Source of the DNA: Endomicrobium proavitum
GTDB lineage: Bacteria; Elusimicrobiota; Endomicrobiia; Endomicrobiales; Endomicrobiaceae
Assembly (NCBI RefSeq): GCF_001027545.1
Contig: NZ_CP009498.1
Location: forward strand, 682,001-746,000
DNA length: 64,000 bases
Direction: 5' to 3'
Positions 1 to 64,000 of the stretch are shown here, one piece after another. The translations under genes and the position numbers were made by a program. The notes beneath the pieces are model-generated. The model saw only the letters and a program-made list of their open reading frames with translations. It searched no databases and was not told the DNA's origin. Position 1 is the first letter of the stretch. Every line of letters starts with the position of its first letter.

Positions 1-204
1 ATCTAACGCTGCGCTTCCTGCTTTTTTCCCGAAAGTATCCGGCTTATATTGCAGCTCAAACGGCAAAACCGTAATAGTTTTTATTCCTCTCATATCAACA
101 ATCGGAGGACGTACAGTATTTACTCTTACCGTTGGTGCGGATGCGCACGAAAAAAGTATTGAGGCAAATGTAATTAAAATTAAATAACAGGAAAATTTTT
201 TCAT
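1..204 (-). CDS. Putative lipoprotein, N-terminal part (runs off window)
   Basis: Open frame of 68 codons from an ATG, with no stop before the window edge, so only the N-terminus is visible. A lysine start and hydrophobic stretch end in the lipobox LFSC at about residues 17-20, so it should be an outer- or inner-membrane lipoprotein. After the cysteine comes a short Ala/Pro/Val-rich segment, then TITVLPFE, a strand typical of CsgG/LpoB-like lipoproteins. That family assignment is only a suggestion from a few residues. It lies 51 bases after ruvC on the same strand and may be the last gene of the ATP-synthase transcript. Confidence 0.6.
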   Translation of the reverse strand, partial: MKKFSCYLILITFASILFSCASAPTVRVNTVRPPIVDMRGIKTITVLPFELQYKPDTFGKKAGSAALD

Positions 205-255
205 CTTACTCCGCGCGCTGTTTATTTTAGCATACAAAAAGTATTCTTCGTCAAT

Positions 256-849
256 TTATTGTTTACTGCGTTTTTTTAGAATTTCTAAAATTTGTTTTTC
301 GCTGAAACGGTCGGATTGCGTTCTGTTTTTTTTATACAAATTGTTGAGAGCGTCTTTGGGCAACGCATTAGAATTGTATTTTGTTGAGTTCAAGTGGCAT
401 ATTGCCATTGCAAGAGCGTCGGCAGCGTCATCGGGACGAGGAATTTCTTTTAAACCGAGAGCAGATTGAACCATTCTCTGCATTTGCTGCTTATCCGCCG
501 AACCGTAACCCGTTAGCGAAATTTTTACGCTGCGCGGATTATATTCGTATAAAGGTAATTTATTTTGCGCTATTGTTAAAACTATTGCGCCTCTCGCCTG
601 ACCTACCTGCGCAACCGTGGCGGCGCGCTTTAAGAAAAACAACTGTTCTATTGCAACAACGTTTGGTTTGTATTTATTTATAACTTCCTGAAGCTGTTTG
701 TTAATGCTTTGAAGTCTTTCTATTAAACTTTCTTTTGAAGTCGTAAGAATCGCCCCGTATGAAACGGGAATTATTTTTTCTCTTTCTATGGATTTTACCA
801 CTCCCCAACCGGTTGTTTCAATACCGGGGTCAATTCCTAAAACTATCAT
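256..849 (-). CDS. ruvC: Crossover junction endodeoxyribonuclease RuvC
   Basis: Resolves Holliday junctions together with RuvAB. The RNase H-like fold is recognisable from the GIDPG start (Asp7), the AIEQLFF motif (Glu68) and the C-terminal RPDDAADALA segment (Asp141, Asp144), which supply the metal-binding acidic residues. At 197 residues it is longer than the usual 160-175; the excess is a basic, asparagine-rich C-terminal tail. The start codon overlaps the yebC stop as TAATG, so the two are translationally coupled. yebC-ruvC neighbourhood is common in bacteria. ruvA and ruvB are not in the window. Confidence 0.95.
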   Translation of the reverse strand: MIVLGIDPGIETTGWGVVKSIEREKIIPVSYGAILTTSKESLIERLQSINKQLQEVINKYKPNVVAIEQLFFLKRAATVAQVGQARGAIVLTIAQNKLPLYEYNPRSVKISLTGYGSADKQQMQRMVQSALGLKEIPRPDDAADALAMAICHLNSTKYNSNALPKDALNNLYKKNRTQSDRFSEKQILEILKKRSKQ

Positions 850-1604
850 TAGTCTCCCAATTTTTCCATATCTTCCGCGGAAATATCAAAGTTTGCGTAA
901 ACGTTTTTTACGTCGTCGTGCTCTTCAAGTTCGTCCATAAGTTTAAGCATGCTTTTCGCATCGTCGCCGGTAAGCTTAACGTAGGTCTGCGGAATTAGTG
1001 AAATTTCCGCGGACTCCGAAGTTATATTTTTTTCTTTAAGCGCTGTTTTTACTTTATCCAAATCCGAAGGAGCGGTTACAATTTCATAAGTTTCGCTGTC
1101 GGGCTCGTTTTTAAAATCTTCAGCGCCTGCTTCCAACGCTATATTCATAAGAGTTTCTTCGTCGCCCGCGCTCTTTTGAACGGTTATATAACCTTTTCTG
1201 TCAAACATCCAGCCTACGGAACCTGTTTCTCCCAAATTGCCGTTATGCGATGAAAACATTTTTCTTATTTCAGACGCGGTTCTATTTTTGTTGTCGGTTG
1301 TAACTTCAACTATTAACGCAACTCCCGCCGGACCGTAACCTTCGTAATTTATTTCCTCATAAACCAAACCGGGGAGTTCGCCGGTGCCGCGCTGTATTGC
1401 TTTTTTAATATTGTCTTGAGGCATGTTGGCTACTTTAGCGTCTTCTATAACTTTTCTAAGACGGGCATTGTGCTCCAGCGCGCCGCCGCCTTCTTTTGCG
1501 GCTATAACTATTTCTCTGATAATTTTAGTAAAAACTTTACCTTTTTTTGCGTCTGTTGCGGCTTTTTTGTGTTTAATACTTGCCCACTTATTGTGACCTG
1601 ACAT
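849..1604 (-). CDS. yebC: YebC/PmpR family protein (TACO1-like)
   Basis: A member of the YebC/TACO1 family, long annotated as transcriptional regulators; some members act in translation of difficult (polyproline) stretches. The N-terminal signature [14 protein letters not shown] and the following KGKVFTKI are diagnostic, and 251 residues is normal length. It begins 15 bases after atpC and ends overlapping ruvC by one base, so it probably belongs to the same transcript as the ATP synthase genes. The specific role in this organism cannot be read from sequence. Confidence 0.95.
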
Positions 1605-1619
1605 GGTAACGCTCCTGTA

Positions 1620-2033
1620 TTAGTTTTTTCTTTTTAAATTTATTCCCGATTTCAATTCAAAAACCGATTTTTTAAGCTGCGATTCCACCACGGACATATC
1701 AACTGAATTTTTTTTCTTTTCTTTTATTTCTTTTGCAAGTTTCATGGCTTTTTCTATTTTTTCTCTGTTTGCGTCGTCTTGAATTGCAAACTCCGCAACT
1801 ATATTTGTTTTACCGTTAAAAATTTCTATAAACCCGCCGGTAACTATTATTATTTTTGCTCCCGACAATTCCGTTTGAAGAAGAATTTGCCCTTCAACAA
1901 GTTTTGTAACAAGGTTGGCATGTCCGGGCAAAACGGTAATAACGCCGCTTGCCGTAGGAAACGACGCCGACAAAACGTTGCCTTTAAAAGAACTTCCTTC
2001 AGGAGATAATATTTCAAGTTCAAAAGTATTCAT
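1620..2033 (-). CDS. atpC: ATP synthase F1 epsilon subunit
   Basis: Central-stalk subunit that couples c-ring rotation to the catalytic head and can inhibit ATP hydrolysis. The N-terminal beta-sandwich (FELEILSPEG start, then GVITVLPGHANL) is clear and is followed by a lysine-rich helical hairpin. At 137 residues it is of normal size. It is the last ATP synthase gene, 23 bases after atpD, as in the standard operon order. Confidence 0.95.
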   Translation of the reverse strand: MNTFELEILSPEGSSFKGNVLSASFPTASGVITVLPGHANLVTKLVEGQILLQTELSGAKIIIVTGGFIEIFNGKTNIVAEFAIQDDANREKIEKAMKLAKEIKEKKKNSVDMSVVESQLKKSVFELKSGINLKRKN

Positions 2034-2056
2034 TTAATTAATTTTCTTTTTTTAGA

Positions 2057-4293
<2,237 letters not shown>

Positions 4294-4319
<26 letters not shown>

Positions 4320-5835
4320 AATTATTTATTTTTTTAAAACTCTTTATTGTATTTTCAATTTCAGATTTTAAAGCGTCGTCAATTTTTGCGCCGGTTAAAA
4401 GTTTTTTAACTTGTTCGGGCGCCGTTTTTTTAACGTAAGCAATCATTTCTTTTTCTACTTCTTTAAGTTTGCCGGCGTCTATGTCGTCAAAAAGTCCGTT
4501 TGTTACCGCAAATATTGACAAAATTTCCGAAATCTCGTCGTAAGGCGCATATTGCGGCTGTTTTAAAATTTCAGTTATTCGTTTTCCTCTTTCAAGCCTC
4601 TTGAGAGTGTCTTCGTCAAGGTCGCTTCCAAACTGAGCAAAAGACTGAAGTTCTCTAAACTGCGAAAGTTCAAGCCTTACGGGGCCTGCAAGCTGTTTCA
4701 TAGATTTTGTCTGCGCCGCTCCGCCTACGCGCGAAACCGAAAGACCTACGTTAATAGCCGGACGAATTCCCGAGTTAAACAAATCCGCTTCAAGATATAT
4801 CTGCCCGTCGGTAATAGAGATTACGTTTGTAGGAACATAGGCTGATAAATCGTTGCCTTGAGTTTCTATTATAGGAAGCGCGGTAAGCGTGCCGCCGCCT
4901 TTTTTGTCGGAAAGCCGCGAGGCTCTTTCAAGAAGCCTTGAGTGCAAATAAAAAATATCTCCCGGATACGCTTCGCGTCCGGCGGGTCTTTTAATTAACA
5001 AGGAAATTTGTCTGTACGCCCACGCGTGCTTTGTTAAATCGTCGTAAACAACCAAAACGTCTTCGCCTTTATCCATAAAATATTCGCCTATGGCGCACGC
5101 CGCAAGAGGCGCTATATACTGCATGGAAGCAGGGTCTGAAGCGGTTGCCGCCACGATAATTGTGTAATCCATCGCGCCCTCTTCTTTAAGCTTTGCGGTT
5201 ATCGCGGCAAGGTTTGACTGTTTCTGCCCTATTGAACAATATATGCATATAACTCTTTTCAAGCCCATGTCCAACTTTTTCTGATTAATTATAGCGTCTA
5301 TGGCAATAGCGGTTTTACCCGTGCTGCGGTCGCCGATTATAAGCTCTCTTTGCCCTCTGCCTATTGGCGTCATGGCGTCTATTGACGTTATTCCTGTTTT
5401 TAAAGGTCTGTCAACCGAACCTCTTTCTATAATTCCGGGAGCAATTTTCTCAACGGGATAACGCACAGGTTTTTCAATTTTAAGCTCTTTGCCGTCTATG
5501 GGGCGACCTACTGCGTTAACTACTCTTCCCACAAGAGCGTCTGAAACGGCGACGCTTAAAATATTCCCCGTAGCTTTTATTTTCATGCCGCGGGTTATAT
5601 GTCCGGAATCCGTAAGCAAAACTATTGATACGTAATCTTCGTCTATATTTAAAACAAACCCGAGAGAACCGTCGTCAAACTCAACTTCTTCGTAATAACC
5701 CACGTTTGAAAGTCCGGAGGCTTTTACAATTTCGTCGCCGATAGTTTCTACCACGCCGAAATTTATAAGTTCGGCGGATACTTCTTTTGAATATAATTGT
5801 TTTTCAATTTGCTGTATTATCTCTTCGGGTTTCAT
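4294..5835 (-). CDS. atpA: ATP synthase F1 alpha subunit
   Basis: Regulatory nucleotide-binding subunit of F1. The P-loop GDRSTGKT is at residues 168-175, with the expected family blocks (GRVVNAVGRPIDG, VSRVGGAAQTKSMK) and a length of 513. Its start overlaps the atpH stop by four bases and its end overlaps atpG by 26 bases. Confidence 0.97.
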
Positions 5836-6188
5836 ATATTTTCCTTTACCGAGTCAAGCATTCTTTTTATTATTCCCGCTACGCTGTAATCCATTATAAA
5901 ATCGCCGTATTCAAAACGGACTCCGGCTATTATATTTTCGTCGTCGCGCTTATAAGAAATATTTTTATTTGCAAAAAGCGCGGATATTCTTTTTTTATTT
6001 TCTTCGCTTATTTCGCCGGCAAAATTTACGTTTGCGTTTTTATCTTTTATTTCCCTTGCAAGAAACATGGAAAAAAGTTTTAAATCTTTTCTTTGAAACA
6101 AAGAAAAAACGCGCTGCAAATTGTTTTCCGACAATTCGCCGCTTTCAACTACAGCTTTTGCAAGTTCTTTAATTTGGGTTCTTTTCAT
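5832..6188 (-). CDS. atpH: ATP synthase F1 delta subunit, short form
   Basis: Peripheral-stalk cap that ties the b dimer to alpha. Position between atpF and atpA and the C-terminal pattern (IIAGVRFEYGDFIMDYSVAGIIKRML, compared with the usual GGxxIxxGDxxxDxSxxxxL) identify it. It has only 118 residues, against about 175-180 in most bacteria. The missing part is the N-terminal six-helix domain, reduced to two or three predicted helices. Flanking overlaps (20 bases with atpF, 4 with atpA) leave no room for a longer start, so the shortness is real. Confidence 0.85.
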   Translation of the reverse strand: MKRTQIKELAKAVVESGELSENNLQRVFSLFQRKDLKLFSMFLAREIKDKNANVNFAGEISEENKKRISALFANKNISYKRDDENIIAGVRFEYGDFIMDYSVAGIIKRMLDSVKENI

Positions 6189-6684
6189 ATTCTTCTATTT
6201 TGTCTAAAGCTCGCGAAATTACTTTTTGCTTTTCGTCGCCGGTAAACAAATCCGACAAAACTTTTGAAACAAGTTTTCCTGAAATGTCGGCGGATATTTT
6301 GCCTATCTGCTTATTTAAATTTTCAAACTCTGCGGCGGCTTTTTGTTTTGCGTCGTCAACAATTTGCTGCGAACGTTTTTTAGCGTCGTCGGTAAGTTTG
6401 ATTTTTGTTTCTTCAAGAGAAGCTTTTGCGGCAACAGCCAAAGCGTCGGCGTCTGTTTTTGCGGACGTTAAAATTTTATCTCTCTCTTGACCGGCATTTT
6501 CAAGCGCGGCTCTTGCGTCTTGCGCGTCTTGCAAAGACTGGTCAACAATGCGCTTTCTCTCGTCAAGCATTTTCTTAAGAGGTTTAAAAAGAAATTTCTT
6601 TAAGATAAACGCTATTATAAGAAAATTAGCAAGCTGAAATAAAAATAAGTTTGTTTCTAAACCGAACTTTTTTATGATTTCCAT
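6169..6684 (-). CDS. atpF: ATP synthase F0 b subunit
   Basis: Membrane-anchored peripheral stalk. One N-terminal membrane helix (about residues 10-32) is followed by a long charged, alanine-rich helix with coiled-coil character (KKRSQQIVDDAKQKAAAEFE). Length is 171 residues. Only one b-type gene is present, so the stalk should be a homodimer. It overlaps atpH by 20 bases. Confidence 0.94.
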   Translation of the reverse strand: MEIIKKFGLETNLFLFQLANFLIIAFILKKFLFKPLKKMLDERKRIVDQSLQDAQDARAALENAGQERDKILTSAKTDADALAVAAKASLEETKIKLTDDAKKRSQQIVDDAKQKAAAEFENLNKQIGKISADISGKLVSKVLSDLFTGDEKQKVISRALDKIEEYEKNPN

Positions 6685-6701
6685 TTGGGTCTCTTTTTAA
6701 A

Positions 6702-7650
<949 letters not shown>

Positions 7651-7651
7651 T

Positions 7652-9955
7652 TTATTTTAAAACTCCGGCTTTTTTCAAATAATTTATAGCATCGGCATCG
7701 TCGTAATCTATCTGATATATTTCTTTCCACTGCTGCAAAGCATTGTTTTTTTCACCGAGTTTTGCGTAAGCAAGCGCAAGATTTTTCTTCATAACAATAT
7801 ATGCGGGAACTAATTTCAGCCCTTTAACGTAAGCGTCCACGGCCGCCTTAATTTGCCCGTGCGACTGATAGAAATTTCCAAGCTGCAAATAAGTTTCGGC
7901 GTAATCGCCGTCTCTTCTTTTTGCCCAGCCGCCGTCGGGGGAGTTTCTGTCTTCAACCCAAAGGCTGTGCGGAGGTTTGCTTAAATTCTGCGGATACGCC
8001 AAATGCGCGTAGTAAGCTTCTTCCGCGGTTTTTAAATCTCCGACGCTTTCAAAAAGTTTTGCAACTCCGTAGTAAGTAAGCGGATATATCGGGTCTATTG
8101 CAATATACTCTTTATAATATTTTACTGCGTTGAAAAATGCGTTTTCTATAACTCTGTTTTGCTGCTCTATAACTTCTTGGGATTTTCCCGAATTTATAAA
8201 CTCTTGTCTTAATTTTCTGGCGTCGTCAAATATTTTTGAATACATAACGCCCGCAAGATATTTTGACTGCACGTAATTCGGCGCAAGGTGCCACAATCCG
8301 ATTATTTCAGACCCGCTTCTTAACGGATCTCCGGCATAACCTTTAAACATGCGTTCAGCCATCATAGGGTCGCCGGCTTGCCATCTGTCTATGTAAACGT
8401 TAGTTTTAAAATATTTAGACATCGGATACGACGGGTTATTTTTATTTACCGCGTCGTACGTTGCAAGCGCCTTGTTCCAGTTATTCATTTTTGAAAACTG
8501 TATAGCCTGCGAGTGAAGAATATCGGCTTTAAAATATCCCGCAAAATATACTATTGCGTAAATAAAAATTACGGCAATAATTATCTGCAAAATGATTTTT
8601 ACCGGCGAGCTTAAAACATTTTTTAATTTTTCACAATCGCCTTTATTTTTAGCAAGGTGAACAGCTATAGATATAGTTATTCCTATAAGCAGCCACAACA
8701 TAACGCCCGACGAAACAAACCTTAACGAAACGCAGACGAAATCGTGCGAAAGTTTTGCCGCAAACGCCGATATAACGCCAAGCTGTATGTAAGCTAAAGG
8801 TCCGTCGCGGGTTTTATTGGACGAGTTCAAATACAGCGTGTTTTTATATCCGAGAGTAAATACAAACACTATCAAAAGCAGAAATATGCTTATGCCTAAT
8901 ATTCCTTCATCAAACCACACTTCAAGATATTCGTTTTCCGGGTGGTCGCTTTCGGTGTTATGCTTGCCTTCTATAAAAAATATTTGCGGTCTTCTGTATG
9001 CCGGATATGTTACGTAAAACGAGCCTATGCCTGTTCCCAAAACGGGGTTTGTGTTTATCATCTCCCAGCACGACATCCATGTAAACACTCTGAAAGATAC
9101 GCTGTCGGTTCTCTCTTTTGCTTTGGCTATTACGCCGTAAAATGCAATTCCCACAAAAACGCAGACTATAACGCCTATTGCTATAAGAGCTTCTTTTTTT
9201 ATTTTATCTCTTAAAAATATCAAAACGTAAACGGCGGCAAATGTGAACGTGCCTACGGCAAAACCTATCCATGCGCCTTTGGAGAAAGTAGCTATAACGT
9301 TAACAACTATCAGCGCCCACAAAAACAACAGGTAAAACTTTTTTTTGCGCATAAAAAGCGCAAGCACTATAGGGTTCATAACTATAAGAAAATCGCCGAA
9401 AAAGTTCGGGTTTCCGAATGTGGACATAACTCTGTATCCGAACGCCTGTCTCCACAAAAACGGATCAAGCCCGCTGCGCGCCGGCACGGGAAACAGCCAG
9501 TAATCCAACAGCTGTATAACGCCGTAAACGCACGCCACGTAAGCGGCAAAAATAAGCCAATTTTTTATTCTCAAAAGTTTATTCTCGTCGTCAAACTCGG
9601 TTATTACTATTATTGCCAAAAAGCAGTATATAAATCTTCTTGTAAATTCGTTAAAGCTGGTAAGTTTGAAAGGCGAGATTGCATAAGACAAAAGCCCCGA
9701 CGCAAGAAAAAGCAAAATAGGAAGCAAGTATATTAAGTTGTCTTTGAAAAAACTAAAATCGTTCTCTTCAATTTTTAAAATAAGCCAGTTCATTATAAGA
9801 AACAAACCGCCCATCTGCAAAAGAGTTATTTTTATCTGCGCGGAATCGTAAGTTTTAAGATAAAAAGAAACCGCAATAAGAAAATAAAGAATAGGCAAAC
9901 CGTATAAAATTACTTTCTTTAAAATGTTTTGAAAAAACGTTGGAGAAGAGTTCAT
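7652..9955 (-). CDS. O-antigen ligase-like membrane protein with C-terminal TPR repeats
   Basis: 767 residues. The N-terminal ~450 residues hold 10-12 predicted membrane helices with the Wzy/WaaL pattern: a large loop containing GTGIGSFYVTYP and the acidic HPENEYLEVWFDEGILG segment typical of the ligase core. The C-terminal ~300 residues are extracytoplasmic and contain several TPR-like helical pairs (for example AETYLQLGNFYQSHGQIKAAVDAYVKGLKLVP). Such proteins join or polymerise polysaccharide at the periplasmic face; which glycan is unknown. It has an AAGGA ribosome site and a near-consensus promoter, and runs directly into atpB, an odd pairing. Confidence 0.85.
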   Translation of the reverse strand: MNSSPTFFQNILKKVILYGLPILYFLIAVSFYLKTYDSAQIKITLLQMGGLFLIMNWLILKIEENDFSFFKDNLIYLLPILLFLASGLLSYAISPFKLTSFNEFTRRFIYCFLAIIVITEFDDENKLLRIKNWLIFAAYVACVYGVIQLLDYWLFPVPARSGLDPFLWRQAFGYRVMSTFGNPNFFGDFLIVMNPIVLALFMRKKKFYLLFLWALIVVNVIATFSKGAWIGFAVGTFTFAAVYVLIFLRDKIKKEALIAIGVIVCVFVGIAFYGVIAKAKERTDSVSFRVFTWMSCWEMINTNPVLGTGIGSFYVTYPAYRRPQIFFIEGKHNTESDHPENEYLEVWFDEGILGISIFLLLIVFVFTLGYKNTLYLNSSNKTRDGPLAYIQLGVISAFAAKLSHDFVCVSLRFVSSGVMLWLLIGITISIAVHLAKNKGDCEKLKNVLSSPVKIILQIIIAVIFIYAIVYFAGYFKADILHSQAIQFSKMNNWNKALATYDAVNKNNPSYPMSKYFKTNVYIDRWQAGDPMMAERMFKGYAGDPLRSGSEIIGLWHLAPNYVQSKYLAGVMYSKIFDDARKLRQEFINSGKSQEVIEQQNRVIENAFFNAVKYYKEYIAIDPIYPLTYYGVAKLFESVGDLKTAEEAYYAHLAYPQNLSKPPHSLWVEDRNSPDGGWAKRRDGDYAETYLQLGNFYQSHGQIKAAVDAYVKGLKLVPAYIVMKKNLALAYAKLGEKNNALQQWKEIYQIDYDDADAINYLKKAGVLK

Positions 9956-9991
9956 TAGACCATCCTTTTTTGATATAAAAATATTGCATAA

Positions 9992-10020
9992 ATTATACTT
10001 TTTAGAGACTATTTAGTCAA
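9992..10020 (-). promoter_or_regulatory. Sigma70-type promoter for the ligase-ATP synthase operon
   Basis: On the minus strand TTGACT, a 17-base spacer and TATAAT. Transcription should start near 9985, about 30 bases before the start codon of the ligase/TPR gene. No other good promoter was seen between that gene and atpC, so this one may serve the whole ATP synthase cluster. Confidence 0.75.
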
Positions 10021-10320
10021 ATAAAATAAGCATTCAAAAGTCAATTAATTAAAAGGCGGAAAAGTTGAAAGTTTGAGCAGTGTTTTTATAAAATATTTTG
10101 AATCGGTATTTTACGATAGCGAACAAAAATTTAGGACACATTAATACTAACATAACCGCGTAAATATATACAAACTTCCAGCCACACGAGCATTTCGGCG
10201 TTGTAAACCGTATAAATATTGATGTAAAAAAGCCAAAGGTTTGATTTGTGATTAATTTGCAAGCATGGCGCGAATATACCCGATAACAACTGAATACCTT
10301 TGACCGCTTTAAAAACAGAA

Positions 10321-10369
10321 AAACACCGTCGTGGTTTTAAGCTTTTCAACTTTCCCATACGGTGTTTTA
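10321..10369 (-). terminator. Terminator downstream of tRNA-Thr
   Basis: Inverted repeat AAACACCGT / ACGGTGTTT separated by about 29 bases, followed by a T-rich run on the minus strand. It lies 14 bases past the 3' end of the tRNA. Confidence 0.55.
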
Positions 10370-10382
10370 TTTTCTTCTATTT

Positions 10383-10455
10383 AGCCGACGATAGGATTTG
10401 AACCTACGACCCATTGCTTACGAAGCAATTGCTCTACCAGCTGAGCTACGTCGGC
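10383..10455 (-). tRNA. tRNA-Thr (anticodon CGU)
   Basis: 73 bases folding into a full cloverleaf: 7-bp acceptor GCCGACG/CGTCGGC, D arm GCTC/GAGC, anticodon stem ATTGC/GCAAT with loop TTCGTAA (anticodon CGT, reading ACG), T arm GTAGG/CCTAT with TTCAAAT loop, discriminator U. The CCA end is not encoded. Confidence 0.97.
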
Positions 10456-10500
10456 ATATAAGAAATTTAAGAGGTTAAAGACAAAGAGATAGGAAAGCTA

Positions 10501-10529
10501 TATTTATCATTTATAAAAACTTTAGTCAA
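10501..10529 (-). promoter_or_regulatory. Likely promoter of tRNA-Thr
   Basis: TTGACT, a 17-base spacer and TAAATA on the minus strand, just past the xerD stop. Predicted start is about 40 bases ahead of the mature tRNA 5' end. Confidence 0.5.
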
Positions 10530-10532
10530 GTT

Positions 10533-11417
10533 TTAACTTCTCGGGTGAAACTTTTTGTGTTGGGATTTAATTTTAGCATTATCTAAATGGGTATAAATTT
10601 GAGTTGTTGAAATGGAGCTGTGCCCAAGCATTTCCTGGACGAAACGTATGTCTGCTCCTCCCGAAAGAAGATGACTGGCAAAAGAGTGTCTAAGCGTGTG
10701 CGGCGTAATATTTTTAACGATCCCCGCATTTTTTGCTATGTTTTTAAGTTGGCGCCAAAATTCAATTCTTGATATTTTTTTACCCAGCCGCGTTATAAAA
10801 ATATTATCTTCCTCGCCGGATTTCGGCTTTCTTTTTTTAAGATAAACGTTTATAAAATCTTTGGCTTTATTGCCAAAAGGTATAAGCCTTTCTTTAGAAC
10901 CTTTTCCTAAAACCTTCAAAAAACATTCTTCAAGATTTATGTTTGAAAATTTTAAATTTATAAGTTCGGAAACTCTTAAGCCCGTTGCGTATAAAAGTTC
11001 AAGCATAGCTCTGTTTCTTATATTTGTTTCGTCCGTTGCGGATACCGAAGTTAAAAGCGCGTCAACCTCTTCGGAAGAAAGCATTCCGGGAAGATGTTCC
11101 GGAATTTTCGGAGCCGTAAGATATACAGTAGGGTTTGTTTTTATAAGTTCTTCTACAATTAAAAATTTATAAAACTGCCGCAGCGTTTCCATCATTCTGT
11201 ATAAAGAACGCGGCTTTAAACCTTCGTTTTTTATTTCCCACAAAAAATCGGTTATGTCGTTATGTTCAAAATTTTCTACGGCAATATTTTTCTTTTGCGC
11301 GTAAACAAAAAATTTAGAAAGGTCTGATTTGTAGGCAAGCGCAGTATTTTTCGCCAATCCTTTTTCAATAATTATGTATGAGATAAAATCAGCGATGGTT
11401 TTTTTTAAATCAATCAT
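10533..11417 (-). CDS. xerD: Site-specific tyrosine recombinase XerD/XerC
   Basis: Resolves chromosome dimers at dif. The N-terminal SAM-like core-binding domain (about residues 1-95) is followed by the catalytic domain with Arg148 (ATGLRVSEL), Lys172, His240 and Arg243 (PHTLRHSFASHLL), His266 (LGHSS) and Tyr275. Length of 294 fits XerC/D; internal features look slightly more XerD-like, but the two cannot be separated with certainty. It is the last gene of an operon beginning with ftsK, its functional partner. It overlaps the upstream gene by 8 bases. Confidence 0.92.
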   Translation of the reverse strand: MIDLKKTIADFISYIIIEKGLAKNTALAYKSDLSKFFVYAQKKNIAVENFEHNDITDFLWEIKNEGLKPRSLYRMMETLRQFYKFLIVEELIKTNPTVYLTAPKIPEHLPGMLSSEEVDALLTSVSATDETNIRNRAMLELLYATGLRVSELINLKFSNINLEECFLKVLGKGSKERLIPFGNKAKDFINVYLKKRKPKSGEEDNIFITRLGKKISRIEFWRQLKNIAKNAGIVKNITPHTLRHSFASHLLSGGADIRFVQEMLGHSSISTTQIYTHLDNAKIKSQHKKFHPRS

Positions 11418-12033
11418 TTTTTAAATACGGGTTATGACGAAGTTCGTTTGCTATTGTAGTTTGACTGCCGTGTCCGGGGTAAACCACTGTTGACGGCGGA
11501 AGTTTTTTAAGTTTTTCAAGCGAGCGCGTCATATCTTCATAACTGCTGCCCGGAAAATCAGTTCTGCCTATTGTGCCTGCAAAAAGCGTATCGCCGGTTA
11601 TTACAAAGCCGTCAAACAAAAGACTCATCCCCCCCGCGGTATGCCCGGGAGTGTGAATAACTTTAAAAACCGTAAAAGAAAGTTTAACTTCCTGACCGTC
11701 TAAAAAAAGAATATCGGCTTTTGCCGACTGCGCGGCTGAAAACAATGCCGAAGCATTTATATTAGGGTTAGCAACCATTTCCGCTTCGTCTTTGTAAACG
11801 GCAAGAGGAACGGCAAACTCTTTTTTTATTTCATTATCCGACAACATGTGGTCATAATGTCCGTGCGTGTTGATAAGCATCTCGGGAGAAAACCCCGCCG
11901 CTTTAACTTCTTTTATAATTTTTGCGCCGTCTTCGCCCGGGTCTATTATTGCGGATTTTAATGTTTGATCGTCGTAAACTATATAACAGTTTACTTCAAG
12001 CGGTCCTGAAATTATTTTTTTTACTTTAAGCAT
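11410..12033 (-). CDS. MBL-fold metallo-hydrolase (glyoxalase II-like)
   Basis: 207-residue metallo-beta-lactamase fold protein with the metal-binding NTHGHYDHM motif, a downstream HTPGHTAGG histidine, GDTLFAGTIGRTDFPG, and a final PGHG. This is the YcbL/hydroxyacylglutathione-hydrolase-like subgroup; the natural thioester substrate is not known. It overlaps both pgpA and xerD by 8 bases. Confidence 0.9.
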   Translation of the reverse strand: MLKVKKIISGPLEVNCYIVYDDQTLKSAIIDPGEDGAKIIKEVKAAGFSPEMLINTHGHYDHMLSDNEIKKEFAVPLAVYKDEAEMVANPNINASALFSAAQSAKADILFLDGQEVKLSFTVFKVIHTPGHTAGGMSLLFDGFVITGDTLFAGTIGRTDFPGSSYEDMTRSLEKLKKLPPSTVVYPGHGSQTTIANELRHNPYLKND

Positions 12034-12481
12034 TTTGCGATATAACCCTTATAGCCTGTAAAATTAAATTTGCAAAAACTCCGGCAAAAATATCGTCAAC
12101 GGTTATTCCGAAACCGCCGCGAAAAATTTGCGCTTTTTTTATAAACAGCGGTTTTGTTATGTCAAAAATTCTAAACAAAACAAAAGCGGCAACCAAATAC
12201 GCAACCGTCTGCGGCAGAAATGCGGCAGCAACCCAAACTCCGGCGACTTCGTCTATAACTATGCGCTGATCGTCTTTGGATTGATAAATATCTTCCGCAA
12301 GATGCGAAATAACAACCGAAACAAAAAACATGCATACGACTACAGGAATTTGCGCGTAATAATTTGCCGGCGCAAAAAACGCCCACAGCAAAATTCCTAT
12401 AATGCTGCCGAAAGTTCCGGGAGCATCTTTAATGTAGCCTACGCCGAAAACAGACGAGAAAAAAAGAGTAATTTTATTCAT
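12026..12481 (-). CDS. pgpA: Phosphatidylglycerophosphatase A
   Basis: Removes phosphate from phosphatidylglycerophosphate to give phosphatidylglycerol. Membrane protein of 151 residues with the family motifs GxxxxAPGTFGS near the start, IDEVAGVW in the middle and GFGITVDDIFAG at the end. It directly follows pgsA, overlapping 8 bases, so the two consecutive steps of phosphatidylglycerol synthesis are encoded together. Confidence 0.93.
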   Translation of the reverse strand: MNKITLFFSSVFGVGYIKDAPGTFGSIIGILLWAFFAPANYYAQIPVVVCMFFVSVVISHLAEDIYQSKDDQRIVIDEVAGVWVAAAFLPQTVAYLVAAFVLFRIFDITKPLFIKKAQIFRGGFGITVDDIFAGVFANLILQAIRVISQNA

Positions 12482-13106
12482 TTTCTATTAACAATTTCCT
12501 GTGTTTAAGTATATAATGCAAGCCGGAATATATTGTAAGAATTGCCGCAATTAAAACAGACCACATAGGCAAAGCGCACAAGAAAGCTCCAAGCGAATGG
12601 TAATCTGCAGTATATCTTAAAGATTCTATGGACACGCCGTAAAACTTCAAAAGAGTTTCGTTTAAAATTATAATCAACAAAAGAAGTATTATAACCACAA
12701 TCTGCGACGTAGTTTTAAATTTTCCGGACTTATCCGCAGGTATTATCACATTTTTTGCCGCCGCAATGCTGCGAAGCCCCGTAATTAAAAACTCTCTTGC
12801 GATAATTGCCACAACCATCCACGCGGGAACGTTTAAATACGCAATATTTACAAAACATATAAATGCAGCCGATATTAAAAGTTTGTCCGCAAGAGGATCT
12901 AAAAAAATCCCTAAAGACGTTATTGTGTTCTGCTTTCTGGCTATTTTTCCGTCAAAATAATCCGTTATTGACGCCGCGGAAAAAATAATGAGCGCCAGTA
13001 TTGCAAACCAAAACCCGTCAAGTTCCATAAATAAAATAAAAAACGGAACCATTATAATTCTTGCCACCGTAAGCCTGTTTGCCAAATTCATAGTTTTTGT
13101 CGTCAT
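12474..13106 (-). CDS. pgsA: CDP-diacylglycerol--glycerol-3-phosphate 3-phosphatidyltransferase
   Basis: Makes phosphatidylglycerophosphate. The CDP-alcohol phosphotransferase signature is complete: Asp49, Asp52-Gly53, Ala56-Arg57, Gly66, Asp70, Asp74. 210 residues with several membrane helices. Overlaps rimO by four bases. Confidence 0.95.
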   Translation of the reverse strand: MTTKTMNLANRLTVARIIMVPFFILFMELDGFWFAILALIIFSAASITDYFDGKIARKQNTITSLGIFLDPLADKLLISAAFICFVNIAYLNVPAWMVVAIIAREFLITGLRSIAAAKNVIIPADKSGKFKTTSQIVVIILLLLIIILNETLLKFYGVSIESLRYTADYHSLGAFLCALPMWSVLIAAILTIYSGLHYILKHRKLLIENE

Positions 13107-14410
13107 AATAATTCCGCTTGAATGCTGTATCCTTTTATTGTCTTAATTTTTACGCTGCAAAAACTGCCGGACTTTACCGGTTTTAAACTTTCGCATATTA
13201 CATTGCCGTCAATATCCGGCGCCTGAAAAGGCGCGCGCCCCGTTACGGTATAATTATTTCCCTTCTTAACGCAGCTTTCAACTAAAATTTCAGTCTGCGA
13301 GCCCGTTAAAGATTTCATATCTTTCTTAAAAACTTCATATTGAGCGTTTTCAACAAGCACTCTTCTTAAAGACGACGTTTTGCCGTCTATATGTTTTTTT
13401 AATTTTGATGAAGCCGCCGTTTTCTGATTAGAATATTCAAACACGCCCGCATAACGAAAATAACCTTTTTGCAAAAAATCCGTAAGAGCCTGCACGTCTT
13501 TGTCTGTTTCCCCCGGAAAACCGGTGATTACCGAAGTTCTTAGAATTATATCGGGGTATTTATTTTTTATTTTTTCAATTACTTTCAATGTTGCAAGAGG
13601 GCGGTTCATGCTATTTAAAATTTTTTCGCTTGCGTGCTGAATCGGAATATCTATATATTTGCAAATATTTTCACGTGAATTTATTTCTTGAAGCAACGCG
13701 TCCGTAACGCTTACGGGATAAGCGTACATAAGCCTTATCCATTTTAGTTTGTCCGTTTTTGAAATTTCAGCCAAAAGCTTGTTTAATGAAAACTTCCCGT
13801 AAATATCTATTCCGTAGCTTGTTGTGTCTTGAGCGATAAGAGAAAGTTCTTTAACGCCCGAAGCCGCCAAAGCTTGAACTTCGCTTTTTAATGACGATAA
13901 GCTTCTGCTTTTATATTTTCCGCGCAAATTTGGAATGATACAAAAACTGCATTTGTGGTTGCAGCCCTCGGCAATCTTCAGGTATGCACATGGAAGCGTT
14001 GAAGATAAAAGTCGGAATTTTGAATCGTTGAGTCCGCCGGCTTCAAGCAAAACGTCTCCGGCATTTTTATTTTGAAGCAAAAGCGGCAGTTTATTTAAAG
14101 AACCCGTACCGACAAAACCGTCTATTTCCGGAAAGCATTTTATAAAATCTTCTTTTAAAAGCTGCGGCAAACATCCGCTAACAAAAACTTTTACGTTTTT
14201 CTTACGTTTTATTTTCAACGCATCGCTTATACTTTTTTCAGATTCTCTGCGAGCCGCGTCTATAAAAGAACAAGTGTGAATTACTATAACATCGGCGTCA
14301 TTTGTATCGGCGCAAACGGCAAAATTTTTACTTTGCAGTATTCCCAGCAGATACTCTGCTTCCACCGTGTTTTTAGGACATCCTAAAACTATAACCGCTA
14401 CTTTTAACAT
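13103..14410 (-). CDS. rimO: Ribosomal protein S12 methylthiotransferase RimO
   Basis: Radical-SAM enzyme that methylthiolates an aspartate of ribosomal protein S12. The N-terminal UPF0004 domain begins LGCPKNTVEAEYLLG. The radical-SAM cluster motif CNHKCSFC follows IAEGC, and a C-terminal TRAM domain closes the protein. 435 residues is normal. The LGCPKN start and general pattern favour RimO over MiaB. Shares one base with the rodZ-like gene. Confidence 0.93.
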   Translation of the reverse strand: MLKVAVIVLGCPKNTVEAEYLLGILQSKNFAVCADTNDADVIVIHTCSFIDAARRESEKSISDALKIKRKKNVKVFVSGCLPQLLKEDFIKCFPEIDGFVGTGSLNKLPLLLQNKNAGDVLLEAGGLNDSKFRLLSSTLPCAYLKIAEGCNHKCSFCIIPNLRGKYKSRSLSSLKSEVQALAASGVKELSLIAQDTTSYGIDIYGKFSLNKLLAEISKTDKLKWIRLMYAYPVSVTDALLQEINSRENICKYIDIPIQHASEKILNSMNRPLATLKVIEKIKNKYPDIILRTSVITGFPGETDKDVQALTDFLQKGYFRYAGVFEYSNQKTAASSKLKKHIDGKTSSLRRVLVENAQYEVFKKDMKSLTGSQTEILVESCVKKGNNYTVTGRAPFQAPDIDGNVICESLKPVKSGSFCSVKIKTIKGYSIQAELL

Positions 14411-15171
14411 TATTTGCTGCCAACGCGTTTTTTAAGAACAACTGTTTTAACGTCCTGAATTGAACCTGTTTTAACGTCTATTTCCTGCCCGTTAAAAAAC
14501 ACTCTGACTCCGGGAGTATATCCTATTCTTAACACAAAAGAATCGTCGGCAAACAACTCTTGGCGCGCGCCTTTTATTAAAGTGCCCTCAAAAATTTCTT
14601 TACCGTCGCCGTCAACTTTAACCCAAACCGTATCTACGGCTTCTAACACAACTTTTTGACGCAAAACATCTGGAGGAGTTATAACGTTTTGAGGCTCTGC
14701 CTTTTCTTCAATTTTAACAACTGCCGCCGCAGAAAAGGCGGAAGAGCTTGATATTTTTTTATTAAGATACATAAACGCGCCTAAAAGAACCGCAGCCACA
14801 AGCAAAGCCGCAACGGGTTTTTTAATGTCGGTTTTTTTTCTTTCGGGAGTATTCTGCGCATCTTGTTTTGCCGCGTTTTTTTCAGGAGTATTTTTTGACA
14901 ACTCCTGAATGGGCTGTTGCTGCAAAGAGTCTAAAGGCGGAATTTTTGTCAAATTATGCTCTTTAAGCAAAGCATCTGCGTCAAAACCTAAAAATTTTGC
15001 ATAAGATCTTACAAAACTTTTATAATAAACTTCCGCGACAAAAACAGTATCGTCGCCGTCTTCAATGGCCTGAAGGTATTTTTCCTGAATTTTAACGGCT
15101 TTATGAACCGCGTCAAAAGTAAGCCCTTTTGACAAACGTTTTTCTTTTAACAACTTTCCCAATTCTTTCAT
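14410..15171 (-). CDS. RodZ-like helix-turn-helix membrane protein
   Basis: 253 residues: an N-terminal Cro/RodZ-type HTH (about 1-70, LGKLLKEKRLSKGLTFDAV), a charged linker, one membrane helix at about 119-136, and a periplasmic beta-rich C-terminal domain of the DUF4115 type (VKVDGDGKEIFEGTLIKG). This is the RodZ architecture, which connects MreB to the rod-shape machinery. Neighbours encode lipid synthesis and division functions, consistent with a shape role. Confidence 0.85.
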   Translation of the reverse strand: MKELGKLLKEKRLSKGLTFDAVHKAVKIQEKYLQAIEDGDDTVFVAEVYYKSFVRSYAKFLGFDADALLKEHNLTKIPPLDSLQQQPIQELSKNTPEKNAAKQDAQNTPERKKTDIKKPVAALLVAAVLLGAFMYLNKKISSSSAFSAAAVVKIEEKAEPQNVITPPDVLRQKVVLEAVDTVWVKVDGDGKEIFEGTLIKGARQELFADDSFVLRIGYTPGVRVFFNGQEIDVKTGSIQDVKTVVLKKRVGSK

Positions 15172-15184
15172 TTTGCTTTCTCTT

Positions 15185-15832
15185 CTAATTAAGTTTTATT
15201 ACTTCAACGCTCGCAGGCGCCTTAAACTTGAATAAATTTTTATTTAACTCAGGATTTATTTTGTAATTTTTTATTTCCACGGTTACCTGCGCGCCTTCCG
15301 AAAGAACTACGGCTTTTGAAGGACGAAGATTTTCTTTAGACACAAAAAGTTTCATGCTCCAATCTTTATTTGTTTTAGGATACACTTCTAAAACGTACGA
15401 ACTCTCATCTTCGCTTAAATATTTCACAATATTATTTTTGCTTATATTTTTATAATTTGCGCCGAAGTTTACAATAGCTGCAGGAGAAAAATTAGCGTTT
15501 ATTACATTTTCGTAATTATCTTCCAGCGCCTGAAAATTTTCAGGAGTATAAATTATTATTTTTCTGCCGTTAATATAAATTCTCTGTTCTTGCGGAGTTT
15601 TTTGAACTATAACCGCATTGTCGGGCTTCAAATATTTAACGTTGCCGGATATTTTTTGTTTTTCATTTGTTGACGTAAAAAGCAGCTCTTGAATAAAGTC
15701 AGCCTCAAGCGTATTTACCTGCGCGTCGTTTTCCTGCATTTTAGAAATAACTCCCTGCGTTTTGTCCGCGTCTTGCGCAAACACAGGATAAATTAAAAAC
15801 ATCATAATAAAAGAGATTAATATTTTTTTCAT
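15185..15832 (-). CDS. lolA: Outer-membrane lipoprotein carrier protein LolA
   Basis: Periplasmic chaperone that moves lipoproteins to the outer membrane. A signal peptide (about residues 1-19, ending VFA) precedes a LolA-like half-barrel (VNTLEADFIQEL, then GNVKYLKPDNAVI). 215 residues. Its presence implies a Gram-negative envelope and fits the many lipoproteins in the window. Confidence 0.88.
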   Translation of the reverse strand: MKKILISFIMMFLIYPVFAQDADKTQGVISKMQENDAQVNTLEADFIQELLFTSTNEKQKISGNVKYLKPDNAVIVQKTPQEQRIYINGRKIIIYTPENFQALEDNYENVINANFSPAAIVNFGANYKNISKNNIVKYLSEDESSYVLEVYPKTNKDWSMKLFVSKENLRPSKAVVLSEGAQVTVEIKNYKINPELNKNLFKFKAPASVEVIKLN

Positions 15833-15882
15833 CTAATTTTCTTTTTCACCTTTACCCCTTGCTTGTCCTTACTACTTTTTAC

Positions 15883-18075
15883 TTATGCCGTTCTAATATA
15901 CTCTTCTATTTTATCATAATTTATCTGCCACTTGTTAGTGCCTTCCGGTTTTGTTATAAAACCTTTCATCTCCAAAATACTTAAAATGTTAGTGGCTCTT
16001 GCCGAACTTCCGAAATTTGCCTTAAGCAAATCTTGCGAAACGCGCCGGCGCTCGTTAATAAGTTTTAACGCCGGAAGCAAATCTTTCATGCTCTTTTCTT
16101 CGGCGGCATTAAAACCGGAAGAAACTTCCGCCGCAACGGCAAGCGGCTCGTAAATTCTCGGAAAATTTTGATCGTTAATAAAATCTATAATTTTCTGGGC
16201 TTCTTTAAGAGAAACAAACGCTCCCTGCAAACGCACCGGACGGGCCTCCCCCGGAGGTAAAAACAGCATATCGCCCTTACCCATTAAATTCTCCGCGCCC
16301 AGCATATCTAAAATAACTCGCGAATCTATAGCCGACGTAGTTTGAAAAGAAAGCCTTGCCGGAAAATTGGCTTTGATTATACCTGTAATAACGTTAACAG
16401 AGGGTCTTTGCGTTGCAAGTATCAAGTGAATTCCCACAGCGCGCGCCATTTGCGCTAAACGCTGAATAGAATCTTCTATCTCTTTTTTTGCCACAAGCAT
16501 TAAATCGGCAAGCTCGTCTATAACTACAACAATGTAGAACTCTTTTTCACCGCCGGTTTCCGACATTTTTGCGTTATACTCTTCAATATTTCTAACTGTC
16601 GCCGCCGCAAATTTTGTGTAACGTCCTTCCATAACAGTAACAAGTTTTTTTAAAGCGCTGGCGGCTTCTCTGGGGTTTGTTATTATGTCCGCATCGGCAG
16701 CAGACGTTGACGGATTATAAAGATGCGGAATGTCTTTGTATATAGGCATTTCCACCCTTTTAGGATCTATAATCATAAACTTTACTTCGTCCGGACGCGC
16801 TTTAAATAAAACCGAAAGTATTATGGTGTGTATTCCTACGCTTTTTCCCGAGCCCGTTGCGCCGGCTATAAGAAGATGCGGCATAGACGCCAAATTTGTT
16901 ACGTAACCCTCGCCGTCAGTAGTTTTACCAAGCGCCAAAGTTAAAAGAGATTTTGAATTTATAAAAGACGAATGTTCCACTATGCCGCGCAAGCCTACGG
17001 TAACGCTGTCGGGGTTAGGCACTTCAACGCCCACGGCTGCTTTTTCGGGAATAGGCACAACTCTTATAGACGCCGTGCGCATTGTAAGTGAAATATTTTC
17101 TATTATGTTTGTTACGGATTGAATTTTTATTCCTGGAGCAAGTATTAAATCGTACCTTGTTACTACAGGCCCCGGAATAATGTCTTTTACCTCGGCAGGT
17201 ATGCCGAAATCCGCAAGAGTGCTTCTTAGAAGCTCTGCCCGTCTTAAAAGCTCATCTTTATTTGTATGAAAACTTTTTGTTTCGTCGTTTTTTAAAATTG
17301 TCGAATGAGGGAATTTATAGTCAAAACTTTTGCTGTCAAGTTTTACCTGCGGCTTTTGCGGCTCTGACGGCGTTGCCTGTTTTTCAGCCGCGGAATTTTC
17401 TTTTTTTTGCTTGTTTACAATATTCGGAACAAACGGTTCCAGCTTTTTTATTTCGGGAAGCAAGCCGGATTTATTTTCAAAAATTTTAGGAGCTTTCAGC
17501 GCCGCAGCCTCTTTTTCTTCTTTGCGTTTTTTAATGTCTTCTTTAATATTTTTAAGAAAATTATAAACAACTTTGCTTATGCATATACGTAAAAGACGCG
17601 CTGTAAAAAATAAAAACAGAATTACGATAACGGCAAAACCGAACGCTTCTCCGAAAAGTTCTTTAAAAAAAGGATAAAAAGTTTTGCCTATCCAGCCGCC
17701 GGAAACGTTTGCAGCCGCAAACAAAACGCTTGCCGCCTCAAATGCCAGAGAGCCGAATATCAACAAAGCCACAGACCAAATAAAATCCGTTCTTTCTTTA
17801 AGTTCTGCGGATTTTTTTATGTGTATTATAAAATACCATAAAAGTATAAACGGTAAAATATAAGTCGCGCTTCCGAAAATTCCGTTTACAAAAATATTAT
17901 TAAAAGCTCTGCCGATAATTCCCGCGTTTTGCGGAACAACGCACAAAAACGCTGCAATAAAAGACGCCAAAATAAAAAACAGGGCAGAAACTTCCCTGTT
18001 TCTATCCTGATGATTTTGTTTTTTTCTTTTATTTTCGTTTTTAGATTTTTTGTTGTTCTTTTTTTTCTTCCCCAT
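15883..18075 (-). CDS. ftsK: DNA translocase FtsK/SpoIIIE
   Basis: Septal ATPase that pumps DNA and activates Xer recombination. 730 residues: a very basic start, about four membrane helices between residues 30 and 170, a short linker, then the motor with Walker A GATGSGKS (405-412), Walker B VVIDELADL, and a C-terminal winged-helix gamma domain (SSARATNILSILEMKGFI). The linker is short compared with E. coli. First gene of an operon ending in xerD. Confidence 0.95.
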   Translation of the reverse strand: MGKKKKNNKKSKNENKRKKQNHQDRNREVSALFFILASFIAAFLCVVPQNAGIIGRAFNNIFVNGIFGSATYILPFILLWYFIIHIKKSAELKERTDFIWSVALLIFGSLAFEAASVLFAAANVSGGWIGKTFYPFFKELFGEAFGFAVIVILFLFFTARLLRICISKVVYNFLKNIKEDIKKRKEEKEAAALKAPKIFENKSGLLPEIKKLEPFVPNIVNKQKKENSAAEKQATPSEPQKPQVKLDSKSFDYKFPHSTILKNDETKSFHTNKDELLRRAELLRSTLADFGIPAEVKDIIPGPVVTRYDLILAPGIKIQSVTNIIENISLTMRTASIRVVPIPEKAAVGVEVPNPDSVTVGLRGIVEHSSFINSKSLLTLALGKTTDGEGYVTNLASMPHLLIAGATGSGKSVGIHTIILSVLFKARPDEVKFMIIDPKRVEMPIYKDIPHLYNPSTSAADADIITNPREAASALKKLVTVMEGRYTKFAAATVRNIEEYNAKMSETGGEKEFYIVVVIDELADLMLVAKKEIEDSIQRLAQMARAVGIHLILATQRPSVNVITGIIKANFPARLSFQTTSAIDSRVILDMLGAENLMGKGDMLFLPPGEARPVRLQGAFVSLKEAQKIIDFINDQNFPRIYEPLAVAAEVSSGFNAAEEKSMKDLLPALKLINERRRVSQDLLKANFGSSARATNILSILEMKGFITKPEGTNKWQINYDKIEEYIRTA

Positions 18076-18130
18076 TAGGAACCTCTTAGGACGTCGGATG
18101 GAGATTAACTCATTTACTGCGGTTAAAACT

Positions 18131-18162
18131 TTTTCTGCCGGCGTAAAACGCCGGCAGAAAAA
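18131..18162 (-). terminator. Bidirectional intrinsic terminator
   Basis: Perfect stem CTGCCGGCGT/ACGCCGGCAG with a short loop, flanked by A- and T-runs. It lies just past the winged-helix gene stop and separates that unit from the ftsK operon. Confidence 0.85.
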
Positions 18163-18171
18163 ACGAAGCGC

Positions 18172-18381
18172 TTATTTTTTTAACGAAATTTTGTATGTAA
18201 AATCCACCTGCTCTACATTTACTTTATTTTCTCTTGAAAGCCAGCCTAAAGCAAGGTAAAGCATAGTGTTTGACAAGCCTAAATTAGCTTTTATTTTTAT
18301 AGGAGAAGACTCGCCGTTTTCGTTGAGGTATTTCCATATTTCGCCTGCGGCAAAACCTATTCTTGTTATCATATCGCTCAT
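18172..18381 (-). CDS. Winged helix-turn-helix domain protein (DUF2582-like)
   Basis: 69-residue protein made of one winged helix (AAGEIWKYLNENGESSPIKIKANLGLSN... then a beta wing KVNVEQVDFTYKISL). It matches the small family of stand-alone wHTH proteins found in Bacteroidota and related phyla. DNA targets are unknown. It directly follows accB. Confidence 0.8.
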   Translation of the reverse strand: MSDMITRIGFAAGEIWKYLNENGESSPIKIKANLGLSNTMLYLALGWLSRENKVNVEQVDFTYKISLKK

Positions 18382-18405
18382 TTTATTTTACCTGTTTGCG
18401 GCATT

Positions 18406-18870
18406 TTAAACTTTTTCAATTTCAAATAAATCCTGACCGGAATTTACGGGTTTTCCGTTTTCGGCAATAACTTTTACTATTTTTGCTTTAAAAGTTGCTT
18501 TTATTTCGTTCATAACTTTCATGGCTTCTATAATACAAACCGTTTTACCCGCGTCCACAATGTCTCCCTCTTTTGCAAAAACGGGAGAAGACGGAGACGG
18601 AGACTGATAAAAAACGCCCATAATAGGCGATTTTATAGTTTCGCCTTTTGATGCAGGCGCCGCATCTTGTTTTACTTTTGCCGCAGTAGCCGCCGCCGCG
18701 ACAGCCGGCTGGCGAACAACGTCTTTCTGCACGTAAACGCCCGCGTTAGGGTCTTTACGCTTAATAGCTACGCTATAATCTTTGGAGTTAACTTCAAGCT
18801 CCTGAATTTTTTCGTCTTTCATTATCTCGTAAAGAGATTTTACCGTATCTTTAATTTCTTTGTTAGCCAT
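18406..18870 (-). CDS. accB: Biotin carboxyl carrier protein of acetyl-CoA carboxylase
   Basis: Carries biotin on Lys118 within the EAMKVMNEI motif. The N-terminal helical region, an Ala/Pro/Lys-rich linker (about 55-78) and the C-terminal biotinyl domain beginning SPIMGVFY are in the usual order; 154 residues is typical. accC, its usual neighbour, is absent here, so other subunits must be elsewhere. A decarboxylase-type carrier is possible but the PSPSSPVF segment is characteristic of AccB. Confidence 0.92.
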   Translation of the reverse strand: MANKEIKDTVKSLYEIMKDEKIQELEVNSKDYSVAIKRKDPNAGVYVQKDVVRQPAVAAAATAAKVKQDAAPASKGETIKSPIMGVFYQSPSPSSPVFAKEGDIVDAGKTVCIIEAMKVMNEIKATFKAKIVKVIAENGKPVNSGQDLFEIEKV

Positions 18871-18912
18871 TTCTATTCCTTAAATATGGGATAAAAAACT
18901 ACTAACTGCATT

Positions 18913-20991
18913 TTACTTTCCTTCGTTTACCGCCTTAATGCTTAAGTTTACGCGTCCCTGCTTGTCTATTTCTAAAACTTTCACCGTAACGGTATCGCCT
19001 TCGCTTACCGCATCTTCAACTTTGGCAACGCGTTTTTCCGAAAGCTGCGAAATGTGAATTAATCCCTCTTTTCCGGGAAGCACTTCGGCAAACGCTCCGA
19101 AAGCCATTATTTTTGTAATTCTGCCCTCATATATTTTACCTACTTCAACTTCAACGGTTAAAGATTCAACGTACGCTTTTGCGCTGAGAACGCCGTCGTT
19201 ATCTATTCCCGAAATATAAACCGTTCCGTCTTCGTCAATATCAACTTTTGCGCCGGTAGCTTCCTGAAGTTTTCTGATGTTTTTCCCACCGGGGCCGATA
19301 AGTTCGCCGATTTTATTTTGAGGAATTTTAAGCGTTTCCATTCTCGGAGCATATACAGAAAGGTCGCTGCTTGGCGCGGAAATTGCGGAATCCATTTTAT
19401 CTAAAATGAAGAATCTGCCGCGTTTTGCCTGGTCTAACGCTTTTGTTAAAATATCGTGCGTAAGTCCTGAAATTTTTATATCCATCTGCAAAGCGGTAAT
19501 ACCGTTTTTTGTTCCTGCAACTTTAAAATCCATATCGCCGAGATGATCTTCCATACCCATAATGTCGGTAAGAACAACGTAATTGTCGCCTTCTTTTATA
19601 AGCCCCATTGCAACGCCCGCAACGGCAGCTTTTACGGGAACGCCGGCGTTAAAAAGCGCAAGCGAGCCGCCGCAAACAGACGCCATTGACGACGAACCGT
19701 TGGATTCTAAAATATCCGAAACTATTCTTATTGTATAACCGAAATCTTCTTCTTTGGGAAGAACCGCTCTCAACGCTCTTTTTGCAAGGTTGCCGTGACC
19801 GATTTCTCTTCTGCTGGTAGAACGTTCGCCTCTTGGTTCGCCGGTAGAAAATCCGGGGAAGTTGTAGTGAAGAAGAAATCTGTCTTTAGATTCTCCGGCA
19901 AGCTCGTCCAAAATCTGTTTGTCGCCGGGAGTTCCGAGGGTAACGCTTACAAGAGCCTGCGTTTGACCTCTTGTAAACAATGCTGAACCGTGAGCTCTGG
20001 GAAGAAATCCAGTTTCGCAGGTTATGGAGCGTATTTCTTCAAAGCCGCGCCCGTCGGTGCGGACTTTTTTATTTAATACAAGCTCTCTTGCTTTAACATA
20101 ATATATGTCTTCAAGTATGGCGCTTATTGCAGACGCCGGTTCTTCCGGATATTTTTCAAGAAGTCTCTTGGTTAAATCTTTCTTATAATTTGACCAAAAA
20201 GATTCTCTTTCGTCTTTATCTTTTATCGTTACGCCTTCTTCGGCTTTTGCAATTGCTTCAGCGTCTATATCAGCTTTGAGCGCCGCGTTGTAAACGGGAG
20301 CGGCAGCTTCAATTTTCTTTTTCTGAGGGAAAGCTTTCTGAACTTCGCAAATAGCTTTAACCGTATTTCTTGCAAGCTCTAAAGCTTCAAGCATTTCGGT
20401 TTCCGAAATTTCCAAAGACGCGGCTTCAACCATGGTAACGGCTTCGTCGGTTCCGCTTACAAGCAAATCTAAATCGCTTGTTTTTTGTTCTTCTTTTGTG
20501 GGGTTTATTACGAATTTTCCGTCAACTCTGCCGATTCTCACGCAAGCTATAGGCGTTGTGAAAGGAATGTCGGAAGTTATAAGCGCTACGGAAGTTCCTA
20601 TTACGGAAGCTATTTCGGTGTCGTTTACTCCGTCGTAAGAAAGAACTATCGCAGAAATCTGCGTGTCGTTTCTCCAATATTCGGGAAACAAAGGTCTTAT
20701 GCTTCTGTCTATAATTCTGCTTACTAAAATTTCGCTGTCTCTGGGTTTTGCTTCTCTTTTGAAAAATCCTCCGGGAATTTTTCCGGCGGCGTAAGTTCTT
20801 TCTCTGTAGTCAACCGTTAACGGCATAAAATCTATGCCTACTTTAGGCTCTTTAGACGAAACAGCCGTAACCAAAACTACGGTTTCGCCGATTGTTACCG
20901 TGCAAGCGCCACTTGCCTGTTTTGCAACTTTCCCTGATTCTACGACGAATTTTTTTCCCGCTACTTCAATTTCTTTTTTAAAATATTGCAT
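18913..20991 (-). CDS. pnp: Polyribonucleotide nucleotidyltransferase
   Basis: Phosphorolytic 3'-5' exoribonuclease and degradosome component. Two RNase PH domains, the second with FSTGEPRGERSTSRREIGHG and an active-site segment (SDILESNGSSSMASVCGG), are followed by KH (IGPGGKNIRKLQ) and S1 domains. 692 residues. It lies downstream of rpsO, the order known from E. coli. Confidence 0.97.
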   Translation of the reverse strand: MQYFKKEIEVAGKKFVVESGKVAKQASGACTVTIGETVVLVTAVSSKEPKVGIDFMPLTVDYRERTYAAGKIPGGFFKREAKPRDSEILVSRIIDRSIRPLFPEYWRNDTQISAIVLSYDGVNDTEIASVIGTSVALITSDIPFTTPIACVRIGRVDGKFVINPTKEEQKTSDLDLLVSGTDEAVTMVEAASLEISETEMLEALELARNTVKAICEVQKAFPQKKKIEAAAPVYNAALKADIDAEAIAKAEEGVTIKDKDERESFWSNYKKDLTKRLLEKYPEEPASAISAILEDIYYVKARELVLNKKVRTDGRGFEEIRSITCETGFLPRAHGSALFTRGQTQALVSVTLGTPGDKQILDELAGESKDRFLLHYNFPGFSTGEPRGERSTSRREIGHGNLAKRALRAVLPKEEDFGYTIRIVSDILESNGSSSMASVCGGSLALFNAGVPVKAAVAGVAMGLIKEGDNYVVLTDIMGMEDHLGDMDFKVAGTKNGITALQMDIKISGLTHDILTKALDQAKRGRFFILDKMDSAISAPSSDLSVYAPRMETLKIPQNKIGELIGPGGKNIRKLQEATGAKVDIDEDGTVYISGIDNDGVLSAKAYVESLTVEVEVGKIYEGRITKIMAFGAFAEVLPGKEGLIHISQLSEKRVAKVEDAVSEGDTVTVKVLEIDKQGRVNLSIKAVNEGK

Positions 20992-21032
20992 CTTTTCTCC
21001 GTTTGCGACTCACGCGCAAAAGATCCAAACAA

Positions 21033-21049
21033 ATTCCGCAAAACGGAAT
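21033..21049 (-). promoter_or_regulatory. Hairpin in the pnp leader
   Basis: ATTCCG/CGGAAT stem with a five-base loop in the 142-base rpsO-pnp gap. In E. coli the pnp leader hairpin is the RNase III autoregulation site; a similar use here is only a possibility. Confidence 0.35.
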
Positions 21050-21093
21050 CTCTTTGCATCCTTTGGGCTTTTTTGCCGCTTTTTTTGTATAAA

Positions 21094-21126
21094 TGCCCTT
21101 ACCTTTGAAAGTCAAAGATAAGGGCA
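21094..21126 (-). terminator. Hairpin terminator after rpsO
   Basis: TGCCCTTA-CTTTGA / TCAAAG-TAAGGGCA, a 14-bp stem with one mismatch, starting 8 bases past the rpsO stop. The U-rich run is weak on the minus strand, so partial readthrough into pnp is likely. Confidence 0.65.
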
Positions 21127-21133
21127 ATATTTT

Positions 21134-21394
21134 TTACTTTCTTAAATCTAATTTTTTAATCAATGTTGCGTAGCCGTCTTTATCGTGTTTCTTAATATAG
21201 TCAAGAAGTCTTCTTCTCTGACCTATCATTTTCAAAAAACCCACTCTTGACGCAAAATCTTTCGGGAATTTCTGAAAATGGTCTGAAAGATATTTAATTC
21301 TTGAAGTAAGCAATGCAACCTGAACCTCAGGCGAACCGGTGTCGGTCGCGTGCGTTTTAAACTGTTCCACAACTTCTTTTTTTACCAAAGCCAT
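21134..21394 (-). CDS. rpsO: 30S ribosomal protein S15
   Basis: 86-residue S15 with the 16S rRNA-binding segments TGSPEVQVALLTSRI, LSDHF and GQRRRLLDYI. Standard length. Confidence 0.98.
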   Translation of the reverse strand: MALVKKEVVEQFKTHATDTGSPEVQVALLTSRIKYLSDHFQKFPKDFASRVGFLKMIGQRRRLLDYIKKHDKDGYATLIKKLDLRK

Positions 21395-21503
21395 CTTTTG
21401 TAACGCTCCTTATTGTTTTTATGAAAATTAGTTTTTAAACAACTTAAAAATTGTATCAAATTTTAATTAAAAAAACAATTAGAAGACTGTGCGGCAAATG
21501 TAA

Positions 21504-21965
21504 TTAGATTTGCGAATACAAACTTGCCATTTCAATAGCGCTTAATGCGGCGTCGGCGCCTTTGTTTCCGGATTTTGTACCGGCGCGTTCAACAGCCTGT
21601 TCTATTGTTTCAGTGGTTAATACGCCAAAAATTACGGGAGCTTTGCTTGAAAGCCCTACATTGGCAACGCCTTTTGAAACTTCCGACGCAACATAATCAA
21701 AATGAGGAGTAGCTCCTCTTATAACGCAGCCCAAACAAATAATAGCGTCAACTTTTCCGCTTTCGGCTATTTTCTTTGCAACAGCCGGAATTTCAAACGC
21801 GCCCGGAACCCAAGTAAGCGAAATATCCGCGTCCGCAGCTCCGTGCCTTTTTAAAATATCTTCCGCGCCGCCGATAAGTTTATTTGTTATAAACTCGTTA
21901 AACCTTGACGCCACAATAGCAAACTTCTTCCCGTCGGCCTTCAACTGTCCGTTAATAACTTTCAT
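21504..21965 (-). CDS. ribH: 6,7-dimethyl-8-ribityllumazine synthase
   Basis: Condenses the RibA/RibB-derived precursors to lumazine, penultimate step of riboflavin synthesis. Motifs [33 protein letters not shown] and GVLTTE line the active site; 153 residues is normal. Last gene of the rib operon. Confidence 0.96.
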
Positions 21966-21999
21966 GTAAAACTCCTTTTTGTAATTTTTAATTGCCGGT

Positions 22000-23220
22000 C
22001 TAAACTGTTTTTAAAATGTGTCCCATTTTTTCTTTCTTCGTTTTCAAATATTTTTTATTGGATTTTGTCGGACAAATTTCTACCGGAACTCTTTTTGCAA
22101 TTTTCAAACCGTATCCTTCAAGCCCTACTATTTTTCTCGGATTGTTCGTCATAAGGTTAATGCTTTTCATGCCGAGTTCGGACAAAATTTGCGCGCCTAT
22201 TCCGTAATCCCTTAAATCAGGAGCAAAACCAAGAGCAACGTTTGCCTCAACGGTGTCAAGACCTTGTTCCTGCAATTGATACGCTTTCAGTTTATTTGCA
22301 AGCCCTATGCCTCTTCCCTCTTGGTGCATATACAAAACAACGCCGACACCCGCATTTTCAATAGCTTTAAGCGCCGTCTCAAGCTGGTCGCCGCAATCGC
22401 ATCTTAACGAGTGAAAAATATCGCCGGTTTCGCACGACGAATGCACGCGCACCAAAACGTTTTGCTTGCCTTTAACATTTCCTTTTATTATCGCAAGATG
22501 CGAATCTTTCGTAACGGTATCTTCAAAAAGAGTCAGCTTAAATTCGCCGTGCTTTGTAGGAAAATTTACGCTTACGATTTCTTTTACAAGTTTTTCATTT
22601 TGACGGCGATAATTTATAAGTTCCGCTATAGTTACAATTTTTAATTTATGTTTTTTTGCAAAGTTTATAAGGTCCGGCATTCTGGACATTGTTCCGTCGT
22701 CATTCATTATTTCGCAAATTGTTCCAGCGGGTTTGAGTCCGGCAAGTTCCATTAAATCTACCGCCGCTTCCGTGTGTCCGGTTCTCACTAAAACGCCTCC
22801 GTCTTTATAACGCAGAGGAAATATATGACCGGGACGCGCAAAATCTTGCGGTTTGGCATTTTTGTCTATAAGTTTTCTAACCGTAAGAGACCTGTCGCAA
22901 GCGGAAATTCCGGTAGTGGTTCCCAAACGATAATCTACGGAAACCGTAAAAGAACAGCCCTTCTTTTCCGTAGGATTATCCACCATATTTTCTATTTTTA
23001 ATTCTTCAAGCCTCTCGTGTTTCATTGGCACGCATATAAGTCCGCGCGCATATTTCGTCATAAAATTAATAATTTCCGGAGTAGTTTTTTGCGCGGCGCA
23101 AACCAAATCCCCCTCGTTTTCCCGCCCTGGGTCGTCCACAACAATAACCATTTTTCCGGATTGAATGTCTTTAACGGCGCTTTCAACCGACGTAAAAACT
23201 TTATCTTTTTCTGTTTTCAT
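22000..23220 (-). CDS. ribBA: Bifunctional DHBP synthase / GTP cyclohydrolase II
   Basis: The N-terminal half (to ~205) is DHBP synthase with the acidic [12 protein letters not shown] loop and [11 protein letters not shown]. The C-terminal half is GTP cyclohydrolase II with zinc ligands in [15 protein letters not shown] and the HQEGRGIGL motif. 406 residues, both active sites apparently intact. Confidence 0.96.
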
Positions 23221-23236
23221 ATTTAGCCCTTTACTT

Positions 23237-23848
23237 TTAAAAATTTTTTAACATTTCCAAAGTCAAACCTTCGGAACCTTTATTTTTTGAAAACTTTTCC
23301 AAATACTTTGCAAAAACGTCCGTCTCAACATTTACAAAATCTCCCGCTTTTTTTAATTTTAAAATTGTATTATTAAAAGTTTCCGGAATTATAAAAATTT
23401 CAAAACCCGCTTCATTTACCGCCGCAAGCGTTAAACTTATTCCGTCTATGGCTATAGAACCTTTATCAACGCAATAATTTGTAATATTTTTTCCTGCTGA
23501 AAATTTTAACTTATAAAATCCGCCGACTTTTTCAACGCTTGAAATTTTAGCCGTAGCGTCAACATGCCCGCTTACAATGTGTCCGCCAAGGCGCGAAGAA
23601 AGCCGCAAAGCCCTTTCCAAATTTACTTTTGAATTTTGCTTCAGCAAAGACATAGTTGTAAGTTTATCGGTATTGGGACTGTAATCCGCGCTAAAAACTC
23701 CAGGCAAAATATGCACAGCTGTTAAACAAACCCCGTTAACGCTGACGCTGTCGCCTACTTTTATATCGCCAAGCTTTGTCTCAATAACAATTTCCGACGA
23801 CGATATAGATTTTACTATGCCGATATCTTCAATAATTCCCGTAAACAT
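23237..23848 (-). CDS. ribE: Riboflavin synthase alpha chain
   Basis: Two tandem lumazine-binding repeats: MFTGIIEDIG with VNGVCLTAV, then GHIVSGHVDATA with IDGISLTL. 203 residues. Catalyses dismutation of two lumazines to riboflavin. Position inside the rib operon supports it. Confidence 0.95.
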   Translation of the reverse strand: MFTGIIEDIGIVKSISSSEIVIETKLGDIKVGDSVSVNGVCLTAVHILPGVFSADYSPNTDKLTTMSLLKQNSKVNLERALRLSSRLGGHIVSGHVDATAKISSVEKVGGFYKLKFSAGKNITNYCVDKGSIAIDGISLTLAAVNEAGFEIFIIPETFNNTILKLKKAGDFVNVETDVFAKYLEKFSKNKGSEGLTLEMLKNF

Positions 23849-23909
23849 TTATCACTCCGTAAAATTATAATCCGCGTTAATCGCACAATGACAAACAAAA
23901 ACATCATAC

Positions 23910-24938
23910 TTATTGCTTATTTTTCAGCTTCCCTGTTATCAACAAATCTCCGCCGATTTTTTTCACGCGCATATCTTCTACATTTACGGCGTCGGCTATT
24001 TTCTTTACGCCTTTACCGCCGACAACAGAAATTGCATTTTTTCCGCCGATAATTTTAGGAGCCACAAACAAATATATATCGTCAACGCATTTTGAAAATA
24101 TTGCGGATGAAATTATACCGCTTCCGCCCTCAATAAGAATTGTTTTAAGCCCTATATCATTTAATTTTTTTATAATAACCTTAAAATTTTTCTTAGCCGC
24201 TCCAAAATCAACACCCCCGTCCCCTTGACCGGAAATAATTATGGTGGGGGCAGATGAATTGAATATGTTGTAATTTTTGGGGATGTTGGAATTTTCGTCT
24301 ATAACGACTCTTACGGGATTTTTTCCTTTGCCGTGCGACGTAAGTTTTGGGTTATCCTGTAATGCCGTATTAAAGCCTACCAAAACGGCGTCGTATTTGC
24401 TTCTTAAACTGTGGACAAAATTTCGCGATTTTTGCGACGTTATCCATTTAGAATCAAAAGTTTCGGTTGCAATTTTACCGTCAAGAGTCATAGCGGCTTT
24501 CACGCTAACGCGCGGTTTTATTTTCAAATGATTTAAATAATCTTTTATAAGAACTTTAGCTTGAGCATTGCAAAGCCCGCCGCAAACTTCAATGCCGTTT
24601 TTTTCAAGAATCTCGCGGCTTTTAGAAACGTTAGGATCTTTTACTGCAAAGAAAACGCGCTTTATTGCAGCTTTAATAATTGCCTGCGTGCACGGAGGAC
24701 GTTTGCCGAAGCTGTTGCACGGTTCAAGGGTAACGTATAAATCCGCGCCGCGCGCCGCGCTGCCGGCGTCCGTCAAGGCGTTTATTTCCGCGTGGTTGCC
24801 GCCAAAATATTGATGCCAGCCCTTGCCTACTATTTTATTATCTTTAACAATAACGCAGCCAACCAAAGGATTCGGATAAACTTTTCCTTTCCCTTTTTTA
24901 GCAAGCTCTATAGCAATTTTCATGTATTTTTTGTTCAT
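23910..24938 (-). CDS. ribD: Bifunctional pyrimidine deaminase/reductase RibD
   Basis: The N-terminal deaminase has the zinc motifs NHAEINA and EPCNSFGKRPPC; the C-terminal reductase begins RVSVKAAMTLDGKIA. An open frame extends 24 codons further upstream, but that stretch is riboswitch and terminator, and its peptide has no family similarity. I therefore start at MNKKYMKIAIELAKKG, 343 residues. No good Shine-Dalgarno precedes this ATG because the terminator T-run ends only a few bases before it. Confidence 0.93.
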   Translation of the reverse strand: MNKKYMKIAIELAKKGKGKVYPNPLVGCVIVKDNKIVGKGWHQYFGGNHAEINALTDAGSAARGADLYVTLEPCNSFGKRPPCTQAIIKAAIKRVFFAVKDPNVSKSREILEKNGIEVCGGLCNAQAKVLIKDYLNHLKIKPRVSVKAAMTLDGKIATETFDSKWITSQKSRNFVHSLRSKYDAVLVGFNTALQDNPKLTSHGKGKNPVRVVIDENSNIPKNYNIFNSSAPTIIISGQGDGGVDFGAAKKNFKVIIKKLNDIGLKTILIEGGSGIISSAIFSKCVDDIYLFVAPKIIGGKNAISVVGGKGVKKIADAVNVEDMRVKKIGGDLLITGKLKNKQ

Positions 24939-24942
24939 AAAT

Positions 24943-24974
24943 AAAAAAACCCGTAAGCATATGAATGCTTCGGG
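24943..24974 (-). terminator. Riboswitch-controlled intrinsic terminator
   Basis: On the minus strand CCCGAAGCAT, a short loop, ATGCTT-A-CGGG, then seven T's. It sits between the FMN aptamer and the ribD start codon, so it is the likely expression platform, stopping transcription of the rib operon when FMN is bound. Confidence 0.8.
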
Positions 24975-25000
24975 GGTTGCGCAATTATACAATATTTTAT

Positions 25001-25174
25001 CTTCTCTCATCCGGACTTTACCGTCGGTATCAGAGTTTCACTGATTCAGTCCGCTTTGGAACATTGTTCCGGCGGAGTCGCAGACTTAAAACTTCGTTTC
25101 ATTTACAAACAACGATGTTTTTCACTGCCGGTAAGGAGTTGAAAGACCTTCTGTCTTTCTCACCTTCCCCGAAG
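25001..25174 (-). promoter_or_regulatory. FMN riboswitch (RFN element)
   Basis: The conserved RFN blocks occur in order: TTCGGGGAAGGTGA, CTTACCGGCAGTGA, AGTCTGCGAC, CCGACGGTAAAGTCCGGATGAGAGAAG. Long P3 and variable arms separate them. It precedes ribD and is followed by an intrinsic terminator, which is the standard arrangement. Confidence 0.97.
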
Positions 25175-25193
25175 ACTATTAAGTTATAAGTAT

Positions 25194-25221
25194 ATTATAA
25201 AATTTTACAATAAACGTCAAA
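25194..25221 (-). promoter_or_regulatory. Likely promoter of the rib operon
   Basis: TATAAT with TTTGAC 16 bases upstream (or TTGACG at 15) on the minus strand. The start would fall about 12 bases before the first conserved base of the FMN riboswitch. Confidence 0.6.
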
Positions 25222-25233
25222 TTAGTTTTTATT

Positions 25234-26274
25234 TTATTGACCAAGCAAGTAAGCAGCGGCGTCAAAATCTTCGGCTTTTTCTTCTTCGTCGGCTTTCTTT
25301 TGCGCTTCTTGCTGCTCTGATTGAACTTCTTCCGGTTTTTTAACTCTTTCCGGCTCTTTGTTACTGCCGAATCTGTAGCCTAAACTAAAAAAGTGAGAAC
25401 CTATGGTTTCTTGAACGTCAAGCGGCATACCGAAAGCGTAGTCTATAAGCAAAGCTTCTTCCCCAAGCTTTAATTCGTATCCAAGCCCGAGGTTTATTTG
25501 GTCGCCCCAGCTACCTGCCCTTAAAGCCAAAGCTCCGTCTATAACTCTTGTTTCGGCGCCAAACATTAATATGTCTTCGCCGCCTCTAACCTGATAATCT
25601 ACGGCAATTGTAAATTTCGGAAGCGACAACAGCGGCAAAACTTCGTTATAATACGCCAAACCCAAAACGTCGGCGTTAAGTATGTGATACTCTTCAAAAA
25701 AGCCCATGTCAGGTCTGTTGAGGTGTTTCCCGCTGTAGCCTATAGAGAATCCGTTAGAAAATTTTGCAATGATTCCGGCGTCAACAGCTATTGCGCCGTT
25801 TGTTAAAGTGTCGCCGTGATAATTGTTGGACTGTTTCAAATATTTTGCGCTTACGCCTATTGCAATTTTAACCCAGTCTGATTCCAATATATCGTTTAAA
25901 TTTCTTGCATAGCCCGCGTAAAACGTATCTTCGCTTCGCACGCCTACGCCGCCGAAATGTCCCCAGCCAGCCGCAAGAGTGCCGACAGCCTGACTTATAG
26001 GCACAACCGCGCCGAGATAATTATCGTTTATTTCTACGCCGCTCATGCCGGCAAAAAGTTTTGACGTCATTCCGGTAACTTCAACGGCTCTCATAAGCCC
26101 TGCGCCGGCAATGTTGTAAATAGGCGCGCTGGCATCGTTAGAAACCGCCGTAAAAGCGCCGCCCATACCAAGAGCTCTAACGCCCCAATACGTTGTAGAA
26201 AACCACGCAAAGCCTTCGGATGCGCTAAATAAAAGCGCTATGGACAATAATGTTAATATTTTTATTTTTTTCAT
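25234..26274 (-). CDS. PorV/PorQ-family outer-membrane protein
   Basis: 346 residues with a signal peptide (about 1-23) and alternating beta-strand pattern of an outer-membrane barrel. The WGVRALGMGGAFTAVSNDASAPIYNIAG segment is the conserved N-terminal block of the PorV/PorQ (UPF0164) group. In type IX secretion PorV shuttles cargo at the outer membrane. The C-terminus, an unusual Glu/Lys-rich tail with a final hydrophobic stretch, is not typical. It ends an operon whose other products carry FlgD-like C-terminal domains, which supports a link to export. Confidence 0.8.
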   Translation of the reverse strand: MKKIKILTLLSIALLFSASEGFAWFSTTYWGVRALGMGGAFTAVSNDASAPIYNIAGAGLMRAVEVTGMTSKLFAGMSGVEINDNYLGAVVPISQAVGTLAAGWGHFGGVGVRSEDTFYAGYARNLNDILESDWVKIAIGVSAKYLKQSNNYHGDTLTNGAIAVDAGIIAKFSNGFSIGYSGKHLNRPDMGFFEEYHILNADVLGLAYYNEVLPLLSLPKFTIAVDYQVRGGEDILMFGAETRVIDGALALRAGSWGDQINLGLGYELKLGEEALLIDYAFGMPLDVQETIGSHFFSLGYRFGSNKEPERVKKPEEVQSEQQEAQKKADEEEKAEDFDAAAYLLGQ

Positions 26275-26285
26275 TTTATTTTTAC

Positions 26286-26747
26286 TTATCTAATAATACC
26301 TATTGTAGCGTCTGCAATATGACCCCATGGGTTAACATATATTTGACATATATATGAGGTGCTTTCAACATATGAGCCCGAATTATTAGTCCCTTTTTTT
26401 CCATACCATATATATGGAGGAGCTGTCAATCTTGCAACTTCGGAACCGGATGTTTTAAATATAACTACAATATCTCCGGACTCAAGATTGTTAAATTGTA
26501 TGGCGCTTCCCGCTATATAATTCCTGCCTGCAGGTTTATAGCTATCACCGGAAAGGCGGATTCTGTCGGCATTGTGATAAGGAAACGTATTATTTAACAC
26601 GGTTTTTGTTTTATCAAAAGAACTATCGCCGGCTGCAACAGGCGTATATGCTTTAGATTCGCTAACCCAGCGAACGTTTTCAGCAAGCGCGCAAACGCTA
26701 AAAATGGAAACTATGAATAATAACGCAAAAACTCTTATTGTGTTCAT
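26286..26747 (-). CDS. Small exported protein with FlgD/T9SS-like C-terminal domain
   Basis: I start at MNTIRVFALL, which gives a clean signal peptide (about 20 residues) and has GGGAAAT ahead of it; the 56 extra upstream codons have no such features. The mature part is about 130 residues. Its C-terminal ~80 residues, NLESGDIVVIFKTSGSEVARLTAPPYIWYG...ICQIYV, parallel those of the next upstream gene and of the M6 protease. Function is unknown; the domain suggests surface sorting. Confidence 0.65.
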   Translation of the reverse strand: MNTIRVFALLFIVSIFSVCALAENVRWVSESKAYTPVAAGDSSFDKTKTVLNNTFPYHNADRIRLSGDSYKPAGRNYIAGSAIQFNNLESGDIVVIFKTSGSEVARLTAPPYIWYGKKGTNNSGSYVESTSYICQIYVNPWGHIADATIGIIR

Positions 26748-26915
26748 TTTATTTCCCATGCGTTTTAACATCAACTCGCTTCGTGCCATTGAGACGGAGC
26801 ATCTTACCATAATGTCTGTCCAGCTCCGCTGCCACACTGAACATACGCTAACAATCCGCTTAAAACTATTAAATTTCTTCGCACCGTAAATTCGGGTCAA
26901 TACCCCCGTCTCCAA
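26748..26915 (-). other. 168-base spacer in the export operon
   Basis: No gene. On the minus strand it begins TTGGAGACGGGGG and near its end contains CTCCGTCTC, so a 7-bp GAGACGG/CCGTCTC pairing can enclose about 110 bases. Possible structured leader; no known riboswitch class recognised. Confidence 0.3.
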
Positions 26916-28094
26916 TTATCTTATGAAGGATATTACGCCGCTGATTATTTTGCCGTTTACTCTTATCTGATACAGATACATATCGGGTTCTACGTAAGAG
27001 CCGCTGTCGTTTTTGCCGTCCCAAATAAACGGCGGGGCGGACAAGGTTCTTATAATTTTTGCTCTCATGTTAAATATTGTAACCGTATCGCCTTCCTGAA
27101 GATTTTTAAACTGCATTTCGTCGCCGGGCTTTATTGTATTCTCGTCCGGTCTGTAATCGTTGTCGGTAAGCTGAACTTTGTCTAAAATTGCGTAATGTCC
27201 AAAAGCCGTGCCGGTAAGCGCTAAATTTACAGTTACTGTTTTATTTGTCGTATCGTTTGTAAAGTTTACGTTTTTCCATTTATTGTTACCGTCAAGAAAC
27301 ATAACCTGAATATCGTTTACGTTTTTAGGCAAATCGCCGTAATACAAAGTTACGCTTGGCATAAGCGCCGGATTTGCCACGGTAAAATTTGTCGGCTGTA
27401 AATGATAAGTAATTACAGGCTTATGAGGCTCGTTTGTAACGCTGTGAATTTCGCTTACGTGAATATCGCTGTCGGAATATATTTCTTTAATAGAAAAATT
27501 GGTAGTTCCCGTAAGCGCTCCCGCGGGAAACGATATTTTAGAATCGGCTCTTGTTTGGTCGCCGTGCTGCTGAACAAGCGTGCCGTCCGCGGCATGAAGC
27601 AATTTAGGTTCCGTAGTATATAATTTTGCCGTTTGATACGCAGACGCGGAACTTGTGCTTGGAAAATACGCAAAAGCTCCGTCGGTAGTTTCCGCGACAA
27701 GTCTGTAATAAATTTCATCTTCGTTTTCCGGCACTGCAAGAGGAATTTCCACGGCCGGAGCAACAAAAGCCCACGTAGTTGCATCTGAACGTTTAATATT
27801 GCTAACAGGCACATAATAAACAGTAGCGTCGTATTTTGTGTAATATTCAAGAGCAATGCTTGAAATATACGCGCCGCCGCCAACAACAACGCTGCCCGCG
27901 GCAACAAGTTTACGCATGTTTACCGCAATTCTTGTTACGGGAGTATAATTGAAATTAATAGTCGTAGAAGTAGCCGGAACAAGCGCAAAAGAAATTTCCG
28001 CTTTGTAAGTGTCAATTGTGCTTGTCTGAGCAAAAGCCGCTCCGCAAACAGTAAACATTGCTATTAGAATAAATGATAAAAGTTTTTTATTCAT
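26916..28094 (-). CDS. Exported protein with FlgD/T9SS-like C-terminal domain
   Basis: 392 residues. Signal peptide about 1-22 (CGAAFA). The mature N-terminus has DTYKAEISFA, similar to FKAELSFA in the protein encoded at 30.5-31.3 kb. The middle is beta-rich. The last ~70 residues (MQFKNLQEGDTVTIFN..., then PPFIWDGKNDSGSYVEPDMYLYQI) form the FlgD-like Ig fold used as a C-terminal sorting domain in type IX cargo. Lies 4 bases after its upstream neighbour and is clearly co-transcribed. Function unknown. Confidence 0.75.
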   Translation of the reverse strand: MNKKLLSFILIAMFTVCGAAFAQTSTIDTYKAEISFALVPATSTTINFNYTPVTRIAVNMRKLVAAGSVVVGGGAYISSIALEYYTKYDATVYYVPVSNIKRSDATTWAFVAPAVEIPLAVPENEDEIYYRLVAETTDGAFAYFPSTSSASAYQTAKLYTTEPKLLHAADGTLVQQHGDQTRADSKISFPAGALTGTTNFSIKEIYSDSDIHVSEIHSVTNEPHKPVITYHLQPTNFTVANPALMPSVTLYYGDLPKNVNDIQVMFLDGNNKWKNVNFTNDTTNKTVTVNLALTGTAFGHYAILDKVQLTDNDYRPDENTIKPGDEMQFKNLQEGDTVTIFNMRAKIIRTLSAPPFIWDGKNDSGSYVEPDMYLYQIRVNGKIISGVISFIR

Positions 28095-28098
28095 GTTT

Positions 28099-29397
28099 TT
28101 ATTCTATTATAAAATCTAAAGTTATAGTATTGCACACATAATTGGCCATTGACGTAAGCCCCATATCAACAGCAAAATACAAAAATAATTTTTTCCCCAA
28201 ATGAACGGAAAAAACGCTTGACCAAGATACGGAATTTGCTTCAAACTGATTATCATACCAACGCCACTTAAAACCTTGCGCAGAACTCCAGCCTATTGCA
28301 GGATTAGCCGCGCCGTATGTTGTAGAAAATAGAGTTGATGTTTTATCCATCATTCCATACCAACCTGCATCCCAAAGCAAATCTACGTTATCGTTTTGGC
28401 TTGTAGGATAATAAACTTTCTTTATGCTCCACAACATAGGAGCTATTTTTTGTCCGTTTTCAGACACCATTCCGGAGTTTTTCGGAATGACGCCGTTAAA
28501 CGGGTAAGAAGGAGGTCCCGCTATGTCGGCGGACGGACCTGTATAAACTATACTTGAAGAAGGCGACGTTACGTCTGTATAAACCATAAGATACCAAGAA
28601 TCCGCGGGATTAAAATCTGAAAATTCAAGTTCAATATACTGATCCGCAACCTGAAAACCAGTCGGAATATTTTGAGAATTAATATTTTTCCAAGTAATTA
28701 CGCTTGAAGTGGACAAACTTTGATCTTCCCTTTCTTTCATGACAACAGAAAGCGTGGTTGTTTCCCCTGTTGTAGGCGCACCCGGTTTTTTCCATAAAAC
28801 GTTATCTACTAAAACTGTGCCGCCGCCAACAGACCATGCAAACAAAACATATTGGACGCTTTGTAAACTTGTCGCAGTCAATCCGGTAAAAACCGTTGAA
28901 TCTAAAGGAAGAATAACCTTATGCCAAGCGTCGTCCTGCCAGCCCGCGGGAAGATAACCGTTAGTTTCAAGCCAATCAAAAGTTACAACTCTATTGCCGC
29001 CTGCGGTAAACCCTATTTGGGTGCCTACAAGATTTTGCGCTGAATCCGCTTTTACATAAAACTCGTATGTTCCGCCATAATATTCAGACATATCTTGATT
29101 AGAGGAAAAGCTGACCCCGCCGCCGTTTGCGCCGCCGGTAATTCTGAACCAATAAGCGCCTTCATATCCGTCTCCTCCTTGCGAGCCAGTGTTTCCGTTA
29201 CCGGACCACGACGACAGCTTATCCCCCCCGACATCGCTGCTAACTTGATTAGTCCAGTTAAAAGTTCCGCCCGGAATAAAATCGGAAAACGCGCCGTAAA
29301 CATCTCTGCCGATATTAACGGTATAAGCATATTGCGAGTGTGCAAAAGTAACAAATGCGCACATAAATAATAATAAGAATAATATTTTTTTAAACAT
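28099..29397 (-). CDS. Exported beta-rich protein with carbohydrate-binding-like fold
   Basis: 432 residues with a signal peptide (about 1-21). Residues ~25-205 look like a galactose-binding/jelly-roll module: YWFRITGG, YEFYVKADSAQNLVG, WHKVILPLDSTVFTG and VLVDNVLWKKPG are the typical strands of CBM-like domains ending in a D-N/D-I strand. The second half is unassigned beta structure. It contains a G7 run, no longer than runs in housekeeping genes here. Substrate unknown. Confidence 0.65.
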   Translation of the reverse strand: MFKKILFLLLFMCAFVTFAHSQYAYTVNIGRDVYGAFSDFIPGGTFNWTNQVSSDVGGDKLSSWSGNGNTGSQGGDGYEGAYWFRITGGANGGGVSFSSNQDMSEYYGGTYEFYVKADSAQNLVGTQIGFTAGGNRVVTFDWLETNGYLPAGWQDDAWHKVILPLDSTVFTGLTATSLQSVQYVLFAWSVGGGTVLVDNVLWKKPGAPTTGETTTLSVVMKEREDQSLSTSSVITWKNINSQNIPTGFQVADQYIELEFSDFNPADSWYLMVYTDVTSPSSSIVYTGPSADIAGPPSYPFNGVIPKNSGMVSENGQKIAPMLWSIKKVYYPTSQNDNVDLLWDAGWYGMMDKTSTLFSTTYGAANPAIGWSSAQGFKWRWYDNQFEANSVSWSSVFSVHLGKKLFLYFAVDMGLTSMANYVCNTITLDFIIE

Positions 29398-29444
29398 TTT
29401 TAGGTTTTCTTTTTAATTAATTTTTTATCGCTGCCAATTGCCGT

Positions 29445-30206
29445 TTATTGCGTAACGCTTCCGTCTTTTTTCAATCTGAATTGCGTTTTTTTTGTTACAG
29501 TTATGCCTGAATTTTCTAAAACAATTTCAGCTGTATATTTTCCGGGTTTTATATTTACGTCCGGTATTTCTGCGTGGAAACCGCCTCTTTCGCTTTCGGC
29601 GTAAATTGGGTATGTTGAAATTATTTTTGTTGTTTGAACAAGGTTATTTTTATTGTCATATATATTTACAAGACCTTGAGGGCGAAGATGAATATTTCCG
29701 TTATTTTTTATGGCAAACTGAAGTTTTATTTCTTTGTCGGAAAGCTGTGATTTATAAAATGATATTTTACCTATTTCGTAGTCTATTTTTTCCGTGCCGT
29801 GTATGGTTAAATACACAGGGAAACTCATTCTCATGTTAAGCATTTCATTTCCGGGCTGCATGTAAGAAAAAGACACTTGTCCGGAAACAGAGCCTTTCAT
29901 TGAGCTGTTTGTTTTTATAATGTATTTTACTTTGGCGGCGCCGCCTTGTTTAATTTTTATAGTTTTAGGAGAAACAGTAAGCCAAGAATTAATATCTAAC
30001 TCACCGTTGCCTTTATAGGTATTCCAGTCTTGAGTAGCAACGGTAACTTCAATGTCGCCGTCATAATTATTGGTAATAGTAAACTCTGAAGAAAGCGTAT
30101 CGTTTTGGGCAACTTTTGCGTCAATTCTTGACGGATACACACTTAAAGTGGCGTGAGCGGAACAAACAAATAACATTAACAGAGAAAAACACAATAACTT
30201 TTTCAA
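29445..30206 (-). CDS. PapD-like periplasmic/secreted protein
   Basis: 253 residues; TTG start with GGGAG eight bases upstream. Signal peptide about 1-19 (CSAHA). Two Ig-like domains: the first (LSVYPSRIDAKV...KTIKIKQGGAAKVKYII) follows the pilus-chaperone pattern, the second (KLQFAIKNNGNIHLRPQGLVNIYD...PGKYTAEIVL) is a cohesion-type fold. No usher or pilin genes are nearby. It starts the operon that ends in the PorV-like gene and could be a chaperone for its products. Confidence 0.65.
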   Translation of the reverse strand: MKKLLCFSLLMLFVCSAHATLSVYPSRIDAKVAQNDTLSSEFTITNNYDGDIEVTVATQDWNTYKGNGELDINSWLTVSPKTIKIKQGGAAKVKYIIKTNSSMKGSVSGQVSFSYMQPGNEMLNMRMSFPVYLTIHGTEKIDYEIGKISFYKSQLSDKEIKLQFAIKNNGNIHLRPQGLVNIYDNKNNLVQTTKIISTYPIYAESERGGFHAEIPDVNIKPGKYTAEIVLENSGITVTKKTQFRLKKDGSVTQ

Positions 30207-30328
30207 TTTTACTCCCTTTGTGTCACTTAGTCGTTTTTTGTCTTTTGTTCTAAACTTGTTTTAACACCCGCAAAGCTGCAGATGCTGAAATAAATTTGGC
30301 ATAACAATAAATAACCACAATTAGATTT

Positions 30329-30394
30329 GTCATTCCGATGAAAATCGGAATCCATTTTTAGTTAACTTGGATATCGTGTCAAGCACGGTATGAC
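30329..30394. repeat. Pair of dispersed palindromic repeats in inverted orientation
   Basis: GTCATTCCGATGAAAATCGG...ATCCA and, 13 bases on, TGGATATCGTGTC...CACGGTATGAC. Each is itself a hairpin and the two face each other, with GTCAT..ATGAC as outer ends. Same family as repeats at 31.4, 35.9, 36.0 and 36.3 kb. Confidence 0.8.
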
Positions 30395-30415
30395 AAAAAG
30401 TGCAATATCTGACCT

Positions 30416-30447
30416 CTTTCAGAGGCGGGTAAACCCGCCTCTGAAAA
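30416..30447 (-). terminator. Strong hairpin after the 30.5-kb gene
   Basis: CTTTCAGAGGCGGGT/ACCCGCCTCTGAAAG, a 15-bp perfect stem about 15 bases past the stop codon. No T-run follows on the minus strand, so it may act as an mRNA 3' stabiliser as well as, or instead of, a terminator. Confidence 0.6.
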
Positions 30448-30460
30448 GAGAAACAAAAAC

Positions 30461-31300
30461 TTATTCTGTGATAACTTCCAAAGTCAACTTATCTGTTCCG
30501 TATCTGTGAGCAACTTTCGCGTCAAATGCAGATGTCGCGAAGAAGAAATACGCATCACCGGTAGGATAAGCATAATGAATTTCGCCCGGAAGCGCACCAT
30601 AACCTGTTCTAAGACCCTGGTCAGTCGCTATGATAGCATACTCGCCGGCATCAGCTGTGAAAGTAGGGTTCTTTTTGTCAACAGTTGCATATAGACCATA
30701 AATGATTTGACCAATGTTCAAATCAATCTGATCAATACTTGTAATAGTATTATATGCCACTCCTGCTGAAGGTGTTGCGGTTGTAAGAGCAATGTTTTTA
30801 GAAGAATCTACAACTCTGTAAGCCAAAGGAAGACCCGGAGCGTCTATAGGAACCGATCCTTTCATAACTGTCAACGGAAACGCCATGGTTGAAAGTAATG
30901 TGGCGTTAGCTTTGTAAGTTGTTGCGCTGGCAGTTCCATTCTGGTTATCAGTATAGAACTTTACAGTTGTTCCCGGAGCCAAACTTTTCACAGTGAGTTT
31001 TGCATACACTTTAGAGTTTGAGAACCATGTCTGAGGCTGTCCTGGTCCATAGGTAATACCATCACTGTTTCCTGGCTGAAGAGCTCTAAAGCCGGGTTCC
31101 CAGTCAATTTTTGGAGCTACTGCATCGCCTGCCGCAGGTTTGTTGCCAGCCATTTTCAAAAGCTGAAAACCAAACGCTGTGTAGGTTGATGCGAACGATA
31201 ATTCCGCTTTAAAGAAAGTGGAAGAACTTGCAGCAAACACAGAAGACGCTGCGGTTGCTACAAATGCTACTGCTACAAACAATCCTAACAATTTACGCAT
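30461..31300 (-). CDS. Exported protein of unknown function
   Basis: 279 residues from the ATG that has AGGAG eight bases ahead and opens a textbook signal peptide (MRKLLGLFVAVAFVATAASSVFA). The frame extends 21 codons upstream, but that part encodes two RNA hairpins. The mature protein starts SSSTFFKAELSFAS, echoing YKAEISFA in the 26.9-28.1 kb protein, and is Ser/Thr/Gly-rich beta structure. No known domain. Strong ribosome site, leader hairpins and a stable 3' hairpin suggest abundant expression. Confidence 0.75.
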   Translation of the reverse strand: MRKLLGLFVAVAFVATAASSVFAASSSTFFKAELSFASTYTAFGFQLLKMAGNKPAAGDAVAPKIDWEPGFRALQPGNSDGITYGPGQPQTWFSNSKVYAKLTVKSLAPGTTVKFYTDNQNGTASATTYKANATLLSTMAFPLTVMKGSVPIDAPGLPLAYRVVDSSKNIALTTATPSAGVAYNTITSIDQIDLNIGQIIYGLYATVDKKNPTFTADAGEYAIIATDQGLRTGYGALPGEIHYAYPTGDAYFFFATSAFDAKVAHRYGTDKLTLEVITE

Positions 31301-31318
31301 CCTTTTTCTCCTTTTTTT

Positions 31319-31366
31319 AAGATGGGGTTGCCATCTTCCATCTTCTTCAGATGAGCCTGCCATCTG
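31319..31366 (-). promoter_or_regulatory. Two tandem leader hairpins before the ribosome site
   Basis: Reading the minus strand: CAGATG-GCAGGCT-CATCTG (6 bp), then AAGATGG-CAACC-CCATCTT (7 bp), which runs into AAAAAAAGGAG and the start codon of the 31.3-kb gene. Placement right ahead of the Shine-Dalgarno suggests a role in mRNA stability or translation. Confidence 0.55.
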
Positions 31367-31442
31367 TTTTTTATTTAATCAAACTGCCGCCTGCACAATG
31401 CAGAACAGTTGATTTTCTATATTGCAACAAAATTTTCAAAAA

Positions 31443-31469
31443 TGGATTCCGTATCAAGCACGGAATGAC
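31443..31469. repeat. Dispersed palindromic repeat
   Basis: TGGATTCCGTATCAAGCACG followed by GAATGAC; a single hairpin of the family seen as a pair at 30.3 kb. Confidence 0.75.
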
Positions 31470-31512
31470 AGATTGAAAGGATACAGCAAACGGCGCCTTT
31501 AGGAGGAGTGTT

Positions 31513-31655
31513 AGTAGAGTAGAGTAGAGTAGAGTAGAGTAGAGTAGAGTAGAGTAGAGTAGAGTAGAGTAGAGTAGAGTAGAGTAGAGTAGAGTAGAGT
31601 AGAGTAGAGTAGAGTAGAGTAGAGTAGAGTAGAGTAGAGTAGAGTAGAGTAGAGT
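31513..31655. repeat. Pentanucleotide tandem repeat (AGTAG)n, about 28.6 copies
   Basis: 143 uninterrupted bases of period 5 followed by one imperfect copy. On the minus strand it is (CTACT)n and lies about 210 bases upstream of the 31.3-kb gene's start. It falls within a small minus-strand frame that starts MKKIFSNS and reads repeated LLYST, but all three frames stop before the next gene. It is therefore most likely a non-coding variable-number repeat. Confidence 0.95.
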
Positions 31656-31900
31656 TGAGTTGCTGAATATTTTTTTCATTTTGTTCTCTTTTTTTACAGC
31701 TGCAATTTCCATGGGAAATTTTTTATTTGCTGCTGCCCGCAAATAATTATACTTCCTAAAGTCTAATATGTGTTTGAGTTTTCGCAACCATGCAACTATT
31801 ACAAGCAATACCGCTTTTTTACTATTTATGAGTATAGCTCGTTGTTAATTTCTGCCATACTTACAATAATCAAACACTATAGCCTAAACATATTTGTAGA

Positions 31901-31929
31901 AGTATAATCGCCACAACAATTTTCCGCAA
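31901..31929 (-). promoter_or_regulatory. Candidate promoter upstream of the pentanucleotide repeat
   Basis: TTGCGG, 17-base spacer, TATACT on the minus strand. If used, the transcript has a ~600-base leader that includes the whole repeat before the 31.3-kb gene. Confidence 0.45.
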
Positions 31930-32003
31930 GGGCTTTTTTACAAAACTCACTCTACGCTATGATATATATATTAGATTATAGATGGGCTATTTGTTACAGT
32001 TTA

Positions 32004-34892
32004 TTATCTTTCAACTGCAATCTTTATAACTTTCTTATTACCGGATAGGTCTTTTATTAACGCCATGTAAACTCCGCTGGCTACAAATTCTCCATTAGAG
32101 TTTTTGCCGTCCCAAATAGCAATAGCGCCGGCAAGCTGTAATGCTGTTATCTTTTCGCCGGAGCTTGTGTATATTGTTATTTGCGCTCCGTCGGGTAAAT
32201 TTGTGAAAGTCGCCTGCGACCACGCTTGCCCTTTGTGCGGTTTTAACGGGTTAGGATAACCTATAACGTTATCTAAATTTGTTGTGTGGGCAAAAGACAT
32301 CAGCGCGAAAATTGAAAGGTGGTCTAACTGCGCTGAAACGTATTTATTTTGTTTATCAACAACGGAAGACACTACCGGCAGCCACGAGCCGTTTTGATAT
32401 CTTGCTATTACAAGGGAATCTTCGTCAAGACCGGCAATATCCGCAACAGTGTAAGGTATTTTCAAAAGAATGGTTTTTGCGGGTTGATGCCCCGACGCTG
32501 AAAAATCTACGCCTAAATTGGTGTGTTTTAATTTTATACCGTTTAAATTTTCCGCAGGCAGATTTTTATTCTGACTTACAGACACTACAACGCCCGGGTT
32601 AAAAGTTGCAGACCTTATAAGCGCGCTGCCGGTGCCGACGGCGCCGTTTGAGAACTCTACGGGAAACGGAATTTCAACATCATAAAGCGGGTCAATAGGC
32701 TGACCTGCGCTGGACATGCCTATGTAAAAATTAAGAGCGGGCGCGGCAGAAACGCCGGGATAGGGCGACATGTAAACAGTCCACGTGCCGATATTTGCCA
32801 TGTAAGCCTGAAAATTTAAATTGATTTGATTTGAATTTGCAAAAGACGCCGTAGAATTTAACACGCTGCCGTTATTATCGTTTTTTATATAAAAACTTGT
32901 GTATGAATTTACAAAATTGCTTCCGTTGACGTCTATGTAAATAGTCTCGGTTGCAGTGCCGCTTAAAAGCACGTAATTTGCAGAAAGCGACGTAACTTGC
33001 GGATATGCGTAAACCGTCATAACGCCGGTTTTGGTTTCAGAATCTCCGGAGACGTTGTCTATAATTTGCAAGCCGTATAAACCGCTTGCGGCGCTTGACG
33101 CAAACGTTACGGAAGCGCTTATTGCGCTTGAACTTAAAACGCTTACGTTTGAGGCGTAAATCTGATTTGCTCCGTTTATTAATTTAACCGTTGCCGACGA
33201 CGGAAAATCATTCCCCGTTATACTGAAATTTACGGGAACGGTTTTTACGGCAACGTTTTGAGTTACGCTTGATATGGTTATTTTTCGAGAAGCTTTAAAC
33301 GTCATGGTGGAGCCGGTTGCTGAAATTTGGCTTATTGCAATATCCGCCGGATAACCGTCCCAGCCTATGCTTGACGGGTTTGAAGTATTTGTAAATTGCG
33401 GATTATTATTGTTACGGTAATAAAAACTGTCCCTGCCTTTGCTTAAATTTACAGCTAAACCGTTAGACCCGTCGGCTTCCTGCAAATCTAACAAATAATG
33501 AGAAGGGTCATTGTTGTCGCCGTTGTTTAATTTCCGCTCGTCAACGTGCCAAATAAGCACGCCTCTTGAGCTGCCGGGAAGATATTGGTCAAAGCCTATG
33601 CCTTGCCTGTTTTCTATGAGGTAATACTCGTTAAAACGAAACTGCGGGCCGCTGAATTTGTAAAAAGCGGTTTGATCTGTAGCCGCCGCGGGAAGCGAAA
33701 AGTAAGACGATGAACTTATTTCAACAGGGTCTATAAAACCTGAAAAATATTTAGTCCACGCGCTAAATAACGCCGGAGAACTGCCGTCGCTTCCGGGACC
33801 GTTCCAGCTGCCGCCGCCCATAATGTCGTAATTTCCCACGCCGTAGCTGGCGTAAGTTGTATCGTATAAATCCGGAAGATGAAGCATTGCGTGTCCAAGT
33901 TCGTGAGCGGCTACGCCTATTCTTGAAATTTGCGCGGCAGATTCGTTAGAACCTCTTAATTCCGGAATTGTGTTATAGGAGGAAATTCTTTTGCCGTCCC
34001 ATGTCGTAAAAAAAGGAGATATATTCCACTTATGCGACCATATTGCGTCGCTGACGCCCGCTTCCATACCGCCGCCGGCATGCACTACAGTTATAAAATC
34101 TATGCGCCCGTCGCCGTCTTGATCAAACTGGGCAAAATCAAAAGTGTGTGAAGCGTCTAGTAAAACAAGCGCCTGCTGAACCATTTGACGGGCATATAAA
34201 GTACCGCTTGCGCCCGCGTAATAACCCGATGTGCTGCTTAAAGTGATAACGGGCGAAACAACGCTTTCAACCTGAAGCTGACCGTAAGACGACGCGTTAT
34301 AAAAATCGTTAACCGAACCCAACGCGCCGTAATCGGTGTAATTTGCTTTATCAAAAAAATCTAAAAAAACTTGCTCGGGGTTTGACAATCTGAAAGGTTT
34401 ATCGGAGAAAGCCACAAGCAGCACAAGGTGTTTAAAAACCGTCGGACTACCCGAAAGCTGCGGCGAAGATTTTAAAAGATTTGCTTTTGTTGCGGCAGAT
34501 TTTTTTAGAGATTCTTTGTAAACGTTTTTGTCGTCGGAGAGCATTAAAGCTCTGCGGGAATTTGCAATATTTTGAAACCCTTCGGCTTTAACATGCTTGT
34601 TAAAACTAAGCGACGCCGGATTTACCCTCCCGCTCACTTTGTATTGCGTTTTTTCAAGTTTGCCGTTTACGCCGCGGCGCGCGTAACGCCACTCTTTGGT
34701 GGGAGTATCTTGTATAACAGTGTATCCGTCTTTGTCTTCAGTCCAGTGATAAAATTCATCGCCTTGAACTCTCAAAGAAACTTTTTCTCCGTCCGGCTGC
34801 AGCGCGTCAAACAACGCCGGAGACGCGGAAACCGCAAAAATTTCTCCGCAAAAAAGAAAAGATAAAACAGCTGTTAAAATAATTTTTCTCAT
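32004..34892 (-). CDS. M6-family secreted metalloprotease with C-terminal sorting domain
   Basis: 962 residues. Signal peptide about 1-20; propeptide with GDEFYHWTEDKDGYTVI, typical of the immune-inhibitor-A/M6 group. Catalytic zinc motif AAHELGHAML (His330, Glu331, His334) is followed by the LPDLYD segment. A beta-sandwich/IPT-like region occupies ~550-750. The last ~60 residues (LPDGAQITIYTSSGEKI, then WDGKNSNGEFVASGVYMALI) are a FlgD/T9SS-like domain. Probably extracellular or surface-attached. No Shine-Dalgarno; a -10 box lies seven bases before the ATG, suggesting a leaderless mRNA. Confidence 0.9.
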   Translation of the reverse strand: MRKIILTAVLSFLFCGEIFAVSASPALFDALQPDGEKVSLRVQGDEFYHWTEDKDGYTVIQDTPTKEWRYARRGVNGKLEKTQYKVSGRVNPASLSFNKHVKAEGFQNIANSRRALMLSDDKNVYKESLKKSAATKANLLKSSPQLSGSPTVFKHLVLLVAFSDKPFRLSNPEQVFLDFFDKANYTDYGALGSVNDFYNASSYGQLQVESVVSPVITLSSTSGYYAGASGTLYARQMVQQALVLLDASHTFDFAQFDQDGDGRIDFITVVHAGGGMEAGVSDAIWSHKWNISPFFTTWDGKRISSYNTIPELRGSNESAAQISRIGVAAHELGHAMLHLPDLYDTTYASYGVGNYDIMGGGSWNGPGSDGSSPALFSAWTKYFSGFIDPVEISSSSYFSLPAAATDQTAFYKFSGPQFRFNEYYLIENRQGIGFDQYLPGSSRGVLIWHVDERKLNNGDNNDPSHYLLDLQEADGSNGLAVNLSKGRDSFYYRNNNNPQFTNTSNPSSIGWDGYPADIAISQISATGSTMTFKASRKITISSVTQNVAVKTVPVNFSITGNDFPSSATVKLINGANQIYASNVSVLSSSAISASVTFASSAASGLYGLQIIDNVSGDSETKTGVMTVYAYPQVTSLSANYVLLSGTATETIYIDVNGSNFVNSYTSFYIKNDNNGSVLNSTASFANSNQINLNFQAYMANIGTWTVYMSPYPGVSAAPALNFYIGMSSAGQPIDPLYDVEIPFPVEFSNGAVGTGSALIRSATFNPGVVVSVSQNKNLPAENLNGIKLKHTNLGVDFSASGHQPAKTILLKIPYTVADIAGLDEDSLVIARYQNGSWLPVVSSVVDKQNKYVSAQLDHLSIFALMSFAHTTNLDNVIGYPNPLKPHKGQAWSQATFTNLPDGAQITIYTSSGEKITALQLAGAIAIWDGKNSNGEFVASGVYMALIKDLSGNKKVIKIAVER

Positions 34893-34899
34893 CTTATAT

Positions 34900-34905
34900 A
34901 GTATA
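34900..34905 (-). promoter_or_regulatory. -10 box of the M6 protease gene
   Basis: TATACT on the minus strand, seven bases before the start codon, so transcription should begin at or within a base of the ATG. No convincing -35 box. Confidence 0.45.
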
Positions 34906-34913
34906 GCTATTTT

Positions 34914-34942
34914 TTGCTATATAAGAAAGGTTTTTATATAAT
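34914..34942 (+). promoter_or_regulatory. Promoter of the DUF192-yqeY operon
   Basis: TTGCTA, 17-base spacer, TATAAT. Predicted start at about 34949 gives a leader of roughly seven bases before the ATG at 34956, with only a weak AAAGAAAA ahead. Confidence 0.65.
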
Positions 34943-34955
34943 AAAGAAAAATAAA

Positions 34956-35441
34956 ATGAAAAAAATATTTTTGACTATGCTTTTATTTTCCATAGCGGCG
35001 GCGGCTTGCGCTGACACTTCAAACAAAAATAAAACTTTCTCGCGAAACGCGCAGGATAATTCTATTTTAGAAGTTAAACTTGCCGGCGCCAATTTAAAGT
35101 TGTTTACCGTTAAAAGCCCCGAAGCCAAACGTAAAGGTTTATCCGGCAGAGATACAATTCCTAACGATGGAATGATTTTCTTTTTTGATTACCCGTCGCC
35201 GTTGGCTTTTTGGATGAAAGATATGAAGTTTGCCATAGATATTATCTGGATTAACGCCGACAAAGTTGTATCGGTTACAAAAAACGCGCAGCCCCAGCCC
35301 GGAGCAAAAGACGATAAACTTAAAATTTATTCCCCCGCGTTTTATGCGGACACAGTTATAGAATTAAGCGCCGGCGACGCCGACAAATATAATATTGAAG
35401 CAGGCTCTGCTTTTACTATAAGGAGAATTATAAATGATTAA
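34956..35441 (+). CDS. DUF192 family lipoprotein
   Basis: 161 residues from the chosen ATG. An earlier in-frame ATG lies inside the promoter spacer region and is rejected. The N-terminus is a signal peptide ending AAAC, a plausible lipobox. The DUF192 body is clear: KSPEAKRKGLSGRDTIPNDGMIFFF, then FWMKDMKFAIDIIWI. The molecular function of DUF192 proteins is not established. It overlaps yqeY by 8 bases. Confidence 0.85.
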   Translation: MKKIFLTMLLFSIAAAACADTSNKNKTFSRNAQDNSILEVKLAGANLKLFTVKSPEAKRKGLSGRDTIPNDGMIFFFDYPSPLAFWMKDMKFAIDIIWINADKVVSVTKNAQPQPGAKDDKLKIYSPAFYADTVIELSAGDADKYNIEAGSAFTIRRIIND

Positions 35442-35865
35442 CAAACTTAAAGAAGATTTAAAAATTTACATGAAAGCCCAAGATATTGAAAAGCTCAACG
35501 TGGTTCGCGGAATTTTAAACGAAATTAATATTCGCGATATGAAAAATATCAAAATTACCGACGATGAAATTTTAAAAGTTTTAAGAAGCGAACTTAAAAA
35601 AAGAAAAGAATCCATTGAGAGTTTTGAAAAAGGCGGCAGACAAGATTTAATTGACAAAGAAAAACGAGAGATTGACGTTATTAATAAATATCTTCCCTCA
35701 GAAATTACCGACGACGACCTTTTCGCAAAAGTTAAAGCGGCAGCCGACGCCAGCGCAGACAAAAGTTTTGGCGTCGTTATGAAAGCCGCAATCGCCGCCC
35801 TAAACGGCGCCGCCGACGGAAAACGAATTTCCGCCGCCGTCAAAAAAGTTTTGGAAAACAAATGA
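35434..35865 (+). CDS. GatB/YqeY domain protein
   Basis: 143 residues related to the tRNA-binding tail of GatB: LKEDLKIYMKAQDIEKLNVVRGILNEI, then RKESIESFEKGGRQDLIDKEKREIDVINKYLP. Stand-alone YqeY proteins are widespread; their role is unclear, though the related GatB tail contacts tRNA. Has AGGAG ahead of its ATG inside the upstream gene. Confidence 0.92.
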   Translation: MINKLKEDLKIYMKAQDIEKLNVVRGILNEINIRDMKNIKITDDEILKVLRSELKKRKESIESFEKGGRQDLIDKEKREIDVINKYLPSEITDDDLFAKVKAAADASADKSFGVVMKAAIAALNGAADGKRISAAVKKVLENK

Positions 35866-35875
35866 TCAAATAAAA

Positions 35876-35901
35876 TGGATATCGTTTTCCAACGGTATGA
35901 C
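35876..35901. repeat. Dispersed palindromic repeat
   Basis: TGGATATCGTTTTCC...ACGGTATGAC hairpin ten bases after the yqeY stop; may serve as its transcript end. Confidence 0.75.
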
Positions 35902-35978
35902 AAATGAAAATAGGTCAAGGGGACGGGGGAAATAGTTATTTTTTTACCAACTACAGTGAGAGAATATATTATGATTTT

Positions 35979-36004
35979 GTCATACCGGCGAAAGCCGGTA
36001 TCCA
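35979..36004. repeat. Dispersed palindromic repeat
   Basis: GTCATACCGGCGAAAGCCGG followed by TATCCA, opposite orientation to the copy at 35.88 kb. Resembles the widespread dRS3-type repeats of other bacteria. Confidence 0.75.
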
Positions 36005-36007
36005 TTT

Positions 36008-36307
36008 TCATTTGATTATAACGTCATTTTCAATTAAATCATTCCAATTAGAATTTGATTGTTCAATTAACTCAATTTTCCAAACCCTTTTCCATTCTTT
36101 TAAGATCTTTTCTCTTCTAAGTGCCGAGTTGATATCATCGCAAATTTCACAATAAACCAATTTGTCCAATGAATATTTTTTACTAAAACCTTCTATTAAT
36201 TTATTTTTATGCTCATACATTCTTCTTGCTATGTCGTTAGTTACACCAATATATAATGTTCCCCTTAGTCTGTTTTTAATGATATAAACATAATATTGTT
36301 TTGTCAT
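36008..36307 (-). CDS. GIY-YIG domain nuclease-like protein
   Basis: 99 residues. The GIY-YIG core is visible as YYVYIIKN...TLYIGVTNDIARRMYEHKN, with the later LVYCEICDDINSALRREKILKEWKR segment. This is the small UvrC-N-like group common in Bacteroidota and related phyla; its substrate is unknown. A start four codons earlier lies at the edge of a palindromic repeat, so MTKQYYVYI is preferred. It is boxed between repeats, suggesting mobility or insertion. Confidence 0.8.
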   Translation of the reverse strand: MTKQYYVYIIKNRLRGTLYIGVTNDIARRMYEHKNKLIEGFSKKYSLDKLVYCEICDDINSALRREKILKEWKRVWKIELIEQSNSNWNDLIENDVIIK

Positions 36308-36318
36308 ATTAGTAAACA

Positions 36319-36344
36319 TGGATTGCGATTTTCATCGCAATGAC
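36319..36344. repeat. Dispersed palindromic repeat
   Basis: TGGATTGCGATTTTCATCGC followed by AATGAC; 12 bases upstream of the GIY-YIG start codon. Confidence 0.75.
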
Positions 36345-36386
36345 ACAGCATTTTGTTACGCAATGCATGATATTAAAAGCTATATA

Positions 36387-38501
36387 TTAATTTACTATTA
36401 AAGAAAAATCAATAAAACCGTCAAAAACTGATTTTACTGAATTTAACAGGGCAAATCTGTTTTTCTTTATTGTTTCGTCTTCCGCCATTACCATTACTTT
36501 TGCAAAAAAATTATCTATGTCCGGCTTTATTTCAAGAACCTTGTCAAAAACTTTATCGTAATTTTTTGCAGATATATATTCCTGCGTTTGAGAATTAATT
36601 TTTTGCGACGATGCGTAAAGAGCGTTTTCCGCGTCATCGCGTAAAAGTTCCCGATTAACGGAATTTGAAATTTCAATGTTTTGTTTTTTTGCCTGCGCTA
36701 AAATGTTGTTGATTCTTTTAAAAACCTCGGCTATTGAAACAAAATCGCCTTTTTGTTTTGCGGTTTTCAAAGCGTCAAGCTTAAGCTGTAAATTTCCCAA
36801 ATATTGAAGTCCTGAATTCTTTGCGGCTGAAGAAACCGCTTTAATGTCGCCGGAAAGGTAGCCGAGACCTTCAAAAATACTTTCTATTCTCTGCCACAAA
36901 AAATTTACAAATCTTTCTTTTGCCTGCGCGAACTTTTGATTATTTTTAACTTTTTCCGGAAGAAGTTCAAAAGATTTATTTACAACATCGTTTAAATTTA
37001 CATTTGGAAATTTATCAAATATCATTCTTATAAGACCTATCGCCGCACGGCGTAAACCGTAAGGGTCTGCCGAGCCGGAAGGTTCAAGACCTACGGCAAA
37101 ATTTGCGGCAAGAGTATCAAGTTTATCGGCAATTGAAATAATAAGCGCGATATTATTTTTAGGAAGTTCCCCGCTTGCGCTAAGCGGCCAGTAGTGTTGT
37201 TCAACGGCATCCGCCACGTCGTTGTTTTCGCCGGTTTTTTTAGCGTAGATTTTACCCATAACGCCCTGAAGTTCGCCGTATTCAAAAACCATTTCGCTTA
37301 CTAAATCCGCCTTTGATAAAACGACGGCTCTGTCTAAAAGTTTTCCGTCAACTTGCGCGCAGAACTCTTTATTTATAAAAACGGACAATATTCTAACGCG
37401 TTCGTTTTTTTCGTAAACCGTTCCTATTTCTTTGTGGAATACAACGCCTTTAAGTTTTTCCGCATTTGCGTCTAAACCTTTTTTTAAATCGTTTTTATAA
37501 AAGAATTCAGCGTCGGAAAGACGCGCGCCTACGACTTTTTCATACCCTTCGCGGGCTACTTCCTGATATTTTGAAACGCCGTTTTTAACGTCTATAAAAT
37601 AATTTGAAAATTTTCCGTTTTTATCGTTTACGGCAAAACATTTTTGGCTTTTCTTTATGCACACCGTAAGCGCTTCCGGCGGAAGTTCAAGATAACGTTT
37701 GTCAAATTCGCACAAAACGGCCGTAGGAAATTCTACGAGATAATTTACTTCGTCCGTAAGATTATCGTCGTAAATAACGCTGCCCGCGCTTTTAACGGAC
37801 TCTTCAAGAGACTTTTTTAGAGTTTCTTTTCTCTCGTTTTGGTCTGCCAAAACGTGTTTATTTTTTAGTTTAACAAGATAATTTTTAGGTAAATCTATTT
37901 TTATTTTAGATTTATCAACAGCGTGCAAACCTATAGTCCAGTTGCCGCTTGCAACGTCGGCAATTTTAAATTTAACTGTTTTTTTACCGTATAAAGCTAT
38001 AATGTTTCGCACGGGTCTTGCAAATTTGAAACCGGAGCTTTCCCAAATCATAGTTTTTGGAAAATATATGTTTTTTATTATTTCGGGAAAAATATTTAGA
38101 AGAAGTTTTTCTGTTTTCTCGCCTTTCAATTTTTTAACAAAACATAATCTGTCGCCTTTGTCGGTTTTTTTAATTTCAAGGTTATCCGGCTTTACTCCGT
38201 TTTTTGCGGCAAACCCCGTTGCCGCCTGCGTCCAATTGCCGGCGGCGTCTTTTGCCGCCAAAAGCGCAGGTCCTAATAATTCTTCCGTTTTGTCTTCGCT
38301 TTTTGCGGCAAGATCTGAAACGTAAAGAACAAGCCTTCTCGGCGTGGCGTAAGTTTTTATATCAGTATATTTTAAACCCGCGGCTGCAAACTTTTTTTGC
38401 GCAAGTTCGCCGATTTGTTTTAAGGCAGGTTCAATATATGACGAAGGAATTTCTTCCGTTCCTATTTCAAGCAAAGCGTCGTTGAGTTCCTGACGGTTCA
38501 T
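36387..38501 (-). CDS. glyS: Glycyl-tRNA synthetase beta subunit
   Basis: 704 residues, normal for the bacterial alpha2beta2 enzyme. Starts [18 protein letters not shown], contains [28 protein letters not shown] and the [15 protein letters not shown] block, and ends in an anticodon-binding helical domain. Overlaps glyQ by four bases. Confidence 0.96.
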
Positions 38502-39352
38502 TTTACGTCTCCTTCAATCATTTTCAGGTAGCCTTCGGCAACGAGTTTTGCGATTGTTCTTACTCTTAAAACATAAGCTACTCGCTCGGAAACGCTTATT
38601 GCGCCTCTTGCCTGAAGCAAATTAAACAGATGCGAACATTTCATAACAGCGTCGTAAGCGGGCAAGGGCAAATTGTCCGTCGCAAGCGCTTGCGCCTGTT
38701 TTTCCCAATCGTTGAAATGTCTTTTGAGCATTTCCGTATCCGCTTTTTCAAAATTATACGACGACCACTGTTTTTCGTCTTCAAGATGAACGTCGCCGTA
38801 TGTTACATCATCAGTCCACTGCAAATCGTAAACGCTGTTTTTCTTTTGAACATACATGGCAAGGCGTTCGGTTCCGTAAGTTATTTCAACGGATATCGGG
38901 TTTAAATTAATTCCGCCAACCTGCTGAAAATACGTAAACTGAGTTGCTTCCATTCCGTCTATCCAAACTTCCCAGCCAAGCCCCCACGCGCCAAGCGTCG
39001 GAGATTCCCAGTCGTCTTCAACAAATCTTATATCGTGTTTTTTAGGGTCAAGACCTATGGCTTTTAAACTTTCAAGATAAATTTGCTGAATATCTTTCGG
39101 AGCAGGTTTCATAACTACCTGAAACTGATAATAGTGCTGAAGCCTGTTAGGATTTTCGCCGTATCTTCCGTCGGTAGGACGCCTTGACGGCTCAACATAT
39201 GCTACATTCCAAGGTTTCGGTCCAAGCGTTTTTAGAAAAGTTGCAGGGTTAAAAGTTCCCGCGCCTTTTTCCAAATCATACGGCTGCCATATAAGACATC
39301 CTTGTTTCGCCCAAAACTTATGCAAAGTCATAATTATGTCTTGAAAATTCAT
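38498..39352 (-). CDS. glyQ: Glycyl-tRNA synthetase alpha subunit
   Basis: Class II catalytic subunit of 284 residues with [40 protein letters not shown] and the [19 protein letters not shown] blocks. Partner glyS follows in the same operon. Confidence 0.97.
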
Positions 39353-39419
39353 AAAATCTCCGGATATTTATATTGTGCGATTAGTCAATAATTATAGCAA
39401 TTTTAAACGGCAAAGGCAG

Positions 39420-40070
39420 CTACGTTAAATTTATTTTTTTAAGAAAAACCCCAACGGACGGGCGTTTAACGTAGTTTGTCAGGTATGTTTCAACGTAGAG
39501 CCATATTTTATTGTCGTCTATGTCGCCGATGTTATCTACATCTTCTCCGCGGCAGTTTGAAAGTTTTCTTATCAGCAATTCCGTATTTTTATCTAAAGAT
39601 GCATTATTTTTAAGGTAGTCGGCAAAGCCGTATCCCGAAAGTTTTAAAAATCTTAAAACAAACGCCACTACCGCTCTTTGCGGAAATTTACAGTCGGCGA
39701 GAACTTCCCAAACGCGGGCGAGAAGTTCGTATTTATCGGAATTTTCAAAGTTAAACGGCGCGAGTTTATCGCACACTTCGCAAGCATACAACGCGTATAA
39801 ATTTCTTTTAAAATCCGTTTTTATTTTTGAATTATTATTTATAATTTGCGCTCCGGTAACTTTAGGACGAACAGACTGATGATTTTGAAAAACCATCAGC
39901 TCGCTCTCGGTAAGAGGTTCTGTTGCGGCGTTAAGTTTAGCGGCTATTTTTTTTGCGCTTGGAACAACGGCTTTTACTTTTCCCCACTGATAAGTGTAGA
40001 GAGTAACATGCTTGTCCGATTCGCTGCTTTGCGAAGAGTTTAAAACTAAAGCTTTAATTTGGTAATACAC
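39420..40070 (-). CDS. recO: DNA repair protein RecO
   Basis: 216 residues. The N-terminal OB fold (ALVLNSSQSSESDKHVTLYT, then GKVKAVVPSAKK) and C-terminal helical region (LRFLKLSGYGFADYLKN) match RecO. It lacks the four-cysteine zinc site of many RecO proteins; only Cys-Arg in LSNCRGED remains. Abuts the CBS-domain gene with no spacer. Confidence 0.85.
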   Translation of the reverse strand: MYYQIKALVLNSSQSSESDKHVTLYTYQWGKVKAVVPSAKKIAAKLNAATEPLTESELMVFQNHQSVRPKVTGAQIINNNSKIKTDFKRNLYALYACEVCDKLAPFNFENSDKYELLARVWEVLADCKFPQRAVVAFVLRFLKLSGYGFADYLKNNASLDKNTELLIRKLSNCRGEDVDNIGDIDDNKIWLYVETYLTNYVKRPSVGVFLKKINLT

Positions 40071-41348
40071 TTAATTTTTAACTCCCGACTTTCTTATAAC
40101 AACCACGTTAATTTTTTTATTATCGGCGTCCTGAATTTCTATCTCGTAGTTATTCCACGCCGTTTTCTCGCCGCGTTTTGGAATTTTGCCGAAAACTTCC
40201 AAAAGCCAACCGCCAAGAGTAGAATAACTTTCTTCTTCGGGAATATTTATATCTATTTCTTTATTTATGTTCAACACCGATTCCTGCGCTTGCACAAGGT
40301 ATGCGTTGTCGCCGTAAGGCATAATATTTTTTTCATAAATATCGCTGTCGTATTCGTCAAAAACTTCGCCTACTATTTCTTCAAGCAAATCTTCAATGGA
40401 AACTATGCCCACGGTAGAACCGAACTCGTCAACGACGACGGCAATATGCTGGTGTCCGGTTTTAAACTCTTTTAAAACTTCGCTTACCTGCGCGCTTTCG
40501 GGCACGTAATAAACGGGTCTTATCAAATCTTCAAAAACTATAACTTCGGAATTTCGCAGCGCAACGGCTAAATCTTTGCTGTATATAATACCTAAAATAT
40601 TATTAAGATTTTCTCTGTGAATAGGAATTCGCGAATATTTATTTTCTACAATTTTGTTTATTAGGTCTTCTTTTTTCTCCGCAATGTCCACGGCGAAAAT
40701 TCCCTGACGGGGAATCATAACCTGAGAGACTCTTCTCTCGGCAAAATCCATAATATTGCTTACAAGCTTTCTTGCGTCTTTTTCAAGCGGAGACGTGTTT
40801 TCATTTGAAAGAAGAAAATCTATTTCATCTGCTTTTACGGAACGGCTTTCTTTTCTTTTAGGCAAAAACTTCATAATTTCATTTGAAATTCCGGATAAAA
40901 ATCTGACGACAACAGCAAATACTTTTGCAAACCGAACAATTAACGGAAGAGTTGCGGCGCTTACTTTTTCAGCGTTGTAACGGGCGTAAGTTTTAGGAAA
41001 AATGTTTCCAAGCACAAGCGCCAAAATTATGGAAACTGCCGGCAGCGCAACATTTACCGCGCGCAAACTTATTTTATAAGTTCTGCTTATTTCCGGAGCC
41101 AGCGACGCGCAGACAACGCCCATGCCTACAACGATAAGATTTATGCCTATAATTACGGCGGTCATAACTTCGTAAGTATTTGTTTCCCAAAAAGCTATAA
41201 AAGACGCGCTTTTCGGGCGGCTGATTTTAAGCCTTTTTAAATGGGCTCCGGAAAGCGAAGTGATAGCGGTTTCCGAGCCGTTAAAAACGCCCAAAGTTAT
41301 TAAAAGCAAAACAAATAAAATGATTTTTAAAATAATAATTATACTCAT
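40071..41348 (-). CDS. HlyC/CorC (CNNM) family protein, full length
   Basis: 425 residues: N-terminal DUF21/CNNM membrane domain (about 1-140, NGSETAITSLS), a CBS pair (about 200-325, VMIPRQGIFAVD and VVDEFGSTVGIVSIEDLLEEIVGEVFDE), and a C-terminal CorC_HlyC domain (SYSTLGGWLLEVFG). Members are linked to Mg2+ export or tolerance; the ion here is not known. Four-base overlap with its shorter paralogue. Confidence 0.9.
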   Translation of the reverse strand: MSIIIILKIILFVLLLITLGVFNGSETAITSLSGAHLKRLKISRPKSASFIAFWETNTYEVMTAVIIGINLIVVGMGVVCASLAPEISRTYKISLRAVNVALPAVSIILALVLGNIFPKTYARYNAEKVSAATLPLIVRFAKVFAVVVRFLSGISNEIMKFLPKRKESRSVKADEIDFLLSNENTSPLEKDARKLVSNIMDFAERRVSQVMIPRQGIFAVDIAEKKEDLINKIVENKYSRIPIHRENLNNILGIIYSKDLAVALRNSEVIVFEDLIRPVYYVPESAQVSEVLKEFKTGHQHIAVVVDEFGSTVGIVSIEDLLEEIVGEVFDEYDSDIYEKNIMPYGDNAYLVQAQESVLNINKEIDINIPEEESYSTLGGWLLEVFGKIPKRGEKTAWNNYEIEIQDADNKKINVVVIRKSGVKN

Positions 41349-42346
41349 CGCGCAAACTCGTATTCGTCTATAATTCCGCCTACAACTTCCTCTAAAACGT
41401 CTTCAAGAGTAACTATTCCTGTTATGTTTTCGGTTTTAGATTTAACAAAAGCCATATGCGTTTTTCCGGTTTTAAACTCTTTAAGCAAATCGCTTATTTT
41501 TTTATTTTCGTCAACAAAATACGGAGGTTTTATAAGAGATTTAACGGAACGCCCTTTATGGTTTTTAAGCGCTTCAAGAATATCTTTAATATGAATGTAA
41601 CCTATTATATTTTCTTTGCTTTCATTATATACCGGAATTCTGCTGCGCGACGTTTCAACGGCTCTGTCTATAAAATCTTCCTCGTCAAGAGCTAAATCTA
41701 CCGATTCTATTTCGTTTATCGGCGTTACTATTCTTTTTACCGACAGCGCGCCGAAAGTTAAAGTTCTCTCAAGCATGCCGCTTGTTTCTTTATCTATTAC
41801 GCCGGTATTATCGCCCTCGGAAAGAATGTATTTAATTTCTTCTTCGCTTAATTCGTAAGACGAAATATCCGTAGTTTTAGGAGATATTATTTCGGTAAGC
41901 TTTATTATAGGGTATAAAAACGGTTTTGAAATTTGCCATATTTTAGACAAAATGGGAATTGAAAAAAGAGTTATTTTTTCGGAGTTGGCGCGCGCGTAAA
42001 ATTTAGGAACGATTTCCGCAAAAACCAAAAGCACAAAAGAGGTTAATATCCACGTTACGGCTTCAACGACATATTTATTTACCATGTAAAAAGAATCTCT
42101 AAGCACCGACGCGGAGAGATAGCTTATAAGCATATCGGAAACAACGTTGACCGTAAGTATAATGGTTAAAAGGTAATACGGAGATTTAAGCCACGACAAA
42201 AGAAGTTTTGAAAGATTGGGTTTTTGCGCTATAAGTTTTTTTACTCTGTATTTTGAAAGGCTTGTAATGCCGATTTCCGCCGCGGAAATCCACGACGACA
42301 CCACAATTAAAAATAGTAAAGATATACCGCCTAAAAAAATAAACAT
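41345..42346 (-). CDS. HlyC/CorC (CNNM) family protein, without C-terminal domain
   Basis: 333 residues, paralogue of the next gene: DUF21/CNNM membrane domain (SSWISAAEIGITSLSKYR) and CBS pair (ENITGIVTLEDVLEEVVGGIIDEYE), ending there. The CorC_HlyC domain is absent. The pair may form a heterodimer. Overlaps the ybeY end by 16 bases. Confidence 0.88.
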   Translation of the reverse strand: MFIFLGGISLLFLIVVSSWISAAEIGITSLSKYRVKKLIAQKPNLSKLLLSWLKSPYYLLTIILTVNVVSDMLISYLSASVLRDSFYMVNKYVVEAVTWILTSFVLLVFAEIVPKFYARANSEKITLFSIPILSKIWQISKPFLYPIIKLTEIISPKTTDISSYELSEEEIKYILSEGDNTGVIDKETSGMLERTLTFGALSVKRIVTPINEIESVDLALDEEDFIDRAVETSRSRIPVYNESKENIIGYIHIKDILEALKNHKGRSVKSLIKPPYFVDENKKISDLLKEFKTGKTHMAFVKSKTENITGIVTLEDVLEEVVGGIIDEYEFAR

Positions 42347-42747
42347 TTAAAAATTTTATCCTGTTTTGCAAACATTTCAGTTTTGTTTTTGGGGTCGTAA
42401 TCCGTATAGCCGCACAAATGCAAAACTCCGTGAATTACAAGATACGCAAGCTCCTGACGCCATGTGTTGCCGTATTTTTTAGCGTTTTTTTGAGAGCGTC
42501 CGCGCGAAATATAAACATCGCCCGCAAAATTTTGAGGAACTACAAGAAATGAAATTACGTCGGTAATGCGGCGCACTTTTCTGTATTTTATATTTAACTT
42601 TTTTATCTGCGCGTCAGAAACCATTATAAAATTAATATTATAATTTTTTACTTTTTCAAATTTCAAAGCGGAAAGAGCCGCTTTTTTTAAAACAGCAGTT
42701 TCATTTACAGGGAAATTAATAAACTGCAATTGAGAATTATTTTTCAC
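42331..42747 (-). CDS. ybeY: Endoribonuclease YbeY (16S rRNA maturation)
   Basis: 138 residues; GTG start with GGAAA ahead. Metal-site region is VIHGVLHLCGYTDYD: His106 and His110 are the first two zinc ligands, but the usual third His (in GYDH) is Asp116. Bacteroidota YbeY proteins also have a GYxD form, so it need not be inactive. The RRITDVISF segment (usual TDVLSF) is present. Confidence 0.88.
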   Translation of the reverse strand: MKNNSQLQFINFPVNETAVLKKAALSALKFEKVKNYNINFIMVSDAQIKKLNIKYRKVRRITDVISFLVVPQNFAGDVYISRGRSQKNAKKYGNTWRQELAYLVIHGVLHLCGYTDYDPKNKTEMFAKQDKIFKCLFF

Positions 42748-42865
42748 TTTATTTCCAATTTTAATTTTGTTGTTTTAACAATTGAAGACAACGATTTAAC
42801 AAGTTCGTTACAACAATTCCAATAGATATTATTACAATCCGGCTTCAAATATTCCATTCTCAATT

Positions 42866-44350
42866 TTATTTGTTTTCTTTATACTCAATTCTTGCGTGGT
42901 ATATGCCGGTTACCGTTGATGTTACGCTGTCTCTTATGGTTTGTAAATCTTTAAGCGTAATAGGGCAGTCGTCAAATTGACCCTCGGTGAATTTGTTGTT
43001 TATAATTTTTTCCACTGTTTCTTTAATTCGGACAACCGTCGGGTCTTCAAGCGCGCGGCATGCGGCTTCCGCGGAATCTGCAATCATTATTATTGCGGCA
43101 ACTTTGGTTTTAGGTTTTGGACCCGGATATTTAAAATTTTCAATGCTAACCTCGCTGCCGGCTTCTAAAGCTTTAAGATAAAAAGAACGTATTATAGTAG
43201 TGCCGTGGTGCTGCTGAATGCTATCAAGAATGGCTTTATCAATATTATTTTTTTTAGCTAAAAACACGCCGTCTTTAACGTGCGAAATTAAAATTAAACT
43301 TGACATTGCCGGCGTAAGCGGGTCATGGGGATTAGAGCCCTGCGCTTGGTTTTCTATAAAGTACTCCGGATTTTTCAGTTTTCCTATATCATGATAATAC
43401 GCGCCGACTCTTGCAAGAATGGAGTTTGCGCCGATAGCATCCGCCGCTTGTTCGGCGATAACCGCCGTCATAAGCGAGTGATGATACGTTCCCGGGGCGT
43501 CAAGCATAAGATTTTTAAGCAGACTGTTGTTAAAATCCGAAAGTTCTATAAGTTTTATGTTTGTTGTTCTTGAAAAAAGTTTTTCAAACAGCGGCATAAA
43601 AACTAAAATTACAAGAACCGAAAGCGCTCCGCCGAATACTCCGTTGACGAGATTTTGCGCATATTGCGCAGTAGTATATTCGTCAAGAAGATAGAACATG
43701 GTTATTGTAAGCGCATTTGCAAAAACAATTTTTATTCCCGTAGTTAAAAAGTCTGATCTTTTTCTTATGCGGCTTATCCCGGGAATAACTACAAGCCCGC
43801 TGCAGATAATAAAGAAAAATATATCAAGTCTTTTATTTACCAAAAGTCCGGCGATAACGCTAAATAAAAATGTGTATAAAATAGCAATTCTTACAGACAA
43901 CAGCATTGCAGCCATTACGATAAAAGCGGATACGGGGAAGATAAGCGGCGAGCCGTATTCTTTGGATATTTGAAGCGTAAGTATTCCGGTTATAACAAGA
44001 ACGCACATCAAAGAAACGGCGTCGTTATCGCAATAAATCTCTTTTTCTTCGGGTTCACGCGTAAGCGCCGCAAAAAATAACGCTAAAATAACCACAAAAA
44101 TTGCGACGGAAAGAAATGCCTCGTTATCTGCGCCCAAATCCATAACAAGCATAAAATAAACCGCAATAACGGTTAGCGCCACCGATAAAAAAATAGGAAT
44201 TTTTATGTCGGTCATAAGAAAACTTGTAATGTTTCTTGTAGCCGGCGCTTCTTCTTTTTCTTCGCCGAGTTTTCTTGCAAAGCCAAGCGCCAGCCTTCTT
44301 GCCGCCGTCTTTAACTTCTCAAAAAAACTCGTATTGTCTTGTTTATCCAT
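42866..44350 (-). CDS. PgpH-like membrane HD-domain phosphohydrolase
   Basis: 494 residues. Six or seven membrane helices span ~50-260, then an HDIG domain: His290-His291 (GTYHHSLM), His320-Asp321 (YYHDIGKLKNPEYF), LISHVKDG and QHHGT supply metal ligands. This is the catalytic arrangement of PgpH, a c-di-AMP phosphodiesterase. The large N-terminal extracytoplasmic 7TMR-HDED domain of classic PgpH (~700 residues) is missing. The position next to ybeY matches the usual phoH-pgpH-ybeY neighbourhood, although phoH is absent here. Confidence 0.85.
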   Translation of the reverse strand: MDKQDNTSFFEKLKTAARRLALGFARKLGEEKEEAPATRNITSFLMTDIKIPIFLSVALTVIAVYFMLVMDLGADNEAFLSVAIFVVILALFFAALTREPEEKEIYCDNDAVSLMCVLVITGILTLQISKEYGSPLIFPVSAFIVMAAMLLSVRIAILYTFLFSVIAGLLVNKRLDIFFFIICSGLVVIPGISRIRKRSDFLTTGIKIVFANALTITMFYLLDEYTTAQYAQNLVNGVFGGALSVLVILVFMPLFEKLFSRTTNIKLIELSDFNNSLLKNLMLDAPGTYHHSLMTAVIAEQAADAIGANSILARVGAYYHDIGKLKNPEYFIENQAQGSNPHDPLTPAMSSLILISHVKDGVFLAKKNNIDKAILDSIQQHHGTTIIRSFYLKALEAGSEVSIENFKYPGPKPKTKVAAIIMIADSAEAACRALEDPTVVRIKETVEKIINNKFTEGQFDDCPITLKDLQTIRDSVTSTVTGIYHARIEYKENK

Positions 44351-44366
44351 TTTACCTCTTAAAAAA

Positions 44367-46157
44367 TTATGCTTCTTTTTTGTCGGGCGCCGCCGCAGGC
44401 TGTTGTTTTACAACAACTCTAACGCCAAGCTCTTTAAGCTGTTTTTCGCTTACCGCCGCAGGAGCGTTAGACATAGGGTCAACTGCTTTTTGCGTTTTAG
44501 GAAACGCTATGACTTCTCTTATTGATTCTTCGCCCGCAAGAAGCGCGCAAAGTCTGTCAAAACCCAAAGCTACCCCGCCGTGCGGAGGCGCGCCGTACGT
44601 AAGCGCGTCAAGCAAAAATCCGAATTTTTCTTTTGCCGCGTCGTCGGTAATATTTAAAAGATCAAACACTTGTTTTTGAACTTCGCTTCTGTGTATTCTT
44701 ATTGAACCGCCGCCAAGCTCTACGCCGTTTAAAACAACGTCGTAAGCTTTAGCTTTTGCGTTTTTAGCGTTATCTTGAGTAAGCGCTTCTCCGTCTTTGG
44801 GCGAAGTAAACGGATGATGAAGCGCCTGCCATCTGCGCTCTTCTTTGTCCCACTCAAACATAGGAAAATCTACAACCCACAAAAAGTTGAATTTATTTTT
44901 ATCTATAAGCCCTAACTCTTTTCCCATTTTAAGCCTTAACGCGCCAAGCCCCTGCGCGACAACTTTTTCTTCGTCGGCTAAAAACACTACCAAGTCTCCG
45001 CTTTTTGCGCCGAGTTTTGAAATGATGGTTTGTATCTCTTCTTCTTTAAAATATTTTACTATGTTAGATTCCGCGCCGGCGTCGGTAATTTTCATCCACG
45101 CCAAGCCCCTTGCGCCGTATTCGCCCACAAATTTTGTAAGCGCGTCTATTTCAGAACGCGAAAAGCTTGCGCCTTTGGGAATGCTTAAGCCCCTAACAAT
45201 GCCGCCTTTTGCCAAAACGTTTGCAAAAACGCTAAACCCGGAATTTTTAAGCTCCGCGCTGAAATCTTTTATTTCCATTTCAAATCTTGTGTCCGGCTTA
45301 TCGGAACCGAAACGCAGCATAGCGTCGGCGTAAGACATTCTTTCAAAAGGCGTTTTAATGTCGGCGTTAACCGCGGTTTTAAACACTCTTTTAAGCAATC
45401 CTTCAATTACGCCCATTACGTCTTCTTCTTCAACAAAAGACATTTCAAGATCAACCTGCGTAAACTCAAGCTGTCTGTCGGCTCTTAAATCTTCGTCGCG
45501 AAAACATCTTGCAATCTGGTAATATTTATCAAAACCGGCAACCATTAAAATTTGTTTGAAAATCTGCGGAGACTGCGGCAGCGCGTAAAAACTTCCGTGG
45601 TGAAGACGAGCCGGCACCAAAAAATCTCTTGCGCCCTCCGGCGTAGATTTACCCAAAAACGGAGTTTCTATTTCCAGAAAACCTTCATCGTTAAGATAGT
45701 TTCTTATCTCTTTTGAAACGTTGTGGCGCATTATAAAATTTTTCTGAAACGCGGGACGGCGCAAATCCAAATAACGGTATTTAAGCCTTAACTCTTCCGA
45801 AGTTTCAACATAATCGGATATTTCAAAAGGAAGCGCCGGAGAAGCGTTTAAAATTTCTAATTTAGAAACTACAAGCTCTACTTTTCCCGTTGGCATATTA
45901 GGGTTTATTGTGCCCTCCGGTCTTTGCCTTAAAACGCCGGTTACGGACAAAACGTATTCGCTGCGAATGTGCTCCGCTGCGCAAAAAGTTTCTTTATTTT
46001 CCGGCTGAAAAACTATTTGCAAAATTCCGGATCTGTCTCTTAAATCTATAAAAATAACTCCGCCGTGATCTCTTCTGGAATGCACCCAGCCGAAAACAGA
46101 AAGTTCTTTTCCGATGCTTGCTTCTCTAAAATCGCCGCAATAACCGCTTCTCTTCAT
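44367..46157 (-). CDS. aspS: Aspartyl-tRNA synthetase
   Basis: 596-residue class IIb enzyme of the long bacterial type, with the N-terminal OB fold (VFGWVHSRRDHGGVIFIDLRDRSG split by family motifs), the GAD insert (~280-410), and catalytic motifs including FRDEDLRADRQLEFTQ and GVALGFDRL. Whether it is discriminating or also charges tRNA-Asn cannot be told. Confidence 0.96.
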   Translation of the reverse strand: MKRSGYCGDFREASIGKELSVFGWVHSRRDHGGVIFIDLRDRSGILQIVFQPENKETFCAAEHIRSEYVLSVTGVLRQRPEGTINPNMPTGKVELVVSKLEILNASPALPFEISDYVETSEELRLKYRYLDLRRPAFQKNFIMRHNVSKEIRNYLNDEGFLEIETPFLGKSTPEGARDFLVPARLHHGSFYALPQSPQIFKQILMVAGFDKYYQIARCFRDEDLRADRQLEFTQVDLEMSFVEEEDVMGVIEGLLKRVFKTAVNADIKTPFERMSYADAMLRFGSDKPDTRFEMEIKDFSAELKNSGFSVFANVLAKGGIVRGLSIPKGASFSRSEIDALTKFVGEYGARGLAWMKITDAGAESNIVKYFKEEEIQTIISKLGAKSGDLVVFLADEEKVVAQGLGALRLKMGKELGLIDKNKFNFLWVVDFPMFEWDKEERRWQALHHPFTSPKDGEALTQDNAKNAKAKAYDVVLNGVELGGGSIRIHRSEVQKQVFDLLNITDDAAKEKFGFLLDALTYGAPPHGGVALGFDRLCALLAGEESIREVIAFPKTQKAVDPMSNAPAAVSEKQLKELGVRVVVKQQPAAAPDKKEA

Positions 46158-46167
46158 GATTTTCCTC

Positions 46168-46695
46168 TTACTTTAATATGTTGTCAAACATTAATAACGC
46201 TATTATGGTTTTTGAATCTATTATTGCGCCGCTGCGCGTCATTTCCAGAGCGTCTTTAAAATTTACTATTATTTTTTCAACAAATTCGTCTTCGTCGGGA
46301 TTTACTTTTCCTTTTTTTACTCCGAACGCCGCAAAAATATGCAGCACCTCGTTTGAAAATGCCGTGGACGGATAAAAAGATATCAGTTTTTCAAGCCTTT
46401 TGGCTTTAAGACCAGTTTCTTCTTCAAGCTCTCTTTGAGCGCACTCTATGGGCGTTTCGCCCTCGTCCATTTTGCCTGCGGGTATTTCGTAAGTAATCTG
46501 CCCCGCAACGTATCTGTACTGCTTCACAAGAACTATATTGTTTTTATCTATAAAAGGAAGAACCGCCGCCGCACCCGGGTGATTTAAATATTCCCTTGTA
46601 GCGGTTTTACCGTTTGGAAGCTTCACTTCATCGCAATAAAAATCTAAAACCTTACCTTTGTGAATCAAATTTTTCTTAATAAGTTTTTCAATCAT
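46168..46695 (-). CDS. NUDIX hydrolase (ADP-ribose pyrophosphatase type)
   Basis: 175 residues with a complete Nudix box from Gly74 to Leu96 (Glu80, Arg88-Glu89, Glu92-Glu93, Gly95). The preceding LVKQYRYVAGQITYEIPAGK block is typical of ADP-ribose pyrophosphatases. First gene of the aspS-to-glyS run. Confidence 0.9.
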   Translation of the reverse strand: MIEKLIKKNLIHKGKVLDFYCDEVKLPNGKTATREYLNHPGAAAVLPFIDKNNIVLVKQYRYVAGQITYEIPAGKMDEGETPIECAQRELEEETGLKAKRLEKLISFYPSTAFSNEVLHIFAAFGVKKGKVNPDEDEFVEKIIVNFKDALEMTRSGAIIDSKTIIALLMFDNILK

Positions 46696-46790
46696 TTAAG
46701 TATTTTATCATAAAATGCTTATAAAATAAATAAGAAGCGGCAAATTTTACCGCTTCTTGCTTATTGGTTTTATAAATTATTAAAAAATTT

Positions 46791-48302
46791 TTATTTATTT
46801 TTATTGGAGTCTGTTTTGATTTGTATTGGCTTTTTGTTTGATTTCGTCTTTTTTGCAGTCTTAAGCGTTTCTTTTTGAAATAATTTATATGAAACCGACT
46901 CTTTTTCAAAAGCCAAAGGGTTAAATGCGGATAAAACTAAATACCACCACGTTGTTGAAGACATAGAACTAACCGTATTATTGCCTTTGCCTCTTGCAAT
47001 TTCCCAACCGCCGTCTTCAAAAGTTTCAACAACCTCTTTCTCTCCGACTTTTGCAGAAGTATATGGAAGCACGCCTTCATTAGTCGCCGCTTTCTTTACT
47101 TCATTTGTGAAAAATACGGCTTTATCCCTGTAATATTTAAACATTTTTTGATCGCCCTGCTTTTTTGCATATTCCGACATAATCTGCATGGCAATTATAT
47201 GAAAGTTAGTTCCTTCAAACCAAATTACTCCCTTTCTGCTGCCTCTTCCCGCCGAAGACGTTAAATCGTAGCCTTTTACGTTAACTCCTTCCATCTTTGT
47301 TTCAACTAAAAAGTTTTTATCTACAAATTCCATCATCTTATACGGATCCGCGCCCATTTTTGCAAGATTTGACGGTCCCATTGCTAAAATTGTCCATGAG
47401 GTAGTGTCCAAAGGGTCAACGGTGTCAACGCCGGATTCATTGTAGCCTCTTACAAAAGTTTTTTTATTATTATCATATACAACTTTCATCATAAAATTTT
47501 CTATATTTTCCATCTCCGCGTTTATAGCGGCTAATGTGTATTTTTTATTTTTAAATATTTTAAGTATTTCTTTGTCGTTAAGTTCGTAAAGATCTTTAAG
47601 CATGTTCTTTAAAGCATAATCGTCTATAATATTTTCAGTTGAGAAAGTTTTAGAGAAATCAAGCCCCCAGCCGGAGCCCATTGATACCCCCCCCCGTGAA
47701 CCGTCGGCGAATGTAAAGTGGTTTAAAGAATCTATCCACTTGCTCATATCTATTACAAACGGCAAAAATTCCAACGACCCCGTCATTGCAGTATATTGAA
47801 GCGCCGCAACCGCAATCCATGCATTAGGCCCTACATGAATTTTATCGCCGTCAATACCAATAATAAGATTTTCATTGTAACCGAAATCGTCGGTTCTATA
47901 GCTTGTAAACAAACCTATATAGCCGTTTTTCTCTACATAAAACTCTTTTTGATAAACCCTTAAAATTTTAGCGGCTTTTTCATAGTTGAAACTTGCAACA
48001 TATGCCAAAACAGCCATTGCATTGTCATAAGTAAAACCCTGATTATCCAAAAGCCCCGCCTTAACATTGCCGTCAAGAGCATAAGAAGACGTACCTTTGT
48101 AACTTTGAAGAAGTTTTGTCCAATCATCCGTTTGATTTTTCAAATATTTAGTTATATTTTCGGTATCTTTATAATGACTTTTGACATAATCTAATCCATA
48201 CATGGATTGAGACAAAAATTGCTTTCTATATTGAACATCTACAACGCTTGCTTCCTGCGCCATATTTTTTTGCAAATTGCGATAGTTTTTTGTATAATAC
48301 AT
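46791..48302 (-). CDS. Six-hairpin-glycosidase-like protein, paralogue A
   Basis: About 500 residues of alternating helices with (alpha/alpha)6-toroid character: FTYDNAMAVLAYV, NAWIAVAALQYTAMTG, IWFEGTNFHIIAMQIMSEYA, and acidic loops typical of inverting glycosidases. No exact family is recognised. Paralogue B at 53.7-55.1 kb aligns over its whole length. The ATG at 48302 (or 48263) is preferred over a TTG at 48377, because the latter extension overlaps the ndk promoter. Unlike B, no signal peptide is visible in any frame. A nine-G run encodes Arg-Gly-Gly in SRGGVSMGSG. It ends in a basic, Thr/Lys-rich tail. Confidence 0.75.
   Translation of the reverse strand: MYYTKNYRNLQKNMAQEASVVDVQYRKQFLSQSMYGLDYVKSHYKDTENITKYLKNQTDDWTKLLQSYKGTSSYALDGNVKAGLLDNQGFTYDNAMAVLAYVASFNYEKAAKILRVYQKEFYVEKNGYIGLFTSYRTDDFGYNENLIIGIDGDKIHVGPNAWIAVAALQYTAMTGSLEFLPFVIDMSKWIDSLNHFTFADGSRGGVSMGSGWGLDFSKTFSTENIIDDYALKNMLKDLYELNDKEILKIFKNKKYTLAAINAEMENIENFMMKVVYDNNKKTFVRGYNESGVDTVDPLDTTSWTILAMGPSNLAKMGADPYKMMEFVDKNFLVETKMEGVNVKGYDLTSSAGRGSRKGVIWFEGTNFHIIAMQIMSEYAKKQGDQKMFKYYRDKAVFFTNEVKKAATNEGVLPYTSAKVGEKEVVETFEDGGWEIARGKGNNTVSSMSSTTWWYLVLSAFNPLAFEKESVSYKLFQKETLKTAKKTKSNKKPIQIKTDSNKNK
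47687..47695 (-). repeat. G9 homopolymer tract in paralogue A
   Basis: Nine consecutive G on the coding strand, in frame. Gain or loss of one base would truncate the protein. The equivalent position in paralogue B is coded without a run (CGCGGCGGC). Confidence 0.85.
48270..48298 (+). promoter_or_regulatory. Promoter of ndk
   Basis: TTGCAA, 17-base spacer, TATAAT; predicted leader of about 100 bases. It overlaps the 5' end of the divergent paralogue A gene. Confidence 0.7.
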
Positions 48303-48406
48303 GCGCTTTAAGTTTAAATTGGAGCATAATTTTAACTTTGCGGCATCGGCAAAATATTTTTTTGCAAAATGCTGCAATTTTTTATATGTCTAAAAGGAGA
48401 CAATAA

Positions 48407-48919
48407 ATGGCAATTGAACAGTTGTTGATTTTAATTAAACCCGACGGCGTAAAAAAATCTTTAACCGGAAATATTCTTACGAAACTTTCTGAAGCAAGAA
48501 TGGTTATTATAGGCGCAAAAGCTGTAAAAGTAAGCAAAGAGCTTGCCGAGCAGCACTACTACCACTTGAAAGATAAACCGTTTTTCGGCGAACTTGTAGA
48601 TTACATTCAAGGCAAAGTTTACGGCGAACCGTGGGACAGAGTTTTGGCATTTGTTTATCAGGGCGAAGACGCAATTGCAAGAATGAGAAAAATCGCAGGC
48701 GCCACAAACCCGGAAGAAGCCGACCCTATTTCCATAAGAGGCGCTTACGGAAGAATAACAACTAAAGGCGTTTACGAAAACGTTGTTCACTGTTCTTCAG
48801 ACCCGAAAGAAGCCGAAAGAGAAATAAAACTCTGGTTCAAACCCGAAGAAATAGTAAATAAAATATACCCTACAAAAGAAGTTACCGTCACAAATAAAAA
48901 AGAAGTTGTTTGGGCGTAG
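48407..48919 (+). CDS. ndk: Nucleoside diphosphate kinase
   Basis: Interconverts nucleoside di- and triphosphates through phospho-His128 (NVVHCSSD). LILIKPDGV and GAYGRI motifs are intact. At 170 residues it is ~30 longer than the usual 140: an insertion around YGEPWDRVLAFVY/ATNPEEADPIS and a C-terminal extension, as in archaeal-type and some other NDKs. Excellent ribosome site AAAGGAG. Followed by pckG, which uses the GDP/GTP pair. Confidence 0.93.
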   Translation: MAIEQLLILIKPDGVKKSLTGNILTKLSEARMVIIGAKAVKVSKELAEQHYYHLKDKPFFGELVDYIQGKVYGEPWDRVLAFVYQGEDAIARMRKIAGATNPEEADPISIRGAYGRITTKGVYENVVHCSSDPKEAEREIKLWFKPEEIVNKIYPTKEVTVTNKKEVVWA

Positions 48920-49011
48920 AAAAACAATTGAAAATTGAAAATTAACAACGGTTTCAAAAAGCTTTTTTAAATTCTCAATTGCCATTATCAGTAAGCCCGT
49001 AAAGCTTGTCA

Positions 49012-49049
49012 AGACGGCGCGCCGTCTCGGGGGCAAGAAACTATATAAT
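49012..49049 (+). promoter_or_regulatory. Palindrome and -10 box ahead of pckG
   Basis: A perfect 16-base palindrome AGACGGCGCGCCGTCT (49012-49027) covers the place where a -35 box would lie, 16 bases upstream of TATAAT (49044-49049). The ATG is 22 bases past the -10. This looks like an operator for a dimeric regulator; the regulator is unknown. Confidence 0.5.
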
Positions 49050-49070
49050 ATTTACGGAGTATCGCAAGAG

Positions 49071-50840
49071 ATGTCAACACCATTTGAGCAGTTTGTAAAA
49101 GAAATGCAGGAGTTTTTCACGCCGGACAAAGTTTACATAATGGACGGCTCCGAAAAAGAAGCAAAACAACTTGCAAAAGAAGCCCAAGAAACCGAATCGG
49201 ACGGTAAAAAAGTATTAAAAGAGTTAAACGGAAAAGTTTACCCTAACTCTTACTATCACCGTTCAAACCCAAACGACGTAGCAAGAACCGAACACCTTAC
49301 ATTTGTCTGCACGCCTACAAAAGAGCAGGCAGGCCCCAACAATAACTGGCTTGATCCCAAAGAAGCCAAAGAAAAAATGAACGCTCTGATGAAGGGCTCC
49401 ATGAAAGGCAGAACTATGTATGTAATTGCTTTCGTCATGGGCGACCCTAAATCCAAATACGCTAAAAACTGCGTGGAAGTTACAGATTCCGTTTACGTGG
49501 CGTTAAGCATGCGCATAATGTCGCGCGTAGGAAAAGACGCAATCGCAAGAATAGGCAACTCAAAAGATTTTTTCAGAGGATTGCATTCTATCGGCGATGT
49601 AAACCCCGACAGAAGATTTGTTATGCATTTCCCGCAGGAAAATTTAGTTATGAGTTTCGGCTCTGGTTACGGCGGCAACGCTCTACTCGGAAAAAAATGT
49701 TACTCGCTTAGAATAGCGTCTTACCTCGGTTATAACGAAGGCTGGCTTGCCGAACATATGATTGTTATAGGCGTTCAATCGCCCGACGGAAAAATTACGT
49801 ATTTTCTGGCGGCGTTTCCTTCGGCGTGCGGAAAAACAAATCTCGCGCTTTTGCAGCCCGTATTTCCCGGATATAAAGTTTGGACTTTGGGCGACGATAT
49901 TGCGTGGCTTAACATTGGCGAAGACGGACAGCTTTACGCTATAAACCCCGAAGCCGGAATGTTCGGCGTAGCACCCGGAACAGGCGACAAAACAAACCCC
50001 GTAATGATAGACACGCTTAAAAACGATAAATTTTTCCCCACTCTTTTTACAAACACTGCGGTAAACGATGCGGATAATTCTCCTTGGTGGGAAGGTTTGT
50101 CTAAAGAAACCCCGTCTGATTTAACCGACTGGCAAGGGCAAAAATATAATGCAAGCGCCGGCAAACCTGCAGCGCACCCTAATTCAAGATTTACGGTTTC
50201 AATATACAATTGCCCCACATTGTCGCCGGAATACGATAATCCCAACGGAGTGCCGATTTCAGGAATTATTTTCGGCGGACGCAGAGCTTCCACAATTCCT
50301 CTTGTTTACGAATGCAAAGACTGGAACGCAGGCGTTTTCACGGCTTCAATAATAGGTTCCGAAACCACAGCGGCGGCAGGCGGCGCGCAGGGCGTAGTTA
50401 GAAGAGACCCTATGGCAATGCTTCCTTTCTGCGGATACAATATGGGAGACTACTTTCAACACTGGCTTAACATGGGCAAGAAAGTTAAAAAATTGCCGAA
50501 AGTATTTATGGTCAACTGGTTTAGAAAAGACGAAAACGGAAAATTTATGTGGCCGGGCTTTAGAGACAATTCAAGAGTTATCAAATGGATGATAGATAGA
50601 ATTGAAGGCAAAGCCGGCGCAAAAGAAAGCGAAATAGGATTGCTTCCCGAAGAAGGCGCGTTAGATACAACCGGTCTTGACGTATCAAAAGAAACCATGG
50701 ACAAACTTTTGAGCGTAAACAAAGAAGACTGGAAAAAAGAAGTTGCAATGGTAGAAGAGTTCTACGCAAAATTCGGAGATAAAATTCCCAAAGACTTAAG
50801 AACCCACTTGGAAGAACTTAAACAGGCAGTTAACAAATAA
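49071..50840 (+). CDS. pckG: Phosphoenolpyruvate carboxykinase (GTP)
   Basis: 589 residues of the GTP-dependent class. The kinase P-loop region FPSACGKTNLALL, the active-site GDDIAWL and the NWFRKDENGKF, GFRDNSRV blocks are all present. Interconverts oxaloacetate + GTP and PEP + CO2 + GDP; in anaerobes it often runs toward oxaloacetate, capturing GTP. Neighbours ndk and PPi-phosphofructokinase fit an energy-conserving glycolysis. Confidence 0.96.
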   Translation: MSTPFEQFVKEMQEFFTPDKVYIMDGSEKEAKQLAKEAQETESDGKKVLKELNGKVYPNSYYHRSNPNDVARTEHLTFVCTPTKEQAGPNNNWLDPKEAKEKMNALMKGSMKGRTMYVIAFVMGDPKSKYAKNCVEVTDSVYVALSMRIMSRVGKDAIARIGNSKDFFRGLHSIGDVNPDRRFVMHFPQENLVMSFGSGYGGNALLGKKCYSLRIASYLGYNEGWLAEHMIVIGVQSPDGKITYFLAAFPSACGKTNLALLQPVFPGYKVWTLGDDIAWLNIGEDGQLYAINPEAGMFGVAPGTGDKTNPVMIDTLKNDKFFPTLFTNTAVNDADNSPWWEGLSKETPSDLTDWQGQKYNASAGKPAAHPNSRFTVSIYNCPTLSPEYDNPNGVPISGIIFGGRRASTIPLVYECKDWNAGVFTASIIGSETTAAAGGAQGVVRRDPMAMLPFCGYNMGDYFQHWLNMGKKVKKLPKVFMVNWFRKDENGKFMWPGFRDNSRVIKWMIDRIEGKAGAKESEIGLLPEEGALDTTGLDVSKETMDKLLSVNKEDWKKEVAMVEEFYAKFGDKIPKDLRTHLEELKQAVNK

Positions 50841-50865
50841 TAGGTAAAAGGTAAAAAACAAAAAA

Positions 50866-50897
50866 GGCTGACACATAAAATGTGTCAGCCTTTTTTT
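50866..50897 (+). terminator. Bidirectional terminator between pckG and pfp
   Basis: GGCTGACACA/TGTGTCAGCC stem with TAAAA loop and T7, preceded by A6. Serves the convergent genes on both sides. Confidence 0.92.
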
Positions 50898-50942
50898 ATA
50901 TATTTGTTGCGCCGTTACTTACTCCTTACTCCTTTCTACTTA

Positions 50943-52616
50943 CTACTTTTTTGTTTGTTCATACTGCAGCGTTTTTGTAGTTAAATCCGTTACTTCAGTT
51001 GGGCCGAAATACTGTATGGGACCCGGAAATATGTAGCTTTCGGTTACTGCCCATGTATCTCTTTTCTTTGCAAATTCTTTGAAAGGTTTGCCTTTTAAAT
51101 CTACCAGCGCTTTCTGTATAACGGGTTTGTCTTTGCCGTGTCTTTTTTCTATGTTCATCATCATGGTTAACGGAATTCCGCCGCATATCCACTTTTTTGG
51201 AGCCTGCGTAAGATTTCGCACCGACGACAAATATCCGGTAAAGTTGTTAAGCGCTAAAACCGCGGCGTTATAACCTAACGCATAGCAGTAATTTGCGTCA
51301 AAGTTTGAAGGAATTCCGCAGCGTCCTTCGTAGCCGAAGAAATGCGTAATGGCAGAAAATTTGCCTTTATAGCTTCCCTCTTTTTTAAGTTCTACAAGTT
51401 TTTTCTGAACCATTTCTATTAAAAGTTTCTCAGTTTCAATTAAAGAAACCTGAACGTTGCCGTGCGGGTCTCTGTCTAACATAAGCTGCGAAGCAATGCC
51501 CGCCGGAAGAGACTGCATAAGAGCGGAAAGGTTTGCGGGAAGTTTATTAAACACGTATTCTTTTTTCTCTTCTATTGAGTCAAAGCCCGCAATGGCGGAC
51601 GCGTGCTCGGCAAGGGTATCGTTAAGAGCGGAAATTAACTTTTTCATTTCCGGAATAAATTCAATTAACCCTTCCGGAACTAAAGCAACGCCGAAATTTT
51701 TTCCGTCTGCCGCGCGTTTTTTTATAACGCTTACAATATTATCTACAACTTTCGCAAGCGTTAAATTTTTCGCTAAAATTTCTTCGCCCACCAAAACTAT
51801 GTTGGGCTGCGTTTTAAAACCTACTTCCAAAGTTATATGCGACGCGCTTCTTCCCATAAGGCGCACAAAGTGCCAATATTTCTGCGCAGAGTTTACGTCT
51901 CTGCAGATGTTTCCCACAAGTTCCGCGTAAATTTTTGTTGCGGTATCAAAGCCGAAAGAAGTTTCAATATTTTTATTTTTCAAATCGCCGTCAATGGTTT
52001 TAGGAACGCCCACCACGCACATGCCCATATTTTCTTTTTTAGAATATTCGGCAATAAGCGCGGCATTAGTGTTGGAGTCGTCCCCGCCCACAACAACCAA
52101 AGCGTCTAATTTCTGCGACGTGCAATTATCTTTTGTTGAGCAAAACTGTTGGTCGGTTTCAATTTTTGTTCTGCCGGATTGTATAAAATCAAAACCGCCG
52201 GTGTTGCGGTAATCGTCCAAAACTTTTTCGGATATAACTTTATATTTATTTTCAAGAATTCCCGAAGGTCCGCCCAAGAAACCTATTAAAACGTTTTTTT
52301 TGTTCGCTTTTTTAAGCCCGTCAAAAAGTCCGGCAATAACGTTGTGCCCTCCGGGAGCCTGCCCTCCGGAAAGAACTACGCCTACGCGCACGGCTTTATT
52401 TTTTATTTTAGCGTTTGCGCCTTTAACAAAAGTAACTTCCGGTAAACCGTAAGTGTTTGGGAAAATTTCTTTGACTTTTTCTCTGTCGGCTATAGAATGC
52501 GTAAGTTTGCCCTCTTTAGCTTTTACTGCGGCGGCTCCCGCTTGTAAAACTTCCGGCAGAACCGGCTGGTATTTGCGTCTTTGAATTTGAAGTTCCGAAA
52601 CGTTTGTTTGCGGCAT
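50943..52616 (-). CDS. pfp: Pyrophosphate-dependent 6-phosphofructokinase
   Basis: 557 residues of the long (plant beta/spirochaete-type) PPi-PFK group. GGDDSNTNAAL carries the aspartate that favours PPi over ATP; GVPKTIDGDLKN is the catalytic loop, and LMGRSASHI the fructose-6-phosphate region. Reversible enzyme, useful for both glycolysis and gluconeogenesis. Ribosome site AAGGAG; a TATAAT box lies about 45 bases before the start. Confidence 0.94.
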   Translation of the reverse strand: MPQTNVSELQIQRRKYQPVLPEVLQAGAAAVKAKEGKLTHSIADREKVKEIFPNTYGLPEVTFVKGANAKIKNKAVRVGVVLSGGQAPGGHNVIAGLFDGLKKANKKNVLIGFLGGPSGILENKYKVISEKVLDDYRNTGGFDFIQSGRTKIETDQQFCSTKDNCTSQKLDALVVVGGDDSNTNAALIAEYSKKENMGMCVVGVPKTIDGDLKNKNIETSFGFDTATKIYAELVGNICRDVNSAQKYWHFVRLMGRSASHITLEVGFKTQPNIVLVGEEILAKNLTLAKVVDNIVSVIKKRAADGKNFGVALVPEGLIEFIPEMKKLISALNDTLAEHASAIAGFDSIEEKKEYVFNKLPANLSALMQSLPAGIASQLMLDRDPHGNVQVSLIETEKLLIEMVQKKLVELKKEGSYKGKFSAITHFFGYEGRCGIPSNFDANYCYALGYNAAVLALNNFTGYLSSVRNLTQAPKKWICGGIPLTMMMNIEKRHGKDKPVIQKALVDLKGKPFKEFAKKRDTWAVTESYIFPGPIQYFGPTEVTDLTTKTLQYEQTKK

Positions 52617-52669
52617 TTTTATCTCCTTAAAATATAATTTTAAAACTAAAATTTGCGTATTATACTGAA

Positions 52670-52705
52670 AAAAGACTGCGGCTTGAATATGCCGCAGTCT
52701 TTTTT
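52670..52705 (-). terminator. Terminator after the 52.7-kb gene
   Basis: GACTGCGGC/GCCGCAGTC with an eight-base loop, A-run before and T-run after; works in either direction. Confidence 0.9.
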
Positions 52706-52716
52706 ACTATAAATTA

Positions 52717-53592
52717 TTATTCATACATTATATTGTCAAGATAAAATACGCAGCCAGCAGGGTTTGACTGTCTTGTAACGGTAAAACCAAACCCGCCTAT
52801 AATGTTGCTTAAATCCGCATCGCTAAGCCAAATTATATACTGCTCCCACTCAGCGGTAAGTTCAATAGGCCCTATAGAGCGCGAGTCGGAATCTTCAGAA
52901 TTTGATCCCTGAATGCCGCCGACAATAAAAGCGTTAATTGTTTCTCCGCCGTTTTCGCCTCTTGCCCAAAATGATAATCTTTCCGAGCCGGTAATATTAA
53001 AGCCGTAGCCGTTGCCGTTACCCCAGTTGTTGGCGGGCTCTTGCCAATACATGCCCGACCACGCAACGCCGTCGCTATATGCGTTGTAAACAACTTGTAT
53101 GCAAGTTTCTCCTACTTTAGGATTGCCTTTCCATGCCTGATTTATTTGCAACGCTCCCATATTGCCCATCTTTCCCGACGGGTAATAGTGATTGTATTTA
53201 TTTCCTATTGAGTGATAAACGTAAAAAGGTCTAAATCCCGAACTGTTTTTAAACTGCGCGTTTTCTTCAGGATTTGATTTTGCCTCAAGCGGTTCTTCTT
53301 TTACAACAGCCGGTTTAGACACGGCTCTTTTAGGAGAAGGCTTTGAAACTTTTTTCTTTTTGGTTTTTTTTGGTTTAGCCTTTTTTTTCGCAACAGGTTT
53401 TGGCGCCACGGCAGGCTTAACTTCTTTTTTTACCGTTTGTACCACGTTCTCAACTTGAGCCGGCTGACGGTGCAAAACGCGTTTCAAATATCTTTTCGCC
53501 GTCGGAAACCCAACGCAAGACCTTAACAAAAGCAATAATATTAAAATTATAAGAATTATTACTAACAACGCCGTAGTTTTTTTGCTTCGCAT
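52717..53592 (-). CDS. Membrane-anchored protein with basic linker and carbohydrate-binding-like domain
   Basis: 291 residues in three parts. (1) One N-terminal membrane helix (about 8-26) without a cleavage site. (2) A TonB-like Lys/Pro/Ala-rich linker (about 45-110, with AKPKKTKKKKVSKPSPKRA). (3) A ~175-residue beta domain: FRPFYVYHSIGNKYNHYYPSGKMG split over two strands, MYWQEPANNWG, LSFWARGENGGE, GPIELTAEW, IIGGFGFTVTR, and a final FYLDNIMYE. Part 3 recurs in three other proteins here and resembles CBM-like jelly rolls. Probably anchored in the inner membrane and reaching across the periplasm. Function unknown. Confidence 0.8.
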   Translation of the reverse strand: MRSKKTTALLVIILIILILLLLLRSCVGFPTAKRYLKRVLHRQPAQVENVVQTVKKEVKPAVAPKPVAKKKAKPKKTKKKKVSKPSPKRAVSKPAVVKEEPLEAKSNPEENAQFKNSSGFRPFYVYHSIGNKYNHYYPSGKMGNMGALQINQAWKGNPKVGETCIQVVYNAYSDGVAWSGMYWQEPANNWGNGNGYGFNITGSERLSFWARGENGGETINAFIVGGIQGSNSEDSDSRSIGPIELTAEWEQYIIWLSDADLSNIIGGFGFTVTRQSNPAGCVFYLDNIMYE

Positions 53593-53642
53593 TGTTTTAA
53601 ATCTCCATTCTTGCCGCTTACAAGCATTTAAAATACTTATAA

Positions 53643-53670
53643 ATTATACATTATTACATTTGCTTTGCAA
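53643..53670 (-). promoter_or_regulatory. Promoter of the 52.7-kb gene
   Basis: TTGCAA, 16-base spacer, TATAAT on the minus strand, overlapping the end of the preceding frame. Confidence 0.6.
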
Positions 53671-55136
53671 ATAGTTTATAGTTGATGTGCGCTCTGTCAA
53701 ACGCTAACGGATTAAACCCGGAAAGAGCGATAATATACCATCCGGTGGAAGAAGCCGAGGCTACCCACTGCCCGTTTTTACCTCTGGGAATTTCCCAGTC
53801 GTCTTTAAAAGTGGTAACAATTTCTTTCTCCCCGAGTTTTTTTGAAACATAAGGAAGAGCGCCGTCTATCATTGCGCAAAGCTGCGACGCTTTTTGCATT
53901 TCGTTTAAAAAGAATTTAGATTTCTGGCGGAAATATTCGGCTCTCTTTGGGTTTGCGTTATTGCGCGAATATTGCGACATAATTTGCATTGCCACAATGT
54001 GAAAAGCGGTTCCTTCAAACCAAATCATTTTATAATTTTTCTGTCTGCTGCGCTGATTTGTGAAATCGTAACCTTTAACTTTTACGCCCTCAATAGCATC
54101 CTCAACAAGATAATTCTTGTCGGCATAATTCATAAGATAATAGGGATCCACGCCCATTTTCGCAAGTCTGCTTGGCCCCACTGCGGCTACAGCCCAGCTT
54201 ACAGTATCAAGCGCGTCTATTTTATCTACGCCGTGTTCGTTATAGCCTACGTTAAAAGTTTTTTTATGTTTATCATAAACAACTTGCATAAGCCATCTTT
54301 CAATATTCAAAATTTCTTTTTTCATATCCTGCAAATTATATCCGCTTTGCGCAAATATTTTTTTTATTTCACTATTATCAATTGCGTAAATTTCCGTAAG
54401 CATTTTTTTAAGCGCATAATCGTCAAGTATGTTTTCAGTGGAAAAAACCGTGCTCCAGTCCGGACCCCAGCCCGAGCCCATTGAAACGCCGCCGCGCTGA
54501 CCGTCGGGAAAAGCGTAATGCGTAAGCCCGTCTGTCCATTTGCTTATATCTATCGCAAGTTTTAAAAAATCAAGTTTTCCGGTAATAGCGGTGTATTGCA
54601 AAGCCGCTATGGCAACCCACACGTTAGGGCCTACGTGCATTCTGTCGCCGTCAATACCTATAACCATTCCCCAATTGGTGCCTTCTTTGTCCGAACGGTA
54701 ACTGTTAAAAATTCCGTAATTCTCATTTTTAAGCATGTAAAATTCTTTCTGGTAAATGCTTAAAATTTTTTCGGCTTTATACGACTGATCGCAAAGCATA
54801 TAAGTTATAGCGGCAATAGCTCCGTCGTAAGTAAAGGATTGCGCATCTAACGCCCCCCCCCCGTCCGTAAGCAAAAGAGTTTGTAAAAATATCATAACTG
54901 TAAATTGAAGTTCCTCTGAAACTTTCTACAAGCCCGTTTACTGCGGAAGTTTGTCTTGAAAAGAAATCTGCAACTCTCATTTGATTGCGGTAATAATTTC
55001 GGTTTGCGCCGTCGGTAAGAAACTGCTCGCGGTATTTTTTATTTACAACATCCGCCGCATTAACAGAAGCGCAGAAAACAAAAAACGACATCACTATAGA
55101 TAGGCTCTCTCTAATTCGCATTAACATTTTCCCCAT
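53654..55136 (-). pseudogene. Six-hairpin-glycosidase-like protein, paralogue B, split by a G10 tract
   Basis: Two overlapping frames together encode a homologue of paralogue A. The N-terminal frame (to ~55136) gives a signal peptide (SFFVFCASVNA) and residues to FTNSFAYGR. The other frame resumes with ALDAQSFTYDGAIAAITYML and continues to the end. They are out of phase by one base exactly at a run of ten G's; nine would restore a single ~490-residue exported protein. A perfect promoter precedes it. So it is either a phase-variable gene caught OFF, a fresh mutation, or a homopolymer sequencing error. Translation may start at the third nearby ATG (MRIRESLS). Confidence 0.85.
54853..54862 (-). 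repeat. G10 homopolymer tract causing the frame break
   Basis: Ten G's on the coding strand between GGAC and CGTTAG. The reading frame is restored whenever the count is a multiple of three (9 or 12). The longest G runs noticed in housekeeping genes of the window are seven. Confidence 0.9.
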
Positions 55137-55158
55137 AGTATTGTAATAGAATTTTTGT

Positions 55159-55187
55159 AGTATAGCTATTAATAATTTTTATGTCAA
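55159..55187 (-). promoter_or_regulatory. Consensus promoter of paralogue B
   Basis: TTGACA, 17-base spacer, TATACT on the minus strand; predicted start about 16-30 bases before the candidate ATGs. Confidence 0.8.
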
Positions 55188-55217
55188 TAAAAATTCTTTT
55201 CGGCATACGTCCTCAAT

Positions 55218-55502
55218 TCATTTTAAGGCATTTTTTACTTTATCTAAAATTTTACTTGCAAGTTTTAAATTAAGCGCTGTTTTTTTTGCGACTTTTAATA
55301 TATTGTCATCGCCGGGGTTTAACGCTTCGCCGTCAACGGCAGTTGCATGTTCGCCGCCAAAACCTTGTCCTTCGCTATAAACCAAATCATAAGCAGGTGA
55401 AAGTTTCCATTTTCCGTCTGCAAACCGGCCAATATCATATTCAAATATGCTGAAAGTATCTTTTTGCGCTACCGTTCCCATCTTCTTATTGCAGAAATTT
55501 TT
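55218..55502 (-). pseudogene. HipA-like kinase, C-terminal remnant
   Basis: About 90 codons that match only the C-terminal end of HipA-family kinases: KNF, then FEYDIGRFADGKWKLSPAYDLVYSEG, GGEHATAVDGEALNPGDDNILKVAKK. The kinase core and the HipB antitoxin are absent, and the frame closes within a few dozen bases upstream. It is a decayed fragment of a toxin-antitoxin-type gene. Confidence 0.7.
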
Positions 55503-55552
55503 CCTACTACCCTGTTTTATCTGTTTTAACGGTTAGCTTGAATTTTTGTAAT

Positions 55553-55589
55553 AAAAAAAACACACCTTAAAGAAAGATGCGCTTTTTTT
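55553..55589 (-). terminator. Terminator after the 55.6-kb gene
   Basis: On the minus strand AAAGCGCATCTT, short loop, AAGGTGTGTTTTT: a 9-bp stem including G-U pairs, then eight T's. Confidence 0.65.
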
Positions 55590-55612
55590 ATTTGTATCTA
55601 AAAAACATTTAT

Positions 55613-56839
55613 TTACTCTTCAAAATAAACATAATCATAATCTATATACTCAGGAGGCACAGGGATAGGCAGACCAAGCTGTAGTACAAGATCAACTTGA
55701 GCAAAAACTATGTTTACAGGAACTACAACCATAGGATTAATTGCAATTAGGTCGGATATGTCCATTTCATACTTTTGCCAACTGCTTGTAAGCGGCGGCC
55801 ACGCTCCAATACCTGTCATCCATTTTCTATAACCGGCAGCGGTTGCAAATTCTACTTGTATTGCAGCGTTGGGAGTAGGCGACTTCAACCAAATAACCAA
55901 TTTAGTAAAGCCAGACAAATTAACAGGAACATCAACATGCGTGTCAGGGACATAAGTTCCTGTTCCGTAATTATAAAACCACCCTGACCAAGCTTCAATA
56001 TTGTCAAAGTATATACGCTGATATGAAGCTGAATCTCCGGGAGCCCCCCCACCTATCATATGAGTATTTACTGAAGTCGTCCCGCCATTTTGACCATACA
56101 ATCCAAGGTCTGTCATCAAGTCCGGCCCCACGCCGGCATCGCTTAATATATATCTTCTATTCCCCGGCGCCGGAGAATTAATACCAAGAATTATAGAGTT
56201 GCTCATCACTCCGGCAACTGAAGCGTTTACCGTTATATTTCCAACAACAGCGTTAGCCGTAAACGAAATTGTTGATGAATTAACATTTATGTAATTTCCA
56301 TATCCGCCGGGCGTTATTGTCCAATTAACAGCAGGCATACCCGACATTGGTGCGCCTGCGGTGTCTAAAGCTACAGCATATATGATTGCAGATTCTCCTG
56401 CGGAGAGTGTGTTTGTTGACGTATAAATTGCAACGCTTCCTATAGGCGCTGCGTTAACTACTATAGGAAAAGAAGCGGTAACACCGCCGCATTCAGCAAT
56501 TATTTGACCATAAACCTGACCCGCCAACGCTGAAACTTCAAACGTTGTTTCTTTAGCTTCTGAATTTGAGAACGTGCCTATTATAGTTTGGTCTGTATCG
56601 TTTTTGATGCTCCAATGAACATCTGAAGTAATTTCTTCACCACGAGAGTTAAGAAGAATAGCTTTTAAATCAACAACATCGCTGTTTAAAAGGCTTCCGT
56701 TACTGGCAGTTAAAAATTGAGATTCAATTTTCACTCTCAAGGTGTTTTGTGTTAGTCTTTTTAATTTTTCAGGAGCGCATGCAATAAGAATTGCACCGGA
56801 TACTAAAAATAGGGTTGCTAATATTAAGATTTTTTTCAT
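55613..56839 (-). CDS. Lipoprotein with Ig-like and carbohydrate-binding-like domains
   Basis: 408 residues. Lipobox ILIAC at about residue 21. Two bacterial Ig-like repeats (about 35-130 and 130-220, the second with GSVAIYTSTNTLSAGESAIIYAVALD) precede a C-terminal jelly-roll (FTKLVIWLKSPTPNAAIQVEFATAAG, SSWQKYEMDISDL, final YVYFEE) distantly like the other sugar-binding-like domains here. Contains a G7 run in GGGAPG. Ribosome site AAGGAG. Substrate unknown. Confidence 0.75.
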   Translation of the reverse strand: MKKILILATLFLVSGAILIACAPEKLKRLTQNTLRVKIESQFLTASNGSLLNSDVVDLKAILLNSRGEEITSDVHWSIKNDTDQTIIGTFSNSEAKETTFEVSALAGQVYGQIIAECGGVTASFPIVVNAAPIGSVAIYTSTNTLSAGESAIIYAVALDTAGAPMSGMPAVNWTITPGGYGNYINVNSSTISFTANAVVGNITVNASVAGVMSNSIILGINSPAPGNRRYILSDAGVGPDLMTDLGLYGQNGGTTSVNTHMIGGGAPGDSASYQRIYFDNIEAWSGWFYNYGTGTYVPDTHVDVPVNLSGFTKLVIWLKSPTPNAAIQVEFATAAGYRKWMTGIGAWPPLTSSWQKYEMDISDLIAINPMVVVPVNIVFAQVDLVLQLGLPIPVPPEYIDYDYVYFEE

Positions 56840-57128
56840 ATTCTATTTGCTCCTTATTTTACGACTATATTGAATTGAAATTTTAATTTACAAAACTTGA
56901 ATTCCAGACTACAAATTGCGAAAATAACAGGCAAAGAGTAAAAACAAACTTGCTCCGAATTGCTTCCCGTCTTCGTTACACTACAACGCGGCAAACTTCC
57001 CCGTAAACTACAGATGCCGAAACATTTATCTTCGGCGCTTCGCTTCTACAGCGCGGTATAAATCAAATATTGTGGCGTAGAGACGCAGTCCCAAAGAAGC
57101 AAGTTCGGCATGAAAAGTATTGCAAATG

Positions 57129-57950
57129 CTATTCGTAAACTACGTTGTCTAAATAGAATACAGCGCCGTTTGGATTGCCGTCTCTTGTTATGGTAAAACC
57201 AAAGCCGCCGATTACATTGTTTAAATCTGCGCCGGTAAGATGTATTGTATATTGCTTCCATTCTTTTGTAAGTTCAATTGGACCAATGGCTCTTGAGTCT
57301 GAATCTTCAGAATCTTTTCCTTGAATTCCGCCAATTATAAAGTTGGTAATTTCTTCGCCGCCATTTTCACCTCTTGCCCAAAAAGAAAGCCTTTCAGAAC
57401 CGGTAAGATTAAATCCGTAGCCCTTATCGCCCCAGTTGTTTGCGGGTTCCTGCCAGTAAACGCCTGCCCAAGCCGTGCCGGCTTTTAACGCATTATAAGT
57501 AATTCTTACACAAGTTTTTCCGAACTTATTATCTTTTTCCCACGCCTGATTAATGTTTATAGCGCCGACATTTCCCATCATGCCTGAAGGATAATAATGG
57601 TTATTTTTATCTCCGATTTCCGAATATATATAAAAAGGTTTAAAACCTGACTTATTTGAATATACAGGCGATTCTTCTTTAACAGATTTTTGCGCAGGCA
57701 CAGGCTCAACAGTTTTTTTATCTTGTGTTTTGGAAACTGAAGATTGTTTTGTCACAACCCGCACTTTGGGAGATGGCGCTTTAACCGGAACTTCATCTTC
57801 TGCAATAATTTCTTCGGTCTGTTCTATTGCAACAGGTCTTTGAAATCTCTGCTGAAATTTTTCTAAAATTCCGCAAGGCTTCAAAAACAAAAGAATTAAA
57901 ATTATTATTAATGTTATAGACAACAAAAATGTCGTCTTTTTACTTTCCAT
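57129..57950 (-). CDS. Membrane-anchored protein with proline-rich linker and carbohydrate-binding-like domain
   Basis: 273 residues, same plan as the 52.7-kb protein: MESKKTTFLL start with a membrane helix (about 7-24), a Pro/Val/Lys linker (about 45-90, EDEVPVKAPSPKVRVV), then the shared domain (GFKPFYIYSEIGDKNNHYYP, YWQEPANNWG, LSFWARGENGGE, IGGFGFTITRDGNPNG, FYLDNVVYE). Linker sequences of the two have diverged while the first 8 residues and the domain stay close, suggesting duplication followed by relaxed linker evolution. Confidence 0.8.
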   Translation of the reverse strand: MESKKTTFLLSITLIIILILLFLKPCGILEKFQQRFQRPVAIEQTEEIIAEDEVPVKAPSPKVRVVTKQSSVSKTQDKKTVEPVPAQKSVKEESPVYSNKSGFKPFYIYSEIGDKNNHYYPSGMMGNVGAININQAWEKDNKFGKTCVRITYNALKAGTAWAGVYWQEPANNWGDKGYGFNLTGSERLSFWARGENGGEEITNFIIGGIQGKDSEDSDSRAIGPIELTKEWKQYTIHLTGADLNNVIGGFGFTITRDGNPNGAVFYLDNVVYE

Positions 57951-57967
57951 TTATATATACCAAGAGT

Positions 57968-58459
57968 TTAGATTTTATGACTGTAGTTAAACATATACGC
58001 CGAACGGTTTTGATCGTAACCTACGTTAAATGCAGATTTTTTTGCTGCCCCGCCTTCTGCAATTTGGCTTTGGCATGTAAAATAAGCGTCTATAACAGCA
58101 TAAAGCCAAACAGCTATTGCACCGTAAGTAAAGTATGTAGAAGTGTTATAATTTGTTTCGTAATCATTGTATAAGTTACCGTCTATTGCTCCAAGAGTTT
58201 TGTATTCGTTATATTTATTGTTTGCCTGACCGTTAAAATAGAAAGCTCCGCCAACGGCAGCAGCAAACAATCCAAAAGTAATCCAGCCTTTTACAGGTTG
58301 CTCATTCCAGCCTTGTCCCCAGCCGGGCATTAAAACTGAACGCAACGCCGCGTTAAACGGTTTTGCCTCAGAAAAATCTAATTCAAAATTTCCGGCAAAT
58401 GCGTTAGCGTTAAAAAACAAAACAGATACAACAACAAGCGCCGCTATAATTTTTTTCAT
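57968..58459 (-). CDS. DUF5683-like membrane protein
   Basis: 163 residues. Signal peptide (about 1-22), then FNAALRSVLMPGWGQGWNEQPVKGWITFGLF, the conserved core of DUF5683-type proteins, and two further membrane segments with an aromatic-rich middle. Function of the family is unknown. Lies 17 bases before the membrane-anchored gene and 1 base after the lipoprotein gene. Confidence 0.7.
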   Translation of the reverse strand: MKKIIAALVVVSVLFFNANAFAGNFELDFSEAKPFNAALRSVLMPGWGQGWNEQPVKGWITFGLFAAAVGGAFYFNGQANNKYNEYKTLGAIDGNLYNDYETNYNTSTYFTYGAIAVWLYAVIDAYFTCQSQIAEGGAAKKSAFNVGYDQNRSAYMFNYSHKI

Positions 58460-59131
58460 TTATCTTACCAGCCTTATATCGTCAATATATATGGTTCCGC
58501 CATTTGTAACATTTCCCGCAATAGGAGACATTTGCACAGTAATATACGTGTAAGTTAGCGCAGGCGAAGGAGACAAAGGAATTTCATAATATGTCCAATC
58601 CTGCAAAGCAGTTATTGACGTTACGGCATATGGAGAATTTCCGCTATTATCATTATTCAAAACTTTTATACTAACTTGGGCATTTGTATATAAATTAGCT
58701 TTTACCCAAAAACTTATTTTTGTGTATGCGCCGGGAGTTAAATCTTTTCCGCTTGTGCCGGCAGATGTAGGCAGCCAAAAAGTAGCTAAATAAACAGTGT
58801 TCCCATTATCAAAAACCTGACTTGGACTTCCGTCCCAACCCATTTTTATAGATTTATGACGCGTATGAGATTCGCCATCGTACTGCGCTTCAAGAACGTT
58901 TGTGGCATTCGCATAGGCTTCCCAAATATTTGTATAAGCCCCGACAGATTTAGAAAAAGGAAGAACTCTTGTCATTATATCGCCATTGGCATAAATGACA
59001 AACGGACTTGCCCATGAGGCGGGGTCTGTGTCATTTACTCCGTTATAAATAAGAGCGCCTGCAGGATTGTTTTCACAACCGGCGGTAAAAAACATTATTA
59101 ATGGGAGTGCAAGTAAAAGTAGTTTTTTCAT
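58460..59131 (-). CDS. Lipoprotein with carbohydrate-binding-like domain
   Basis: 223 residues; lipobox FTAGC at about residue 19. The body is one jelly-roll domain (AYTKISFWVKANLYTNAQVSIKVLNN, WTYYEIPLS, GGTIYIDDIRLVR). It is more distant from the other copies and lacks the YWQPANNWG motif. Same operon as its neighbours. Confidence 0.75.
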   Translation of the reverse strand: MKKLLLLALPLIMFFTAGCENNPAGALIYNGVNDTDPASWASPFVIYANGDIMTRVLPFSKSVGAYTNIWEAYANATNVLEAQYDGESHTRHKSIKMGWDGSPSQVFDNGNTVYLATFWLPTSAGTSGKDLTPGAYTKISFWVKANLYTNAQVSIKVLNNDNSGNSPYAVTSITALQDWTYYEIPLSPSPALTYTYITVQMSPIAGNVTNGGTIYIDDIRLVR

Positions 59132-59132
59132 T

Positions 59133-59777
59133 TTATTTTTCCATTTCGTATCTTATTTCGTCTAAATAGAACGTTGCGCCATTGGGATTATCTTTTTTTG
59201 TTACCGTAAAGCTAAATCCGCCGGCAATACGCGTTAAATCCGTTTTCCTTAAATCTATGTGATACAGTTTCCAATCTTGAGTAAGTTTTATGTTTTTCTT
59301 GAAAGCAGAGCCGGAATCCGGATAATCGCCTTTAAACCCGCCGATTTTTACTTCGGATATAACTTCACTGCCTGTTTCGCCTTTAGCCCAAAAAGTTATA
59401 AAAGTCGCTTTGTTTAAATCGTAACCATCAGGGTTTGAACCCCAGTTGTTTGCAGGTTGCTGCCAATAAATTCCCACCCAGCGATTGCCGCCTTTGGGCG
59501 TATATTTTACCTGAATACAAGTTTTTCCGGCATAAACGTCTTTCCTATATTCCTGATTAAAAATTAAATCTTTACTGTCGCCCATCCAGCCTGACGGAGA
59601 GTAGTGATTTAAAACGGATTTATTATCTGCGTAAACGTAAAAAGCAAGCTCCGCTCTTTCTTGCGGCGAAAGATTAGTTGACACGGTCTTAGTTTTAGCC
59701 GCGCTTACGGAAGAAACGTGGATACAAATAAAACCGAATGCTAATACCGATAAAATTAAGAGTTTTGCTTTTTTCAT
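59133..59777 (-). CDS. Exported carbohydrate-binding-like domain protein
   Basis: 214 residues from the ATG preceded by AAAGG; a start five codons earlier has no ribosome site. Signal peptide about 1-27, then the shared domain almost at once: AFYVYADNKSVLNHYSPSGW, YWQQPANNWG, ITFWAKGETGSE, IAGGFSFTVTKKDNPNG, FYLDEIRYE. No membrane anchor, no linker. First gene of the 57.1-59.8 kb operon. Confidence 0.8.
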   Translation of the reverse strand: MKKAKLLILSVLAFGFICIHVSSVSAAKTKTVSTNLSPQERAELAFYVYADNKSVLNHYSPSGWMGDSKDLIFNQEYRKDVYAGKTCIQVKYTPKGGNRWVGIYWQQPANNWGSNPDGYDLNKATFITFWAKGETGSEVISEVKIGGFKGDYPDSGSAFKKNIKLTQDWKLYHIDLRKTDLTRIAGGFSFTVTKKDNPNGATFYLDEIRYEMEK

Positions 59778-60089
59778 TTTTAAACCTTTCATTTTTTGTC
59801 GCTCTGAATTTATTTCAGAGCCTGGTGTTTATTAATAATCTAATTATTCAGCGCCTTGCCCTTCACAATAACGGACTTCATGACTCTTGCGACAAATTCT
59901 GAAAAGCAATTGCCCTCAAGATGACAAATTAAAAACACTTATACGGACAACTGTTTTAGATTTTCCACTGCGTTCAAAATAGCAAGCATAATTACAATGA
60001 TAATAAGAACATTGAAACCAAAACTATTTACGCAACCCCTCACCCTGCCCTATCCCCTTGCGGGGATAGGATTGAGTTAGGGTATTTAT
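59778..60089. other. Intergenic region with two inverted repeats
   Basis: About 310 bases. GCTCTGAA/TTCAGAGC (59801-59821) lies in the leader of the 59.8-kb gene. CCTATCCCC/GGGGATAGG (60049-60070), within CACCCTGCC...GAGTTAGGGT, resembles widespread REP-type repeats and sits 20 bases past the stop of the next gene, where it may end transcripts. No coding sequence seen. Confidence 0.6.
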
Positions 60090-60692
60090 TTATTCGTAAA
60101 TAATGTCGTCAATGTAGATTACAAATCCGTTCGGATTGTCGTCTTTGCTTGCTGCAAAGCAAAATCCGCCGATTATGTGCGTCAAATCTTTGCCTTTCAA
60201 GTCTATCGTGAATTTCTGCCATTCTTTTGTCAACACTACTGGCCCTATTGACTGTGAATCTGAATCAGGAAATTCTCCCGTGATTCCTCCTACTTTAAAC
60301 TCTGCTATCTTTTCTCCGCCCTGCTCGCCTCTTGCCCAGAATGTCAATTTTGTTGCTCCGGTTAAATTGTAGCCGCCTTTCTTTTCTCCCCAATTGTTTG
60401 CTGGCTGCTGCCAATATATTCCCGACCATCCTGCTCCTTGCGCCATTTTTGCTGTATAGGTTATTTTAAAGGCCGTATTTCCGCTTCTCGGTTTGTCTGT
60501 TGACGCCTGTGATATTTTCAAATCGCCGTAATCGCCCATCCATCCGGAAGGCGCAAAGTGATTTGCTTTTGACGCGTTTTCTACGTACACTGCAAACGGT
60601 TTGAACGCCGGCGCTTTTGCCTGCCCGAACGCTGCTGCCGCTCCCGTTGCTACAAAAGCTGCTGCCATTACTAATGTCATTGCTTTTTTCAT
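60090..60692 (-). CDS. Exported carbohydrate-binding-like domain protein
   Basis: 200 residues: signal peptide (about 1-24, GAAAAFG) plus the shared domain and nothing else (FKPFAVYVENASKANHFAPS, YWQQPANNWG, LTFWARGEQGGE, GPVVLTKEW, HIIGGFCFAASKDDNPNG, IYIDDIIYE). Strong AGGAG ribosome site. It follows the OmpA-type barrel gene by 36 bases, so the two should be co-expressed. Confidence 0.82.
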   Translation of the reverse strand: MKKAMTLVMAAAFVATGAAAAFGQAKAPAFKPFAVYVENASKANHFAPSGWMGDYGDLKISQASTDKPRSGNTAFKITYTAKMAQGAGWSGIYWQQPANNWGEKKGGYNLTGATKLTFWARGEQGGEKIAEFKVGGITGEFPDSDSQSIGPVVLTKEWQKFTIDLKGKDLTHIIGGFCFAASKDDNPNGFVIYIDDIIYE

Positions 60693-60728
60693 TTTTCTTC
60701 TCCTGGTTTTACTTACCGCAATTGCTGT

Positions 60729-63530
60729 TTAATTATTAGGAACAGTATCTTTTACTTCTTTTGACTGATTTTCATCTACAACTATCGCGTTATTGAGAAC
60801 TATAATTTCAACGCGTCTGTTCTGCTCTCTTCCTTTAGCCGTGTTATTGTCCGCCACGGGTTTAAGTTTTCCAAATCCGGTTATTTGCATTCTATCCGCT
60901 GCAACGCCCTGTTTAACAAGGAAGTTTTTAACGGATTTCGCTCTGTCTTCAGATAACTTCTGATTGTAAGCTACCTTTCCTACCCAATCGGTATGACCTT
61001 CAATTGCTATGTTGTTGTCAGGGTATTTGTTAAGCAATACCGCTACTTCCTGCAATGTTTTTGTAGCGCCGGATTTCAAAGCAAACTTACCGCTGTCAAA
61101 CAACACTTTCGCGCCGAGAGAAATTACAAGACCTCTTTCTGTTTCTTTTACGTCGGCATTGGCTATTTTAGGTCTTGTTGCAACTATTATTTTAGCAGGT
61201 TCGGTAATATCTTTATTGCCGTAATTATCTATACCTTCCAAGGTTGCAAAATATTCGCCGTCAGGACATATTTGTCCGTTTCTTTCATTTCTGCCGTCCC
61301 ACTTAAGTTCTTCAGGGGTCTCAATTTCGCCGTCAAAATGTTTAACCGTATTTCCGTTAACGTCTTTAATGTTAATTGACCATTTTTCTATGCCGGAATG
61401 ATCTGAAGCCCACGGTTCAAGAGACGCTTTGCCGCCGTCGGCAGGGTAAATTGTATCCGGATAAGCTTTTAAAGCAATTTGAGGAGCGGTTTTATCAAAC
61501 TCTACGCCAAAAGGCATTCCGCCCTCTTCGCCTCTGTCGCCGAATTTAAATACTCCGTCAAAATATATTTTAACAAAAACTCTTATTTCGTCAAAAGTCC
61601 CAAGTTCGTTGCTTAACTCTTGATCCACAAAAGCAGGATCGCTTAAAAGAGCTGAATTTGTTTTTCTTCCGCCTACATATTCTACGCCAAAGTTAAACCA
61701 TTTGCCAAGGTCTCTGCTTATGTGAGCAAGATAAAGCTCGTCAAAAGTAGCGCCGAAGTTTCTGTGCCAATCTTCAGGTCCCCAGAAATTTTTCAAATAA
61801 GCAACTTTGAAAAGATAAGGTTTTGTATCAACTTTTAAACTTGTCTTAAAGTATCCTATAAAAGAAGAAGTGTATGGGTCGCGTCCGCTTCCGCCGGAAG
61901 TATCAGAATACGGATAGCTTAAAGTTGCCAAATCTTCACCAACTTCAAAATCATAAAGTATTTTTGTATTATTTTTAATAAATTGAGTTAACAAATATAA
62001 AGAACCTATGTATCTATCCGGCACATTTGTTCCGTTAGCATAAGCATCTTCCCAAGCGGTAGAGCCGTCATATTCCCAATACTGCTGCCTGTCAAGCGGA
62101 CCGCTGTATTTTGCCAAGTTAACTTTTGCAGCAAAAGAAAACGGCGCGTCTTCTTCAGGATTTAAATTGTATTCAACAGGCTCGTTCGGCATATAATTAT
62201 AGAACCACGTTGAAGGCGTTGGATCGTAAGTGAAAACAAAGGATAAAGCGCTTGTTTCTCTGTTGTCAAAACCTGTTATAGGATTTCTCCACCAAACCCA
62301 AAAAGGACTTTCGGGACCTCTTGCAGATATTGATACAGGGCCTGATCCGCCGCCTGAATAAACCAAAGGCATTGCGGAAAGCAATGGTTTCTGATAAGAG
62401 TATCCCAAAAAAGTATTTATATATTTTGTCAAAGATTTTTCTACGGACGCGTTAACTTTTTGTCTGTTGCCCGCAACTAAACCTCTGTATTCATAACCAA
62501 CATTAATAAGGTCAAGCAAGAATTTTTTACGAAGCTGCCACTGAAGAGACCCGCCAAGCGCGTCTTTTTCGGTTGTTTTGTCTGTTTTTACTTCATATTT
62601 AGAACCGTTTAATCCGTTTCCAATACCAACATCTTCAACGTATTGATATTCTTTGTTAAGTCTAAAAGGTCTGTATAAAGCCCCTACCTGAAGGGTTGTA
62701 TTCAAGAATGTAAAATCTGTATTAAGTTGGAAATTTCTCATTCTTTCGTCTTCAAAACCATAAGGTATTACATGATCTGAATAAAAGAAATTTATGTTAG
62801 AATGGAATATATTTTTATACTTTACATATATACCTTTCTTATAATCTTGAAGAACTTCTTCGCCGTAAATAACATCTAAATCGCCGTAGAATCCTTTAAT
62901 TTTTAATTGCCAATAGTCCGGCGTATGGTGTCCTGAATATCTTAAATAATTGTCGGCGTTATCTTGCCTTGGAAGCATATCAAACAAGTCGCCTTCATAA
63001 ACCCAGCCCTGATGTCCGTAATTTTTATGGTATGCAAGATAAATCCAGTCTGTTTTTATACCGATTCTGGCGTTGTTCCAATTTAAATGATAGAAAGGAC
63101 TTGTAAGACTTTTAAAGCGGTGTTCTTCGTTTATAGGCATCCAGAATTTATCGGCATAATCGCCAAGAAATTCAACGCCGAACTCGGCAAAAAACCATTC
63201 AGTAGGTTTTATTCCCAAATTCAAAAGAAGAGTTTGTCCGTATGTGTCTGTCCATTTATTATTATGTGTGGCAGGGTTTGACGGGGTATAACTCATAAAC
63301 TTGCCAAGACCGGATCTGTCCGGATAAACAATCCAACCGTCGCCGGGTTTGTGGAAATAGGAATCAAAGGTTAATTCGCCTTTAAGTTCAATTGTCCCAG
63401 GTTCTAAAATGTCTGTGTTAATTCTGTTGTAATGCGCGTATGGTGAAAAAAGATCGGCATACGAAGAGGTGCGAAATGCGAGAAGAGATAAGAAAACTGT
63501 TGCTGCTATGAGGATTGATTTTAATCTCAT
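60729..63530 (-). CDS. Large outer-membrane barrel with FlgD-like and OmpA domains
   Basis: 933 residues. Signal peptide about 1-25. Residues ~30-670 are Tyr/Trp/Asn-rich alternating strands of a large outer-membrane barrel. About 690-785 is an Ig/FlgD-like fold (WSINIKDVNGNTVKHFDGEI, LKWDGRNERNG). The C-terminal ~120 residues are an OmpA peptidoglycan-binding domain (NIAIEGHTDWVGKVAYNQKL, REQNRRVEI). It should tie the outer membrane to the wall while presenting a barrel outside. Barrel substrate unknown. Confidence 0.85.
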   Translation of the reverse strand: MRLKSILIAATVFLSLLAFRTSSYADLFSPYAHYNRINTDILEPGTIELKGELTFDSYFHKPGDGWIVYPDRSGLGKFMSYTPSNPATHNNKWTDTYGQTLLLNLGIKPTEWFFAEFGVEFLGDYADKFWMPINEEHRFKSLTSPFYHLNWNNARIGIKTDWIYLAYHKNYGHQGWVYEGDLFDMLPRQDNADNYLRYSGHHTPDYWQLKIKGFYGDLDVIYGEEVLQDYKKGIYVKYKNIFHSNINFFYSDHVIPYGFEDERMRNFQLNTDFTFLNTTLQVGALYRPFRLNKEYQYVEDVGIGNGLNGSKYEVKTDKTTEKDALGGSLQWQLRKKFLLDLINVGYEYRGLVAGNRQKVNASVEKSLTKYINTFLGYSYQKPLLSAMPLVYSGGGSGPVSISARGPESPFWVWWRNPITGFDNRETSALSFVFTYDPTPSTWFYNYMPNEPVEYNLNPEEDAPFSFAAKVNLAKYSGPLDRQQYWEYDGSTAWEDAYANGTNVPDRYIGSLYLLTQFIKNNTKILYDFEVGEDLATLSYPYSDTSGGSGRDPYTSSFIGYFKTSLKVDTKPYLFKVAYLKNFWGPEDWHRNFGATFDELYLAHISRDLGKWFNFGVEYVGGRKTNSALLSDPAFVDQELSNELGTFDEIRVFVKIYFDGVFKFGDRGEEGGMPFGVEFDKTAPQIALKAYPDTIYPADGGKASLEPWASDHSGIEKWSINIKDVNGNTVKHFDGEIETPEELKWDGRNERNGQICPDGEYFATLEGIDNYGNKDITEPAKIIVATRPKIANADVKETERGLVISLGAKVLFDSGKFALKSGATKTLQEVAVLLNKYPDNNIAIEGHTDWVGKVAYNQKLSEDRAKSVKNFLVKQGVAADRMQITGFGKLKPVADNNTAKGREQNRRVEIIVLNNAIVVDENQSKEVKDTVPNN

Positions 63531-63559
63531 TAGGGTTTCCTATTGTTTATTTATGCTGA

Positions 63560-63588
63560 ATTCTACCATTAAATATAAATTTTGTCAA
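63560..63588 (-). promoter_or_regulatory. Consensus promoter of the OmpA-barrel operon
   Basis: TTGACA, 17-base spacer, TAGAAT on the minus strand; start about 20-30 bases before the ribosome site AGGAAA. Confidence 0.8.
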
Positions 63589-63623
63589 CAACTTTATATG
63601 CGATATGTTATACGCGCAAACTT

Positions 63624-64000
63624 TTATTTGGTTATATCGTTTTTCCAAAGCACTTCTTGATAGACGTAGTAAACATCTCTTAAGCGTCTTTCAAACGGGC
63701 TGTGTTTACCGTTTCCCTGAGAAGACATGCCAAACCATTCGTCGTGAAAAGTATTGTCGTTTTTTGGACCCGCCCACGAGCCGAGCTCAGTGTCATGAAC
63801 TTTTGCAGAACCTACAAGCCACCATTTATCTAACCAGCAATAAACCACTCCGCCGACAGCGTTTCCCGCGCCGGCGTCGTTGTAGGCGCTGTTTTTTTCA
63901 ATATCGCGCCACGCGCCGATATGATATTTAGACTGAAATCTTTCGTCTTCTCTTTTCAATTTTGAATTGTAAGCGTCGCAGCCGAACTCCGATATTAAAA
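63624..64000 (-). CDS. Glycoside hydrolase (TIM-barrel type), C-terminal part
   Basis: Open frame of 125 codons running off the window's right edge; only the C-terminus is visible. It enters at LISEFGCDAYN, which matches the beta-strand-7 nucleophile motif (xSExG) of clan-A glycosidases such as families 2 and 5. GGVVYCWLDKWWLVG follows, as in the beta-8 W-containing strand. A TTG at 63959 is not the start because similarity extends beyond it. Substrate cannot be judged. Confidence 0.7.
   Translation of the reverse strand, partial: LISEFGCDAYNSKLKREDERFQSKYHIGAWRDIEKNSAYNDAGAGNAVGGVVYCWLDKWWLVGSAKVHDTELGSWAGPKNDNTFHDEWFGMSSQGNGKHSPFERRLRDVYYVYQEVLWKNDITK

Follow-up and report, generated by a model that had tools for sequence, protein, structure and literature searches.

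Among the closest described counterparts of the locus analysed here is the beta-1,3-glucan locus of Bacteroides, which comprises SusC/SusD, SGBP-B and GH16, GH158 and GH3 enzymes, and in which non-enzymatic glycan-binding proteins are likewise encoded together with endo-glucanases of GH158, a family that includes endo-beta-1,3-glucanases (PMC7157763). A second comparison is offered by bacterial GH161 clusters, mainly Gram-positive (Paenibacillus, Acholeplasma), which likewise hold GH161 and other glucanases, with ABC sugar transporter genes adjoining GH161; characterised GH161 works on beta-1,3-gluco-oligosaccharides (PMC6484121). As for the Elusimicrobiota, a survey of termite-gut genomes credited the major lineages with very few glycosidases and no part in polysaccharide degradation (PMC11481507), and the CUT1 transporter of the family considered here has been described as a putative glucose system and reported lost in Endomicrobiellum (PMC11257099).

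Endomicrobium proavitum is a termite-gut bacterium from a poorly studied phylum, with a genome that forms one contig of 1,588,979 bases. We analysed a window of 64,000 nucleotides of this genome, in which a preliminary description had noted an array of proteins sharing one domain and had proposed a non-SusCD system for glycan capture or cell-wall display. Our analysis makes it fairly likely that the array supplies the envelope half of a system for beta-1,3-glucan utilisation, with the domain a predicted carbohydrate-binding module (CBM) that is undescribed in Pfam and NCBIfam. Capture is thus supported as a prediction, by fold and by linkage, whereas cell-wall display found little support; to the earlier reading we add beta-1,3-glucan as the probable class of ligand and a putative role in catabolism.

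Compared with the Bacteroides locus, that of E. proavitum is without SusC/SusD, repeats one domain on several carriers, and has a CUT1 ABC transporter and a phosphorylase where the former has a GH3 glucosidase. It differs from the GH161 clusters in its repeated binding domain, its OmpA-tailed protein and its lipoproteins, and also in that the transporter is unlinked to the array, a point that counts against the explanation we favour.

One domain on several carriers

The four domain-bearing ORFs described between 52717 and 60692 were all found at their coordinates, and they have in common a domain of ~170 aa, about 50% identical among them (47-48% identity to the first sequence in the alignment), each copy of which was found by the family profile at E<=1e-67 in a search of the E. 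proavitum genome; such sharing is far beyond chance. All features of the array lie on the minus strand. Copy 1 (60090..60692) and copy 2 (59133..59792) consist of a signal peptide and the domain, copy 1 being a predicted secreted protein, while copy 3 (57129..57950) and copy 4 (52717..53592) have one N-terminal helix, predicted to lie in the inner membrane, followed by a Pro/Lys-rich linker and the domain. A Cys after the helix had raised the possibility of a lipobox, but given that relatives conserve the helix and not the Cys, we rejected this and take the helix to be a membrane anchor. The N-termini therefore agree with the division into two anchored and two exported copies that was first drawn, with one amendment: copy 2, thought to be exported alone, is indeed without a lipobox in E. 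proavitum, but its orthologues in relatives bear one (FICAC). Read from the N-termini, the domain would be displayed on secreted proteins, on a lipoprotein (in relatives) and at the inner membrane, that is, at several envelope layers, as had been surmised.

The preliminary description had also credited two lipoproteins with distant versions of the domain, and the profile matches bear this out. The lipoprotein at 58460..59131, which in addition gives a weak CBM_4_9 match under cut-off, matches the domain at E 1.2e-5 and its orthologues do so to about 1e-10; relatives of the lipoprotein at 55613..56839, whose family has the distant version at the C-terminus, match to 2.6e-10 (all in a small search space). 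To judge by these matches the former protein and the relatives of the latter belong, distantly, to the domain family. In the genome-wide profile search the array yielded four strong copies as well as the 58460 lipoprotein, and one further strong copy lay at G000:C1:1583322-1583921.

Among these genes lie a small DUF5683 membrane protein (57968..58459), which is a conserved neighbour, and a gene (53654..55136) that had been rightly recognised as glycosidase-like, of the (alpha/alpha)-barrel type, but wrongly delimited, for it starts near 55136 and its frame is broken at a 10-G run (54853-54862). A paralogue at 46791..48377 is associated with the system because it is homologous and lies nearby. 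Upstream are an exported 933-aa protein with a C-terminal OmpA peptidoglycan-binding domain (60729..63530), presumed to be an outer-membrane barrel, and the C-terminal end of a GH158-like clan-A glycosidase (63624..64000), the remainder of which (L037 2-871) is beyond the window. The array runs on past the window edge to about G000:756407, with three more clan-A glycosidases after the edge-straddling one and then the phosphorylase, and the genes past the latter are unrelated. Elsewhere in the window, 25234-26274 was suspected of encoding an ABC ATPase from relatives found near GH158-like genes, and was rejected when a Pfam match proved absent.

Predicted fold of the domain

An alignment of 105 members, in which the aromatics W59, W64 and W71 are strongly conserved, served for modelling and for Pfam searches. 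The AlphaFold model is a beta-sandwich (mean pLDDT 97.8) like that of solved CBMs, and its best match among PDB structures was CBM30 (E 3.4e-7, TM 0.62-0.66, 14-16% identity), followed by CBM4, CBM11, CBM8, CBM29 and CBM22 modules, so the sugar-binding type of fold that had been anticipated is the one predicted. On the other hand, the Pfam models CBM30, CBM_11 and CBM_4_9 did not reach the gathering score (best E 0.0056-0.0078, in 1-4 of the 105 members), no Pfam or NCBIfam model reached its cut-off on the domain, and the few matches of the profile to PDB sequences included CBM30 and CBM4 chains, none of them significant. Because the structural matches are to CBMs while all Pfam and NCBIfam scores fall below cut-off, prediction supports a domain of CBM fold outside the curated families of these two collections; newer CAZy families may hold it. 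The domain thus shares with CBM30, CBM11 and CBM4 modules the fold and, in some relatives, fusion to beta-glucan-acting enzymes, but it is about 11-18% identical to them and is mostly free-standing or membrane-anchored.

Transport genes

No SusD was found in the E. proavitum genome, and its sole TonB-dependent receptor, at G000:510332, is about 220 kb from the array. The pairing of SusD with a TonB-dependent receptor that characterises SusC/SusD loci is consequently absent, in agreement with the non-SusCD label. Omnitrophota operons with the domain do contain an SBP and two BPD_transp_1 permeases, the composition of a CUT1 (MalEFG-type) transporter, and their SBP and permease have one E. proavitum match each, at 500-503 kb, where an SBP and two permease frames, from 500.5 kb on, make up the CUT1 set of this organism.

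Gene order and co-occurrence in relatives

Scanning for the domain alone gave 80 loci, mostly from Elusimicrobiota and Omnitrophota, together with scattered MAG contigs that bear the labels of other phyla and may in part be misbinned. GH158-like genes were present in 52 of these loci, ABC permeases in 33 and SBPs in 23 (the loci are single-linkage clusters, and related ones are not independent). The common order in Omnitrophota is SBP, permease, permease, GH158-like (~780 aa), two-domain protein (~390 aa) and GH158-like (~415 aa). In Endomicrobium and a sister genus it is GH161, three GH158-like genes, OmpA-tailed protein, domain, domain, lipoprotein, DUF5683, anchored domain and (alpha/alpha) glycosidase, with genes gained or lost locally. 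The genes are therefore linked in relatives, as a system of the kind first proposed would have it, although the more distant genera of the family have the enzymes elsewhere in the genome, apart from the domain array, which counts against our explanation.

Among 77 genomes of the family the domain occurred in 33, GH158-like genes in 32 and GH161 in 28. Domain and GH158-like genes agreed in 70 of the 77 (Fisher 1.2e-13, or 3e-4 when a genus of reduced genomes is left out, both uncorrected for phylogeny), and a close orthologue of the E. proavitum SBP (63% identity or more) was present in 27 of the 28 GH161 genomes and in no others. The reduced genus, probably Endomicrobiellum, comprises 42 genomes of 1.4 Mb or less; GH161 is absent from all of them, the domain is left in seven, in some with stops, and six have only a 38-51% relative of the SBP. 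Domain, GH158-like enzymes, GH161 and CUT1 SBP are thus found together across the family, and in this genus they have mostly disappeared.

Enzymes and the probable ligand

The phosphorylase aligned over ~900 residues to GH161 chains (E 6e-186 to a chain named GH161A), a full-length similarity that places it in this family. It has no signal peptide, whereas the glycosidases have one. For the clan-A glycosidases the PDB profile gave GH158 as the top two matches (1.5e-22, 1.9e-17), with GH2 enzymes close behind; among the top matches is entry 6pal, which we take to be GH158. Most of the GH158-like proteins inspected have NE and TE(F/Y)G motifs, as sought for the clan-A pair of catalytic Glu residues, their membership of GH158 being remote, and in the E. 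proavitum genome such enzymes are confined to this locus, barring one weak match. Neither Pfam nor PDB sequences yielded a family for the (alpha/alpha)-barrel glycosidase, and what its moderate-confidence model supports is a fold class, with GH76 and endo-beta-1,2-glucanase among the neighbours.

In some Omnitrophota operons a GH94 and a ROK regulator are added; GH161 was considered for these phosphorylases and rejected, those tested being GH94. One of them is nearest laminaribiose phosphorylase (E 3.5e-215) and another nearest cellobiose-type enzymes. The domain itself occurs fused to a GH26 lichenase (1.6e-50), to a GH17-like enzyme (1.3e-5 to beta-1,3-glucanosyltransferase; Pfam GH17 below cut-off), and to relatives of the (alpha/alpha)-barrel enzyme of the array, once with a weak dockerin match. 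The sub-threshold GH17 score and the remoteness of the GH158 membership count against our explanation.

Given GH161 in the array, the laminaribiose-type GH94, the GH17-like fusion and GH158 as best match, we propose that the gene set probably captures and digests beta-1,3-glucan. It was not unreasonable to consider that the same machinery might serve another glycan, such as mixed-linkage beta-1,3-1,4-glucan, cellodextrins, beta-1,2-glucan or mannan. The fold neighbours of the domain include CBM30 and CBM11, of which the latter binds mixed-linkage glucan, the lichenase fusion and the neighbours of the (alpha/alpha) enzyme are compatible with it, and the cellobiose-type GH94 of some Omnitrophota implies that the glucan linkage may vary, which counts against our explanation. 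The GH161, GH94, GH17 and GH158 indications named first nevertheless all point to beta-1,3 linkages, and we regard a different ligand as the less probable choice, to be kept in mind.

On the beta-1,3-glucan reading, the domain copies would hold glucan chains or fragments beside the exported GH158-like and (alpha/alpha)-barrel glycosidases, which would cut them. The OmpA-tailed protein might let fragments through the outer membrane, although this is a guess, and the stalked copies at the inner membrane would hand them to the CUT1 ABC transporter, after which the cytoplasmic phosphorylase, by its GH161 membership, would free glucose 1-phosphate. More tentatively, and with somewhat less than even confidence, we suggest that the domain may be a new beta-1,3-glucan-specific CBM family, the hallmark of a SusD-less glycan locus common to Elusimicrobiota and Omnitrophota in which like domains at the cell surface, in the periplasm and at the inner membrane would pass the chain inward. 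Our data suggest that free-living Endomicrobia and many uncultured Omnitrophota have a dedicated beta-glucan system, which can escape annotation, its domains being remote or uncurated. As E. proavitum is in culture, the beta-glucan claim can be put directly to the test, and the domain could find use as a beta-1,3-glucan reagent.

The second chromosomal copy

In eight Endomicrobium loci a copy of the domain follows genes for an rRNA-methyltransferase-like protein, an ECF sigma factor, an anti-sigma zinc-finger protein and a small exported protein. This setting, and the OmpA peptidoglycan-binding tail within the array, would suit a domain that binds the cell's own envelope polymer, its copies being structural or stress-related organisers of wall or periplasm and not nutrient receptors. 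The genes with which the domain is linked and co-occurs, namely those for a cytoplasmic phosphorylase, a sugar ABC transporter and a ROK regulator, fit catabolism better, however, and we consider such a role unlikely. Least probable is a non-sugar beta-sandwich for protein-protein contacts or surface anchoring. In its favour, beta-sandwich folds are reused, the same structure search also returned flagellar sheath protein FlaA1 along with an adhesin and a MAM domain, and the nearest NCBIfam model was choice_anch_J (below cut-off); against it, the domain has been fused independently to at least three glycosidase types and keeps its conserved aromatics.

The second copy of this putative glucan-binding domain in E. 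proavitum is DNA-identical to the copy at 60090-60692. The identical stretch is 617 bp long, opening at the ribosome-binding site and closing shortly after the stop codon, and the sequences flanking it show no extended similarity. For the corresponding pairs identity is 93.5% in one relative and 82-87% in a further three, and the E. proavitum copy differs from the copies of those relatives by about 22-26%. A simple recent duplication is less likely as the source, given that seven other Endomicrobium loci also have a copy at the sigma-factor-linked site, and the identical copies are most simply explained by gene conversion having homogenised an old pair.

Identical domain genes at unlinked sites

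The gene for copy 1 of the shared carbohydrate-binding-like domain (60090-60692, minus strand) and an unlinked second copy on the E. proavitum chromosome (G000:C1:1583322-1583921, or 1498-2100 of the extracted locus L002) share 617 bp of identity, bounded exactly by the gene. The second copy lies downstream of an ECF sigma/anti-sigma operon, an arrangement found in eight Endomicrobium loci. Together, the gene-length identity of unlinked copies and this conserved site suggest that gene conversion has occurred repeatedly between the two, and that the second-site copy is tied to an envelope signal. A Mutator-family transposase gene (L002 389-1228) adjoins the identical second copy.

In three draft genomes of another genus (G014, G146 and G011), contigs end within copy 1 (loci L119-L124), the fragments of which lie on two contigs and are 96-98% identical; such broken contigs would be expected if that genus also carried a near-identical second copy.

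Other candidate components of the proposed glucan system

The sole E. proavitum matches to the transporter of the Omnitrophota beta-glucan operons are a CUT1 sugar-binding protein and permease at G000:C1:500533-502660 (L140 and L141), published as a putative glucose transporter (PMC11257099). Of the 28 genomes that encode GH161, 27 also have a close orthologue of this sugar-binding protein.

Three genes for exported proteins at 28099-31363, adjoining an M6-type peptidase gene (32004-34892) and lacking a significant Pfam match, have homologues directly after the (alpha/alpha)-barrel glycosidase in three loci (L043, L047 and L098), and are possibly satellites of the proposed glucan system.

The reading frame of that glycosidase gene is interrupted in the window by a run of ten G (54853-54862), reflecting either phase variation or a homopolymer error in the 2015 PacBio assembly. 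Its paralogue at 46791-48377, in which a signal peptide is not evident, has a nine-G run of its own (47687-47695).
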